From the NCBI GenBank assembly GCA_016218065.1, contig JACRFA010000103.1, positions 1-50,185 of the forward strand: a DNA stretch of 50,185 nucleotides, read 5' to 3'. Source of the DNA: Ignavibacteriota bacterium (GTDB lineage Bacteria > Bacteroidota > Ignavibacteria > UBA10030 > UBA6906). The position numbers and the translations under genes were made by a program. Positions 1-50,185 of this stretch are shown piece after piece (the first letter of the stretch is position 1; every line of letters begins with the position of its first letter). Below the pieces are notes generated by a model. It had not been told where the DNA came from. It saw only the letters and a program-made list of their open reading frames with translations, and made no database searches.

Positions 1-909
1 GGGGAGAGGCCTCGATGTTGTCGATAGCGTTGCTTCAATCGCGCAAAATATCCTTCGAGAGGATTCGTCGAGCGTTGAATGTTTGGATCGTCGAGGTAGT
101 GAAACATATTGGGCAGTGCAGCGAGCAACATGCTGCGAGCACGCTTGAGATCGCTAAAGACCCAACCCGTTTCGCGGGACTCTCCGATTCGGTCTCCAAA
201 GCGTTCTTCCCAAGTGCGCACATCAGCGAGGAAGGCATCGCGCTCATCAAGCGTGTGGATTGCCATCACACGAAGGAAGAGCAAGCGCAAATGCTTCGCG
301 TCAGTGCGCTTCGGAAATCGGCGACACCAACTCAGCCCTTGACGCTGCACATGCACAAGGCATCGTTGAATGATAATCGACGGCCAATGACGGCGCAGAG
401 CTCGAATCAGATGTGGATTTCCGTCAACTGTGGCGGTTTTTGGGGTAATGCCTCGTTGTCGAAGATTGGCACAGATGCGTTGCATCTCGGCGGGTCCCTC
501 AGATATCGTCGGCTCCCCATGCACGATACAAAATCGTTCAGCATTCATGACGGCAAAAACTCCTCTGTGGCGATCGAAAAATGTGCCGTCGAAGATCAAG
601 TACAACGCCGAGGAGGCTATCGGCGTAAGCTGGGTTGGTCGATGTAACCAATATCGAATAACGCGTCGGAGTGTCGAAGCACTGTGGCCACTTTGCTGCG
701 CCAACTGACGAACGGTGTATCCTTCGATAATCCAGCGTTCGAACCAGACGCGCAGTTGCCGATACTTCATCTGCCGATTGGTCCATCCGAAGGAACGACC
801 GCAGCAACTGCAGAGCCATCGTTGTTTGCCGTGGCGACTTGTCCCGTTGCGTCGCACCAACGATGAGCGACAGTGTGGACAATGCTTTTTTTGTCATCAT
901 ACTATTCAT
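1..909 (-). CDS. IS1249-like DDE transposase, partial at window edge, frame change at its 5' end
   Basis: On the minus strand one frame is open from 893 to the window edge. It encodes a zinc ribbon (CPHC near the start, CSCC about 25 residues later), a helix-turn-helix segment (TVRQLAQQSGHSASTLRR), then DDE-type motifs: FDGTFF (first Asp), TVDGNPHLIRAL (second Asp), RCLVHVQR, and NPLEGYFARLKQRYRQHRGLS-type C-terminal helix with the Glu. This order fits the IS256 superfamily, IS1249 group. The open frame has no start: a TGA lies at 894-896. The ATGs at 907-909, 898-900 and 895-897 are in another frame, which would join the transposase frame if the run of seven A (886-892) had six. Either the gene is decayed, the run is a sequencing error, or slippage restores the frame. 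The body of the protein shows no other stop. Confidence 0.85.
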
Positions 910-929
910 CCTTGAACGTTGTCAAGGAT
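895..929 (-). promoter_or_regulatory. Putative sigma-70 promoter with overlapping inverted repeat upstream of the transposase
   Basis: On the minus strand TTGACA (920-925) and TATGAT (896-901) are separated by 18 bases, a close match to a sigma-70 promoter. The -35 box lies inside an inverted repeat with 8-bp arms (ATCCTTGA at 922-929 and TCAAGGAT at 908-915), which could be an operator for self-regulation. If this promoter is used, transcription would begin at about 888-890, inside the A run and downstream of the ATG codons, which would leave no ordinary start codon. That conflict is unresolved. Confidence 0.4.
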
Positions 930-970
930 AATATCGCTAATGGTTTTTGCATCATACACTTGTAGCCAAA

Positions 971-1135
971 TCAGCAATACCTTTTGACTATTATTCCCAT
1001 TCCGAGTATGCCCCGCGCCTCCCTTTCAGAGAGTTTCCCTTGGTAGTAGAGGTTCGCGATGAGCATCTCTTTGAGATACGTGTCTGTTACGCCAGCCAGC
1101 GCCTTCACGTCGGGAAGTTCAATTGTCAGTTCCAT
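971..1135 (-). pseudogene. UPF0175 family antitoxin-like protein, C-terminally truncated
   Basis: The N-terminal part MELTIELPDVKALAG..YLKEMLIANLYYQGKLSEREARGILGM matches the shape of UPF0175 proteins (beta strand, then two helices with the LYxxGKLSxxEAxxxLG pattern), small DNA-binding antitoxins. A good ribosome binding site (GAGGTGG) precedes the ATG at 1133-1135. Family members are usually about 85-95 residues; here the frame ends after 54, with an unrelated tail (GIIVKRYC) just where the helix that follows ARGxLGM should begin. The break adjoins the insertion element, so disruption by that element is the likely cause. No toxin partner is visible next to it. Confidence 0.6.
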
Positions 1136-1214
1136 GACCACCTCTTTTTCTTTGTCTGCAAAGTACAAAAAGAGCCCTGAAGAGGCAAAGAGGTTGGAGC
1201 ATCCGCATGATTCA

Positions 1215-3680
1215 TCACACTCCCCACCAATAACTCACCTTCAGCAGCAAAGCGTCGTCGTGCGGTAACTTGAACGCATCGCGAAACCGCGGACCGAAAT
1301 CAATTGTGTAGTCGTCGATGAAATCATCGCGCGATTGCGTCCAGACAAGATAGAGCGTGCTGCCCGGAAGATACTCCCAGCGCAGAAGTACGTTTGACTG
1401 AAAGCTGATCGTGTTGAAGTCGTAGTCCTGGCTTGGATAGGGAATCAACTGCCCGGTTGCAGCAAGCGAACGATAGTTCTTGTACTGTCCGCGGGGCAAG
1501 AGCATTTGCGTGTAGAACTGAAGCGAGAGTGTACGTGTAAATGTAAAAATGCCCCGCATCGCAAATTCAATGTCGGCGAGATCGCGGTCGGCAATCAGGC
1601 TTCGTCCCAGCGTGTCTGCCGCAATTCGCCGCGTGGCAAAATCAAACACGCCTGTCTCCTCGTTCGTCGTCTTCTCGAGATAGAACAACGGCGTCAGCTC
1701 GATCCACGACGTCGGGCGTACAGTCACACCGACCAGCGTTCCGATGCTCGACTTTCTCTTTTCATCGAATTTGAAATCAGTTGTGAGCGAGATGTTCACC
1801 GGCTTCCGCTCGTCCGTGATGAGACTTGCTTGCAGCCCGTAACTCACCGGGCGCAAATAGAGTCCGTTGATGCCGCGCTGCGCGTCATCGTACGCACGAT
1901 CGTTCAGAACGAAGCGCAGTGTTGAACGCCAGAAGTTTGTCCAATCCGCGCTGAAGGTTGCGTCGATCTGCGCGTGCGTCCGCGCGTCATCCCAATTCCA
2001 CCGCGTCTCGGGTACAACGGAAAGCGAGTAGCGGCGGAGCCAGCCGCTTGCTTTGTTCTCGCGATACAGCAGCTGCACGTAGCCGCCGTGATATCGCGGC
2101 TGCGCAAAGTAACCGAGGTCGTTCGGGTTGAAGTTGGCGGAGAAGAAGTTGTACGAGAGCGTGTAGTACCAATGCTCGGCGGCAATCCGTGAGAACAACA
2201 GCCGCCCGGCGGAGCCGTCCGGATTTCTGCGCGAGCTTGAAGAATGCACGCCCGCCAGATAGCCGTCGAGCGTATACGCGCCGTCCTCGAAACGCAGATT
2301 CCAGTCGATGCCGCCGCTGAACGCAGGGAATGTTGCGTTGCGCGCTGCAACGGTGGCGATGCCTCCAAGCCGCGAGCTGCCGAATTGCTGCTTCACGCGC
2401 AGAATGTTGTACGTGCCACGCGGCTCCGTGCGAATCGTTGACTTCACGCCCGCGTGGTCGCGCACAACAGCATTCTCCTCATCAGTCGCCGACGCAAGAA
2501 GCCCGAGGGAGAATCCCGATTCCGTTTGTCCCGTCATCTTCAGTGCGCCGAGAATTGTTGTTGCCCGCGGATTCTCTTCAACCGTCACATCCGGCAGACT
2601 CGCGACATAGCTGCTGTACAACGGAATCTGTCCGATGCGCCGCGAGTAGAAAAGATTCAGCGGCGTGTTGTCCACGGCGTTCCCGAACTCGAACATCTGC
2701 GATCCCTCAACAAAGAACGGACGCTTCTCCGGATACAGCGTTTCGAACACGGTGAGATTCAAAATCGACTGATCAACTTCCACCTGACCAAAGTCGGGAT
2801 TGATCGCCGCGTCGAGCGTGAAGTTTCGGCTGATGCCGTATTTGAAATCGAGTCCGGCGTTCTCGCTCAGATCAGATTTGCGCGGCCGATACGAAGTCTC
2901 CGTCGCAAACTCGGCAGTTGCCGAGACGTACGGGACGATACTCAGATGCAATGGCGGCGCAATGCGTTCGATGCCATCCACGTGTCCCCACTTATCAATA
3001 AGTAGACGTTCCGAGCTTGGTACCAGCACCCATTCATCCGTCTCGCGCTTACGGCTGATGTAGCGCCGGAAGTTGATGCCCCATTCATACTGCTGTCCGC
3101 GAAGCGACGAGTCGGTTCGCTGCTGACTGTTCTGCGGCGAGAAGCGGATGGCGTTATACGGAATAACAAACTCCGCCGACCAGCCTTCGCTATGGCGCGC
3201 CGTGTTCACCTGCCACACTGCATCGTAGCTCAAGTCGTAGATCGTTCCATCTTGCGCAAGAAAGCCGTCGCTCTGCACGCCCGCAACGCTCGTCGAAAAC
3301 ACAAACGCCGTCTGGTGATCGTGGTACGAATCGATCTGCACCGTGAAGCGATCAGCCTCCGCGGTTCTATCGCGACGCGTGAGTTGCGAGACGATGCCGC
3401 GCGGATCGCTGTCGTAACAGATCACGCCGACGTACAGCGCGTTGTCGTCGAAGAGAATGCGCACAGACGTGTGCTCGGTCGGCGCTGCGCCTTCGTCGGG
3501 ATAATACTGTGTGAAGTCCGAGACCGGCGTCGCGGCCTGCCAGCGCCAGTCGTGAAGCAAGCCATCCTGCGCGAGTTGCCCGTCGCACCGAACAGCGCGG
3601 ATCACCTTCGATGAATTTCCGGCAACGAGAGTAGAAGCGCAGATGAAAGTCGCAAGAAGAAATCCCCCGGCGTGTCGCAT
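1215..3680 (-). CDS. DUF5916 outer-membrane protein with CBM9-like N-terminal domain
   Basis: An 821-residue protein with a signal peptide (MRHAGGFLLATFICASTLVAG). Residues of about 30-210 form a family 9 carbohydrate-binding-like beta-sandwich (RCDGQLAQDGLLHDWRWQAATPVSDF, later VRILFDDNALYVGVICYDSD). The rest is DUF5916, rich in alternating aromatic strands and ending in aromatic residues typical of outer-membrane barrels (KVSYWWGV). In this family the N-terminal domain sits on a predicted barrel; the substrate and function are not known. It is monocistronic as far as visible: a 325-bp spacer lies upstream and the truncated antitoxin gene downstream. Confidence 0.85.
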   Translation of the reverse strand: MRHAGGFLLATFICASTLVAGNSSKVIRAVRCDGQLAQDGLLHDWRWQAATPVSDFTQYYPDEGAAPTEHTSVRILFDDNALYVGVICYDSDPRGIVSQLTRRDRTAEADRFTVQIDSYHDHQTAFVFSTSVAGVQSDGFLAQDGTIYDLSYDAVWQVNTARHSEGWSAEFVIPYNAIRFSPQNSQQRTDSSLRGQQYEWGINFRRYISRKRETDEWVLVPSSERLLIDKWGHVDGIERIAPPLHLSIVPYVSATAEFATETSYRPRKSDLSENAGLDFKYGISRNFTLDAAINPDFGQVEVDQSILNLTVFETLYPEKRPFFVEGSQMFEFGNAVDNTPLNLFYSRRIGQIPLYSSYVASLPDVTVEENPRATTILGALKMTGQTESGFSLGLLASATDEENAVVRDHAGVKSTIRTEPRGTYNILRVKQQFGSSRLGGIATVAARNATFPAFSGGIDWNLRFEDGAYTLDGYLAGVHSSSSRRNPDGSAGRLLFSRIAAEHWYYTLSYNFFSANFNPNDLGYFAQPRYHGGYVQLLYRENKASGWLRRYSLSVVPETRWNWDDARTHAQIDATFSADWTNFWRSTLRFVLNDRAYDDAQRGINGLYLRPVSYGLQASLITDERKPVNISLTTDFKFDEKRKSSIGTLVGVTVRPTSWIELTPLFYLEKTTNEETGVFDFATRRIAADTLGRSLIADRDLADIEFAMRGIFTFTRTLSLQFYTQMLLPRGQYKNYRSLAATGQLIPYPSQDYDFNTISFQSNVLLRWEYLPGSTLYLVWTQSRDDFIDDYTIDFGPRFRDAFKLPHDDALLLKVSYWWGV

Positions 3681-3778
3681 GTAGAATTGGACGTGAAGTG
3701 ATGAGCAAGAATTAGCGCCTCGTAAAGATAGGCTTAGCCTCGCAGAAAATCAATGGCGTCATCAAGCCCTGAGTGGAG

Positions 3779-3813
3779 GTTGATCGTTGAACATTGACCG
3801 TTGAACGTTGACC
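3779..3813. repeat. Degenerate 7-bp tandem repeat, five units
   Basis: Five consecutive heptamers: GTTGATC, GTTGAAC, ATTGACC, GTTGAAC, GTTGACC. The same kind of 7-bp-period array recurs in six other spacers of this window. It lies in the 325-bp spacer (3681-4005) upstream of the DUF5916 gene; that spacer otherwise holds the palindromes listed next and no coding sequence that I can support. Confidence 0.85.
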
Positions 3814-3836
3814 GTTTTGATGGGGCTTCCGACTGG

Positions 3837-3903
3837 CCTGCCTGCCGGTAGGCAGGTGTTTCTCGTCAACGCTACACATAAACGCCTGCCGGCAGGCAGG
3901 CGG
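3837..3903. repeat. Pair of GCCTGCCGGCAGGC-type palindromes
   Basis: Two related GC-rich palindromes lie 26 bp apart: CCTGCCTGCCGGTAGGCAGG at 3837-3856 and CGCCTGCCGGCAGGCAGGCG at 3883-3902. Each can fold on itself and the two can pair with each other. Such palindromes resemble REP-type intergenic repeats. They could act as a transcription barrier between the DUF2442 gene and the DUF5916 gene, but there is no U tract of the kind expected for an intrinsic terminator. Confidence 0.7.
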
Positions 3904-4005
3904 TCCCCCTGTGCCCGGCAGAGTTTAGGTTCGTTGACAATTGATCGTTGCTTCTATCCGCGGGATTCTTGAAAGTGGGATTCTCGAAAGCGGTCTCCCG
4001 AGAAA

Positions 4006-4320
4006 TCAACGAGTTGGAGGCTGAGCATGACGTTCTTTGAGCCAGCGCTCAAGCGATTGTTGGCTCTCTGCGGAGCGGCGTCCTAGAATAATCCCTGAGA
4101 CACTTAAGTCTTCGTCCAATTGAGGCCAGTGGATAAGCGTACCTTCACCAATGATCTCAAAGTTGTTTCGCTCTTCAGGTGTGCCGTGCCACAGCCGCGG
4201 ATACCACGACAATGGCGTGATGACTGTGCGGCCATCATGCAAATCAACAGTGAGTGAATCGTCACTAACGCTTACGCGGCGTGCGCGCGCTTCCTCTACT
4301 TCAATGACCAAAGAATTCAT
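4006..4320 (-). CDS. DUF2442 domain protein, second gene of a DUF4160/DUF2442 pair
   Basis: A 104-residue protein. The pattern VSVSDDSLTVDLHDGRTVITPLSWYPRL..GTPEERNNFEIIGEGTLIHWPQLDEDLSVSGIILGR is that of DUF2442, a small all-beta family with the conserved P-L-x-W-Y/F-P-R-L and W-P-x-L-D-E-D-(L/I)-S motifs. DUF2442 genes commonly follow DUF4160 genes, and the pair is often treated as a candidate type II toxin-antitoxin module, although its activity is not established. The start overlaps the end of the DUF4160 gene by 20 bp, so the two are likely translationally coupled. Confidence 0.85.
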   Translation of the reverse strand: MNSLVIEVEEARARRVSVSDDSLTVDLHDGRTVITPLSWYPRLWHGTPEERNNFEIIGEGTLIHWPQLDEDLSVSGIILGRRSAESQQSLERWLKERHAQPPTR

Positions 4321-4537
4321 GCCATCGCTCCAATAGATACTCGCGGTTTTCGCTGACCATTTCTGCTATGCGATTCAATTCCGTCCGATTGAACCCTCCG
4401 GCTCGCTGGAGCACAAGAGTGTCTAACCAAAACTTTGCGACCATATTCTCACGTCTCACATGAACGTGCGGCGGCTCCGGATAATCGAGCGCCACAAAGA
4501 AGAAGCGATATGGCCCGATTCTGAGTACTGTCGGCAT
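4301..4537 (-). CDS. DUF4160 domain protein
   Basis: A 78-residue protein starting at ATG 4535-4537 (a TTG two codons upstream is an alternative). It carries the DUF4160 signature: MPTVLRIGPYRFFF followed by EPPHVHVRRENMVAKFWLD, then LNRIAEMVSENREYLLERWHEFF. The His-x-His segment next to two prolines is the most conserved part of the family. It precedes and overlaps the DUF2442 gene. The role is unknown; a toxin-like role is often inferred from its gene neighbourhood. Confidence 0.85.
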   Translation of the reverse strand: MPTVLRIGPYRFFFVALDYPEPPHVHVRRENMVAKFWLDTLVLQRAGGFNRTELNRIAEMVSENREYLLERWHEFFGH

Positions 4538-4603
4538 GGACAAAGATACAAGGTTGCCGATTCATTTGAAAGACCTCTCGCCAAGACTGAAGAACCTCGG
4601 GGC

Positions 4604-4652
4604 ATTGACCATTGATCGTTGATCGTTGACCGTTCATAATTGACAGTTCACC
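4604..4652. repeat. Degenerate 7-bp tandem repeat, seven units
   Basis: Consecutive heptamers ATTGACC, ATTGATC, GTTGATC, GTTGACC, GTTCATA, ATTGACA, GTTCACC. Similar but out-of-phase copies continue to about 4675. The array lies in the 570-bp spacer 4538-5107 between the DUF4160 gene and the divergent purine permease gene. Confidence 0.85.
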
Positions 4653-4792
4653 ATTGTTCACCATTAAGCATTGATGTCTAGGTTTTGCCGTTGAAGTGCT
4701 TCTGGCTTCTCGTCGCTTCTGAGAAAATCTGTGCAATCTGTGGTTCACCAACAATCCGCTGCGTATATTACCTGCGACTGGCACGACTCAGG

Positions 4793-4967
4793 ATCGTCAT
4801 TCTGAGTTCAATGACCACGCCGACTCTTCGACTCCGTCCCGACAAACAACGTCGGGACTGCGCTCAGAGTGACGATGCGTCGTTTGTTCGAGCCTGTGTC
4901 ATTAGCAACGAGTCCCGACTGCATTTCAAATCCCGATTTTCGGGATACCGTAAAGTGGCGTCGGGAC
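4793..4967. repeat. Nested inverted repeats (two hairpin units)
   Basis: Unit 1: outer arms ATCGTCATTCTGAG (4793-4806) and CTCAGAGTGACGAT (4863-4876) pair with one mismatch and enclose the perfect arms GTCCCGAC (4836-4843) and GTCGGGAC (4851-4858). Unit 2: arms GTCCCGAC (4912-4919) and GTCGGGAC (4960-4967) enclose ATCCCGA (4930-4936) and TCGGGAT (4940-4946). Both units share the GTCCCGAC arm. They make up most of the spacer before the permease gene. Nothing else in 4653-5107 looks like a gene; the long frame that runs through it into the permease has no family resemblance before 5108. Confidence 0.75.
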
Positions 4968-5107
4968 GAAGTGGAGAATCCAGATCAGAACATGACAGGG
5001 TTTTTGGTCGACGACTGGACTCGTCGAGATTCTTCGGCTCTGGAAAACGAGCCTCAGAGTTTCAATACAACAATACAACCGACACGCGCACATCCTCCCA
5101 TCTCCAC

Positions 5108-6406
5108 ATGAAACGCTACTTCAACTTCGACCTGCATCAGACGAGTTATCGTCAAGAACTTCTCGCCGGCGCGACAACGTTCGTCACGATGGCGTACATC
5201 ATCATTGTCAACCCAGCAATTCTTGCAGCCGCCGGAATTCCGCGCGAAGCGACCGTCACGGCAACAATACTCGCGGCCGCGTTCGGCACACTGATGATGG
5301 GCGTGTATGCGAAGCGCCCATTTGCCGTCGCGCCGCTGATGGGCGAGAACGCGTTCATCGCGTTCACCGTCGTGACAGTGCTTGGCTATTCCTGGCAGAG
5401 CGCGTTGGCTGCCGTCTTCATCAGCGGCGTGCTGTTCATCGTGCTCACGCTTGTTCGCTTGCGGACGTATCTTGCCCAGGCGATTCCCATGTCGTTGAAG
5501 CACAGTTTCGCCGTCGGCATCGGGTTGTTTCTCGCATTTATCGGACTGAACGAAACGGGCATAGTGACGCTCGGCGTCGCGGGCGCGCCGGTGAGAATGG
5601 GAGACATTCGCAGCGCGTCGGTATTACTTGCCGTGCTCGCGTTTTTGCTGACCACGTGGTTCATCATCAAGCGCGTGAGAGCGGCGATTATTCTCGGCAT
5701 ACTCATCGTCACGGCATTGTCGTTTGCGCTCGACATCACTCCGCTGCCCGAGACGCTCGTCAGTATGCCTGCGAGTCTCGCGCCCATCGCGCTGCAGCTC
5801 GATTTCAACGGCCTACTTCGGTGGGGAATGTTTCCGGTGATCTTCACGGTGTTCATGATGGTGTTTGTGGATACGCTTGCCACGCTCTTCGGATTGTCGT
5901 CGCGGGCAAACCTGCTCGACGCGAACGGCAATCTTCCCGGAATCGAAAAGCCGATGCTCACCGACGCTGCGGCGACATCGGTGGCCGCGCTGCTCGGGAC
6001 AACCACAACAGGCGCGTACATCGAATCAGCCGCGGGCATCGAGGCAGGCGGAAGAACAGGCTTCACGTCGGTTGTTGTTGCCGCGCTCTTCGTGCTCGCG
6101 CTTTTCTTCGGGCCGTTGCTCGTCGCCATACCCGCGCACGCCTACGCGCCGTCGCTCATCATCGTCGGACTGCTGATGCTCGAGCCAATCAAGCGCATTC
6201 CGTTCGACGACTACACGGAGTTGGTGCCGGCGTTTGTCACGATCGTGCTGATGGTGTTCACATTCAACATTGGAATTGGGATGACGGCGGGATTTGTCGT
6301 GTACCCTCTTCTGAAACTGCTCACGGGAAGGCGCCGCGAGGTGAGCGGTGGGATGTGGATTCTTGCGGGATTGTCGCTGCTGTTCTTTGTGCTCGCACCA
6401 CATTAG
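5108..6406 (+). CDS. NCS2 family purine permease (AzgA-like)
   Basis: A 432-residue polytopic inner-membrane protein. It starts at ATG 5108 with MKRYFNFDLHQTSYRQELLAGATTFVTMAYIIIVNP, the usual N-terminus of AzgA/GhxP-type hypoxanthine-adenine-guanine permeases; the same frame is open for 140 codons upstream but that part is unlike the family. Recognisable motifs include AYIIIVNPAIL in the first segment, MGENAF around residue 80, FVDTLATLFGLS in the middle and GTTTTGAYIESAAGIEAGGRTGFTSV, the substrate-site region. About 12-14 hydrophobic segments are present, as expected for proton-coupled uptake. Purine specificity within the family cannot be told from sequence alone. Confidence 0.92.
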   Translation: MKRYFNFDLHQTSYRQELLAGATTFVTMAYIIIVNPAILAAAGIPREATVTATILAAAFGTLMMGVYAKRPFAVAPLMGENAFIAFTVVTVLGYSWQSALAAVFISGVLFIVLTLVRLRTYLAQAIPMSLKHSFAVGIGLFLAFIGLNETGIVTLGVAGAPVRMGDIRSASVLLAVLAFLLTTWFIIKRVRAAIILGILIVTALSFALDITPLPETLVSMPASLAPIALQLDFNGLLRWGMFPVIFTVFMMVFVDTLATLFGLSSRANLLDANGNLPGIEKPMLTDAAATSVAALLGTTTTGAYIESAAGIEAGGRTGFTSVVVAALFVLALFFGPLLVAIPAHAYAPSLIIVGLLMLEPIKRIPFDDYTELVPAFVTIVLMVFTFNIGIGMTAGFVVYPLLKLLTGRRREVSGGMWILAGLSLLFFVLAPH

Positions 6407-6422
6407 GAGCTGCACAAAACAA

Positions 6423-6447
6423 GAGCGCCCTCATAGAGAGGGCACTC
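6423..6447. terminator. Hairpin terminator between convergent genes
   Basis: Arms GAGCGCCCTC (6423-6432) and GAGGGCACTC (6438-6447) pair with one mismatch around a 5-base loop. It lies 16 bp after the permease stop and 16 bp after the end of the convergent OmpA gene, so it probably serves both. The T tract is weak in both directions. Confidence 0.65.
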
Positions 6448-6463
6448 TGTATGGTTCATCCTT

Positions 6464-8011
6464 TCACTTCACCCTGAGGAACTCGATGCGTCGGTTGCGT
6501 TGTCTGCCATCGGCAGAAAGATTCGAGTCGATGGGATAATCCTGGCCGAAGCCAGTTGAAGTGACGCGCGATGATTCGATGCCGCGGTTCACCAACCACT
6601 GGCGCACTGCCTCGGCGCGGCGCTGCGAGAGTCTGTCATTCGTCGAGCGCGATCCTGTGTTGTCCGTGTGGCCGCGAATTTCCACCGTCATTGCAGGATG
6701 GTTCTGCAGCGTGTTGAGAGCAAGACGGAGAATGTCTTCCGAGACGGATGAGATCACGGCGCTTCCCGTCTTGAACACAATCCCTGCGAGCACAATCGGC
6801 TTGCCGACTTCAGCGATCAACTCATTCCTCTGTACAACATCATCGCGACCCAACAGCGGATTCGTGCCGCGCTTGACTTCGACGCCATCTTCTATTGAGC
6901 CAAGATCAGTATCCTTGTTTCGCGGGTCAGTACGATAGAGCAGGATCTCATCGCCATCTGTGAGAAGATCGCCGTCAGTATCGGCGCGGAGCGGAAGCGT
7001 TCCGTGCTTCTGCGTCTCGTCGCCATCACTCAAGCCATCGGAATCGGTGTCGGCTTTCAGCGGATCGGTATCGTATTTGAGCACTTCAGCGCCATCATTC
7101 AACCCGTCGAAGTCCGTGTCCGGTCTGTTCGGAAAAGTCTTGTACGAGTTTGCCTCCGCTCCGTCAGGCAGGTTATCGCCGTCAGTGTCGCTCTTCAAGG
7201 GATCGGTATTGTAGCGCCAGAGTTCCGCGCCGTCGTTCAGGCCGTCGCCATCGCTGTCGGGGTTGTACGGATTCGTTCCGTACTTCCGCTCTTCGCCGTT
7301 GGTAACGCCGTCGCCGTCTTCATCGTCTCCGTCTTTTCCGCCCATGTAGAAATTGAAGCCGAGCCGCGCTGTCGGATACCAGTCTGCAAGCCCGGGGCTG
7401 TTCGTCTCGTCAAAGCCGTTGTGACCTTTCCAATGATCGGTGTAGTCATCCATGATGCGTCCGCCGAAATCCACATTGAACGAAATGCTTCGCGATGTCG
7501 GAATCTCAAAGCCGAATCCAAACGGTATGTGCATCGCGGCATTGACTTTTCGTTTCCCATCGGGAACATATCGATTGGTGATATCCTGCCTCACGTACGC
7601 CCCGACGCCGATGCCGAGATAGGCATAAGGGCGAATCTCCATTGTCGGAGGGAAATGGTAGTAGGCCACAAGGTCGGCGCTTCCCAACTTCAACCCGAGG
7701 TATTCGCGCCTTAACGCGGGCGGCGCGCCTGCTGCCGTATCAACCGGATACTGAAGGGAAATCAGCCGATCGTAACCGAGCATAAGCCCGAGCGAGAAGC
7801 GTTTGGTGAAGCCGTAACGAAGAACGAGATCAGCGCCGGGAGAAAGCCGGCGCGTGTTCAAGTCGTTGATCCAGATATTGCCGCCGCCGTGAAAGCCGAG
7901 CGACCATCTGCCGTCGCGTGTAAATGTTTGTCCGGGCGAAGCGTTCTGTTGGGCGTTGGCGACCAGCAGCGAAGTAAGTACGATCAGAACCAGAAGGAGA
8001 ACGCGTTTCAT
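6464..8011 (-). CDS. OmpA-family outer-membrane protein with TSP3 calcium-binding repeats
   Basis: A 515-residue protein with a signal peptide (MKRVLLLVLIVLTSLLVANAQQ). Residues of about 30-225 look like an 8-stranded beta-barrel. Residues of about 230-375 hold a row of thrombospondin type 3 repeats of the form DxDxDGLxDGxE (for example SDGDGLNDGAELWRYNTDP, TDSDGLSDGDE), which bind calcium and stiffen the linker. The C-terminal 115 residues are an OmpA peptidoglycan-binding domain (FKTGSAVIS, EIRGHTDNTGS, RLSQRRAEAVRQWLVNRGI, NRRIEF). The likely role is anchoring the outer membrane to the cell wall. The gene is convergent with the permease. Confidence 0.93.
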   Translation of the reverse strand: MKRVLLLVLIVLTSLLVANAQQNASPGQTFTRDGRWSLGFHGGGNIWINDLNTRRLSPGADLVLRYGFTKRFSLGLMLGYDRLISLQYPVDTAAGAPPALRREYLGLKLGSADLVAYYHFPPTMEIRPYAYLGIGVGAYVRQDITNRYVPDGKRKVNAAMHIPFGFGFEIPTSRSISFNVDFGGRIMDDYTDHWKGHNGFDETNSPGLADWYPTARLGFNFYMGGKDGDDEDGDGVTNGEERKYGTNPYNPDSDGDGLNDGAELWRYNTDPLKSDTDGDNLPDGAEANSYKTFPNRPDTDFDGLNDGAEVLKYDTDPLKADTDSDGLSDGDETQKHGTLPLRADTDGDLLTDGDEILLYRTDPRNKDTDLGSIEDGVEVKRGTNPLLGRDDVVQRNELIAEVGKPIVLAGIVFKTGSAVISSVSEDILRLALNTLQNHPAMTVEIRGHTDNTGSRSTNDRLSQRRAEAVRQWLVNRGIESSRVTSTGFGQDYPIDSNLSADGRQRNRRIEFLRVK

Positions 8012-8055
8012 TGCCGTGTACCTTTCAAGAATGCGTTATGATGTGAACAGGAGAA

Positions 8056-8084
8056 TTCTGCGCGGGACGCATTGTCGCGCAGAA
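8056..8084. promoter_or_regulatory. Perfect 9-bp inverted repeat in the ompA-like leader region
   Basis: Arms TTCTGCGCG (8056-8064) and CGCGCAGAA (8076-8084) flank an 11-base loop, 45 bp upstream of the OmpA-like start codon. It could be a protein-binding site or a 5'-leader hairpin. A second, imperfect hairpin (CGTTCAATCG at 8161-8170 with CGATGAACG at 8175-8183) lies further up. The 508-bp spacer 8012-8519 otherwise holds only the candidate small RNA listed below. Confidence 0.45.
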
Positions 8085-8364
8085 GAGAGCGTGTGTCATG
8101 TTGTGTGTGAGAAAACTTGGACTTGAGCTGGGGGCGAGGAACTCAAGGCGTACGATTTGCCGTTCAATCGTGGGCGATGAACGGTGAATGATTGTGATTC
8201 AACGATAACATACAACACCCGGCGCGTTCAATCCGTGAACTGGAGCAAGACAGGACATAGTTGCATCGGTAACGCGGCGCGAGGGACGTGGACGAGAAGC
8301 AGGTTGTACAAGATTGCGGTATCGTATTCGCAACGAAATCGAGTCAACCAGCCCCAGGCGGATA

Positions 8365-8481
8365 TTGACAAAGCCTTGCTATTGAAGTACCTTATCACTG
8401 AGGAAGCGAGGTTGCTATGCTCGATGAGTTGACATAGCGTATCCCACACACAATGTTTGTGTCTGGGATTTTGTTTTTTTT
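8365..8481 (+). ncRNA. Candidate small RNA or transcription attenuator upstream of ybaK
   Basis: A sigma-70-like promoter, TTGACA (8365-8370), 17-bp spacer, TACCTT (8388-8393), is followed about 50 bp later by a strong intrinsic terminator (8441-8481). No convincing coding sequence on the plus strand lies upstream of the terminator, so what it ends is either a short RNA of about 80 nt starting near 8400, or a leader whose termination controls the ybaK gene at 8520. I recognise no known RNA family. The promoter -10 is a poor match. Confidence 0.4.
8441..8481 (+). terminator. Rho-independent terminator
   Basis: Arms ATCCCACACACAA (8441-8453) and TTGTGTCTGGGAT (8457-8469) pair almost completely with a very short loop, followed by a T-rich tract ending in eight T (8474-8481). 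The T tract lies on the plus-strand side only, so it terminates plus-strand transcripts. It stands 39 bp before the ybaK start codon. Confidence 0.85.
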
Positions 8482-8519
8482 CACGTAGTCGATTACTCTC
8501 TATAGGAAAGGGGGATCGT

Positions 8520-9023
8520 ATGACTCTCAAGCGGCTCACGGAGTTTCTTGACAGCAAAAGCATCAAGTATGTCGTGATCCATCATTCGCCCGCGTTTACG
8601 GCGCGGGAAGTTGCGGCCTCTGCTCACATTCCCTGGAGTGAAGTGGCGAAGACGGTGATCGTGAAAGTCGATGGCACTCCGACGATGATTGTTCTGCCCG
8701 CGTCGCAAATGGTGGACTTTGGCGAGTTGCGCACAGCATTGTAGGTTGAGTCGGCGGTGCTTGCCACCGAAGGCGAGTTCAACACGCTCTTCCCTGATTG
8801 CGAGATCGGGGCCATGCCGCCGTTCGGCAATCTGTTCGGGTTGCAGGTGATCGTTGCCGACTCGCTGACGAAGGATCGGGAGATCGCGTTCAACGGCGGA
8901 ACGCATCGGGAAGTCGTGAAGATGGCGTACGCAGATTTCGCGCGGCTCGTAAATCCGAGAATCCTGAAATTCACCTCCGACCGACGTGTACGGGCAGATA
9001 TTTATGAGCAAGGGATCAGCTAG
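8520..9023 (+). pseudogene. YbaK/ProX-type aminoacyl-tRNA deacylase with an in-frame amber stop
   Basis: Start ATG 8520 follows a strong Shine-Dalgarno (AGGAAAGGGGG). The first 74 codons give the N-terminal half of a YbaK/EbsC domain (IKYVVIHHSPAFTAREVAASAHIPWSEVAKTVIVKVDG). A TAG stands at 8742-8744, and the same frame then continues for 92 codons with the C-terminal half (LATEGEFNTLFPDCEIGAMPPFGNLFG, REIAFNGGTHREVVKMAYADFARLVNP). The total of about 167 codons is the normal family length, and nothing is missing except one sense codon. Proteins of this family hydrolyse mischarged tRNAs such as Ala-tRNAPro or Cys-tRNAPro in the cytoplasm. Either a single-base mutation or sequencing error has produced the stop, or it is read through. 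Confidence 0.88.
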
Positions 9024-9036
9024 GCGGCATACTCCA

Positions 9037-9228
9037 TCAACGTCCCCGTAACACGCGCGCAGGGAACAAAAACAGCGCCTTGATGAACTCGAACAGCGCG
9101 TCGATGGTAAGTCCGACCAAGCGGAACGGCAACAACAGCAGCCAGATGATCGGATAGAGAACCAGTGCAGCCAACGCAAGCGGCCAGCAGATGACGAGGA
9201 GAATCATCCAGAGCAGGAATTTGATCAT
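9037..9228 (-). CDS. Small hydrophobic membrane protein, 63 aa
   Basis: Starting at the ATG 9226-9228 (MIKFLLWMILLVICWPLALAALVLYPIIWLLLLPFRLVG..), the protein is almost entirely hydrophobic with two likely membrane spans and a basic C-terminus (FPARVLRGR). A longer frame from 9297 is open but its extra residues are polar and lack a better start. I do not recognise a named family. It is antiparallel to the end of ybaK. Confidence rests on clean hydrophobic amino-acid content. Confidence 0.6.
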   Translation of the reverse strand: MIKFLLWMILLVICWPLALAALVLYPIIWLLLLPFRLVGLTIDALFEFIKALFLFPARVLRGR

Positions 9229-9373
9229 TGCATTTTCTTTCAGTAGTCGATGGCTGTTTTTACGTATCTTCGTTTCGGAAGTTGCCGGGTTGCTCAAATG
9301 AAGTTGCCGAAGCTGGACATGCGTTTATCACCGGGCGAACAATCATATACCTGAACGATTGAAGAAAGCATTC

Positions 9374-10645
9374 ATGTCTCACACCATCTGCCTCTTTGAA
9401 GATCCTCAATTCGTTAAGCTGCTTCCGCTCGTTTACACCCGACCGGTGTACGAGCTGCGCTGCGGCATTCTTACGTTGCGCGAAAAAATCCAGGCTGCAT
9501 ACCCGAAGGCTTCAACATCGCTGTTGTGCAGACCGTATCTTGCGGAAGTCGTGAAGCAACAGCATCCGGGCACGCAGGTGAACGAAGTGCACTCGGGCAA
9601 TTGCCTGCTGCTAAACGGTCGCATTCTCGCGGACAAGAGTCTCGCGAAGAAAATTCCATTGAAGGGACCTGATGCAGTATATCTTTCTGGGAATGTCGTC
9701 GTGGCAGTTCGGATGAATGCTGGCGGCCGAAAGGCAGTACACGATCTTTCGGAAGTGCTCGATGCCGATCACTTCGCCGAGCTGCAACGAATTGACGTGA
9801 ACGTTGAACTTGTGGAATATCCCTGGCAGCTTGTTCACAAGAATGGCGAGAACATCGTCGCGGATTTCGGGTTGCTCGCACTCAAAGGTACACGAAAAGG
9901 GAAAGTGTATCCCGGCGCGCAGTTGCTTAACAAGAAGCAGATCGCAATCGAGAAAGGCGCAACCATTAAGCCGGGCGTTGTGCTCGACGCGGAGAAGGGA
10001 CCAATCTACATCGGAAAAAATGCAAAGCTTCTTCCCAACGCGGTTGTTGTTGGACCAGCGTTTATTGGTGAGGGATCGATCGTCAAAGTCGGGGCGAAGA
10101 TCTATGAGAATACGAGCATCGGCGAGATGTGCAAAGTCGGGGGCGAGATCGAAGGGAGCATCATTCATTCCTTCTCCAACAAACAACATGACGGCTTTCT
10201 AGGGCATGCATATCTCGGCGTATGGTGTAATCTCGGCGCCGACACGAATAACAGCGATCTGAAAAACAACTACGGCTCGGTGAAAGTGCAAGTGAACGGC
10301 TCGACGATCGACACCGGATTGCAGTTCGTCGGATTGATCATGGGCGATCATTCGAAATCGGGCATCAATACCATGTTCAACACGGGCACAATCGTTGGTG
10401 TCTCGTGTAATGTTTTCGGCGCGGGATATCCACCCAAATTCCTCCCATCATTCATCTGGGGCGGATCGGATGGCGTGGAAACGTACGACATCGAGAAGGG
10501 TCTCGACGTTGAGCGCAAAGTCATGTTGAGAAGGAATGTGCCAATGACTGCGGCCGATGAGATGCTGCTGCGAAAGGTTTTTTCGCTCACGCAGAATGAA
10601 CGCAAGTCTATTCCTCACTCCCCGATTGAGGCGATTGTGTCATGA
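9374..10645 (+). CDS. Bacteroidota-type GlmU family sugar nucleotidyltransferase/acetyltransferase
   Basis: A 423-residue protein beginning at ATG 9374 (MSHTICLFEDPQFVKLLPLVYTRPVYELRCGILTLREKI), preceded by GAAGAAAG; an upstream TTG at 9359 is less likely. The N-terminal half is the divergent nucleotidyltransferase-like domain (PF13562 type, with TRPVYELRCG) and the C-terminal half is a left-handed beta-helix with hexapeptide repeats (IYIGKNAKLLPNAVVVGPAFIGEGSIVKVGAKI), followed by GVWCNLGADTNNSDLKNNYG, which is characteristic of the alternative GlmU of Bacteroidota and relatives. It is expected to make UDP-GlcNAc or a related nucleotide sugar from a sugar 1-phosphate. The stop overlaps the next gene by ATGA. 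Confidence 0.9.
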   Translation: MSHTICLFEDPQFVKLLPLVYTRPVYELRCGILTLREKIQAAYPKASTSLLCRPYLAEVVKQQHPGTQVNEVHSGNCLLLNGRILADKSLAKKIPLKGPDAVYLSGNVVVAVRMNAGGRKAVHDLSEVLDADHFAELQRIDVNVELVEYPWQLVHKNGENIVADFGLLALKGTRKGKVYPGAQLLNKKQIAIEKGATIKPGVVLDAEKGPIYIGKNAKLLPNAVVVGPAFIGEGSIVKVGAKIYENTSIGEMCKVGGEIEGSIIHSFSNKQHDGFLGHAYLGVWCNLGADTNNSDLKNNYGSVKVQVNGSTIDTGLQFVGLIMGDHSKSGINTMFNTGTIVGVSCNVFGAGYPPKFLPSFIWGGSDGVETYDIEKGLDVERKVMLRRNVPMTAADEMLLRKVFSLTQNERKSIPHSPIEAIVS

Positions 10646-11038
10646 AGATACTTGCGCTTTCAGACATCCACGGTTCGTACAAAGCGATGCTTGAGATTGT
10701 CTCGGCAAATCCCTCTGCCGATGTCATTGTCGTCGCGGGAGATCTGACGACGCATGGCAGCGCTGAAGAGGCAGGTCAGGCCTTGGATCATTCCCCATTC
10801 ACCCCCCATCAATACCCAATTGGATATCACTCATTCAGGTAAGCACCTTGGCAGCACAGCAGTACGTGAGTTTATCGAGCGGTCGCAGCCCGATGTAGCA
10901 ATTTGCGGACACATACACGAGGCGAGAGGAGTTGATGTTATCGGAAGAAGTCAGATCGTGAATTGCGGGCCGGTCGGCAAGGGCTGTTATGTTCTCATCA
11001 CCGTCGATGATCAGATATCCATCAGCCTGAAACCCTAA
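10642..11038 (+). pseudogene. Calcineurin-like metallophosphoesterase with internal deletion and frame change
   Basis: The first 46 codons give MKILALSDIHGSYKAML..VIVVAGDLTTHGSAEEAGQALD, the metal-binding DxH and GDxTxxG motifs. The frame then enters unrelated residues and stops at 10842. In another frame from about 10793, PHSPPINTQLDITHSGKHLGSTAVREFIE..VAICGHIHEARGVDVI supplies the C-terminal part with the GHIH motif. The middle of the protein, including the GN(H/D) and the following His motif, about 80-110 residues in relatives, is absent. The join lies near 10785-10800. The original start overlaps the glmU-like stop, so the gene was in an operon with it. The product is expected to be inactive. 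Confidence 0.85.
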
Positions 11039-11051
11039 AGGGAAAAAACAG

Positions 11052-11080
11052 AAACGCCCCTCCGAATCGGAGAGGCGTTT
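11052..11080. terminator. Bidirectional hairpin terminator
   Basis: Arms AAACGCCCCTCCGA (11052-11065) and TCGGAGAGGCGTTT (11067-11080) pair with one mismatch. An A-run (11043-11048) precedes it on the plus strand, giving a T tract on the minus strand, and TTT ends the right arm. It separates the broken phosphoesterase gene from the convergent zinc-ribbon gene. Confidence 0.75.
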
Positions 11081-11104
11081 ACATATTCAAGCCGAGCAAT
11101 AGAA

Positions 11105-11293
11105 TTAGCTATCGGTCTTCAAGTAGAACGGCAACTGCTGTCGCATTCGTTCGCGCTTGGCACGATATGCCATTTCCTTCTTCTTGCAGCTCGGGCAACG
11201 GTACGCTCCAACTTGTCCACGGAATTCGTTACCACAATCCCGGCAGATAGTTGAGCCTCTCTTCTTCATTCTTGCATCACCTTTGTAATTCAT
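11105..11293 (-). CDS. Small zinc-ribbon protein, 62 aa
   Basis: The start at 11293 has a clear ribosome binding site (TAGGAGAAAGG) about 5-10 bases upstream; a second ATG eight codons in (MKKRGSTIC) also has AAAGGTG ahead of it. The sequence has two paired cysteines, CRDC and CPSC, 13 residues apart, and a basic C-terminal helix (KKKEMAYRAKRERMRQQ). This suits a single zinc ribbon binding nucleic acid or protein. No family name can be given with confidence. Confidence 0.7.
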   Translation of the reverse strand: MNYKGDARMKKRGSTICRDCGNEFRGQVGAYRCPSCKKKEMAYRAKRERMRQQLPFYLKTDS

Positions 11294-11734
11294 AATCGCC
11301 TTTCTCCTACAGGAATATAACTAATTTCGCGGAGAAATGGTTCGAAAATTGTTAAGGGCTGACAGAATCGGCCTTCCTTTTCGCTCAAAATAGGCCATCT
11401 CGAAATTAATTTTTCTTTAATCCCACCGGACTCACCTTGCGGAAGTTATCGAGCGGTCTAATGGCTCTTTTGGCAGGGCGTGCTGCCAATGCTTCCCTTG
11501 CCTGTTTCCCGCCCGCCATTGCGACCAGACGGATCGAGCTGAGAGTATTACTAGAATCGCAGCCGAAAACCCATCACAAGAAAAAATTACCGCTCTACGA
11601 GTCGTAGACCAAGACGCTAAGCGGTTTTGCTCATGGAAAAAGCCGCGCATGTGCTTGATTATCCCGCCGAGTATCAATAGCTTTTCCCGCCAGAAAGCTT
11701 GTCAAGAAATTCGCCGGAGAATTCGGGAGAGATC
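11294..11734. other. Spacer of 441 bp with no supported gene
   Basis: This spacer contains the promoter region of the zinc-ribbon gene (minus) and of cdd (plus). Frames of 48 codons (plus, from 11461) and 81 codons (minus, 11432-11677) are open, but their translations show no family resemblance or ribosome binding site. No hairpin with a T tract was noticed. It may hold a decayed gene. Confidence 0.5.
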
Positions 11735-12157
11735 ATGAAGAAACGCGCCAGAGTTGTCAGTTCGGCCTACAAAGGGCTCATTGAGACAGCCCATCTTGCC
11801 AAACAGAAGGCCTACGCTCCTTACTCACGCTTTCGTGTTGGCGCCGCCCTGCTGACCGACGATGACACCGTTTTTGTGGGCTGCAATGTCGAGAACAGCT
11901 CGTACTCGCTGACCATCTGCGCAGAGCGGAATGCAGTGTTCAAAGCAGTCTGCGAAGGATACACGAAGTTCAAGGCGATCGCCATTGTCTCCGACGATGC
12001 AGAGTTATTGCCTCCCTGCGGCGCTTGCAGGCAGGTTCTCTCGGAGTTCGCGCCAAAGCTGCCGCTGATTATGACAACCGCCAAAGGGAAAGTGAAGATT
12101 ACGTCGCTTGATAAGCTTTTTCCCATGCCCGCCGATTTGAAGAAGCTGGCTAAGTGA
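11735..12157 (+). CDS. cdd: Cytidine deaminase
   Basis: A 140-residue protein, the usual length of tetrameric cytidine deaminases, starting at ATG 11735 behind GGGAGAG. It shows the substrate segment YSRFRVGAALLTDDDTVFVGCNVENSSY, the zinc and catalytic motif CAERNAVFKAV (Cys ligand and proton-shuttling Glu), and PPCGACRQVLSEF with two more Cys ligands. It deaminates cytidine and deoxycytidine to uridine forms in pyrimidine salvage. Its stop overlaps the GTG start of the next gene (GTGA), so it is translationally coupled to the repair genes atl and tag. Confidence 0.95.
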   Translation: MKKRARVVSSAYKGLIETAHLAKQKAYAPYSRFRVGAALLTDDDTVFVGCNVENSSYSLTICAERNAVFKAVCEGYTKFKAIAIVSDDAELLPPCGACRQVLSEFAPKLPLIMTTAKGKVKITSLDKLFPMPADLKKLAK

Positions 12158-12489
12158 TTGAGAAACCAAATGTCAGATCAAGAAGCGCAGACTCGTATCG
12201 GCGAATCTGGGCGACAGTTCAGAGAATTCCGCGAGGCAGAGTTGCAACGTACGGCCAGATTGCACGGCTGAGTAAGATCCCTGGGCGAGCCAGACTTGTG
12301 GGGTACGCGCTTCACAGCCTGCCATACGGCATCGAAGTCCCGTGGCAGCGGGTGATCAACTCGCAAGGCAAGATTTCATTCCTCGAGCATTCGCGTTCAT
12401 ATCAAAGACAGTTGGCGCTGCTCGTGAAGGAAGGCATACTCTTCAAAAATGGAAGGATAGATCTCAAGAGGTTTGGATGGAAAAAGTAA
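12154..12489 (+). CDS. Alkyltransferase-like DNA repair protein (ATL)
   Basis: A 111-residue protein homologous to the DNA-binding domain of O6-alkylguanine-DNA alkyltransferase: YRRIWATVQRIPRGRVATYGQIARLSKIPGRARLVGYAL, then the active-site region PWQRVINSQGKIS. The alkyl-accepting Cys of PCHRV is a Trp here, the hallmark of alkyltransferase-like proteins, which bind O6-alkylguanine and hand the lesion to nucleotide excision repair without removing the alkyl group. The GTG start overlaps the cdd stop, and its own end overlaps tag by 13 bp. Confidence 0.93.
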   Translation: MIEKPNVRSRSADSYRRIWATVQRIPRGRVATYGQIARLSKIPGRARLVGYALHSLPYGIEVPWQRVINSQGKISFLEHSRSYQRQLALLVKEGILFKNGRIDLKRFGWKK

Positions 12490-13076
12490 GAGGACGTGTA
12501 CTCAAACAAGCGCCGAGTCAGTTAACCCGATGTTCGTGGTGCGGATCAGATCCGCTTTATGTTCACTATCATGATGAAGAGTGGGGCGTTCCGCTTCACG
12601 ATGACCGGCGGCTCTTCGAGATGCTGATACTCGAGGGAGCGCAGGCAGGATTGAGCTGGATTACCATTCTGCGCAAGCGAGAGAACTACCGGAAAGCGTT
12701 CGACAACTTCAACGCGAAGAAGATTTCTCTCTACAATAAGAAAAAAGTGAGAGAGTTGATGAAGGACGAAGGAATTGTCCGCAACCGATTGAAGATCGAA
12801 GCGACGATTTCAAACGCGATTGCTTTTCTGAATGTGCAGAAAGAATTCGGGAGCTTTGACCGGTACATTTGGCAGTTCGTCAACGGCAAGCCGTTATGCA
12901 GTTCGCCGAAGTCGCTCAAGGAGATTCCCGTTTCATCTTCCGAATCCGATACGATGAGCAAGGACTTGAAAAAGCGCGGGTTCCGGTTTGTTGGATCGAC
13001 AATCTGTTATGCGTTCATGCAAGCAACGGGAATGGTGAACGACCATACAACGGAGTGCTGGAGATATAGCGATTGA
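12477..13076 (+). CDS. tag: DNA-3-methyladenine glycosylase I
   Basis: A 199-residue protein starting at ATG 12477, inside the end of the ATL gene. It contains RCSWCGSDPLYVHYHDEEWGVPLHDDRRLFEMLILEGAQAGLSWITIL, the Tag signature with the Cys and His zinc ligands, and the C-terminal FVGSTICYAFMQATGMVNDHTTECWRY with the other His and Cys ligands. It excises 3-methyladenine from alkylated DNA. A longer frame from 12342 is open but its extra residues lie inside the ATL gene. With atl it forms a small alkylation-repair pair. Confidence 0.95.
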   Translation: MEKVRGRVLKQAPSQLTRCSWCGSDPLYVHYHDEEWGVPLHDDRRLFEMLILEGAQAGLSWITILRKRENYRKAFDNFNAKKISLYNKKKVRELMKDEGIVRNRLKIEATISNAIAFLNVQKEFGSFDRYIWQFVNGKPLCSSPKSLKEIPVSSSESDTMSKDLKKRGFRFVGSTICYAFMQATGMVNDHTTECWRYSD

Positions 13077-13169
13077 GTTTGGATTCATGTGCCGAAACCC
13101 GTATTTTTAGCAACATCAAATCACCAACTGGCGATAGCCATCATCAAACAACACATCAAGGAATACCAG

Positions 13170-13856
13170 ATGAAGTACATGATTGCAGTAGCAATGAGTG
13201 TCCTGTTGCTAGCCTGTCAGGGAAACACGCAGAACCAGGAACTGAAGAGCAACCAGGATAGCGTCAGCTACGTCATCGGCACGCAGATTGGCGGCAACCT
13301 GAAGGCGCAAAAGGTGGAAGTGAACATCGCTGCTCTTGCCCGCGGAATCAAAGAAGGAATGGATACCGGAAAGACCTTGCTGACCGAGGACCAAGTACGG
13401 ACACTCATGACGGCTTTCCAACAACGGATGATGGAGAAGCAACAAGCGGAAGCGAAGACTGCTGGAGAAAAACATCGCAAGGAAGGCGAAGCATTTCTTG
13501 CTGCCAACAAAACCAAAGAAGGAGTCGTGACGACTGCCAGCGGACTTCAGTACAAAGTCATTACGATGGGGAACGGTCCGAAGCCCAAATTGGAGCAGAC
13601 GGTGACGGTGAACTACCGCGGCTCAACCATCGATGGCAAGGAGTTCGATAGCTCATTCAAGCGCGGCGAGCCTGCTGTCTTCGGCGTTGGACAAGTGATT
13701 CCCGGCTGGATCGAAGCGATTCAGTTGATGCCTGTTGGCTCGAAATGGGAATTGTACATTCCGGCCGAACTTGCCTACGGCGACCGCGGGGCAGGCGAGA
13801 ACATTCCGCCCGGCGCGACACTCATCTTCGAAGTCGAGTTGCTCTCGGTGAAGTAG
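13170..13856 (+). CDS. FKBP-type peptidyl-prolyl isomerase lipoprotein (FkpA/Mip-like)
   Basis: A 228-residue protein with a lipoprotein signal (MKYMIAVAMSVLLLACQG, lipobox LLAC). Residues of about 30-125 form the helical dimerisation domain (DSVSYVIGTQIGGNLK.., a long charged helix). The C-terminal FKBP domain carries VTVNYRGSTIDGKEFDSSFKRGEP, VIPGWIEAIQLMPVGSKWELYIP, AYGDRGAGENIPPGATLIFEVELL, the full set of catalytic-site residues. It likely acts as a periplasmic, membrane-anchored folding helper. ATG 13170 is chosen over the upstream frame because it begins the signal peptide. A terminator follows. Confidence 0.93.
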   Translation: MKYMIAVAMSVLLLACQGNTQNQELKSNQDSVSYVIGTQIGGNLKAQKVEVNIAALARGIKEGMDTGKTLLTEDQVRTLMTAFQQRMMEKQQAEAKTAGEKHRKEGEAFLAANKTKEGVVTTASGLQYKVITMGNGPKPKLEQTVTVNYRGSTIDGKEFDSSFKRGEPAVFGVGQVIPGWIEAIQLMPVGSKWELYIPAELAYGDRGAGENIPPGATLIFEVELLSVK

Positions 13857-13877
13857 ATCTCTCTTTTTCGTATTATG

Positions 13878-13913
13878 AAACCGCAGGCGTCAATCCTGAC
13901 TCTGCGGTTTTTC
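13878..13913 (+). terminator. Rho-independent terminator after the FKBP gene
   Basis: Arms AAACCGCAG (13878-13886) and CTGCGGTTT (13902-13910) are perfectly complementary around a 15-base loop, followed by a short T tract (13908-13912). It lies 22 bp after the FKBP stop codon and 23 bp before the next start. Confidence 0.8.
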
Positions 13914-13935
13914 TATTCTCAGATCACGGAATCCC

Positions 13936-15156
13936 ATGAATACCATTGCCGAAACATACGTAAAGCTTGTCCTCGCCGTCGGGCAGCACGATGCCGACTA
14001 CGTGGACGCGTTCCACGGTCCCGAAGAATGGCTGCGTGCAGCGAAAGCAAAGAAGATGTCGTTGCAGGAAATTCGCGAGCAAGCGAACGACACGCTTGAG
14101 CGGCTTCGTTCCTGCACACCGCAGGCAACAAGCGAGCAGCTGCGTCTCCGATATCAATATCTCAGCAAGCAGCTTGAGTCGCTCGTTGCTCGAGTGGATA
14201 TGTTGGAAGGAAAGCGATTCACGTTCGATGAAGAATCCAGGGCGTTGTACGATGCAGTCGCGCCAAAATACTCGGAGCAGCATTTCAAATCTGTGCTCGA
14301 TGAACTGGCCGCGCGACTTCCCGGCGATGGAAGTGTGCAAAGTCGCTATGAGGCGTTCAAGAACGGCTTCATCATTCCGAAAGTAAAATTGGACGCGGTG
14401 TTCGCCGCAGCCATCAACGAGTGCCGCAAGCAAACGAAGCGGCGCATTTCACTTCCCGATCACGAGAGCTTTGTTGTTGAGTACGTTACGAACAAAGCCT
14501 GGAGCGGCTACAATTGGTTCAAGGGGAATGCGCACAGTCTCATCCAAATGAATACCGACCTTCCCATCTACATTGATCGCGCGGTCGATCTCGCAGCACA
14601 CGAAGGCTATCCGGGGCATCACGTGTACAACACGTTGCTCGAAGAGAATCTGCTCAAGAAGAATGGCTGGATTGAATTCAGCGTGTACGCGTTATTCAGT
14701 CCTCAGTCTTTGATTGCGGAAGGTACTGCGAACTACGGTATCGAAGTGGTCTTTACGCCCAAAGAGAGAATCGCGTTTGAGCGTGATGTGTTGTTTCCGC
14801 TGGCAGGACTCGATGCGTCTCAGGTCGAGTTGTACTACGACATTCACGTTCTCTTGATCAAGCTTGCTTACGCCGGGAATGAAGCCGCCCGGGGCTATCT
14901 CGATGGAAGTATGTCGAAGGATGAGGCGATTCAATGGCTCATGAACTACGCCCTGTACTCGCGCGAGCGCGCCACCCAGCGAATCAAATTCTTCGAGAAC
15001 TACCGCAGCTATGTCATCAACTACAATCTCGGGCAGGACATGGTGAAGCGATACATCGAAGAGATTCGCGGCGCATCAATGGATAGCGACAAACGGTGGA
15101 AGGAATTTACTGAGCTGATTTCGTCTCCGCGGCTGCCGTCGAACCTCGCCGAGTAA
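13936..15156 (+). CDS. DUF885 family putative metallopeptidase
   Basis: A 406-residue protein without an obvious signal peptide. The key segment AAHEGYPGHHVYNTLLEE matches the HExYPGHH zinc motif of DUF885 proteins, with a downstream LIAEGTANYGIEV that supplies the second-site Glu, as in gluzincin-like peptidases. The C-terminal YALYSRERATQRIKFFENYRSYVINYNLG is also typical. Family members run 400-600 residues, so this is a short form; it lacks the long N-terminal helical region. Peptidase activity is inferred from the motif. It is preceded by its own terminator-isolated spacer. Confidence 0.82.
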   Translation: MNTIAETYVKLVLAVGQHDADYVDAFHGPEEWLRAAKAKKMSLQEIREQANDTLERLRSCTPQATSEQLRLRYQYLSKQLESLVARVDMLEGKRFTFDEESRALYDAVAPKYSEQHFKSVLDELAARLPGDGSVQSRYEAFKNGFIIPKVKLDAVFAAAINECRKQTKRRISLPDHESFVVEYVTNKAWSGYNWFKGNAHSLIQMNTDLPIYIDRAVDLAAHEGYPGHHVYNTLLEENLLKKNGWIEFSVYALFSPQSLIAEGTANYGIEVVFTPKERIAFERDVLFPLAGLDASQVELYYDIHVLLIKLAYAGNEAARGYLDGSMSKDEAIQWLMNYALYSRERATQRIKFFENYRSYVINYNLGQDMVKRYIEEIRGASMDSDKRWKEFTELISSPRLPSNLAE

Positions 15157-15162
15157 GACGCG

Positions 15163-15867
15163 TCAGGGCGTGGCAACTTTATTCTTTCTGGCTTGAACGT
15201 AAAGCGAGCCGACAATGCGAACTTCTTGATCGATTGCCACATCAGGCCTGCGCGGCTCGATCTCAACAAAACCACAACTCTCGCAAAGCTTCTTCAGCGT
15301 TTCGAAATCATACATGAAGCGATGATCAAAATCCTGCCTGAAGCTGACGTTCACATATTCCATTTGCGTCGTCGCCCAGGCAGGATGCCACTTCTTCTGC
15401 TCTGCAAGATACTCCGGTGTTACGCCGGTGACATACATCCGCAGCATTTCTTCTCCGTCTGGAACGACGATACTGAGAACGCCGCCCGGTTCAAGGACGC
15501 GAAAACATTCTCTCATGAATGATGTGGCCGGTTCGGGATAGTCGAGATGCTCAAGAAAGTGCTCCATGTAGATTACGGATGCGCAGTGATCCGATAAGGG
15601 AAACTTGCGGCGCAGATCGATGCTGAGATCGGCAGAAGGTGAAAGATCGACGTTCAGCCATCCCGGCTTGATGTTGCCGCCGGAACCGAGATGCAGCTTC
15701 ATGTGAGTTGACGATCTATACTTTCGCGCTGCGAGTAGTCCGAACGGATGACGCAGAAGCGCGTAGACTTCAAACAGTAATACGGGCGCGAACGGTTCAA
15801 AGCCGATGGGTACGAAGCGATGAATTCGCTCCCGGAGATAGTTGGCGATTCGCTTTTGCAGCGACAT
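15163..15867 (-). CDS. SAM-dependent methyltransferase (class I)
   Basis: A 234-residue protein; ATG 15867 (MSLQKRIANYLRERI) is preferred to an in-frame TTG at 15882. The AdoMet-binding motifs are KLHLGSGGNIKPGWLNVDLSP (motif I and the acidic end of strand 2), ASVIYMEHFLEHLDYPEP (motif IV region) and ECFRVLEPGGVLSIVVPDGE. The last two are typical of methyltransferases near glycan or lipopolysaccharide genes, but no such genes are nearby, so the substrate is unknown. It ends 6 bp from the convergent DUF885 gene with no room for a terminator. Confidence 0.85.
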   Translation of the reverse strand: MSLQKRIANYLRERIHRFVPIGFEPFAPVLLFEVYALLRHPFGLLAARKYRSSTHMKLHLGSGGNIKPGWLNVDLSPSADLSIDLRRKFPLSDHCASVIYMEHFLEHLDYPEPATSFMRECFRVLEPGGVLSIVVPDGEEMLRMYVTGVTPEYLAEQKKWHPAWATTQMEYVNVSFRQDFDHRFMYDFETLKKLCESCGFVEIEPRRPDVAIDQEVRIVGSLYVQARKNKVATP

Positions 15868-16051
15868 GGAATTCACTTGCAAGTGATGGCCGTTCCCCTG
15901 GCGAAGGAAATCTCAGGTCAATCTCCCGAACGTTCGTCGGTGAAGGTCGTGGCGGCGAATTCCGTCGGCCGTGAGTGCTTGCGGCGGTAAAGAACGGAGT
16001 AAAGGCCTGAAGAAACATACTCACATGTCGGGCAAATATCAACCGCCAGAA

Positions 16052-16222
16052 TTATTCCTGCGACTCGACGAGTTCATCCGTTAGATCCCGCTTGCACTCG
16101 CAGATCAATTCGCCGCATTCGGGGCAGCGTGTGAGCATGCGTGTCGCGCACGCGACGCAATATTCGTTTTCCGGTTCAATGATCTTGCCGCACCCGGCAC
16201 AGTGGATTGTCGTCTCCTCCAT
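16052..16222 (-). CDS. Double zinc-ribbon protein, 56 aa
   Basis: This short gene encodes a 56-residue protein starting MEETTIHCAGCGKIIEPE and ending ..DLTDELVESQE. It has eight cysteines in four close pairs: CAGC, CVAC, CPEC and CEC, enough for two zinc ribbons. The ATG (16220-16222) has a strong ribosome binding site, GGAGGA, ending 3 bases before it. It stands alone between the methyltransferase and tamB, on the same strand as both. The acidic tail and Cys pairs suggest an adaptor or redox/metal protein; no function can be assigned. The rest of the spacer (15868-16051) shows nothing. Confidence 0.75.
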   Translation of the reverse strand: MEETTIHCAGCGKIIEPENEYCVACATRMLTRCPECGELICECKRDLTDELVESQE

Positions 16223-16322
16223 GCGTCCTCCGGTCGATACTCATTTCCGACATCGCAATGGTATTGCTTCTCGTCAAACGGTCGAGGAAGGAGGATGTTT
16301 CAGTCAGAATGATTGCGGCGCG

Positions 16323-19300
16323 CTACTTCTCAAGCTTCAGGAAGACATCGAAGCCGCTGTTCTTCTGATCGCCCTGAATGAGTTGGAGGAAGAGAAACTT
16401 GGTCAGCTCGTATTCGAGCGTGATGATTTGAGTTGCGGGCGAATCGGACTCGCCGCTGCCGAACTGCTTTTCCACGCTCATAAACAGATCGTTGGAAATG
16501 TACTTGCCGACGGCGATCGACGATTGCCCGATCGTCTCGCCGCCGCGGATTTCCAGAACGTCGAGTCCCGACGCTCTGCCGAGCGCTGATGAAAGCTGAC
16601 GCGCGGCGAATCCTAGCGCGAGTCCCTGCTCGCTCGCCGATGATTTTTGGCCGAGTGAAAGCGAGTTGAACGGCCTGCCGAACGTAATGTAGGCGATGGC
16701 ATCGGACAACTCGATCCGCTTGTCATCAAGAGAGAACGCGAATCTGGGTGTGTATGCTTTGCCGGTGATTTGCAATGCGAGAATGCGTTCCTCACGATTT
16801 TCATCGCGGAAAGTATATTGCGCGTCAATGTTGAGATCCGGATTGTATTCTTTCCCTCCCCGGAAATCGAGAATGCCGCTCTCAATCTCGAAGCGCTTGC
16901 CCAACACTTCGTACCAACCACGAACAGTTCTGATGTCGCCGAACAACTCAAAGTCCTCGCCTCGCTTTCGCACTTCCATGTCGCCCGCCAGCTCGATCTG
17001 CATGTCGGGACCGCGCAGCCAGGTATTTTTCGGAATCGTCAACTGGAGTGACCCGCGCAGATTCTTGATGTAGTCGAGACCCACCGCTTGCGCACTGTCG
17101 GCGGCGGCTTTTCTGGAAGTTGTTGTGTCAACGCGTCGCGTCGCGCTTACGAGCAGCGGCACGGATGTCTTCGCTCGTTCCTTTTCCATTTTGTCGGTAA
17201 ATGTCGGAAGCCAGACACTCGCTCGCGACACAGAGAGGTTGCCTCCGTACTGAAGATTCCGCGCGTTGCCGCCGAGCTGCGCCTTTCCGTCAATCACCAG
17301 CTCAACATCATCTCCATCGGCAACGACAAATTCATTCGCGGAAAAATCCACGGTCGTTGTCGCGAGAGTTCCGCCAACAACTCCGCCTCCAAATCCGACT
17401 TTGCCCGAGCCGTGAAATGCGCCATCGCCCGTTCGGATGTCGCAGCGCGTCAGCGTGATATTGTCTTTCGTCGCATCGACTTGAAGCTGGATGTCTTCAT
17501 ACTCAATGCCGTATTCGGGATATTCGAATTTGCCGTTGATGATGGCAAGGCGCCCCGATGCCTCCATCGCGCTCAGCGTGTTCGTCACCTTGACCGAACA
17601 CTCCACTGCGCCTTCGGCCTTGATCTCATCCGATCCGGCTTGAAGAATGCCGAGCGTGAGTCCTTGCGATCTCAGCTCCGCGTGCATCGGCTGATTCTTG
17701 AGAAGCACCTGACCGGTATCGGTGAGGGAAATCTTCATCGGCAGCATGCCTTCCGAGATCAGTTTGGATTCGGGCGTGATGTTGAGATTCGAACTCCATC
17801 GGAATTGCTTGTCGGCATACTGGAGTGAACACGTGAGGCTCTCATACTGCAAGGCGTTGACGAAGCCGCCCGTGATGGCAATGTTGCCGTCGAGCTTTGG
17901 CGTTGGCGCGGTTCCTGTCATCCGGAGATTCGCGCTGAGCAGTCCGCCGGCCTTCTGATTCACATTCGCCAGCTCAAGCAGATTCGCGAGATTCAGGTTT
18001 TGCAGCGTGAGCGTGAGGTCATCTGAGCCTTTTAGGGAGAAGCGTCCGTCGACGGCGAACACCTGATCTCCCGATGCAAGCGTGATGTTGTTGAATGTGA
18101 AGATGTCGTTGCGTGATTCGATCCACATGGAATCGCTGCCGCCGCGCAGTTCCTGCTCCTTGTACCCGATCATGAACGCAGGCACGCTGATGCGCGTTCT
18201 GATCGAGTCTGCGGCATAGCGAAGCGTCCAGTCGCCGCGCAAATCGTTGTCTCCGCGGAACGAGACCAGGAATGTCCGCTGCTCATCATACACATCTCCG
18301 CTGACAGTGAAGTTGTCGAGAAGGAGAGTGCCTGTATTGACGTTGTACGCGTGCGCCTCGAATGCGCCGGTGACACTCGTTCCGTTGCGCAAGTTGAATG
18401 AAGCATCGATCGAGTCAACGAGCACGGTGTTGTATTGCAATTGGCCGAGGTTCGCCTCGGCGCTGATGGTGAGACTGTCGCGGTTTCCGCTGATCGATCC
18501 TTCGATAGCGAAATGGCCGGCGATCGTATCGGCCCCGACCACCTGCCGCAACGCAGCAAGCGAGTCGATTCGTGCTTCAAAACGGAGATCGCTCGTTCCG
18601 TCAAGATCGACAAGTCCCTCGGCATGCACGCTTCCGCTCGGCGAGAAAATCTCCATCCGCTCAATTGCATACCGCCGATTGTTGACATTCAACTCCACGA
18701 CGCCTTGCTCAATCGCAAAGCCACGAACTCGCGAGGGGCGGAGAGTAATGTCGACGTTTGATCTCATGTTGTCGGGGGAGAATCCCGATCCATCGGCTGA
18801 GAATTCCATGTTGAGATCAGAACGGAGACTATCGTTCAGCAGCAACGGCGCGATGTCGAGATTTCTGGTGTTGCCCGAAACAGTGTACCGCTGCGCGCCA
18901 TTGACATCCGCGACGCGTCCGGTGAGCGTGAACCCGCCGAACTGCGCATCAAGCGCGGCAGCAGCTGTTATCGTTCCGCGATCTCCCTCCGCGTGCACAG
19001 TGAGCCGGTCAATTGTTCTTCGCATGAGCATCGAGTTGCTCAATTCGCCTTCGACCCTCAACATCGCAGAGCCGACGCTATTTCCCCTCATCCATCCTTG
19101 AATATTTCCGTTCAGATTGGAACTCATGGCCGAGTCATTCATCCAAACACCAACATCGATGTTCTGCATGCTGGCGTCGAACCGGTACACGGGCGTGAGT
19201 TTCATTCCGCCGATGCTGACTCTTCCCGAGAGCGCTTGTTTCCTTTCGACGATCTTTGCATCAGCAGAAATCGAATCGCGCCGCATCCAGACGTTCACAT

Positions 19301-20141
19301 CCAGATTAGGTCGGCGGGGAAACGTTCTTCCCTGCGTTGCCCAACTGAATTCGGACAGGTCAAGTGAATCGATTGTCACCGACGCTTCAGTGCGCCCCAG
19401 TGAATCGGTACTCATGCGCGCATGTGCTTCGAGTCGGTTCTTTGACGTCTGCAACACCACATCACTCACCACAAGATCATCGCCTTCCTTTTTGGTGATG
19501 AGAGAAAACTGTTTCACGCTGAGATTGGGCTTGCGGGTTTCCAGGCGGAGCGACGTCAAGGCAAAATCCATAATATCTTCGCTGTACGCGCCCGAGAGCT
19601 GAACATTGATGTCGTTGATTGCTCGCGGAATCAGCGAAGCTGAATCGATCGGATGAATCCGCACGCGTGCATCGCGAACCGCGACATCGACGAGCATAAG
19701 AAGCCAGGTGAACTCTGCAGGCGCCGACGTATCCGGTTTCGTGAGGTGAGCGAGATTCCATGTCGAATCTTTGAGCTGGCGCAGCACAACGGAGAGCGAA
19801 TCGACGACGATTCTGTCGATGCGAATTTCCCTTTTCAGGAGCGGAAGCAGACTGAACGCCACTTCAAGACGCGGAAGCGCGATGACGGTGTCGTTGTTCG
19901 AAACGATTGTCGCGTTCAGCACACGAATGTTGGAATAGAACGTTCCATCAATAGAACCGATCTGCAGTGTGCCGTTCAAACTCTCCGATGCAGCGGCAAT
20001 TACCTGTTCGCGAACCAGATTGCGAAACGCGGCAGTCTTCATGAATACGAAGATGCCTACCACGAGAAGGAGGAAGAACCCTCCCGTCCACAGAATCGCT
20101 TTCAACCAGCGAGGATATTTGCGTTTGTCGTCAGGCATCAT
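16323..20141 (-). CDS. tamB: TamB-like translocation and assembly module protein
   Basis: A 1272-residue protein with a single N-terminal membrane anchor (AILWTGGFFLLLVVGIFVFM, about residues 14-35) followed by a very long repetitive beta-rich region (AsmA-like start LNGTLQIGSIDGTFYSNIRV, many xLxGxxxLxxG strands). The C-terminal 300 residues match the DUF490/TamB domain (RGWYEVLGKRFEIESGILDFRGG, PDLNIDAQYTFRD, SLGQKSSASEQGLALG, ISNDLFMSVEKQFG). TamB spans the periplasm and works with the Omp85 protein TamA in outer-membrane assembly or lipid transport. It lies 89 bp downstream of tamA on the same strand. Confidence 0.93.
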   Translation of the reverse strand: MMPDDKRKYPRWLKAILWTGGFFLLLVVGIFVFMKTAAFRNLVREQVIAAASESLNGTLQIGSIDGTFYSNIRVLNATIVSNNDTVIALPRLEVAFSLLPLLKREIRIDRIVVDSLSVVLRQLKDSTWNLAHLTKPDTSAPAEFTWLLMLVDVAVRDARVRIHPIDSASLIPRAINDINVQLSGAYSEDIMDFALTSLRLETRKPNLSVKQFSLITKKEGDDLVVSDVVLQTSKNRLEAHARMSTDSLGRTEASVTIDSLDLSEFSWATQGRTFPRRPNLDVNVWMRRDSISADAKIVERKQALSGRVSIGGMKLTPVYRFDASMQNIDVGVWMNDSAMSSNLNGNIQGWMRGNSVGSAMLRVEGELSNSMLMRRTIDRLTVHAEGDRGTITAAAALDAQFGGFTLTGRVADVNGAQRYTVSGNTRNLDIAPLLLNDSLRSDLNMEFSADGSGFSPDNMRSNVDITLRPSRVRGFAIEQGVVELNVNNRRYAIERMEIFSPSGSVHAEGLVDLDGTSDLRFEARIDSLAALRQVVGADTIAGHFAIEGSISGNRDSLTISAEANLGQLQYNTVLVDSIDASFNLRNGTSVTGAFEAHAYNVNTGTLLLDNFTVSGDVYDEQRTFLVSFRGDNDLRGDWTLRYAADSIRTRISVPAFMIGYKEQELRGGSDSMWIESRNDIFTFNNITLASGDQVFAVDGRFSLKGSDDLTLTLQNLNLANLLELANVNQKAGGLLSANLRMTGTAPTPKLDGNIAITGGFVNALQYESLTCSLQYADKQFRWSSNLNITPESKLISEGMLPMKISLTDTGQVLLKNQPMHAELRSQGLTLGILQAGSDEIKAEGAVECSVKVTNTLSAMEASGRLAIINGKFEYPEYGIEYEDIQLQVDATKDNITLTRCDIRTGDGAFHGSGKVGFGGGVVGGTLATTTVDFSANEFVVADGDDVELVIDGKAQLGGNARNLQYGGNLSVSRASVWLPTFTDKMEKERAKTSVPLLVSATRRVDTTTSRKAAADSAQAVGLDYIKNLRGSLQLTIPKNTWLRGPDMQIELAGDMEVRKRGEDFELFGDIRTVRGWYEVLGKRFEIESGILDFRGGKEYNPDLNIDAQYTFRDENREERILALQITGKAYTPRFAFSLDDKRIELSDAIAYITFGRPFNSLSLGQKSSASEQGLALGFAARQLSSALGRASGLDVLEIRGGETIGQSSIAVGKYISNDLFMSVEKQFGSGESDSPATQIITLEYELTKFLFLQLIQGDQKNSGFDVFLKLEK

Positions 20142-20230
20142 TCATGCGCCAGGTTTGCATTTCCCAATCTTATCACTTCACCCGCTTTCTCGCTTCTGAC
20201 TCTCCGATTCTCAACGACTCTCACACCAAA

Positions 20231-22060
20231 TCAAAACGCCTGTCCCACATCAAGATGAAACTGTACGCGCTTCTCGGGATCGAAGAACGGTCGTGCCACA
20301 TCGAACCTGATCGGACCGACGGGAGAATCGATGCGGATGCCCGCGCCGAATGACGTTCGCAAGTCGCCCCACCGCAACGTGTACGCCGAGGTCCACACGT
20401 TGCCGATATCCGAAAACACTACACCCGATACAACGCCGATCAGCGGAAAGCGCAGCTCGTTGTTCAACTCCATCAGACTTCGCCCTCCGAGAGGTTTGTC
20501 GCTCTCATCCACCGGACCGAGACGTTGACGTGACCAGCCGCGAACGGAATTGCTTCCCCCGGAAAAGTAGCGCTCCTCAACCGGGATGAATCGAATGCCG
20601 GTGTACGTATTGGCGAAGCCGATCTTCCATCTCGTTGCAAACACCAGCGGCTCGGAGACGCGTTGATAGCGCCGAACCTCGAACGACGACTTCATGAAAT
20701 GAAACGGACTGTTGAGGCCGAGACCCGAAAGCTGAAACGCGAGAGCAATGTACACGCCGCTGTTTGGTTTGAACAGCGGCGCGGAGTCGTCGTATGTCGC
20801 GCCAGTGCTGATGCTTGATTTGTTGTACGCCATCAGATTAATTCCGGCGATGAACTGAGCAGAATCGAACACACTCTCGTACACGTCAACGCGCTCGAAT
20901 GCGTATGTAACGAAGCCGTTGGTGAACGGGCTGAGTCTGTGCTGAACCGACGCGCTGCTGCCGAACCGCCGCACGTCGAAGCTCTTTTCCTTCTCTCTGC
21001 GAAAGAACGGACTCAGAATGAAGTTGCTGCGTGTTGTGGGAAAATCCGGATTCGTATATGTGAGCGTGAAGTTGTACGGCTCGAGTTTGGAATGCTTCGC
21101 CTTCACGTTAAGGCTTCGCGTCGTGCCGAAGAGGGCGAGGAAGTCCACATTGGCGCTTGCACGGAATCCTGTCTCGGTGCCGATGCCGAGGCCGAACTTT
21201 GATTTGAAGCCGGGCGCTTCGCGCACGTCGATGTTGATCGGGATGACCGACGAGCGGCGGTCACTCAGCGCCGCTTGAAACGACACGGAGCGGAACGCGC
21301 CAAGTGCGAACACTTCCTGCTGCGACTCGTCGATGGCTCGCGGCGAGAACACCTGTCCTTTGTAAAACTGTAGATTGTTGATCACTGCGTCCGGCGGAAT
21401 TTTTTCGGCGCCGGTCACGTTCACGTCGCCGAACGAACACTGCGGCCCTGCGTCAATACTCCAGTCGATGATGACGGTGTTCTGCACCGTATCGACGTTC
21501 AGCGTGTAGTCTGCCTTCACGTAGGGGAAGCCCTGTTCTGTGTAGCGCGTGATCAAGCGCGACTGATCGGCCACCAGCGCGGCATCGTGAAAGCGTTCGC
21601 CCGGCCGCAGCTGCAACACGGATGTCGAGTCAAGCGCAATCTCTTCGACGCGTGCACTGTCGTGCGACGCGGCAATGAACCGGAAGCGCGGCTTCTCGGC
21701 AATCGTCACCGGCGGTCCTTCCTCAATCGTAATCGTCACTTCGACTTCCTTCTCCTCGCGAAATGATTTCACTTCCGGTCGAAGAAGTTTTACGCTCAGA
21801 AATCCCTGCGACTGATAGAAGCGGGTAAGCTCCTCGAGATCGCTGGCAAGAATCTCGGCGCTGAACTCGAAGCGATCCTTGAACAGGAACGTGTGTGAGA
21901 ACCAACTCACCGTGAACATCTGCATACGGTCAAGAAGATCTCCGTCGGACAAGGTCTCGTTGCCGCGAAACGTCAAATCCGTCAATTCATAACCATCCTG
22001 TGCGAGCAACGCAGCAGGAAAGAGCAAAAACAAGAGCATCAGCGACGATCGTTTCTTCAT
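20231..22060 (-). CDS. tamA: TamA-like Omp85 outer-membrane assembly protein
   Basis: A 609-residue protein from ATG 22060 (MKKRSSLMLLFLLFPAALLAQ, signal peptide); an ATG 15 codons upstream is open but gives a non-signal leader. Three POTRA-like repeats occupy about residues 22-270 (YELTDLTFRGNETLSDGDLL; CSFGDVNVTGAEKIPPDAVI). The C-terminal half is a 16-stranded barrel (Bac_surface_Ag) with the signature VRGWSRQRLGP (the lid-lock loop) and a closing strand ending VQFHLDVGQAF with terminal Phe. Together with the adjacent tamB it forms the TAM complex. BamA proper would be longer with five POTRA repeats. Confidence 0.92.
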   Translation of the reverse strand: MKKRSSLMLLFLLFPAALLAQDGYELTDLTFRGNETLSDGDLLDRMQMFTVSWFSHTFLFKDRFEFSAEILASDLEELTRFYQSQGFLSVKLLRPEVKSFREEKEVEVTITIEEGPPVTIAEKPRFRFIAASHDSARVEEIALDSTSVLQLRPGERFHDAALVADQSRLITRYTEQGFPYVKADYTLNVDTVQNTVIIDWSIDAGPQCSFGDVNVTGAEKIPPDAVINNLQFYKGQVFSPRAIDESQQEVFALGAFRSVSFQAALSDRRSSVIPINIDVREAPGFKSKFGLGIGTETGFRASANVDFLALFGTTRSLNVKAKHSKLEPYNFTLTYTNPDFPTTRSNFILSPFFRREKEKSFDVRRFGSSASVQHRLSPFTNGFVTYAFERVDVYESVFDSAQFIAGINLMAYNKSSISTGATYDDSAPLFKPNSGVYIALAFQLSGLGLNSPFHFMKSSFEVRRYQRVSEPLVFATRWKIGFANTYTGIRFIPVEERYFSGGSNSVRGWSRQRLGPVDESDKPLGGRSLMELNNELRFPLIGVVSGVVFSDIGNVWTSAYTLRWGDLRTSFGAGIRIDSPVGPIRFDVARPFFDPEKRVQFHLDVGQAF

Positions 22061-22182
22061 TCTCCTTCTGTAGTCGTTTGTCGTGGGCCGTTTGAAACGC
22101 AGCATAAGATAGAAATTTCGTAATCAATTCTCTTCTCCTTGACATCACTCCGAATTCATGGTACTTTTTACTGGAGTTGTTT

Positions 22183-23238
22183 ATGCCTCAGACTGAGACT
22201 TTGCACGACCTGCTCGCCGAATACGTTGTTGAAGGCGAGCTGTATGAGAAGATGCCCGACCGTTGGGTTCGATGCGTTGCCTGCGGACATCGGTGCAAGA
22301 TCGCGCCCGGACGCGACGGCATCTGCAAAGTACGATTCAACAGCGACGGCATTCTCTTCGTGCCGCACGGCTACGTCGCCGGATTGCAGATCGACCCCAT
22401 CGAAAAGAAACCGTTCTTTCATGTGTTGCCCGGATCGAACGCGCTGAGTTTCGGCATGCTCGGCTGCGACTATCATTGCGCGTACTGCCAGAACTGGATT
22501 ACGTCGCAAGCGATCCGCGACCCGCTTGCCGGATCGCCGCCGGACATCACAACAGCCAAACGTATTGTTGCTCTCGCGCGCGAGCATGCCATTCCCGTGT
22601 TGACAAGCACCTACAACGAACCACTCATCACGAGCGAATGGGCTGTCGAAGTTTTCAAACTCGCCCGCGGGTACAACATCAAGTGTTCTTATGTTTCTAA
22701 CGGCAACGGCACGCCAGAAGTTCTGGACTATATCCGACCGTTCGTACAGATGTACAAGATCGATCTGAAAAGTTTCCAGCAGAAAAATTATCAGCAGCTT
22801 GGCGGCAAGCTTGAGAATGTTCTGTTCACGATCCGGCGGCTGCGTGAGCTGAACATCTGGGTCGAGATCGTCACGCTCGTCGTTCCCGGATTCAACGATT
22901 CCGACGAAGAGCTGAACGACATTGCCGGCTTTCTCGTCTCCGTGTCGCCCGATATTCCGTGGCACGTGACGGCATTTCATCAAGACTACAAGATGACTTC
23001 GCCCGACAACACACCCGCGGAAACATTGATCCGTGCCGCCGGGATAGGCAGCGCCGCGGGACTTCATTTCGTGTACGCGGGCAACCTCCCCGGCAAACTC
23101 GGATCTCATGAGAACACGTACTGTCCATCGTGCAAGTCGCTGCTGATCGAGCGTCGCGGATTCAGGGTGACACAGAACTTACTCGTGAACGGCAAATGTC
23201 CGAAGTGCAGCCGTGCGATTCCAGGCGTCTGGACGTAG
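22183..23238 (+). CDS. amrS: AmmeMemoRadiSam system radical SAM enzyme
   Basis: A 351-residue protein; ATG 22183 is preceded by GGAG at 6 bases. The radical SAM motif is CDYHCAYCQNW (CxxxCxxC). The N-terminal segment VRCVACGHRCKIAPGRDGICKVRFN has further paired Cys typical of this PflA-like family, and the C-terminal end has a CPSC...CPKC zinc-ribbon-like pair. The family often sits with AMMECR1 (AmrA) and Memo (AmrB) genes, but neither is near here. The reaction of the family is not established. It is divergent from tamA. Confidence 0.9.
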   Translation: MPQTETLHDLLAEYVVEGELYEKMPDRWVRCVACGHRCKIAPGRDGICKVRFNSDGILFVPHGYVAGLQIDPIEKKPFFHVLPGSNALSFGMLGCDYHCAYCQNWITSQAIRDPLAGSPPDITTAKRIVALAREHAIPVLTSTYNEPLITSEWAVEVFKLARGYNIKCSYVSNGNGTPEVLDYIRPFVQMYKIDLKSFQQKNYQQLGGKLENVLFTIRRLRELNIWVEIVTLVVPGFNDSDEELNDIAGFLVSVSPDIPWHVTAFHQDYKMTSPDNTPAETLIRAAGIGSAAGLHFVYAGNLPGKLGSHENTYCPSCKSLLIERRGFRVTQNLLVNGKCPKCSRAIPGVWT

Positions 23239-23333
23239 CGCAATCACAAGTCTGTAGTTTGTCATAGCAAGCAGCAACAATCCACACCATCGGTAGTTCT
23301 TCAGTTCTTTTTCCAACAACGAAAGTCACTGAT

Positions 23334-24320
23334 ATGAAATCCATTCATAGCATTGCGTCCGTGTGTGTCGCCGCCATCGTGCTTTTCGGCTGTGCGCCAA
23401 CGAAAGAGTTAACAATGTACCTGCAAGATTTGCAGGTGAACGGCGGCACCACAACGCCTCCTGTTCACATCACGAAAGAACCGCGCGAGAACGAGATTCA
23501 CATCATTCCAAGAATATCAGTCGGATCGACAAACAATCTCACCGGTCGGATTGAAGGTCACACGAAGGTCAATAGAAATGGTGTGTTCGAGGTGGATACG
23601 GTTGTTCGCGGGGATAATGGCGTTTACTATCAAGACGACGGTCGCACGAACACCTTCACTTATGAAGGCAGAAATTTGAAACGCGTTTTTCCTTCGTACA
23701 ATCTTGGCTTTGATTTGGACTTCGGGCTTTCGAAAAGCGTTGCGCTCTCGTTCGGAACAAACTACGCGGAGGTTTCGGGACAGGGGCTCTGGTCGTATCG
23801 GGCCGGACTTGGCTTCCGATCGCATCGGGAACATTTGGGCGTTCGCTTTGATGTTGGCTGGCAGTGGGAAGAACTCTACTACACGGCACAGACTGTCGTC
23901 GCTGAACGACCGCTGTCAAGTTCCGTCTCCACGGTAGCGTTCTATTCTGATGAGAGCAAGAGCAGCCATGGGCGCTTCTATGTGTCCATTGTCTTCAACA
24001 CGGTGCACACCGACTGGCTCTTCAACGGATTTCTTCAACTCGGCATGACATCACAGAAGCTTGACGACATCAAGCCGCGGCATCTCGACTTTGTGTTGCT
24101 CTCTCCGTTCTTCCCCGTCCCGATGGACAACGCCGTGCAGGACGATAAGCGCGGAGATTACTTGTCAACCATGGTGCATGTCGTTCCGGGATTGTACTTC
24201 GACGTCGATGATCGGATTCGGTTCGTTGCAGGGGCACGCGTGAGTTTTGAAACGCTGATCGAGGACAGAACGCGGTCAGTGCTGGTCACGCCGTTTGTTC
24301 AGCTTGATTTTCAGTTCTAG
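23334..24320 (+). CDS. Predicted outer-membrane beta-barrel lipoprotein, unknown function
   Basis: A 328-residue protein with a lipoprotein signal (MKSIHSIASVCVAAIVLFGCAP, lipobox LFGC). From residue 55 the sequence alternates hydrophobic and polar residues with aromatic belts (YNLGFDLDFGLSKSVALSFGTNYAEVSG, LGVRFDVGWQWEELYYT, LVTPFVQLDFQF with a terminal Phe), which predicts a barrel of about 10-12 strands. I do not recognise a family. A lipid anchor plus barrel is seen in some Bacteroidota surface proteins. It ends at a terminator and appears to be monocistronic. Confidence 0.75.
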   Translation: MKSIHSIASVCVAAIVLFGCAPTKELTMYLQDLQVNGGTTTPPVHITKEPRENEIHIIPRISVGSTNNLTGRIEGHTKVNRNGVFEVDTVVRGDNGVYYQDDGRTNTFTYEGRNLKRVFPSYNLGFDLDFGLSKSVALSFGTNYAEVSGQGLWSYRAGLGFRSHREHLGVRFDVGWQWEELYYTAQTVVAERPLSSSVSTVAFYSDESKSSHGRFYVSIVFNTVHTDWLFNGFLQLGMTSQKLDDIKPRHLDFVLLSPFFPVPMDNAVQDDKRGDYLSTMVHVVPGLYFDVDDRIRFVAGARVSFETLIEDRTRSVLVTPFVQLDFQF

Positions 24321-24358
24321 CGTTAGATCGTCATACTCAGTAGCAGTACAAAAGAAAA

Positions 24359-24397
24359 AGCGCCGAGCCTCAGAGAACCTGACTCGGCGCTGTTTTT
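24359..24397. terminator. Bidirectional terminator between convergent genes
   Basis: Arms AGCGCCGAG (24359-24367) and CTCGGCGCT (24383-24391) are perfect around a 15-base loop, followed by GTTTTT (plus strand). Upstream AAAAGAAAAAG gives a T tract on the minus strand as well. It terminates both the barrel lipoprotein gene and the DUF4412 gene. Confidence 0.88.
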
Positions 24398-24412
24398 CAC
24401 CACGCGCGCGGA

Positions 24413-25213
24413 CTATTCGTCCTGATCCATCTCCCGCATGTGCTTCTTCCATTCCCCTTCGACCTTCTTGTAGCCCGCGGGGGTGTCGAACTCACCCGCC
24501 GGCGTTGATCGTCGCTCAACTTGCTTGACGGTCGCTGTTACGGTTTGGCCCATCATCTTGATCATGGTCTGCATCGGAAAGCCGTCGATGCTTTTGTACG
24601 CGTCCGCCATTCCCTTGCCTCCACGAGGATTCATCGCGCTCATGCGTTCCGCGAATTTTTTCCAGTCGGCAGCCATTGCATCGAAACCCGTCACGCCCTT
24701 GGTTGTCCAGACCGTCATGACTTCGTTGGCGCCTTCCTTCACAGAATATTTTGTGCAGGAGTAGCCGGCGATGGTTTTCGTCTGATTCGTCTTCTGCACA
24801 TCGACTGCCATATCGGCCTGGCCTCCCGGCATTTTTCCGCCCATCATCTTTTCGACCATCTCGCGTTGCTCAGGCGTCATATCCTTCATCTCTTCTTTCA
24901 TCTTTGCCATCGCGTCATCCATTTTCGCGCCCGTCTTGCTGACCATTTGTTCCATTTCTGCAAACGTCATCTCGGAGTACGTCTTCTTCTCCGGATTCAG
25001 CATCCAAAATACTTCGCGGTCGAGCCGCGCAATCACGATGGCGCCTTCACTCTCGCCGCCGCTTCGTACAATTTTGAGTTTTCCGGGCATCATGTAGTTT
25101 TCGGAAGAACGCTCGGCAACAGTTCCTTCGGTCTCCGTCTTCCAGTACATTCCCTGCGCGAATGCCCATGACGAAACAAGCAGCAGCATGAATGCAACAC
25201 ATGTCTTTCTCAT
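24413..25213 (-). CDS. DUF4412 domain exported protein
   Basis: A 266-residue protein with a signal peptide (MRKTCVAFMLLLVSSWAFAQ). It shows the DUF4412 pattern: YMMPGKLKIVRSG.., VFWMLNPEKKTYSEMTFAEMEQM, then after a Met/Lys-rich charged helix (about residues 95-130) IAGYSCTKYSVKEGANEVMTVWTTKGV and TPAGEFDTPAGYKKV. The family is periplasmic or outer-membrane associated and structurally related to LolA-like folds in some predictions, with no confirmed role. It is the last of three genes in a row (dnaB, DUF1460, DUF4412), 33 bp after the previous one. Confidence 0.8.
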   Translation of the reverse strand: MRKTCVAFMLLLVSSWAFAQGMYWKTETEGTVAERSSENYMMPGKLKIVRSGGESEGAIVIARLDREVFWMLNPEKKTYSEMTFAEMEQMVSKTGAKMDDAMAKMKEEMKDMTPEQREMVEKMMGGKMPGGQADMAVDVQKTNQTKTIAGYSCTKYSVKEGANEVMTVWTTKGVTGFDAMAADWKKFAERMSAMNPRGGKGMADAYKSIDGFPMQTMIKMMGQTVTATVKQVERRSTPAGEFDTPAGYKKVEGEWKKHMREMDQDE

Positions 25214-25246
25214 CGTGTGCCCCTTCTGTTTGTAGTGAATAGTGAA

Positions 25247-26116
25247 TTACGCAACTGGTTCCTGCGGCCGGGCGATGAAGATGCCCAGACGTTTTTCGTC
25301 TTGCCCAAGATAATCAACTATTGTCCGTTTTGTAATCTGAATGTTGCCCCCCGACAGCGGCGCATGCAGCAAACGCAGATAGCCTTGAAACCGAAATGCG
25401 ATGCCGGTGTGTGTAGCATCGAGGCCGTCAATACTCGTCGCGATGCCGACGATGTCGCCGTCGAGGATCCGATCACGCGCTGCTTGCACATTTTCCTTCG
25501 GAATGTAATATCGTTTCCGCGCATTCAACTCGACTTCACTCGCTTTGATAGCGGCAAAGTTCCTATTGCTCTTCAGATGTTTGTACGACGAGCGATGTGT
25601 TGACATGAAATCGATGGACTTCACAAACTCAGTCCCGCCCAGCTCAAGCGCGACGTTCTTGACAATGCCTTTGCGTTCGTTGTTGTCGATCCAATCGGAG
25701 AAGTAATGCAGGCGACTTGGATAGCCGTTGATCTTTCCACCGCGGTACCGGATGAGCTGCAACTGCCTCTTGTACTCCGCGAAGGTTCGTTTCTTGAGCT
25801 TGATGCAACGCGCCAGTGCAAGCGAACTTTCCACGAACGTCACACAATCGAATTCCCTCAGGTTGACAACGAGCCGCTCTTTGTCCCCGACTTCAAGTGT
25901 GTGTTCTTTGTAGGGAGCTTCGAGAAATGATTGTCCGATTGCAGCAACAACGTCGTTGATCGATTTGTCAGCAAGCCCTTCGCTTGCAGCAAACGCCATC
26001 TTCTTCAAGAAGATTTCCTCGTGAGGATTTGCCGCGAGCAGCAGTTCAGGAAACAAGACTGCCGATCCCGCTGCGATAGCGGAGTATCTGATGAACTCTC
26101 TTCGTGAAATCGTCAA
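25247..26116 (-). CDS. DUF1460 N-acetylmuramoyl-L-alanine amidase-like protein with Tat signal
   Basis: A 289-residue protein with an N-terminal twin-arginine signal (SRREFIRYSAIAAGSAVLFP). The PF07313 (DUF1460) core includes NLREFDCVTFVESSLALARC with the catalytic Cys of an NlpC/P60-like fold, the segment IRYRGGKINGYPSRLHYFSDWI, and DATHTGIAFR with the catalytic His. Members act on cell-wall peptide stems or are linked to amidase activity; the precise bond is not shown here. The gene starts 20 bp after the dnaB stop, so it is probably co-transcribed with dnaB. Confidence 0.87.
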   Translation of the reverse strand: MTISRREFIRYSAIAAGSAVLFPELLLAANPHEEIFLKKMAFAASEGLADKSINDVVAAIGQSFLEAPYKEHTLEVGDKERLVVNLREFDCVTFVESSLALARCIKLKKRTFAEYKRQLQLIRYRGGKINGYPSRLHYFSDWIDNNERKGIVKNVALELGGTEFVKSIDFMSTHRSSYKHLKSNRNFAAIKASEVELNARKRYYIPKENVQAARDRILDGDIVGIATSIDGLDATHTGIAFRFQGYLRLLHAPLSGGNIQITKRTIVDYLGQDEKRLGIFIARPQEPVA

Positions 26117-26136
26117 TTACTCCTCCGGTGATTCTG

Positions 26137-27564
26137 TTAGAATGGTGTCTCTTCGTCAAACGCGGCGGGCGGTCCGCCTTCGAAACCTGATGGCGCGAGA
26201 TTCTCAAACCGCGCGTAGCGGTTCACGAACGCGAGCTTCACATCATCAATGGGTCCGTTGCGCTGCTTGCCGACAATGATCTCCGCCTGACCAGCGTCTT
26301 CGGAGCTCTGTCGCGTCTCCGCGTCCATGTACATTTCCGGCCTGTGCACGAAACAGACGACGTCTGCATCCTGTTCGATCGCGCCAGATTCGCGTAAATC
26401 CGATAGTATCGGCCGCTTGTCGTTTCTGCTTTCCACTGCACGGCTTAACTGCGACAATGCAATGACCGGGATGTTCAGCTCCTTGGCGAGTGCTTTCAGT
26501 GAACGCGAGATGGCCGAGATTTCTTTCTCGCGGCTCTCTGCGTCCTTTGGTCCTTGCATCAGTTGCAGGTAGTCGACGACGACGAGCCCGATGTTCCGCT
26601 CGGCTTTCAGCCGTCTCGCTTTTGCGCGCAACTCTAGAATACCGAGGCTTGCCGTGTCGTCGATGAAGATGTTTGTTTTCGCCAGGCGACCGGCGGCAAG
26701 ACTCAACCGCTTCCAGTCATCCTCCGGCAAACGACCCGTGCGTACGGCGTGCGCATCTACTTTTGCTTCGGCGCAGAGCAGGCGCATCACGAGTTGCTGC
26801 GTGGACATTTCCAGCGAGAAGATTCCCACGCCCGTCGGTTTCTCATGATGCATCGCCGCATTGCGTGTGAGTGAAAGAGCAAACGCTGTTTTCCCCGAAC
26901 TCGGCCTTCCCGCGACAATAATCAGATCGGAATTCTGCCAGCCTGCAGTGAGTTCATCGAGCTTGAAGAAACCCGACGGAACGCCCGTCACGCCGCTGTG
27001 CTTGCCGTGAATCGATTCCAAAACCTCAAGCGTATCGTGCACGGCTTTGTGCATCGCGATGAACGTTTTCTTCAGCCTCTTCTCGGAAATCTGAAAGATC
27101 GTCTGTTCAGCTTCATCCAGCAAATCGAACGCGTCTTCGGTCGGACTGAAACCCCGCGCAGCGATCGCCGACGTTGCCGTGATCAGATTGCGCATTAGAG
27201 ATTTTTCCAGAACGAACTTGGCATGATACTCAACGTTCGCTGCCGATGTGACCTTCATGGTCAGCTCGGCAAGATACGTTTCGCCGCCAATCACTTCGAG
27301 ATGCCCACGGCGTCGCAGCTCTTCGGCAAGCGTGATGATGTCCACCGGTTCGCTGCGGTCAAACATCGCGAGGACCGCCTGGAAAATTTTCCGGTGATAG
27401 TCGGCGTGGAACGCATCGTCATCAAGCACTTCAATCACGCGGGCAATAGCCTCGCGTTCAAGCAACATCGCGCCTAACACCTGCGCTTCGATTTCGACAG
27501 CTTGCGGAGGCACACGGCCTTCCGAAGCGGGCGCAGAGATCAGACTTCGTAACGGTTCAGCCAT
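26137..27564 (-). CDS. dnaB: Replicative DNA helicase DnaB
   Basis: A 475-residue protein of typical length. The N-terminal domain (PPQAVEIEAQVLGAMLLEREAIARVIEVLDDDAFHADYHRKIFQ) is the primase-binding helical domain. The RecA-like ATPase follows with Walker A AGRPSSGKTAFAL, H1a-type FSLEMSTQQLVMRLL, Walker B VVDYLQLM, the QLSRAVESRNDKRPILSDLRESGAIEQDADVV segment with the arginine finger region, and the sensor KQRNGP. The ring-shaped helicase unwinds DNA at the fork. No intein interrupts it. Downstream genes on the same strand are DUF1460 and DUF4412. The 237-bp spacer 27565-27801 upstream shows no gene. Confidence 0.97.
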   Translation of the reverse strand: MAEPLRSLISAPASEGRVPPQAVEIEAQVLGAMLLEREAIARVIEVLDDDAFHADYHRKIFQAVLAMFDRSEPVDIITLAEELRRRGHLEVIGGETYLAELTMKVTSAANVEYHAKFVLEKSLMRNLITATSAIAARGFSPTEDAFDLLDEAEQTIFQISEKRLKKTFIAMHKAVHDTLEVLESIHGKHSGVTGVPSGFFKLDELTAGWQNSDLIIVAGRPSSGKTAFALSLTRNAAMHHEKPTGVGIFSLEMSTQQLVMRLLCAEAKVDAHAVRTGRLPEDDWKRLSLAAGRLAKTNIFIDDTASLGILELRAKARRLKAERNIGLVVVDYLQLMQGPKDAESREKEISAISRSLKALAKELNIPVIALSQLSRAVESRNDKRPILSDLRESGAIEQDADVVCFVHRPEMYMDAETRQSSEDAGQAEIIVGKQRNGPIDDVKLAFVNRYARFENLAPSGFEGGPPAAFDEETPF

Positions 27565-27801
27565 GAGAGTTTGCGTTAGAGGAGAATTCTTGAAGCAAAT
27601 GAATTTCTTTTGGATAAAGGTACATCAATGAAGAGCAAATTCCAACAGGACGGAACGGCGCGCCGGGAGGTGGGCATGTTATGATGTTGTGGATAGAATT
27701 CTGGTGGGCGGCAAAGGTTGAAAGAGCGAGCAGCAGCAGAAGCTTTTTTCCACATCAACAACCATCAACTATTCACACGCTGTGGAAATCTTTTTTAGCG
27801 C

Positions 27802-28650
27802 TCAGCCTTTCACCAACTCGTCGTGCAGCTTGCGTACTGCCTGCACGTCTTCCCACGCGGGGCGCTTCCAGTTGGGATTGCGCAGCAGGGCCGCCGGGTG
27901 ATACGTGATCATCACAGGAACTCCCTCGTACTGCATCACGCGTCCGCGCAGACGCGACATCGACTCGGTTGTGCCGAGAAGATTTTCGGCGGCGGTCAAT
28001 CCCAAACACAAAATCACTTTGGGCTTGATCAGATCGATCTGCTTCTTCAGATAGGGCTTGCAGAGTTCCGATTCTTCCGGAGTCGGCTTGCGATTGTTGG
28101 GCGGCCTGCATTTGAGAATATTGCAGATGTACACTTCGGAGCGTTTGAAGTTGATCGCTTCAAGAATCTTGTTGAGAAGCTGTCCGGCTCTGCCGACAAA
28201 CGGTTCTCCCTGCGCGTCTTCGTCGGCGCCGGGGGCTTCGCCGATCAGCATCAACGTCGCGTTGGGATTGCCAACGCCGAACACGAAGTTCGTGCGCGTG
28301 AAGCCGAGTGCGCATTTTGTGCAATGACAAATCTGCCGGTTGAGTTCATCGACCGAGCCGGATGATCCCCACGTTTCAGCGGTAATGGGTTGCTTCGCGG
28401 GCGCCGGCAGTTCGAACAGCATTGGTTCCTCTTCGTTAACGGTAGGTGTGGCTGGCGCGTCATGGTCAGTCTGTTTTAGGGGGGCGACGGGTTCAGAAAC
28501 TTCTGAGCGGATCGCAGCACCTGGCAACTCGTCGGTTGCGTTGCTCGGCGTTCGTTCGGCAATCAGCATATCCCCGAACATCCGTTGCTCATGTTCGATG
28601 ATCCCTTTCAGGTCGCCGAGAAGTTTCAGCATGTCGTTCGATTCGTTCAT
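27802..28650 (-). CDS. Family 4 uracil-DNA glycosylase
   Basis: A 282-residue protein. Residues of about 110-280 form the family 4 domain: CHCTKCALG and ILKCRPP..ELCKPYL hold four Cys for a 4Fe-4S cluster; motif A is GEAPGADEDAQGEPFVGRAG and motif B is TYHPAALLRNPNWKRP. The N-terminal 100 residues are a low-complexity Pro/Glu-rich extension common in bacterial members of this family. The enzyme removes uracil from DNA. It is the last gene of the yicC-gmk-rpoZ-coaBC-udg operon, 4 bp after coaBC. Confidence 0.92.
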   Translation of the reverse strand: MNESNDMLKLLGDLKGIIEHEQRMFGDMLIAERTPSNATDELPGAAIRSEVSEPVAPLKQTDHDAPATPTVNEEEPMLFELPAPAKQPITAETWGSSGSVDELNRQICHCTKCALGFTRTNFVFGVGNPNATLMLIGEAPGADEDAQGEPFVGRAGQLLNKILEAINFKRSEVYICNILKCRPPNNRKPTPEESELCKPYLKKQIDLIKPKVILCLGLTAAENLLGTTESMSRLRGRVMQYEGVPVMITYHPAALLRNPNWKRPAWEDVQAVRKLHDELVKG

Positions 28651-28654
28651 TGGA

Positions 28655-29881
28655 TCAGACAGACCATGTGAGTTTCATTTTTACGCGATCGAGAATCATG
28701 TTCGCAACATCGAACTTCGATTTGCGCGGCAACTGCTCAACCTTCCCATCGGGAGTGAGGATGGAAACGATATTCGTGTCGGTGTTGAACCCGGCGCCCT
28801 CTTCATTCGGATTGTTGAGCACAATGACGTCCAGGTTCTTGCGTTGCAGCTTTTCCTGCGCGTACGCGACGCCGTTGTGAGTCTCAAGCGCAAAACCGAC
28901 GAGGATCTGATGCGTTTTCTTTTCGCCAAGTGATTTGAGTATGTCGGGATTCTTGGTCAACGTAAGTGTCAGTTCATTGCCCGATTGCTGTTCACGCTTG
29001 ATCTTCTCATGTGCCGGGTTCACAACGGCATAGTCCGCAACCGCCGCGGTCATGATAACGACATCCGCTTTCTCGAAACGAGCAAGCGTCGCCGCCTGCA
29101 TCTCGCGTGCAGTTCTCACATCAATGCGATGAACGTTGCGCGGAGTCTTCAGCGCCACCGGCCCCGAAATCAGCGTCGCTTGTGCGCCGCGCAGCGAAGC
29201 CGCAGCTGCCACCGCAAATCCCATTTTGCCCGACGATCGGTTGCCGATGTACCGCACCGGATCGATGGGTTCTTGCGTCGGTCCGGCTGTCACGAGAACA
29301 TGTTTGCCTGTCAAATCCTGATGCACTTTTTCGAGAATGTCGTCGATGAACGCCAACAGTTTGTCGGTTTCTGGCAGCCGTCCGGGGCCCGCCAATCCGC
29401 TGGCAAGCTCGCCTTCGTCAGGATCGATGACAAAGCATCCCGTTCCTTTCAACGCGTCGATGTTCATCTGCGTTGTGCGATTCAAGAACATATCGACGTC
29501 CATGGTTGGCGCGAGCGCGAGCGGACATCGCAACGCGAGAACAAGCGTTGTAAGCATGTCGTCGGCAAAGCCGTGAGTGATCTTGGCGATGGTGTGCGCC
29601 GTTGCGGGCGCGATGAACATCACGTCGGCCCAGAGGGCAAGATCGATGTGCTGCGTCCAGCGGTGTGAAGCGTTCGCGGATGCATCGGGAAACATCTCGG
29701 TGATCACCTCGCGTCGCGAAAGCGTCGCCAGCGTGAGCGGCGTGACGAACTGTTGCGCGGCGCGGCTCATCACCACCTGAACTTCGGCTCCCGCTTTGAT
29801 CAGCTCACGAATGAGAAGCGGCGTTTTGTACGCCGCTATGCCGCCCGTGATGCCGAGAAGTATCTTTTTCCCCGCAAGCAT
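28655..29881 (-). CDS. coaBC: Bifunctional phosphopantothenoylcysteine decarboxylase/synthase
   Basis: A 408-residue protein of normal length. The N-terminal CoaC flavoprotein part shows GKKILLGITGGIAAYKTPLLIRELIKAGAEVQVVMS, FIAPATAHTIAKITHGFADDML and APTMDVDMFLN (Asp where Proteobacteria have Asn in PxMN, usual in Bacteroidota), then GCFVIDPDEGELASGLAGPGRL with the catalytic Cys. The C-terminal CoaB part begins VLVTAGPTQEPIDPVRYIGNRSSGKMG. It converts 4'-phosphopantothenate through 4'-phosphopantothenoyl-cysteine to 4'-phosphopantetheine in CoA synthesis. Neighbours: rpoZ 35 bp upstream, udg 4 bp downstream. Confidence 0.97.
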   Translation of the reverse strand: MLAGKKILLGITGGIAAYKTPLLIRELIKAGAEVQVVMSRAAQQFVTPLTLATLSRREVITEMFPDASANASHRWTQHIDLALWADVMFIAPATAHTIAKITHGFADDMLTTLVLALRCPLALAPTMDVDMFLNRTTQMNIDALKGTGCFVIDPDEGELASGLAGPGRLPETDKLLAFIDDILEKVHQDLTGKHVLVTAGPTQEPIDPVRYIGNRSSGKMGFAVAAAASLRGAQATLISGPVALKTPRNVHRIDVRTAREMQAATLARFEKADVVIMTAAVADYAVVNPAHEKIKREQQSGNELTLTLTKNPDILKSLGEKKTHQILVGFALETHNGVAYAQEKLQRKNLDVIVLNNPNEEGAGFNTDTNIVSILTPDGKVEQLPRKSKFDVANMILDRVKMKLTWSV

Positions 29882-29916
29882 TTCACGCCTTGGAGAAAAT
29901 GATGCATGGTGGAGAG

Positions 29917-30267
29917 TTATTCTTCATCGGCAGATTCTGCTGTCTCGTCGTCTTTCTCGACTTTCAGAGTCTCTTCCGGTTCTTTGTATCGCCATTGGAG
30001 TTTTTCGTGAAGGAGTTCATCGAGCGCAACGTCGGTCGGTTTCGGACGTTTCTCGAACTCCAAGCTCACCTTGAGTTGATCGGGGTTGACGTCGTTCTCC
30101 TCATTCTCCGATTCGGTTTTCGGAGCGAACATTTCGACGCGCTGGTTGAACTCGATCTTCGTCTCTTCGTTGATCTGCCGCGCGCGCCTCGACATTGCCA
30201 CGATCGCCTCGTGGACGTTCTTGGCTTTTGAGGTCAGCTCTTCGATGTCAACCGGTTTGATTGGCAT
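29917..30267 (-). CDS. rpoZ: RNA polymerase omega subunit
   Basis: A 116-residue protein. The conserved part is VDIEELTSKAKNVHEAIVAMSRRARQINEE (the region contacting the beta-prime subunit) and the region KPTDVALDELLHEKLQWRY, followed by an acidic tail (KVEKDDETAESADEE). Its length and acid-rich end suit the Bacteroidota/Chlorobiota form. Position between gmk (14 bp upstream) and coaBC is the usual one and supports the call. It stabilises RNA polymerase assembly. Confidence 0.88.
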   Translation of the reverse strand: MPIKPVDIEELTSKAKNVHEAIVAMSRRARQINEETKIEFNQRVEMFAPKTESENEENDVNPDQLKVSLEFEKRPKPTDVALDELLHEKLQWRYKEPEETLKVEKDDETAESADEE

Positions 30268-30281
30268 GATATCTCCTTGAT

Positions 30282-30848
30282 TTAGGTTCGTAAATGTTTT
30301 GATACAATCGTTTGCACGTTGGCGATCGCCGTTTGCAGATCGTCGTTCACAACCCGATGCGTGAACTGCTTGCCCAACTCCATCTCCATCGGAACGCGCT
30401 CCATGCGCTTGGCAATCGTCTCGGCGCCCTCAGTCTTCCGGCCTTCGAGTCGCTGCTGCAGCGCTTCGATGCTCGGCGGCTGAATGAAGATGATGCAGGC
30501 TTCTGGATACTTTCGCTGAATGGAAAGTCCGCCCTTCACATCAAGATCAAACAACACATCGCAGCCCGCGGTGAGCAGCCGCTCCACTTCGCTCTTGAGT
30601 GTGCCGTAGAGTTTGCCGGGATAAACTTCTTCCCACTCCACAAACTCGTCTGCCGCCACGCGGCGCTTGAATTCATCTTCCGAAAGGAAAAAATAATCCT
30701 TGCCGTCGACTTCGCCGTTCCGCATCGGTCGCGTTGTTGCCGAGACTGAGAAGCCGAGCGACGGATTCAATCGCAGAATTCCTTTTGCTATTGTCGTTTT
30801 CCCAGAGCCACTGGGGGCCGATATAACAACGAGTTTTCCGCGGGACAT
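30282..30848 (-). CDS. gmk: Guanylate kinase
   Basis: A 188-residue protein of normal length. It has the P-loop SAPSGSGKTTIAKG, the GMP-binding segment VSATTRPMRNGEVDGKDYFFLSEDEFK, EWEEVYPGKLYGTLKSEVE, and LFDLDVKGGLSIQ. The later IQPPSIEALQQRLEGRKTE and the RMERV/HRVVNDDLQTAI motifs complete the family pattern. It phosphorylates GMP to GDP. The gene starts 2 bp after yicC and is followed closely by rpoZ. Confidence 0.97.
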   Translation of the reverse strand: MSRGKLVVISAPSGSGKTTIAKGILRLNPSLGFSVSATTRPMRNGEVDGKDYFFLSEDEFKRRVAADEFVEWEEVYPGKLYGTLKSEVERLLTAGCDVLFDLDVKGGLSIQRKYPEACIIFIQPPSIEALQQRLEGRKTEGAETIAKRMERVPMEMELGKQFTHRVVNDDLQTAIANVQTIVSKHLRT

Positions 30849-30850
30849 AG

Positions 30851-31729
30851 CTACTCGATATTCTGCAACTGCTCGCGGATGCGCTCGATCTCTTCTTTGA
30901 TGTTGACAACGAGATGCGCAATCTCCGCAGCATTCGATTTCGAACCGATGGTGTTGGCTTCGCGATTCATTTCTTGAATCAGGAAGTTCAGCTTGCGACC
31001 GGCAGCATCGTCTTTGGCGATCGCCTCAAGAAAGAATTTGTTGTGACTCCGAAAGCGCACGCATTCTTCAGTAACATCCAACCGATCGGCCATCAGCGCC
31101 AACTCCATCTCCAGCCGTCCCTCGTCGATCGTCTCCTTCTCAAGCAGCGATTGAATTCTGTCGTGCAGTCTGGTGCGTTCGTTGGGAATCTGTTCGGCCG
31201 AAATCTTTTCCACCTGCGCGAGTTTGTCTTCCAAAATGCCAATTCGTTGCCGGAGATCTTTTGCAAGCTCCTCGCCCTCGTTCCGCTTCATCACCAACAA
31301 ATTATCAATCGCCTGATCGAGCGCCTTGTTTACCAGATTCCATTCCTTGTCGTCGGTATTCTCCAACTCCAGGGGCTCAAGCACTTCGGAGACTTGCAGT
31401 AGGTGTACAAGCTTCACGGTCTCGCGCAGCTTCACCGTCTTGCGGAGATCATTCAGCAACTTGAAATAGCCCTTGGCTGCAGACACATTCACGCGGACAG
31501 GAATGTCGCCATCATTCTCATGTTCAACGATGGCAAGCAAATTGACTTTGCCGCGGGAAATCTTCTTCCGAACAATTTCTTTTATCTCATTCTCCCGAAC
31601 CGATAGCGACCTTGGCAAACGGGCGGAGACTTCGAGAAAACGGCTGTTGACGCTTCGCAGCTCGACTGCAACATGTATGCCTCTGGATGCAGCTTCGCCT
31701 CTGCCGTACCCGGTCATGCTCGCTAACAT
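30851..31729 (-). CDS. yicC: YicC family endoribonuclease-like protein
   Basis: A 292-residue protein, the family's normal length. N-terminus MLASMTGYGRGEAASRGIHVAVELRSVNSRFLEVSARLPRSL is the YicC_N signature. The C-terminal DUF1732 domain includes DRIQSLLEKETIDEGRLEMELALMADRLDVTEECVRFRSH and GRKLNFLIQEMNREANTIGSKSN. YicC in E. coli is an RNA endonuclease linked to sRNA turnover. It is the first gene of the operon with gmk, rpoZ, coaBC and udg; the 183-bp gap to the divergent rqcH gene probably holds the promoters of both. Confidence 0.96.
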   Translation of the reverse strand: MLASMTGYGRGEAASRGIHVAVELRSVNSRFLEVSARLPRSLSVRENEIKEIVRKKISRGKVNLLAIVEHENDGDIPVRVNVSAAKGYFKLLNDLRKTVKLRETVKLVHLLQVSEVLEPLELENTDDKEWNLVNKALDQAIDNLLVMKRNEGEELAKDLRQRIGILEDKLAQVEKISAEQIPNERTRLHDRIQSLLEKETIDEGRLEMELALMADRLDVTEECVRFRSHNKFFLEAIAKDDAAGRKLNFLIQEMNREANTIGSKSNAAEIAHLVVNIKEEIERIREQLQNIE

Positions 31730-31912
31730 AACACCTCGTGAAGTAAATTCAGGATTTCAAATTACGGAAAAGGCCTGCGTCCTGCAATTAAAACTTCTTT
31801 ACCAACCAGGCCAATATTGAACATCCCGGACGGCCTCATCCACACGTTATCCACACCAAATCTGCGAATGCATGGCAGAACGGCTGTTTTTGAGTATATT
31901 GTTGATAACAGC

Positions 31913-33559
31913 ATGCTAACCAATTACTACACTTTGTCATACCTCGCTGCGAGGCTCGCCGAAAAGCTGGTGGGAACCGCCATTAGCGAAGCTTTTTCGC
32001 AGGAGAGAGACCAACTCGTCCTTCGTTTTGGGGGGATCGATGATGCGTTGATCATCAGTTGCGATAGGGTTATCAACACGCTGTATCTCAGGCCTCAGTT
32101 TGCCCGCGCAAAGTCAAACTCCGTTGACGTGCTGGAACGATGCGTTGGCCAGACGATCACGGCGGTGGACATGCATCCGGTCGATCGGGTGGTCATGTTC
32201 AGATTGAAATCGGGTGAGAGATTGGACGCTTACTTTTTCGGAGCCAAGTCGAACGTCGTTGTGGTCGGGTCAGATGAGAAGATTGTTGATGCGTTCAGGA
32301 ATTCGAAAGACAAGATCGGGACGCAGGCTGAGTATAGGTCGGGCGAAATCCTGTTTGACTTCGACGCGTTTCGGCGACGATTCTCTACTCCACAACTCGC
32401 GACAATTTCGACGTTGCTGAGAGAGGAGTTTCCGACGCTCGGAGCCACACTGACGCGTGAAGTTCTTCATCGTGCCGGCGTGCTGCATGCAATCGGCGCA
32501 ATGAGCATCGATGAACCTGCGCTTGTGAAAATTCAGCAGGCGCTCGGCGCTGTCTTGACTGAATTGACGAATCCTCTCGCGAGAGTGTATATTGAACATG
32601 CGGGCGCCGAGCCGAAACTGCATTTCTCTCTTGTCACGCTCCGTCAGCTTCAGGCAGTTGAAGAACAGAAATTCGAGAACATCTTCGAGGCGATCCGCTT
32701 CTATGTCGCGCGTGTGCGAGTTCGTGAATCGATAGATGAACAGAAGCACCATCTGCTTGGCAAGCTGCGACAGAAAGTAGCGAAGGCGCGCCGGACGATT
32801 GAGGCAGTAGAAGCAGACCTTGAGTTGAACAAGAGAGCCGATGAGTATCAGCGCTTTGGCGAGTTGCTGATGCAGCATCTGAACGAAGTCGGGCAGCGCA
32901 CAACACATGTCGCGTTGGACGGCATCGACATTCCGCTGCAGAAGGAACTTTCCGCGGTGCGCAATGCTCAACGCTATTTCGACAAGGCAAAGCGGTCGCG
33001 CATCGCGCAGCAGCAGGCGAGCGAACGCTTGTCCGGCTTGCGGGCGACGGTTGAACCGGCGGAGATGCTCATCAAGCGAATCGAAGAGATCACAACGCGG
33101 GACGCGTTGAAGGAATTCATGTCGGAACACAACAACGAACTCGAGCTGTTTGGTATCGGCCCGAAGACCGAGCAGCGTGAGCAACTTCCCTTTCGCATCT
33201 TCACTGTTGATGGCGGATTCGAAGTCTGGGCAGGAAAGAGCAGCAAGAACAATGACGAGCTGACATTGAAGCACGCGAAGCCGAACGATCTCTGGTTTCA
33301 TGCGCGCGGGGCAGCCGGGTCTCATGTTATTCTAAAAGTGAATTCCGGCAAAGGCGAGCCGGGCAAAAAAGCCAAAGAGCAGGCGGCGAGCATTGCTGCG
33401 TACTACAGCAAGATGAAGAACGCCAAAATGGTGCCGGTCGCCATGACAGAGAAGAAGTATGTTCGCAAACCGAAGGGCGCCGCGCCCGGCTCAGTCACCA
33501 TCGAGCGTGAGAAGGTCATCTTTGCCGAACCCGCGTTGCCCGCGGAAAAGCGTCATTAG
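31913..33559 (+). CDS. rqcH: NFACT family ribosome quality control protein (RqcH/Rqc2 homologue)
   Basis: A 548-residue protein taking ATG 31913 (MLTNYYTLSYLAARLAEKLVG), which fits the NFACT-N start; the open frame begins 32 codons earlier with no family match. NFACT-N contains the conserved Asp-Arg (MHPVDRVVMFRL, about residues 91-92) needed for tRNA selection. A central coiled-coil/HhH region follows (VRVRESIDEQKHHLLGKLRQK.., KRIEEITTRDALKEFM). The NFACT-R domain is DLWFHARGAAGSHVILKVNSG. RqcH works on stalled 50S subunits, adding alanine tails to nascent chains. It is divergent from yicC. Confidence 0.9.
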   Translation: MLTNYYTLSYLAARLAEKLVGTAISEAFSQERDQLVLRFGGIDDALIISCDRVINTLYLRPQFARAKSNSVDVLERCVGQTITAVDMHPVDRVVMFRLKSGERLDAYFFGAKSNVVVVGSDEKIVDAFRNSKDKIGTQAEYRSGEILFDFDAFRRRFSTPQLATISTLLREEFPTLGATLTREVLHRAGVLHAIGAMSIDEPALVKIQQALGAVLTELTNPLARVYIEHAGAEPKLHFSLVTLRQLQAVEEQKFENIFEAIRFYVARVRVRESIDEQKHHLLGKLRQKVAKARRTIEAVEADLELNKRADEYQRFGELLMQHLNEVGQRTTHVALDGIDIPLQKELSAVRNAQRYFDKAKRSRIAQQQASERLSGLRATVEPAEMLIKRIEEITTRDALKEFMSEHNNELELFGIGPKTEQREQLPFRIFTVDGGFEVWAGKSSKNNDELTLKHAKPNDLWFHARGAAGSHVILKVNSGKGEPGKKAKEQAASIAAYYSKMKNAKMVPVAMTEKKYVRKPKGAAPGSVTIEREKVIFAEPALPAEKRH

Positions 33560-33589
33560 CAGATTGTTGAGAAACTCTTAATTCGTTAT

Positions 33590-33722
33590 CCACGAAGTTC
33601 ACGCCTGCGTGCCGAAACGCACTACGGCGTGCAGGCACGAAGGAACACTAAGGAGTGATTTGGGCTGCATCAGAAAAACCTTCGTACACATTCGTGCCTG
33701 CACGCAGGCGTGTTCTTCGTGG
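33590..33722. repeat. Long inverted repeat after rqcH, possible terminator
   Basis: CCACGAAGTTCACGCCTGCGTGC (33590-33612) and AGGCACGAAGG (from about 33632) match the reverse complement of 33691-33722 (CCACGAAGAACACGCCTGCG, then TGCAGGCACGAA) except for a 20-bp insertion in the left arm (33613-33632) and two mismatches. The arms would form a long stem. It sits 30 bp after the rqcH stop. There is no clean T tract. The rest of the 258-bp spacer holds only the heptamer array below. Confidence 0.65.
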
Positions 33723-33761
33723 ATCGTTTCTTTCCTTTCAATATCCTGCTAGTCGAAAAGC

Positions 33762-33796
33762 GTCATTGGTCATTGCTAATGACTAATGACTAATGA
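33762..33796. repeat. Degenerate 7-bp tandem repeat, five units
   Basis: Heptamers GTCATTG, GTCATTG, CTAATGA, CTAATGA, CTAATGA; the second half reads as the reverse complement type of the first half (TCATTGG versus TAATGAC). The array lies 21 bp upstream of the panE start codon. Confidence 0.85.
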
Positions 33797-33817
33797 CAAA
33801 CCAAAAGTCCTCATAAC

Positions 33818-34753
33818 ATGAAATTCGCAATCATTGGTACCGGCGGCGTCGGAGGATATTTCGGCGGTAAACTCGCGAAGGTTGGCGAGGATGTGTGGTT
33901 CATCGCTCGAGGCAAGCATCTTGAAGCCATGCGATCGTATGGACTTCGGATCAATTCGTTCGAGGGAGATTGGGTTGTCGCGTCCGGACAATTCACCGAC
34001 ACTTGCTCGGAGATTGGTCGGGCGGATGTCGTTCTCTTTTGCGTGAAGTCGTACGACACAGAATCCGCGGCAGAGCAGATCGCGCCGCTCGTCTCCGAAA
34101 CGACCATCGTCATCAGTCTCCAGAATGGAGTTGATAACGAAGAGAAGCTCGAACGCATTCTTCCTCGCGGGATTGTGCTTGGAGGCGTTTCGTACATCTA
34201 CGCGACAATCACGTCGCCGGGCGTGATTACGCATACCGTCGGGCCGACGAAAATTGTCTTCGGCGAGCTGAGGAGACGCGATGACGCACCGTCAGCTCAG
34301 GCACGACAAATCCTGGACAGCATGCTGAACGCAAAGATCAATGCGTCGCTTTCTGAAAACATTGCTACGGAGATCTGGAAGAAGTTCATCTTCATTTCGT
34401 CGGTCGGCGGAATGACGGCGCTGACACGCCTGACATTGGGCGAGATTCTCGCCGTCGAGGAAACGAAGCACATGCTTGCCGATGCGATGCGCGAGACGGA
34501 AGCGGTCGGACAGGCCAAAGGAATTCAGCTTCCACCCAACTACACCGGTAGCGTTCTCGAGTTGCTGAAGAAGTACGATAACAACTCGCGCTCGTCATTG
34601 TACCACGATCTCAAGCATGGTAGGCGAATGGAGGTTGAGGCGTTTTCAGGAACAATTGTGCGCTACGGAAGAGAGCTTGGAATTCCGACGCCAGTGCACA
34701 AAGCGATCTATGCGGCGCTGTTGCCGCATCATCTCAAACATACACATTCGTAA
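33818..34753 (+). CDS. panE: 2-dehydropantoate 2-reductase
   Basis: A 311-residue protein of normal length. The Rossmann NADPH site is MKFAIIGTGGVGGYFGGKLAKVGEDVWFIARG. Further family marks are VLFCVKSYDTESAAEQIAPLV, ISLQNGVDNEEKLERIL, GGVSYIYATITSPGVI, and the catalytic Lys in ATEIWKKFIFISSVGGMTALTR, with the C-terminal SSLYHDLKHGRRMEVEAFSGTIV. It reduces ketopantoate to pantoate in the pathway that later feeds coaBC (elsewhere in this window). The next gene starts 17 bp downstream. Confidence 0.96.
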   Translation: MKFAIIGTGGVGGYFGGKLAKVGEDVWFIARGKHLEAMRSYGLRINSFEGDWVVASGQFTDTCSEIGRADVVLFCVKSYDTESAAEQIAPLVSETTIVISLQNGVDNEEKLERILPRGIVLGGVSYIYATITSPGVITHTVGPTKIVFGELRRRDDAPSAQARQILDSMLNAKINASLSENIATEIWKKFIFISSVGGMTALTRLTLGEILAVEETKHMLADAMRETEAVGQAKGIQLPPNYTGSVLELLKKYDNNSRSSLYHDLKHGRRMEVEAFSGTIVRYGRELGIPTPVHKAIYAALLPHHLKHTHS

Positions 34754-34770
34754 CGTCATTGGACTCCAAC

Positions 34771-35985
34771 ATGAAGAAGACCCCGTTCCCGCGACAACTG
34801 TCTCTTGCAACGAAGGCAATTCACGGATCGAAGTTGTATGCGTACAAAGGTCCGGTGTCGCTGCCTATCTATCAAACGAGCACGTACCGCTTCGACGACT
34901 CGAACGATGCAATGCGGTACTCGCACGGCGATCCCGACGTACTTGTGTACACGCGTTATCACAATCCGACGACGAGCGAAGTGGAGGAGCGGCTCGCCCT
35001 GATGATGAACGCCGAGAAGGCGCTGCTGTTTGGATCGGGCATGGCCGCGATTAGCTCCGCGGTGCTTTCGGTTGTGAAAGCGGGGGATGAGATCATCAGC
35101 ACGCCTGGTCTGTACGGCGGGACGTATCGCTTCTTTCGCGACATCTTGCCGCGATATGACATTCACGTGAAGTACATGGATCCACTGCGGCCTGAGTCGA
35201 TTCTCGATCTAGCATCGCCGCGGACCAAGCTCGTTTACTTTGAAACGCCGACAAATCCGACGCTGGGCATTGTCGATATCGCTGCAGTTGTTGCAGCGAC
35301 TGAGCGCGCTGCCACGCGCAGGCAACGCATTCTCACCATGATCGACAATACGTTTGCCTCGACGCTCAATCAGAATCCATTTGCGTACGGCGTTGACGTC
35401 ATCGTCGAGAGTTGCACGAAATATCTCGGCGGCCACAGCGACTTGCTCGCGGGTGTCGTTGCCGGTAACAGAACATTCATCAGCGGTGTGCATACGCAGC
35501 TCAAGTATTACGGCGGGATCGCGGATCCGTTCATGTCGTACCTCCTGTACCGCAGCCTGAAAACCTTCGAGCTGCGCGTGCAGCGTCAGAATGAGAATGC
35601 GATGGCGCTCGCGAAGTTTCTCGAGAAGCACGCGAAGGTTTCGCGTGTGCTCTATCCCGGACTCCGTTCTCATCCCCAGCACACAATTGCAAAGCGACAG
35701 ATGGCGGGTGCAGTCGGCAACGGATATGGTGGCATGGTGACGATCGAAGTGAACGGTGGAGTGAAAGCCGCGGTGAAAGTGTGCGACAAGCTGAAGGTGG
35801 CGATCAATGCCATGTCGCTCGGCGGCGTCGAAACGCTCGTCAGCATTCCTGTGTACTCGTCCCATGTGAACATGACGGACGACGAGCTTGATCGCCATGG
35901 CGTCACGCCCGGCATGATTCGGATTTCCGTCGGCGTGGAAGGCATTGATGACCTGAAGAATGATTTTGCTCAGGCGCTGCGGTAG
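34771..35985 (+). CDS. Trans-sulfuration family PLP enzyme (cystathionine gamma-lyase/synthase type)
   Basis: A 404-residue protein from ATG 34771 (MKKTPFPRQLSLATKAIHG). The Cys/Met metabolism PLP domain shows PIYQTSTYRF, YTRYHNPTTSEVEERLA, EKALLFGSGMAAISSAVL, YFETPTNPTLGIVDI, and the PLP-binding Lys in VIVESCTKYLGGHSDLLAGVV. The position that is Cys in methionine gamma-lyases is Gly here (LYGGTYRFF), which favours cystathionine gamma-lyase or synthase over methionine gamma-lyase. The C-terminal VETLVSIPVYSSH..RISVGVEGIDDL is typical. Exact reaction is not certain from sequence. It probably shares a transcript with panE. Confidence 0.9.
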   Translation: MKKTPFPRQLSLATKAIHGSKLYAYKGPVSLPIYQTSTYRFDDSNDAMRYSHGDPDVLVYTRYHNPTTSEVEERLALMMNAEKALLFGSGMAAISSAVLSVVKAGDEIISTPGLYGGTYRFFRDILPRYDIHVKYMDPLRPESILDLASPRTKLVYFETPTNPTLGIVDIAAVVAATERAATRRQRILTMIDNTFASTLNQNPFAYGVDVIVESCTKYLGGHSDLLAGVVAGNRTFISGVHTQLKYYGGIADPFMSYLLYRSLKTFELRVQRQNENAMALAKFLEKHAKVSRVLYPGLRSHPQHTIAKRQMAGAVGNGYGGMVTIEVNGGVKAAVKVCDKLKVAINAMSLGGVETLVSIPVYSSHVNMTDDELDRHGVTPGMIRISVGVEGIDDLKNDFAQALR

Positions 35986-36004
35986 ACGATTGCGAAGCAA
36001 ACAT

Positions 36005-36075
36005 GGATTTCGGATTCCGCATTCTGGATGCGGAAAAGCCGGCGACCCAGAATCCCAAATCCAGAATCTGGAATC
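36005..36075. repeat. Two degenerate 7-bp repeat arrays in inverted orientation
   Basis: 36005-36032 reads GGATTTC, GGATTCC, GCATTCT, GGATGCG. 36048-36075 reads CAGAATC, CCAAATC, CAGAATC, TGGAATC, whose reverse complement (GATTCTG-type) resembles the first array. They fill most of the spacer between the PLP gene and rnhA and end 23 bp before the rnhA start. Confidence 0.8.
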
Positions 36076-36098
36076 ACAAGAGTAATCAAAGAGAAATC

Positions 36099-36569
36099 AT
36101 GCCCGGTCATCAATCAGTTGATCCCATAATCATCTACTGCGACGGTGCGTGTTCGAACAACCAGTCGTCAAACAACGTCGGCGGCTGGGGCGTTGTGTTG
36201 AAGTACAAGCAGCACATCAAGGAGTTACATGGCGGGGAACGGAACACGTCGAATCAGCGGATGGAACTCACGGCGTGCATCCGCGCGCTCGAGGAAATCA
36301 AGTCCAAAGACAAGCCCATCATCATCCATTCCGACAGCGCGTACCTTGTGAACTGTATGCATGAGCGATGGTACGAACGCTGGCAACGCAACGGATGGAA
36401 GAATGTAAAGAAGCAGCCTGTCGAGAACAGAGACTTATGGGAGCAACTGCTTGAGTTGCTCTCCCGATTCGATGTGACATTCCAGAAGGTGCAAGGCCAC
36501 GCGGGCGTTGAGTTGAACGAGCGCGCGGACGTGTTGGCGCGAGAAGGAATACGGAAGACCCCCACGTGA
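36099..36569 (+). CDS. rnhA: Ribonuclease HI
   Basis: A 156-residue protein; ATG 36099 (MPGHQSVDPIIIYCDGACSNN) gives the family length, whereas the open frame upstream runs through the repeat arrays. The four acidic active-site residues are visible: Asp in YCDGACSNNQ, Glu in NQRMELTACIRAL, Asp in IHSDSAYLVNCM and Asp in NERADVLAREG. His in QGHAGVELNE is the catalytic helper. It cuts the RNA strand of RNA-DNA hybrids. Its TGA overlaps the GTG start of the PIN-domain gene. Confidence 0.97.
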   Translation: MPGHQSVDPIIIYCDGACSNNQSSNNVGGWGVVLKYKQHIKELHGGERNTSNQRMELTACIRALEEIKSKDKPIIIHSDSAYLVNCMHERWYERWQRNGWKNVKKQPVENRDLWEQLLELLSRFDVTFQKVQGHAGVELNERADVLAREGIRKTPT

Positions 36570-37039
36570 AACCCACCATCTACATTGAAACGAGCGTCAT
36601 CAGCTATCTGTTAGCAAGGACAAGCCTCAATGCAATTATCGCCGCCCGCCAAGAATTCACGAGACAGTGGTGGAAACGTGTCCTCCCCAATCTTCATCCC
36701 TTCATTTCGCCGACTGTCCTTGATGAAATAGGGCTTGGAGATACGCATGCTGCGGAGGAAAGGCTTGCCCACGTTGCTTCGTTTCCGGTGTTAGGCCTTT
36801 CTCCTGAGATCGTCGAGTTGGCAAAGGAATATCAGGCGAAGTCCCAGATTCCCGAAAAATCGCGCTCCGACGCATTCCATCTTGCATTTGCCTCACGACA
36901 CGGAATGGATTATCTTGTTTCGTGGAATATGACTCACATTGTGAACGCTCGCGTCCGGAGAACGATCGAAGTTATTAATCAAGCGCGTGGAATTCGGACT
37001 CCAACGATATGCACTCCGGAAGAGCTTGAAGAGGTTTGA
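36566..37039 (+). CDS. PIN-domain protein, VapC-type toxin candidate
   Basis: A 157-residue protein starting at GTG 36566, overlapping the rnhA stop by 4 bp. The PIN nuclease fold is indicated by YIETSVISYLL (first acidic position, Glu), SPTVLDEI, EKSRSDAFHLAFASRHGMDYLVSWNMTHI (the conserved SDAxHLA and WN motifs). VapC-like toxins cut specific tRNA or rRNA; the target here is unknown. The gene directly before the small partner gene at 37040 supports a toxin-antitoxin module, although the order toxin then antitoxin is the reverse of the usual VapBC order. Confidence 0.83.
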   Translation: MKPTIYIETSVISYLLARTSLNAIIAARQEFTRQWWKRVLPNLHPFISPTVLDEIGLGDTHAAEERLAHVASFPVLGLSPEIVELAKEYQAKSQIPEKSRSDAFHLAFASRHGMDYLVSWNMTHIVNARVRRTIEVINQARGIRTPTICTPEELEEV

Positions 37040-37255
37040 ATGGTAACAGACGAAATCATTGAGGAAGTGAGACGCATACGACGTCAGATTGATTCAACGT
37101 ATGCGACTGACGAAGAATATTACCAGCATTTGTTGAATGTTCAAAAGAAACACAAAGATAGCATCACAATCCGTTCGCCGCAAAAATGGCCGCCTGTCGA
37201 AGCGGACGTTCGGAAGGTCGCGGAACCTGCCCAAGAGTGGAAAACAAAACGATAA
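37040..37255 (+). CDS. Putative antitoxin partner of the PIN protein, 71 aa
   Basis: A 71-residue, strongly charged protein (MVTDEIIEEVRRIRRQIDSTYATDEEYYQHLLNVQKKH..), starting at the base right after the PIN stop codon. The N-terminal half is predicted helical and the tail contains IRSPQKWPPVEADVR. Small charged proteins of this shape (EIxEEVRRIRxxI.. YxxDxxxYxxxLxxxQKKH) frequently accompany this PIN subfamily as the antitoxin. The length and neighbourhood support the role; activity is not shown. Confidence 0.75.
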   Translation: MVTDEIIEEVRRIRRQIDSTYATDEEYYQHLLNVQKKHKDSITIRSPQKWPPVEADVRKVAEPAQEWKTKR

Positions 37256-37311
37256 ATCAGTCTCTTTAGTCTCAGATAGGCCAAACAGACTAAACAGACC
37301 AAACCCGCGCC

Positions 37312-38013
37312 TCACTTCAACTTCTTTTCAATCATCGACACAATCCTTTCCAGATCTTCCTGCTTGTTTACGAAGTCGATCTCATCCGATTCGATCACCA
37401 AGAGCGGCCCTTTCTTGTAGCGCGCGATCCATGATTCATAATGCTTGTTGAGTTGCTCAAGGTACTCGCGCTTGATCGACTGCTCGAACTCGCGGCCCCG
37501 CAGCGAGATTTGCTTGACCAATGTTTCGACATTTGCCCGCAGGTAGATCAGCAGATCGGGCGGACGAAGATACTCGGTCATCACCTCATAGAGCGACACG
37601 TAGTTTTCGTAGTCGCGCTGCTCCATCTTCCCGATTTCATAAAGATTGCGCGCAAAGATCTCAGCATCTTCATAGATCGCCCTGTCGAGCAGAACGGAGT
37701 CCGGCCCCTCAGTGATGGACTTGTGGCTGCGAAACCGATTGGAGAGAAAATATACCTGCAGATTGAACGACCATCGCTTCATGTCGGCGTAGAAGTCGTT
37801 GAGGTACGGATTGTCTTCGACCGATTCGAAGAACGGCTTCCATCCGTAGCGGAGACTCAGGAGATGGGTGAGGGATGATTTTCCCGCGCCGATGTTGCCG
37901 GCGACGGCAATGAAGACTTTTCGCTTTCGCAAGCTTTCGGCTCGTTGCGTACGCGTCGCCGGCATGCGCAACGACGAACGTTTTCGCGTGACACGTTTTG
38001 CTTTTTTTGGCAT
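37312..38013 (-). CDS. Deoxynucleoside kinase (dGK/dCK family)
   Basis: A 233-residue protein with a basic N-terminal tail of about 30 residues. The P-loop is AVAGNIGAGKSSL; other motifs are FFESVEDNPYLNDFYADMKRWSFNLQVYFLSNRF (nucleoside-binding), SVLLDRAIYEDAEIFARN (the DR pair of the family), PDLLIYLRANVETLVKQISLRGREFEQSI (lid and LID arginines) and EYLEQLNKHYESWIARY. It phosphorylates deoxyadenosine or deoxyguanosine for dNTP salvage. It begins 8 bp after the BtuF-like gene on the same strand. Confidence 0.9.
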   Translation of the reverse strand: MPKKAKRVTRKRSSLRMPATRTQRAESLRKRKVFIAVAGNIGAGKSSLTHLLSLRYGWKPFFESVEDNPYLNDFYADMKRWSFNLQVYFLSNRFRSHKSITEGPDSVLLDRAIYEDAEIFARNLYEIGKMEQRDYENYVSLYEVMTEYLRPPDLLIYLRANVETLVKQISLRGREFEQSIKREYLEQLNKHYESWIARYKKGPLLVIESDEIDFVNKQEDLERIVSMIEKKLK

Positions 38014-38021
38014 CGGAGTTT

Positions 38022-38891
38022 CTAGTGGATGAGTTCGTAGAGTGCTTCAAGTCCTTCAACCGCCCGCGGGCCTGGCCGCGAGGCGATGTCCGGGTTGATG
38101 GTGAATACGTTGTTTAATTGTATAGCTCTGAGCCTCGACCATTCTGGATAGAGCGCAACGAGGTCGGAAGGATTGGCAAGAATATCCGACATGAAGATAA
38201 GGACATCAGGATTGTCCTTCAACACAGCTTCGCGGCTGTACGTCGGATAGGTGGAGCTTGCTTTCACCGCAGTGTTCATCCCGCCGGCGAGCGAAATCAG
38301 CTCAGCGAGAAACGTGTTCTTTCCCACGACAATGATTGGTTGCAAGGACACGATCATGAGCAAGCTGGTTGGTCTCTGCTGCGCCGCTTTCTTCATGACG
38401 AAGTCAGCACGAACGTGAAGCGAGCGAATGAGCTGCATTGCTGTTGTGCTTTTTCCGGTGAGCGCGCCGAGCTGATCAAGCGATCGGTAGATTCCTTTCA
38501 GATCTCTCGGATTTGTGACGAACAGAGGAACGCCGAGACTCTTGAGCTTCTCAAAATCTTCGCGGACGTTTCCTTCCATGCTCAGCACAATGAGATCGGG
38601 TTTGACGCTCACAATTGCTTCGATGTTGGGATTGATGATGCCGCCGACTCGCGACTTGGCTTTCGCTTCAGCGGGATAATCACAGAAATCCGTCACGCCG
38701 ACAATCTGACTTCCTGCGCCTATCGCAAACAGAGCCTCGGTAATGCTGGGCGCAAGCGAGACAATGCGCTGCGCCGGCTTCGCCAGTACGATTTCGCGCG
38801 TCAAATCGTCCGTCACGCGTATGCGTTGCTGAGCGAAAGAGCTGTGAAGAGACGTTGAGAGTAAGACAACAATGAAGAAGATCTTGTGCAT
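38022..38891 (-). CDS. Periplasmic metal-chelate/cobalamin-binding protein (BtuF/FecB type)
   Basis: A 289-residue protein from ATG 38891 with signal peptide MHKIFFIVVLLSTSLHSSFAQQ. The PF01497 fold is marked by QRIVSLAPSITEALFAIGAGSQIVGVTDFCDYPAEAKAKSRVGGIINPNIEAIVSVKPDLIVLS, close to BtuF-type proteins, and GGMNTAVKASSTYPTYSREAVLKDNPDVLIFM. It would deliver cobalamin or a ferric chelate to an inner-membrane ABC transporter, but no permease or ATPase gene is in the window. It lies 118 bp after the DUF4249 gene and just before the deoxynucleoside kinase. Confidence 0.87.
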   Translation of the reverse strand: MHKIFFIVVLLSTSLHSSFAQQRIRVTDDLTREIVLAKPAQRIVSLAPSITEALFAIGAGSQIVGVTDFCDYPAEAKAKSRVGGIINPNIEAIVSVKPDLIVLSMEGNVREDFEKLKSLGVPLFVTNPRDLKGIYRSLDQLGALTGKSTTAMQLIRSLHVRADFVMKKAAQQRPTSLLMIVSLQPIIVVGKNTFLAELISLAGGMNTAVKASSTYPTYSREAVLKDNPDVLIFMSDILANPSDLVALYPEWSRLRAIQLNNVFTINPDIASRPGPRAVEGLEALYELIH

Positions 38892-38972
38892 GGAAAGCTG
38901 AGATGATTTGCTGACGAAAGCTAATGAAGTCCCGATGCATTTGCAAAGCAAAGAAATTGGAAAGCGCCCGCC

Positions 38973-39000
38973 TGACGTCTGACCTCCGACATCCGATCTC
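38973..39000. repeat. Degenerate 7-bp tandem repeat, four units
   Basis: Heptamers TGACGTC, TGACCTC, CGACATC, CGATCTC in the 118-bp spacer between the DUF4249 and BtuF-like genes. Same 7-bp period as the other spacer arrays, with a different base sequence. Confidence 0.75.
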
Positions 39001-39009
39001 TTTCCTCGG

Positions 39010-40002
39010 TCACTGGTTCGAACGGTAGCCAAAATGCCGGGCATACAATGCATGAATGGGAAAAGTAAATTCGTTCGTCACTGCTGCACCGACGACGCCA
39101 ATTCCGCCGCTCACATTGGAGTAGGTTGTCTCGTCTATGCGAATCGAAAACTCGTCGAGCGCTCCGTTGATGCTGGAGTAGTAACGCGACGCATGCAGGT
39201 CGTACTCAACGAGCCGAAACTGGAAGTACAGTACTTTGTACCGTTGCTTGCTGGAATCGCCTTCGGAGATTTTCGCCATCGTTGCATCCATCGCATCGAA
39301 GTCAAACGTCGCGGTCGTGTCGTACGTGACACGCGGAAACACCGGCGTGTTCCCTTGAGCAGTCTGAATGTATTTCAGCGGCACAGGCTCCGTTGCAGCC
39401 ATCTCGATATCTCCGACGATTTTCGAATACACCAACCTCATACTCGGAGCGAAGAGGTGTTCTTCTGTGTTTCTTCCGCTCCAGTTGAGAAGCCACGAGT
39501 CGCCGTAGATGAAGCGATTGACAAGCGTGGTCACGCCCGCAGCGTACGGCGGAACAATCTCTACGGGCCTGTTCGGCGGGATCATCGTCGATCCCTGCAA
39601 GCGTTCGCCGCCGGGCAACAGTGCGGTAATCGTAACAGTGTCGCCCGGGTACATCTGATAGTTGTTCGTATAATAGTAATACTGATCGCCCGGATAGCGA
39701 TTGATGTTTGATCGTTTCCCTTCGCGCAAGGTATCGTGATCGAAACGGCTGTGAAGAACCACGACGGCGCCCGAGACTGTTGGATCTTTCGTGTTTGTGT
39801 TCGGATCGAGTCCCTCCAAATCATACAAACGTTCGATCACAACTGACTGTGAGCCGTGCTGGTACTGCGTGTGTCGGGCAAGCATGCCATACAGGATGGG
39901 ATGCGCGGCGAAATCGGTTTTGGGATTGACGGCATCGTCGCACGAAAGAGCGCTGAGCGCAACAGCTATCACGCAGACTGCAAGAATGTTCTTCGTCTTC
40001 AT
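39010..40002 (-). CDS. DUF4249-like outer-membrane lipoprotein
   Basis: A 330-residue protein with a lipoprotein signal (MKTKNILAVCVIAVALSALSCDD, lipobox ALSC). The beta-rich body contains VSGAVVVLHSRFDHDTLREG, YPGDTVTITALLPGGERLQGSTMIPPNRPVEI (the DUF4249 pattern of a bound TonB-receptor partner) and a C-terminal NVSGGIGVVGAAVTNEFTFPI. The start codon ATG overlaps the stop of the TonB receptor gene by 4 bp (ATGA). The pair is a common Bacteroidota arrangement in which the lipoprotein is thought to sit on the receptor at the cell surface. Confidence 0.82.
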   Translation of the reverse strand: MKTKNILAVCVIAVALSALSCDDAVNPKTDFAAHPILYGMLARHTQYQHGSQSVVIERLYDLEGLDPNTNTKDPTVSGAVVVLHSRFDHDTLREGKRSNINRYPGDQYYYYTNNYQMYPGDTVTITALLPGGERLQGSTMIPPNRPVEIVPPYAAGVTTLVNRFIYGDSWLLNWSGRNTEEHLFAPSMRLVYSKIVGDIEMAATEPVPLKYIQTAQGNTPVFPRVTYDTTATFDFDAMDATMAKISEGDSSKQRYKVLYFQFRLVEYDLHASRYYSSINGALDEFSIRIDETTYSNVSGGIGVVGAAVTNEFTFPIHALYARHFGYRSNQ

Positions 40003-42233
40003 ACGCCAACCTTGAGCGTGAGTGAGGGGGAGAATCTGAGCATGTAGATGCTTTGTCCGGTATCGCGATCGAAAAAGAAAATGTTCTTTCGATCATACAC
40101 ATTGATGATGCTCGCGCCGAGCGCGATGTCGGTAAAGCCAATCCGAAATTCCTTCGACAGACTCAGATCGAGCCGATGGTACACGGGAAGTCGCGTGGAG
40201 TTCTTTGCGCCGTAAAATGTCGCCGGCTCATACGCAGTCGAGCCGGATGAAGTGGGATCAATGATGAGTCGATCATAGAATCCGATGATCGGCGTAAAGG
40301 GCATTCCGGATTTCAATGTCCAGGATGCGCTCGCTTGCCATCCTTCCAGGAACGAGTAGCCGAGAAGAACATGAACGGCGTGCCGCGTATCGTATCGCGG
40401 AGCGTATGACACGCCGCCCCGCGTTTTGAACGACCAGCTGAGCGAATACGACGTCTGTGCATAGAAGTGGGACGACTGGAATTTCACCAGCAGGTCGCAC
40501 CCGTATGCCTTGCCGGTCGTGTTCACATAGTCGCGCGCCGTTGCCGTGTATTTGCGTGTGTTCGGCTCGACCAGATCGATCATCGATTTGTAGTATGCTT
40601 CGAGATCGACGGTGAAGTCCGCGCCGATGTATGTCGTGATGCCGAACAGGAAATGTGCTGCCTGCTGCGCGTCAACATAGTCGGGGACGATGATCCAGGG
40701 CTCGAAGATGGAGATGAGTTCGTTCTCGTCCGCCAGCGTAATCATCTCTTGCGAGTACCATCCCGCTGCCGCTTTCAACGCAAGCCAATCGGAAGGTCTG
40801 TACGTCGCGCTGAACCGCGGCTCAAACAAGTTCGGGCGATTCTTGGAAATGCCAATGGGCTTGACGCGTGTCCCGAGGTGGAGCCCGAACGTATCCCATC
40901 GGTAGAATTTGTACTCTGCGTACAACGTCAGATCGCTGCCGCTTTCATCGAACGAGTAGCGTCGCCCGTAGATGTTCACCACCTGAAGCTGCGTCGTGAT
41001 GGATTTCGTTTGCACGCCCGCCGATAATTCGTCGCGATTCTGATAGACATACGTGAGTCCTGCATCGAGGCTGATATCTCTGACGGCGTTCGTGCGCGGC
41101 ACGGCGCTGCTGAGGTTGGGAAGTACTTCGGCCGTAAAGCCGCTGTAAGCAATCGTGAGATTGGAGTAGAGCGGACTTGACCATACCTTGTTCCAGTTTG
41201 CTCCGGCGATGGCGTTGCGCACGACGTAATCTTCCTTCCGCAGATCATGATTCATCACGCGGTCATCGCTGAGAAAGCCGTGCGCCATGAACTTTCCATT
41301 CTTTGAGAGATCGGGGTTCGCGTAGTTTACTTTGAACGAGAGATCGTAAAAATCAAACGGCGCCTGCGTTCCTCCCAAATAGTTCTTGAAGATTTTTGCA
41401 TTGTAGCTTTTTCGTCCGGTCACGAGAAACGAACCGTAGGGGAGAGGACCCTCGACGGCAAGTTTGCCGGAAAGGAATGACGCTTGCGCCGAGCCGCCGT
41501 AACGGTTCTTGTTGCCATCGCGCGTTGTCACCGTGAGGATGGAAGACAATCGCCCTCCGTATTCCGTGGCAAATCCTCCGTTCTGAAATTCCATCGCGGA
41601 GATCATCTCCGGATCGATCACGCTGTAGATTCCCAACGCATGGAACGGATTGTAGATGGTTGCTCCATTCAGCAACAGAAGATTCTGGTCGCTGCCGCCT
41701 CCGCGCACGTAATACTTTGCTGTCACATCGCCGGTCGTGCTCACGCCGGGAGCGGATTGCAGCACGCGGAAAATGTCCGATTCGAAACCCGGCGGCGTCA
41801 TCTCAATCTCGCGCGAGGTGATCTTCTTGATGCCGAGATCGGTTTCAGCGGCATGCGTGGCGCGCTCTTGCGTCACCACCATCTCGTCGAGCCGGATATC
41901 AACGGGGACGAGAGCAATGGTAAGCTCGGCGATCTCGTCGGGCGCAATCGTGACGACAATTTCCCGAATTCTGAAACCGACGTGAGAGAAACGGATCGTG
42001 TGTTTCCCCATCGGCAGAGCAGGAATGAAATAGTATCCGCGAACAGTCGACGTGGCGCCGCGTGTCGTGCCTTTGACAAGCACGTTGGCGTACACCACGG
42101 CCTCGCCATTGATCGAGTCGCTGATAAATCCGCGGAGCGATCCAAGATCGGATAGTGATTCGGCGGCAAAGGAAGTTGAACCAAGAATGCAGCAAGAGTG
42201 CATCAGCAGTGCAGCAAGCAGGAACTTGTTCAT
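39999..42233 (-). CDS. TonB-dependent receptor with carboxypeptidase-like regulatory domain
   Basis: A 744-residue protein with signal peptide (MNKFLLAALLMHSCCILGSTSFA). Residues of about 30-115 are the carboxypeptidase-regulatory-like beta-sandwich (LRGFISDSINGEAVVYANVLVKGTTRGATSTVRGYYFIPALPMGKHTIRFSHVGF). The plug domain follows (PPGFESDIFRVLQSAPGVSTTGDVTAKYYVRGGGSDQNLLLLNGATIYNPFHALG) and then a 22-strand barrel ending MLRFSPSLTLKVGV. It imports a large substrate across the outer membrane using TonB energy. The substrate is unknown; neighbouring BtuF-like and DUF4249 genes are the only clues. Confidence 0.92.
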   Translation of the reverse strand: MNKFLLAALLMHSCCILGSTSFAAESLSDLGSLRGFISDSINGEAVVYANVLVKGTTRGATSTVRGYYFIPALPMGKHTIRFSHVGFRIREIVVTIAPDEIAELTIALVPVDIRLDEMVVTQERATHAAETDLGIKKITSREIEMTPPGFESDIFRVLQSAPGVSTTGDVTAKYYVRGGGSDQNLLLLNGATIYNPFHALGIYSVIDPEMISAMEFQNGGFATEYGGRLSSILTVTTRDGNKNRYGGSAQASFLSGKLAVEGPLPYGSFLVTGRKSYNAKIFKNYLGGTQAPFDFYDLSFKVNYANPDLSKNGKFMAHGFLSDDRVMNHDLRKEDYVVRNAIAGANWNKVWSSPLYSNLTIAYSGFTAEVLPNLSSAVPRTNAVRDISLDAGLTYVYQNRDELSAGVQTKSITTQLQVVNIYGRRYSFDESGSDLTLYAEYKFYRWDTFGLHLGTRVKPIGISKNRPNLFEPRFSATYRPSDWLALKAAAGWYSQEMITLADENELISIFEPWIIVPDYVDAQQAAHFLFGITTYIGADFTVDLEAYYKSMIDLVEPNTRKYTATARDYVNTTGKAYGCDLLVKFQSSHFYAQTSYSLSWSFKTRGGVSYAPRYDTRHAVHVLLGYSFLEGWQASASWTLKSGMPFTPIIGFYDRLIIDPTSSGSTAYEPATFYGAKNSTRLPVYHRLDLSLSKEFRIGFTDIALGASIINVYDRKNIFFFDRDTGQSIYMLRFSPSLTLKVGV

Positions 42234-42509
42234 CTGAGAAAAGGAATGTGTGCAATTACCAAACTACGGAATGGAAAACAACGACAGGGGGAAGTCCTCC
42301 TATTTCAGAGTACGGAGAAAAGGCGGGACATTCAAGAAAGGAAATCCAAGCAGAGCCTAGAGCCAAGAGCAAACGGGCAAGAGCATTTTTTTTTGTGGGG
42401 CTTCCGGCCGGTTCTCCCCGTCAAACCGACGGTGTATGCCGCGACGCGAGACCGTCTACCTCGCGACAAAGCGTGTCGCCCTTGGTCTCGGCGGAGTTTG
42501 TCGGTAGTT
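42234..42509. other. Structured spacer before the heptamer arrays
   Basis: Upstream of the TonB receptor. 42385-42394 holds a run of T, and from 42396 a TGGGGCTTCCG stretch also seen at 3829 follows. 42436-42472 contains overlapping hairpins: GCGACGCGAG with CTCGCG, and GCGACA with TGTCGC. No gene with family resemblance is seen on either strand. Confidence 0.5.
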
Positions 42510-42551
42510 CATTCACCATTCAAAATTCGCCATTCACTATTAAGCATTCGG
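42510..42551. repeat. Degenerate 7-bp tandem repeat, six units
   Basis: Heptamers CATTCAC, CATTCAA, AATTCGC, CATTCAC, TATTAAG, CATTCGG. The spacer continues for 70 bp with A/T-rich sequence to the next array at 42624. Confidence 0.85.
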
Positions 42552-42623
42552 TTTTGAAAAGCACTTCTTAATTGTGAATAGATAATTATAGATAATTGTG
42601 AATTCTAAACCGAGGAACGCAAT

Positions 42624-42686
42624 GGTCAACGATCAACGATCAACGATCAACCATCAACCATCAACCATCAACCATCAACCATCAAC
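42624..42686. repeat. Tandem 7-bp repeat, nine units, running into the end of the AEC gene
   Basis: GGTCAAC, GATCAAC x3, CATCAAC x5; the most regular array of the window. On the minus strand the units read GTTGATG/GTTGATC. The last three units lie inside the AEC transporter gene, encode its final residues (VLMVDG) and supply its stop codon TGA at 42668-42670. So the transporter's C-terminus appears to have been set by the array. Confidence 0.9.
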
Positions 42687-43576
42687 ACAATGATGAGCCA
42701 CCACGCCGCGGTGGTTGCGATTGACACAACGATGCCAACACTCACCATCAGACTTGCGAGTTTCGGATTCAGCCCGTATTCCGTCGCGAGAATTGCCGAT
42801 GACACCATCGGCGGCATTGCTGCTTCAAAGACGCTCGCTTGAGCGGCAATTCCTCTCATGCCGAAGAGAAGCGCAACAAGCAGCACAAGAGTCGGCCCGA
42901 TCAGCAGCTTGTACGCCAAGCCAATGGTGAGATGGCGCAGCTCGCCCTTCCAATCCGAAAACTGAATCTGCATGCCCACGGAGAAGAGCGCGAGCGGCAC
43001 GAGCGTGAGAGCGAGCTTTTCCAACAACGGATTCAAGAACGTGATGTCAACGAAGCGAGGAGCGATCACGCTGACGACGAACGCGACGAACGGCGGAAAC
43101 GTGATGATGTTCTTCAGGATCTTGATTCTGCTTGCGCTGCCGCGATGCGCAGCGTCCACCGCAGTCATCACGCCCAGCGTCGAGAGCGCAATGAAAGTCA
43201 GCTGATCGCAAATCACCGCAATGCGCAGACCGTCGTCGCCGAAGTACGCTTGCGTCAGCGGAAAGCCGACGAAGGACGTGTTGCCTAGTCCCGCCGTAAG
43301 CAGCAGCGCCGCCCGCGTTGGCGCATCAAGTCCAACACGATTCGAGAGAAGCCTCAACACAGCCCACGCGCCAACCCACACAATCACGGGCATCACGAGA
43401 GGAAGTATCAGCGCAGTCGACCACGTAATCGCCGGAAGGTAGAGCAGCGCAACGGAAGGGAGGGCGACGTAAAGAATCCACATATTGATGCCTTTGTGCG
43501 CATCAACCGGAAGCAACTTGAGCGTTCGAAGAGACCAGCCGGCGGCGAGACAGAGCGCGATGAGAACGAAATTCAT
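42668..43576 (-). CDS. AEC (auxin efflux carrier) family transporter
   Basis: A 302-residue inner-membrane protein of the usual length with about 10 transmembrane helices (MNFVLIALCLAAGWSL.., INMWILYVALPSVALLYLPAI, ALLLTAGLGNTSFVGFPLTQAYFG, SMVLEAAMPPMV-type FEAAMPPMVSSAILATEYGLNPKLAS). The GNTSFVG and EAAMP motifs are the usual AEC crossover/pore regions. Substrate unknown; family members move small carboxylates or similar anions. The start overlaps the hydrolase gene by 4 bp. The end is formed by the 7-bp repeat array. Confidence 0.9.
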   Translation of the reverse strand: MNFVLIALCLAAGWSLRTLKLLPVDAHKGINMWILYVALPSVALLYLPAITWSTALILPLVMPVIVWVGAWAVLRLLSNRVGLDAPTRAALLLTAGLGNTSFVGFPLTQAYFGDDGLRIAVICDQLTFIALSTLGVMTAVDAAHRGSASRIKILKNIITFPPFVAFVVSVIAPRFVDITFLNPLLEKLALTLVPLALFSVGMQIQFSDWKGELRHLTIGLAYKLLIGPTLVLLVALLFGMRGIAAQASVFEAAMPPMVSSAILATEYGLNPKLASLMVSVGIVVSIATTAAWWLIIVLMVDG

Positions 43577-44256
43577 CCGACGATTCCTGCAGACCAGTGA
43601 GCGACGGTGTTTGCCAGCTCGATCAGTACATCGCCGTCGGACTTCCCCGTTCGCTTCGGAACATGAAACGAATGATCTGCTTCATCAACAACAAACAGCG
43701 TTGCTCTCTTGCCTAGCTTTTTGCAGACAGGCTTCAGCAGCGAGAGATCGGCAAGAGTGTCGCGCGTGCCTTGCAGGAATAGCATCGGCGCTTTTACTGC
43801 CGAGAGATGCTCTGCTCTCGCATCGGAAGGTTCGCCGGCCGGATGCAGCGGGAAACCGAAGAAGACGATTCCCCTTACGCCTTCGAGCCGCGATTCCGAT
43901 GCTGCGAGCGACGTCATGCGTCCGCCCATCGATTTGCCGCCGGCGAAGAGCGGAAGGCCGTCCGCAACTTCATTGGCAAACGCGACGGCAGATCGAACAG
44001 TCGCAAGCAAAACCGGCTTCGTGTCCGGGCGTCGCGATCCTTTCTCCGTGTAGGGAAACTGGTAGCGCAACGTCGCGATGCCTAACGACGCAAGCTGCTG
44101 CGCCATCTGTTCCATGAAGCGGTGACGCATATCTGCGCCCGCGCCATGTGCGAACAGAAGCAGCCTCGACGCGTTCTTCGGCTTCATCAGCAACGCGCTG
44201 ACAGACCCGACGGCGTCAGTAACGGCAAAGGACAATTGCTTGGACATGAAGGGCAT
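43573..44256 (-). CDS. Alpha/beta hydrolase (dienelactone hydrolase-like, Abhydrolase_11 type)
   Basis: A 227-residue cytoplasmic protein. ATG 44256 and ATG 44247 (MSKQL) are both possible starts. The fold is marked by LLLFAHGAGADMRHRFMEQMAQQLASLGIATLRYQFPY, the nucleophile elbow GGKSMGGRM (Ser), an acidic strand end LFLQGTRDTLADLSLL (Asp), and the catalytic His in VVDEADHSFHVP. The substrate is unknown. The stop overlaps the AEC start by ATGA, so they likely form an operon. Confidence 0.85.
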   Translation of the reverse strand: MPFMSKQLSFAVTDAVGSVSALLMKPKNASRLLLFAHGAGADMRHRFMEQMAQQLASLGIATLRYQFPYTEKGSRRPDTKPVLLATVRSAVAFANEVADGLPLFAGGKSMGGRMTSLAASESRLEGVRGIVFFGFPLHPAGEPSDARAEHLSAVKAPMLFLQGTRDTLADLSLLKPVCKKLGKRATLFVVDEADHSFHVPKRTGKSDGDVLIELANTVAHWSAGIVG

Positions 44257-44331
44257 CGCTTACATTGAAAGTAAGTTGAAGGTACATTGGCAGCAGCGGA
44301 ATGTCAACTGTTGTTTCGACGGAGCAATGAG

Positions 44332-45012
44332 TCAGAAAAGAATGCCCACTGAAATGTGAACAACAGACATCGACTGTTTGAGCTTGGGTTGAGAGGACGT
44401 GAATTCCGGCTGAGAAGAAAACAACCGTGCGGCAATTTCTATCGGACCCACCGCAAATCCACTCGACACGCCGTACGCATAATCCAATCCACCAGTCGCT
44501 TCTTGCTTGAACGAAGCAGAGTTTCCGCCCATGACAACTTTCGCGTCTATTGAGGGAATGATCGCAAATGCGACGCCGACATGCCCGTGTAAAAAGAACG
44601 CCGCCCGATCAGTCACGTTGACGCGAAAGCCCAATCCGATCATTACCCAAATAGATTTCCAACTCTCCACGCTCACCGTGACCCGTGCGTTCTGCGTCAT
44701 GAATCGTGAGCGCATCAATTCAGCAAATGCCACTTCGTCAACCTGATTGATCGAGAGCAACGCGGTAACGCTCAGATCGATATGGTGGACAGCTTCACGA
44801 ACATATTCGCCACCAAAGAGAACACCACGCAAGGCGAATCCGCTTTCGTCCTCATCTTTCGTAGCGGCAAAGTGACCGAATGGAAAAGACGCGCCGACAA
44901 ACAGCGCCATACCTCGATAGAGTTCCGGTTTCTCCAGCGAAGCCTCGCCTTGCGCGAAGCCGTTCCCCCACAGAATTGCAACAGATATGAGTACAAACAG
45001 AATTCTAGTCAT
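44332..45012 (-). CDS. Predicted small outer-membrane barrel protein, unknown function
   Basis: A 226-residue protein from ATG 45012 with signal peptide MTRILFVLISVAILWGNGFAQG. The remainder alternates hydrophobic and polar residues with aromatic-rich strands (YRGMALFVGASFPFG, IWVMIGLGFRVNVTDRAAFFLHGHVGVAF, MSVVHISVGILF ending in Phe), which predicts an 8- to 10-stranded barrel. No family recognised. It follows the 59-aa HTH gene by 11 bp on the same strand. Confidence 0.7.
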   Translation of the reverse strand: MTRILFVLISVAILWGNGFAQGEASLEKPELYRGMALFVGASFPFGHFAATKDEDESGFALRGVLFGGEYVREAVHHIDLSVTALLSINQVDEVAFAELMRSRFMTQNARVTVSVESWKSIWVMIGLGFRVNVTDRAAFFLHGHVGVAFAIIPSIDAKVVMGGNSASFKQEATGGLDYAYGVSSGFAVGPIEIAARLFSSQPEFTSSQPKLKQSMSVVHISVGILF

Positions 45013-45023
45013 TGCGATGTCTC

Positions 45024-45203
45024 TCACTTGACCGCGCCCTTCACTTTTGCGACGACGTCGTTGGAGTAGTAGTTGCACACGCCTTTCTTCGCGACCGGTT
45101 TGATCTTTAACTCTTGGATTGCCTTCTTCACCTTTGCGTCGGAGACGCCGAGTGTTTTTGCGATGTTGCCTGCGGTGAGTTGGTCTGAATTGACTGTTGC
45201 CAT
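45024..45203 (-). CDS. Small helix-turn-helix protein, 59 aa
   Basis: This gene encodes MATVNSDQLTAGNIAKTLGVSDAKVKKAIQELKIKPVAKKGVCNYYSNDVVAKVKGAVK-type sequence: a helix-turn-helix (TAGNIAKTLGVSDAKVKKAI), a winged turn with a single Cys-Asn-Tyr-Tyr and a basic C-terminal helix. The ATG (45201-45203) has AGGAG 8 bases ahead. It is 88 bp downstream of the large hybrid kinase gene and 11 bp ahead of the barrel protein gene, all on the same strand. It may bind DNA, but the operator and targets are unknown. Confidence 0.8.
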   Translation of the reverse strand: MATVNSDQLTAGNIAKTLGVSDAKVKKAIQELKIKPVAKKGVCNYYSNDVVAKVKGAVK

Positions 45204-45216
45204 GACGTGATCTCCT

Positions 45217-45248
45217 GTTGTTGAGTTGTTGAGTTGTTGGGTTGTGGA
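45217..45248. repeat. 8-bp tandem repeat, four units
   Basis: Units GTTGTTGA, GTTGTTGA, GTTGTTGG, GTTGTGGA. This array has an 8-bp period, unlike the 7-bp arrays elsewhere. It lies between the HTH start and the kinase stop. Confidence 0.85.
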
Positions 45249-45290
45249 ACTCGACTGTGGTTCATGAGTTCAAGCTCTTTGTGTCATCGA

Positions 45291-48200
45291 TTATCTGCTT
45301 ACATCAAGCGTGCTTCGGATTGCATAAAGCACTTCCGCCGGCGAGTAGGGCTTCTGGACAAACTTGCTCAAGCCCATCTGAAGCATTTCTGCTTTTATCG
45401 CAGGCTCGACGAAACCGCTCGCGATAATCACGCGCGCCTTCGGATCGAGTGCTCTGATCCGCCGAAACACCTCATCGCCTCCATACTTCGGTAATCCGAA
45501 GTCGGACAGAACGACGGCGATGTCTTGCTGATGACGCTCGAACAGTGCGAGGCCCTGTTCGCCATCGTAAGCGGACAAGACAGCGTATCCGTTGGCGACA
45601 AGGCTTGTCCTGAGCATTTCCGCAAGCATCTCCTCGTCTTCAATCACAAGTACCGTTTCTGTTCCACCGGCAACGTTGCTCGGATGATCGCGCTGCGTCT
45701 CGTATGATTCAATCATCGGTTCTTCGATGGGGAAGTAGAGATTGAACGCTGTTCCTTTGCCCACCTCCGTGTCAACAGCAATCATCCCGTGGTGACTCTC
45801 GACAATCGAATACACGAGCGCGAGTCCGAGGCCGGTACCGCGGCCCGGTCCTTTTGTGGTGAAGAACGGATCGAAGATGCGTTGCTTCGTTTGCTCGTCC
45901 ATGCCCGTGCCCGTGTCGGAAATTCTGGCCAGCACATACTCGCGTGCGGATGCATTCGGGAACCGCGCCGTTACAGTATCATAGTTCACTGTTGTTGTGG
46001 TGATGGAGAGATTGCCGCCCTTGGGCATCGCATCACGGGCGTTGACGCAGAGGTTGAGAATCACCTGATGAAGCTGAGTCGCGTCGCCGATAATCGACGG
46101 CGCTTTCGGATGCAAATCCGTTGATACCGTAATGGTCTTCGGCAGCGTTTCACGCAGCAGAGCGATCAGTTCAGCAATAATCTGATTGATGGAGAGTGAT
46201 GTGAAGACCGATTCGCCCTTGCGAGCGAAGGTGAGAAGTTGCTTCACAAGACCCGCGCCGCGGAGTCCCGCTTTTTGTATCGACGCAAAATTGTTGGCAG
46301 CCTTCGTCGGGTCGGTAAGGGTCGATTCGCTGACCGCCGAGTAACCGAGAATGATCGCGAGAATGTTGTTGAAGTCATGCGCGATGCCGCTGGCAAGCGT
46401 GCCGAGACTCTCAAGCTTCTGCGCCTGAACAAGCTGCCGTTCCAGTTCTCGTCGTTTGTTTTCGTGTTGCTTCAACTCTTCTTCAGCGCGTTTGCGTTCC
46501 GTAATATCTTCCTTGATCGCGACGAAGTGTGTGATCTTTCCCGCGTCATCTTTGATGGGAGAGATCGATGCGGACTCCCAATACAACTCGCCGTCCTTCC
46601 GCTTGTTGCGGAATTCTCCCCGCCATTCTGATCCGCCCAGGATAGTCTGCCACATGTGTTTGTACTCGTGCTCTGAACTCGCCCCCGATTTGAGGATGCG
46701 TGGATTCTTCCCAAGGATTTCCTCGCGTGAGTACCCGGAAACTCTCTCGAACTTCGGGTTGACGTATTCGATGTTGCCCTGCACGTCCGTAATCACGATG
46801 GAGGCGGGACTCTGTTCGCTCGCGAGCTGAAGCTTTCTCAGACTCTCATGCGCGCGTTTGGCGGCGGTGATGTCGCGAAATACGCCGAACGTTCCGACGA
46901 AACGTCCGTCCTTATCCAACTGAGGAGTTGCGGTTACCAGAAGCACGCGCCTCTCGCCGTCTGCGCGTGTGATCGAAAGTTCGTATGTACTTTTCTGTCC
47001 GGCACTCCTTTTCTCGGTTTCTTGCTTGACTGCAAGCATTTCGTCTTCGTTCACGAATTCGGCAAGATTCCGCTGCGCCATCTCCACCGGCGACAGACCG
47101 AACATTCTCGCGCCCGCCGGATTGATGAAGGTGAACTGCTCGTGAGCGTCAACGATGCCGACTCCTTCTCCCTGATTCTCAATGAGCGTGCGATATCGCT
47201 CTTCGCTTTCGCGCAGCGCCTGCTCTCCCCGTCTCCTCTCGGCGATATCTCGCGCGATCGTGAGGAAGCCGACAGGCTTGGCGTGTTCGTCTCGGAGAAA
47301 TGTTGCCGACAGCTCAACCCAGATTGTCGAACCATCCTTGCGATACACTTCAAGCTCAAGAATGGCCGTACGATCGAGATCGGCAGAGCCGCTTTCCTCA
47401 AGCGCCATTTGCTCAGCGAAAACGCGATTCGCTTTGTCGAAGGAATCAGGTGTAAGAACCTCGGCGAGCGACTGTGTTAAAGACTCTTGCGGTGTGAACC
47501 CACGCAGCTTCTCCACCGCGGGGCTGAAGTACAGCGGCTTCATGTTCAGGTCGAAGACCGCGATCGTGTCTGCTGTGTTCTCAGCAATCAACCGATAGCG
47601 CCTCTCGCTTTCCGCCAGCGCCTTCTCCATGCGTTTGCGGTCAGTGATGTCGGTGCCGAGGGCGATCGCCCCGATGACGCTGCCGTGTTCGTCGCGCTCG
47701 GGAACGAAACGAACACGATGCGACCGCAATTCGCCCTGCGGATTTCGAATCTCAAACTCCATCTCATCAGGCTGACCCGTTTGGATGACGCGGTCGAGCT
47801 TCTCACCATAGCCTTGAGGACGCGGATACTTGTCGGTTGGCTCGACCCGTTTGCCAATGAACGAACGCAGGTCATAACCGACAGTCAGATCGATGTTGTG
47901 GTTGACGTACGTAACGCGGCCATCTTTGTCGTACCGCATGATGTTGTCCGGCGAGCTTTCTGCCAGCGAGCGGTACTTCTGCTCACTTTCTTGCAGGTTG
48001 CGATACATCAAGAAACCGGTTAAACTATCGCTCAGGCGACGACTAATCTCCTCGAAGAACCGCTGTTCTTCTGATGTCCAGATACGCGGGTACGAGCATT
48101 GGTGTATGCCAAAGACCCAGGGCTTGCCGATTCTGGGATACACGGGAATAAACATCTGCGATTGAACACCGAATTGCTTGGCAGCCGAGATGGGTCTTTC

Positions 48201-50185
48201 TGTCCCGGCAACATAGACAACGGGGCCGTCTGTATTCAGAGCTTCGCGCATGTTCTCCGCCTCGCCGGGAGAAAGCGGGATTTCGATATTCAATGCCTGA
48301 GCGCCCGGATACTCGGGCTTCGTGGCCTCCATAGGCACACAGAACGTTGACACATCGGGATCGCAGGGATAGAGGAGCCATGCGCGGTCACAGTCAAAAA
48401 CCGAAAGCACGACACCCAACGCATCCTTCATCATCTTATCAATGTCGTTCGCTTGTTGCATTGCCCGGTTGATCTGATTCATGCTTTCCAGAAACCGCAC
48501 ATGGACGAGCCGTTCCTGTTCTGCCTTCTTGCGTTCGGTGATGTCAACAAGGACCGCGATGTTGCCGACGATCTGACCTTCTGCGCCATGCAGCGGTGAA
48601 GCGTAAATGCTGTAGTCGATCGGCGTGCCGTCGCGTTTTTGTCGCTGCACTTCAATTCCGTCGAGCGACTTGCCGCTGCATATCCATTGGCGGAATTGTC
48701 TGAACTCCTCCTCTTTCTCAACGGAAACAGTAGGGAGAAACTTGCCCATCACTTCGTCTGCGCGCCAGCCGAGCATTTTCTCGGCCGCGGGATTCCAGAC
48801 TCCCTGCACTTTTCCCTCGATGTCAAGTCCGATAATGGCTGCCGGCGTGGCCTCGATGATGGCTCTCAGCAAATCGTTCGACTCCATTCGCTTCTCAATC
48901 AGGTGGATCCGGTCCAACGTTATGGCGACGTGACTCGCCAATGCGGTAAGATATTCGCACTGCGACGCCGTTGGAACATGCACGCCTTCATCGCCGAACG
49001 TGCCTGTGCCAATCGATCCCAGATGCCTATCGAACAGAAGAATGGGCACATTGACGAGCGTACGATTCCCCATCTTTGCAACGATTCTCTTGTCCGTTCG
49101 CTCATCGGTCCGCGCATCCGCAACAACAAGAATTTCAGTTGCCGTCACTAACTCCTCAAGCATCCTGTCCCCCTCGACAGTGAGCGTTGCGATGTCTTCC
49201 TCCGACATCACCCTATCGACCATCGGACCTTTCGCGTACAAGGCTTTTGCCTGTTTCATATCCGGCGTGAAGAGGAATGCCCACACATTTTGATAGCCAA
49301 CAATCTCTTTGACTTCGGTCTGCGCGGCGTTCAAAACATCGGCGTATGTTTGAGCCTGCTCAAGGTTTCTTGAGAGGCGAAGGAGTGATTGTGCATGTCG
49401 TTCACGTTCCTTGAGTGCAAGTTCAGCGCGCTTGCGCTGCGTGACGTCGTGAATGAAGCCGTACCAAATTATGCCGCCCTCAGGATGCGGTTGCGGATTC
49501 GTACTGCCTTCGAGCCAAAGCTCTCCGCGTGTAGGGTGCAGCACTCTGAACTCAATATGCCATGGAGTCATCGTGCGGGCCGATTCCCCAATGGATGCAC
49601 TCACGCGTTCCACATCGTCAGGATGTGTCCGCGCAAGAAGCGGCGTCGCATCTTGCGCGACGTCTTCCGAACGCAAGCCATAGAGATGCTCGATTTGGGC
49701 AGAGGTGTACGGCATACAGGCCGATCCATCAGGCCTGATATAGAACGTGCCCATAAGACCAGGCGACGATTCGGCAAGGTTGCGGAATTCCATCTCTCGA
49801 GCAGCAAGCGTCTCTTCCGCACGCTTACGCTCGGCGCGTGTGCGCAGCACAATGATACCGAACGCCAGATCACCGGCGAGCTCTTCGAGAAGTCGTATTT
49901 CGCCCGGCGTGAATGTTCCCGGCTCGGTGGAATAGATCGTGAGCGCGCCAAAGGTCACGTTGTTGTCATCCTTGAGAGGCAGCGCAACATTCGACCGATA
50001 CCCGCGTTGCAACGCGCGCTCACGCCACGGAGCAACACTCGGATCGGTGGAAAAATCCTGCAAGCATGTGCTCGTCCCCGTGCGGATGGCGGTGCCGGTG
50101 GGACCGTAGCCGAGTTCCGCGTCTGCCCACGTGATGTTCGCGTCGGAGAGATATCCTGCCTCGTTGCCCGCCCACGCAACCGGAC
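45291..50185 (-). CDS. Hybrid sensor histidine kinase with multiple PAS and GAF domains, N-terminus outside window
   Basis: The frame is open to the window's right edge, so the true start lies outside; at least 1630 residues are present. In order from the edge: a GAF domain (PVAWAGNEAGYL.., CLQDFSTDPSVAPWRERALQRGYRSNVALPLKD), a PAS domain (FRNLAESSPGLMG), a second GAF (YADVLNAAQTEVKEIVG), a PAS (AIIEATPAAIIGLD), a third GAF (DIDKMMKDALGVVLSVFDCDR), and four more PAS domains (SLAESSPDNIMRYD; LIAENTADTIAVFD; LIENQGEGVGIVD; LASEQSPASIVITD). HisKA follows with the phosphorylated His in ASGIAHDFNNILA (codon at 46377-46379), then the HATPase domain (NLCVNARDAMP, DTGTGMDEQTKQRIFDPFF, GTGLGLALVYSIVE) and a C-terminal receiver with the phospho-Asp in VVLSDFGLP (codon 45501-45503). 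No transmembrane segment or output domain is visible, so it is probably cytoplasmic and signals to a separate partner. Confidence 0.95.
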   Translation of the reverse strand, partial: PVAWAGNEAGYLSDANITWADAELGYGPTGTAIRTGTSTCLQDFSTDPSVAPWRERALQRGYRSNVALPLKDDNNVTFGALTIYSTEPGTFTPGEIRLLEELAGDLAFGIIVLRTRAERKRAEETLAAREMEFRNLAESSPGLMGTFYIRPDGSACMPYTSAQIEHLYGLRSEDVAQDATPLLARTHPDDVERVSASIGESARTMTPWHIEFRVLHPTRGELWLEGSTNPQPHPEGGIIWYGFIHDVTQRKRAELALKERERHAQSLLRLSRNLEQAQTYADVLNAAQTEVKEIVGYQNVWAFLFTPDMKQAKALYAKGPMVDRVMSEEDIATLTVEGDRMLEELVTATEILVVADARTDERTDKRIVAKMGNRTLVNVPILLFDRHLGSIGTGTFGDEGVHVPTASQCEYLTALASHVAITLDRIHLIEKRMESNDLLRAIIEATPAAIIGLDIEGKVQGVWNPAAEKMLGWRADEVMGKFLPTVSVEKEEEFRQFRQWICSGKSLDGIEVQRQKRDGTPIDYSIYASPLHGAEGQIVGNIAVLVDITERKKAEQERLVHVRFLESMNQINRAMQQANDIDKMMKDALGVVLSVFDCDRAWLLYPCDPDVSTFCVPMEATKPEYPGAQALNIEIPLSPGEAENMREALNTDGPVVYVAGTERPISAAKQFGVQSQMFIPVYPRIGKPWVFGIHQCSYPRIWTSEEQRFFEEISRRLSDSLTGFLMYRNLQESEQKYRSLAESSPDNIMRYDKDGRVTYVNHNIDLTVGYDLRSFIGKRVEPTDKYPRPQGYGEKLDRVIQTGQPDEMEFEIRNPQGELRSHRVRFVPERDEHGSVIGAIALGTDITDRKRMEKALAESERRYRLIAENTADTIAVFDLNMKPLYFSPAVEKLRGFTPQESLTQSLAEVLTPDSFDKANRVFAEQMALEESGSADLDRTAILELEVYRKDGSTIWVELSATFLRDEHAKPVGFLTIARDIAERRRGEQALRESEERYRTLIENQGEGVGIVDAHEQFTFINPAGARMFGLSPVEMAQRNLAEFVNEDEMLAVKQETEKRSAGQKSTYELSITRADGERRVLLVTATPQLDKDGRFVGTFGVFRDITAAKRAHESLRKLQLASEQSPASIVITDVQGNIEYVNPKFERVSGYSREEILGKNPRILKSGASSEHEYKHMWQTILGGSEWRGEFRNKRKDGELYWESASISPIKDDAGKITHFVAIKEDITERKRAEEELKQHENKRRELERQLVQAQKLESLGTLASGIAHDFNNILAIILGYSAVSESTLTDPTKAANNFASIQKAGLRGAGLVKQLLTFARKGESVFTSLSINQIIAELIALLRETLPKTITVSTDLHPKAPSIIGDATQLHQVILNLCVNARDAMPKGGNLSITTTTVNYDTVTARFPNASAREYVLARISDTGTGMDEQTKQRIFDPFFTTKGPGRGTGLGLALVYSIVESHHGMIAVDTEVGKGTAFNLYFPIEEPMIESYETQRDHPSNVAGGTETVLVIEDEEMLAEMLRTSLVANGYAVLSAYDGEQGLALFERHQQDIAVVLSDFGLPKYGGDEVFRRIRALDPKARVIIASGFVEPAIKAEMLQMGLSKFVQKPYSPAEVLYAIRSTLDVSR

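Follow-up and report, generated by a model that had tools for sequence, protein, structure and literature searches.

An in-frame TAG codon in an aminoacyl-tRNA-editing gene of an Ignavibacteriota bacterium: a probable recent nonsense mutation

INTRODUCTION

According to Belinky et al. 2021 (PMC7918605), in-frame stop codons are widespread in bacterial genes and the genes that carry them are often not pseudogenes. The set compiled there was restricted, to limit artefacts, to stops common to at least two species, and such species-shared stops are described as short-lived. The stop codon reported below resembles them in being a TAG in an otherwise conserved gene, but differs in that none of the relatives examined shares it. 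The other situation to which it can be compared is that of the bacterial pseudogene created by one nonsense substitution. The likeness lies in the single in-frame stop, the otherwise intact frame, the stop-free state of the relatives examined and the persistence of paralogues; no difference was seen, the inactivity of the product being, in our case, something that we infer. Among proteins of solved structure the best relative is PDB 3op6 (E 3.2e-60, profile positions 3-150), an uncharacterized protein from which the copy studied here differs by its interruption at codon 75.

This copy is carried by a 50,185-nt stretch of DNA, hereafter the window (contig JACRFA010000103.1 of assembly GCA_016218065.1). 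An initial annotation had described it as a full-length YbaK-type deacylase gene with an in-frame amber codon, and had left open a recent mutation, an error or readthrough, the preserved second half pointing to a recent event or to a stop that is read.

RESULTS

An editing gene interrupted at codon 75

The interrupted gene (8520-9023, + strand; 167 codons and a stop) starts with the ATG at 8520, encounters a TAG at codon 75 (8742-8744), continues to 9020 and ends with another TAG (9021-9023). When an X is placed at the internal stop, the product matches the whole PF04073 profile (aminoacyl-tRNA editing) from residue 22 to residue 143, i.e. through codon 75, with 86.6 bits for a cut-off of 25.5; scored separately, the two halves reach 35.0 and 40.5 bits. 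Codon-by-codon alignment with 29 relatives is continuous and gap-free at codon 75, and the second half shows neither an additional stop nor a change of frame relative to them. The frame is thus intact on both sides of the TAG and the family match extends across it, as first described. The label 'YbaK-type' held in part. The protein is a member of the YbaK superfamily, as judged from PF04073, and it lies outside the YbaK/EbsC equivalog: with TIGR00011, the model for the YbaK/EbsC Cys-tRNA(Pro) deacylase, it scores 31.3 bits against a cut-off of 153.25. The intact orthologue from G001, one of two genomes of the same genus (G001 and G002), is likewise under that cut-off (41.7 bits).

Two elements, Lys44 and the GAMPP segment (residues 97-101), are invariant in a 10-sequence alignment, and we take both to be important for editing in this family. 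Termination at codon 75 would yield a 74-residue product in which Lys44 is retained and the GAMPP segment is absent, together with the remainder of the fold; for want of these parts it should be inactive.

An 88-amino-acid ORF with a GTG start at 8757 follows the stop, so that a split gene can be envisaged, the C-terminal piece being restarted after the stop and joining the N-terminal one. Against this, inspection by eye revealed no clear ribosome-binding site ahead of the GTG, the cut falls within a single PF04073 domain, and the split form was found neither in the 29 aligned relatives nor among the best 80 of 494 named loci (see below). We consider this arrangement extremely improbable.

About 40 bases 5' of the gene start, a hairpin followed by a U-rich run is present at 8441-8481 on the + strand (-16.4 kcal/mol, z -2.2). 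There is no conserved + strand gene just 5' of it, it does not appear in the output of the terminator scan, and Rfam gave no match over threshold in the window, and none to E 1 within 8012-8540.

Codon 75 in relatives

The relatives were surveyed in 60 genomes, including the genome under study; 38 of them gave a match, at 48 places, 46 of which were in other genomes. At none of these 46 places does a stop lie inside the domain. Three stops were flagged among them; all are behind the domain and are apparently natural gene ends, and were rejected as instances of a shared stop. The 29 relatives that were aligned codon by codon are also free of internal stops, and the residue at the site varies among them (G, N, E, K, S or H). 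From a set of named contigs we retained the best 80 of 494 relatives: none of these 80 carries a stop inside the domain, and the only stops seen, in four of them, are close to the C-terminus. The closest comparison is with G001 and G002, where stop-free orthologues, 71 and 72% identical, are found in the same gene order. The initial annotation had called for an examination of this site in close relatives: it is a sense codon in G001, in G002 and in all 29 aligned sequences. Among the relatives examined the codon-75 stop is private to the genome under study, and it is a presumably inactivating lesion absent from the orthologues, as expected of a pseudogene. Conservation of the stop, as expected of programmed readthrough, was not observed in the genomes and named loci examined.

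The identity of the sense codon bears on whether the TAG is real. Glycine occupies the site in 68 of the best 80 of the 494 named loci, and the three nearest relatives have Gly or Asn. Codons one change away from TAG, as counted from the listings, are present in four of the 29 aligned relatives and in one of the best 80 of the 494 loci. Since most codons at the site are two changes from TAG, the codon that immediately preceded the mutation is one not seen in the nearest relatives, a point against a nonsense substitution. The same distance also weighs against the possibility that the TAG arose in sequencing or assembly, or entered the consensus from a minority strain, the gene being intact in living cells: two bases would have to be wrong for a true Gly codon, and likewise for the Gly or Asn codons of the three nearest relatives. 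In favour of such an error, the editing frame is perfect apart from the TAG, the stop is isolated within 450 kb of the genome (see below), and the assembly is a draft of 319 contigs; CHB1, a record from the same genus, is the assembly of an uncultured bacterium, and ours may also be a metagenome bin. We regard an error or a strain variant as rather unlikely, while giving it real consideration.

Is TAG read as sense in this genome?

A release factor 1 gene (prfA) is present (522.5 bits, cut-off 423.25), the TGA flagged at this locus being the codon immediately before the start and not an internal one; release factor 2 is present as well (528.3 bits). The initial annotation suggested a test for an amber suppressor tRNA: none of the 42 tRNAs found has a CUA anticodon, in a set from which, by comparison with the usual bacterial one, Cys, Ile-GAU, Ala-UGC, Leu-UAA and Val-GAC are missing and which is therefore incomplete. 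The best score for PylS was only 31.5 bits, under the cut-off of 178.15.

The use of TAG was evaluated on 450,019 bases (the window and 20 other stretches), about 9% of the 5.17-Mb genome. The 232 non-overlapping ORFs of at least 200 amino acids end with TGA (104), TAA (70) or TAG (58). The open frame behind a TAG has a median length of 22.5 codons, versus 14 for TAA and 19 for TGA, a non-significant difference (p 0.18 against both together). A two-sided coding score was computed for every stop that had 40 or more open codons both before and after it, 1,899 in all (1,316 TGA, 330 TAG and 253 TAA). The stop at 8742 has the highest value, 8.8, and is the sole one to reach at least 8, which is more than chance would give. 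At a score of at least 6 there are four TAG, one TGA and one TAA, and at a score of at least 4 there are eight, six and six, respectively, so that TAG is somewhat over-represented in the upper part of the list.

The seven other TAGs at or above 4 fall into three groups, the names of the proteins being given partly by eye. Two are at gene junctions (L179 1323 and L177 7410), three are antisense inside other genes (L179 750, and in the window 31400, within 30851-31729, and 5386, within 4685-6406), and for two no protein was recognised (L171 16942 and L175 18196). Long open frames behind stops were also translated in 14 cases, and nine of them (six TAG and three TGA) were scanned for domains with an X at the stop: no domain match crossed the stop in any of the nine, and no family was found for those on L171 (TAG) and L184 (TGA). 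Seven further cases from the coding-score list, once translated, proved to be four apparent gene junctions (named by eye, for example SmpB then TyrRS, or ribosomal protein L2 then S19), one antisense frame and two unrecognised frames. Since the other high-scoring TAGs are junctions, antisense or unrecognised, 8742 is the only stop recognised within one protein domain in this 9% sample. The initial annotation had advised a search for in-frame TAGs in other conserved genes: none was recognised in 450 kb of the 5.17 Mb, where the two TAG cases without a recognised protein remain. Genome-wide reassignment of TAG was rejected, given the lack of a CUA anticodon in the incomplete set of 42 tRNAs, the presence of RF1, the ordinary use of TAG as terminal codon and the isolation of 8742 in the 450 kb sampled.

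A more restricted proposal is that a near-cognate or suppressor tRNA reads the UAG and allows some full-length enzyme to be made. It has arguments on its side: the second half of the gene is intact, relatives accommodate several different residues at the site (G, N, E, K, S or H), a reader of UAG could have been missed in an incomplete tRNA set, TAG is somewhat frequent where both flanks of a stop look coding (the eight, six and six above), and Belinky et al. 2021 (PMC7918605) make the case that bacteria frequently read through in-frame stops. The tRNA, RF1 and PylS results speak against it, as do the absence of the stop from every relative examined and the nature of the seven other TAGs, none of which was recognised as interrupting a protein. 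Functional readthrough or suppression appears improbable.

Paralogues in the genome

Three other PF04073 places were found in the genome, all without stops. One (C107) is a YbaK/EbsC equivalog (154.2 bits for the cut-off of 153.25); another (C227) is a 605-amino-acid frame that reads, by eye, like a prolyl-tRNA synthetase; the third (C30) is another editing-like protein (50.3 bits). In both G001 and G002 there is an additional paralogue, with 42-43% identity to the editing gene; it was not among the matches which that search listed for the genome under study.

Neighbouring genes and a second lesion

The genes of the window were compared with the ORFs of G001 and G002 at an identity of at least 45%, leaving out 34204-34467, an antisense frame of gene 33818-34753, and the flagged pairs outside the window, which were short matches covering 6-14% of the query. 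Two of the 19 genes compared are broken: the editing gene and, 1.6 kb downstream, a YfcE-like metallophosphoesterase gene (10642-11038, + strand), on which the initial annotation of the stop is silent. Relative to the 218-amino-acid ORFs of G001 and G002, this gene has lost about 254 bp and is shifted in frame, with a join near 10784-10791. Its family assignment is weak (43.4 bits for the G001 copy, cut-off 56.25). Between the two broken genes lies an intact GlmU-like gene (TIGR03991; 9359-10645, + strand), with an uninterrupted match of 447.3 bits for a cut-off of 225.3. Two unlike lesions within about 2 kb of each other speak for real decay over an error at codon 75, though either could be an assembly fault; we take the metallophosphoesterase lesion to add some weight to a real loss of the editing gene.

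Other features of the window were noted. The ORFs 12196-12486 and 12528-13067 (the second a methyladenine glycosylase) are separate in the window and in G001, and form a single 305-amino-acid ORF in G002; the pair was not scored as a break because G001 has two ORFs as well. Methyltransferase-like, TamB-like and Omp85-like genes occupy about 7 kb (15163-22105), a segment whose flanking genes have counterparts that are adjacent in G001 and G002. A 1590-amino-acid hybrid sensor kinase, with repeated PAS and GAF domains, a HATPase and a receiver domain, is encoded at 45291-50063 on the - strand.

Selection on the editing gene

In a seven-taxon codon model, omega was 0.094 on the window branch versus 0.055 elsewhere (2dlnL 0.54, not significant), in a near-powerless test where setting omega to 1 costs only 2dlnL 3.73. 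The lack of significant relaxation counts for functional readthrough and against a nonsense mutation, but the seven-taxon values would be the same whether the lesion is very recent, the TAG is an error or the gene is still in use. In three-taxon fits the window omega of the editing gene was 0.075 versus 0.080, and that of the remnant of the broken metallophosphoesterase gene was low too (0.041 versus 0.223). Since the remnant of a broken gene also gives a low omega, the three-taxon fits cannot date the lesion.

DISCUSSION

We consider it probable that a recent nonsense mutation has hit a conserved but dispensable or redundant tRNA-editing gene of the YbaK superfamily. If, as we suppose, the TAG is real, a lineage-specific substitution would have placed it at codon 75, where RF1 would terminate translation, presumably with good efficiency. 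The remaining PF04073 proteins would make the loss bearable. Of the possibilities offered by the initial annotation, the recent event is the one retained, given the clean second half and the intact relatives examined; a stop that is read fits poorly with the incomplete set of 42 tRNAs devoid of CUA, with RF1, with the ordinary use of TAG and with a stop that is not shared.

A particular form of readthrough would turn the stop into a kind of leaky dial: low-level reading of UAG at a tolerant site would supply the full-length enzyme in small amounts, a form of regulation found in this species alone. This we hold to be very improbable. Were the stop read, the gene would be an unusual case, its own stop codon keeping the output of a proofreading enzyme low.

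As a broken gene, the locus is a small matter, a further case in which a redundant tRNA-editing factor is lost. It also serves as a warning: a lone in-frame TAG says little for recoding in a genome that has RF1 and commonly ends its genes with TAG.
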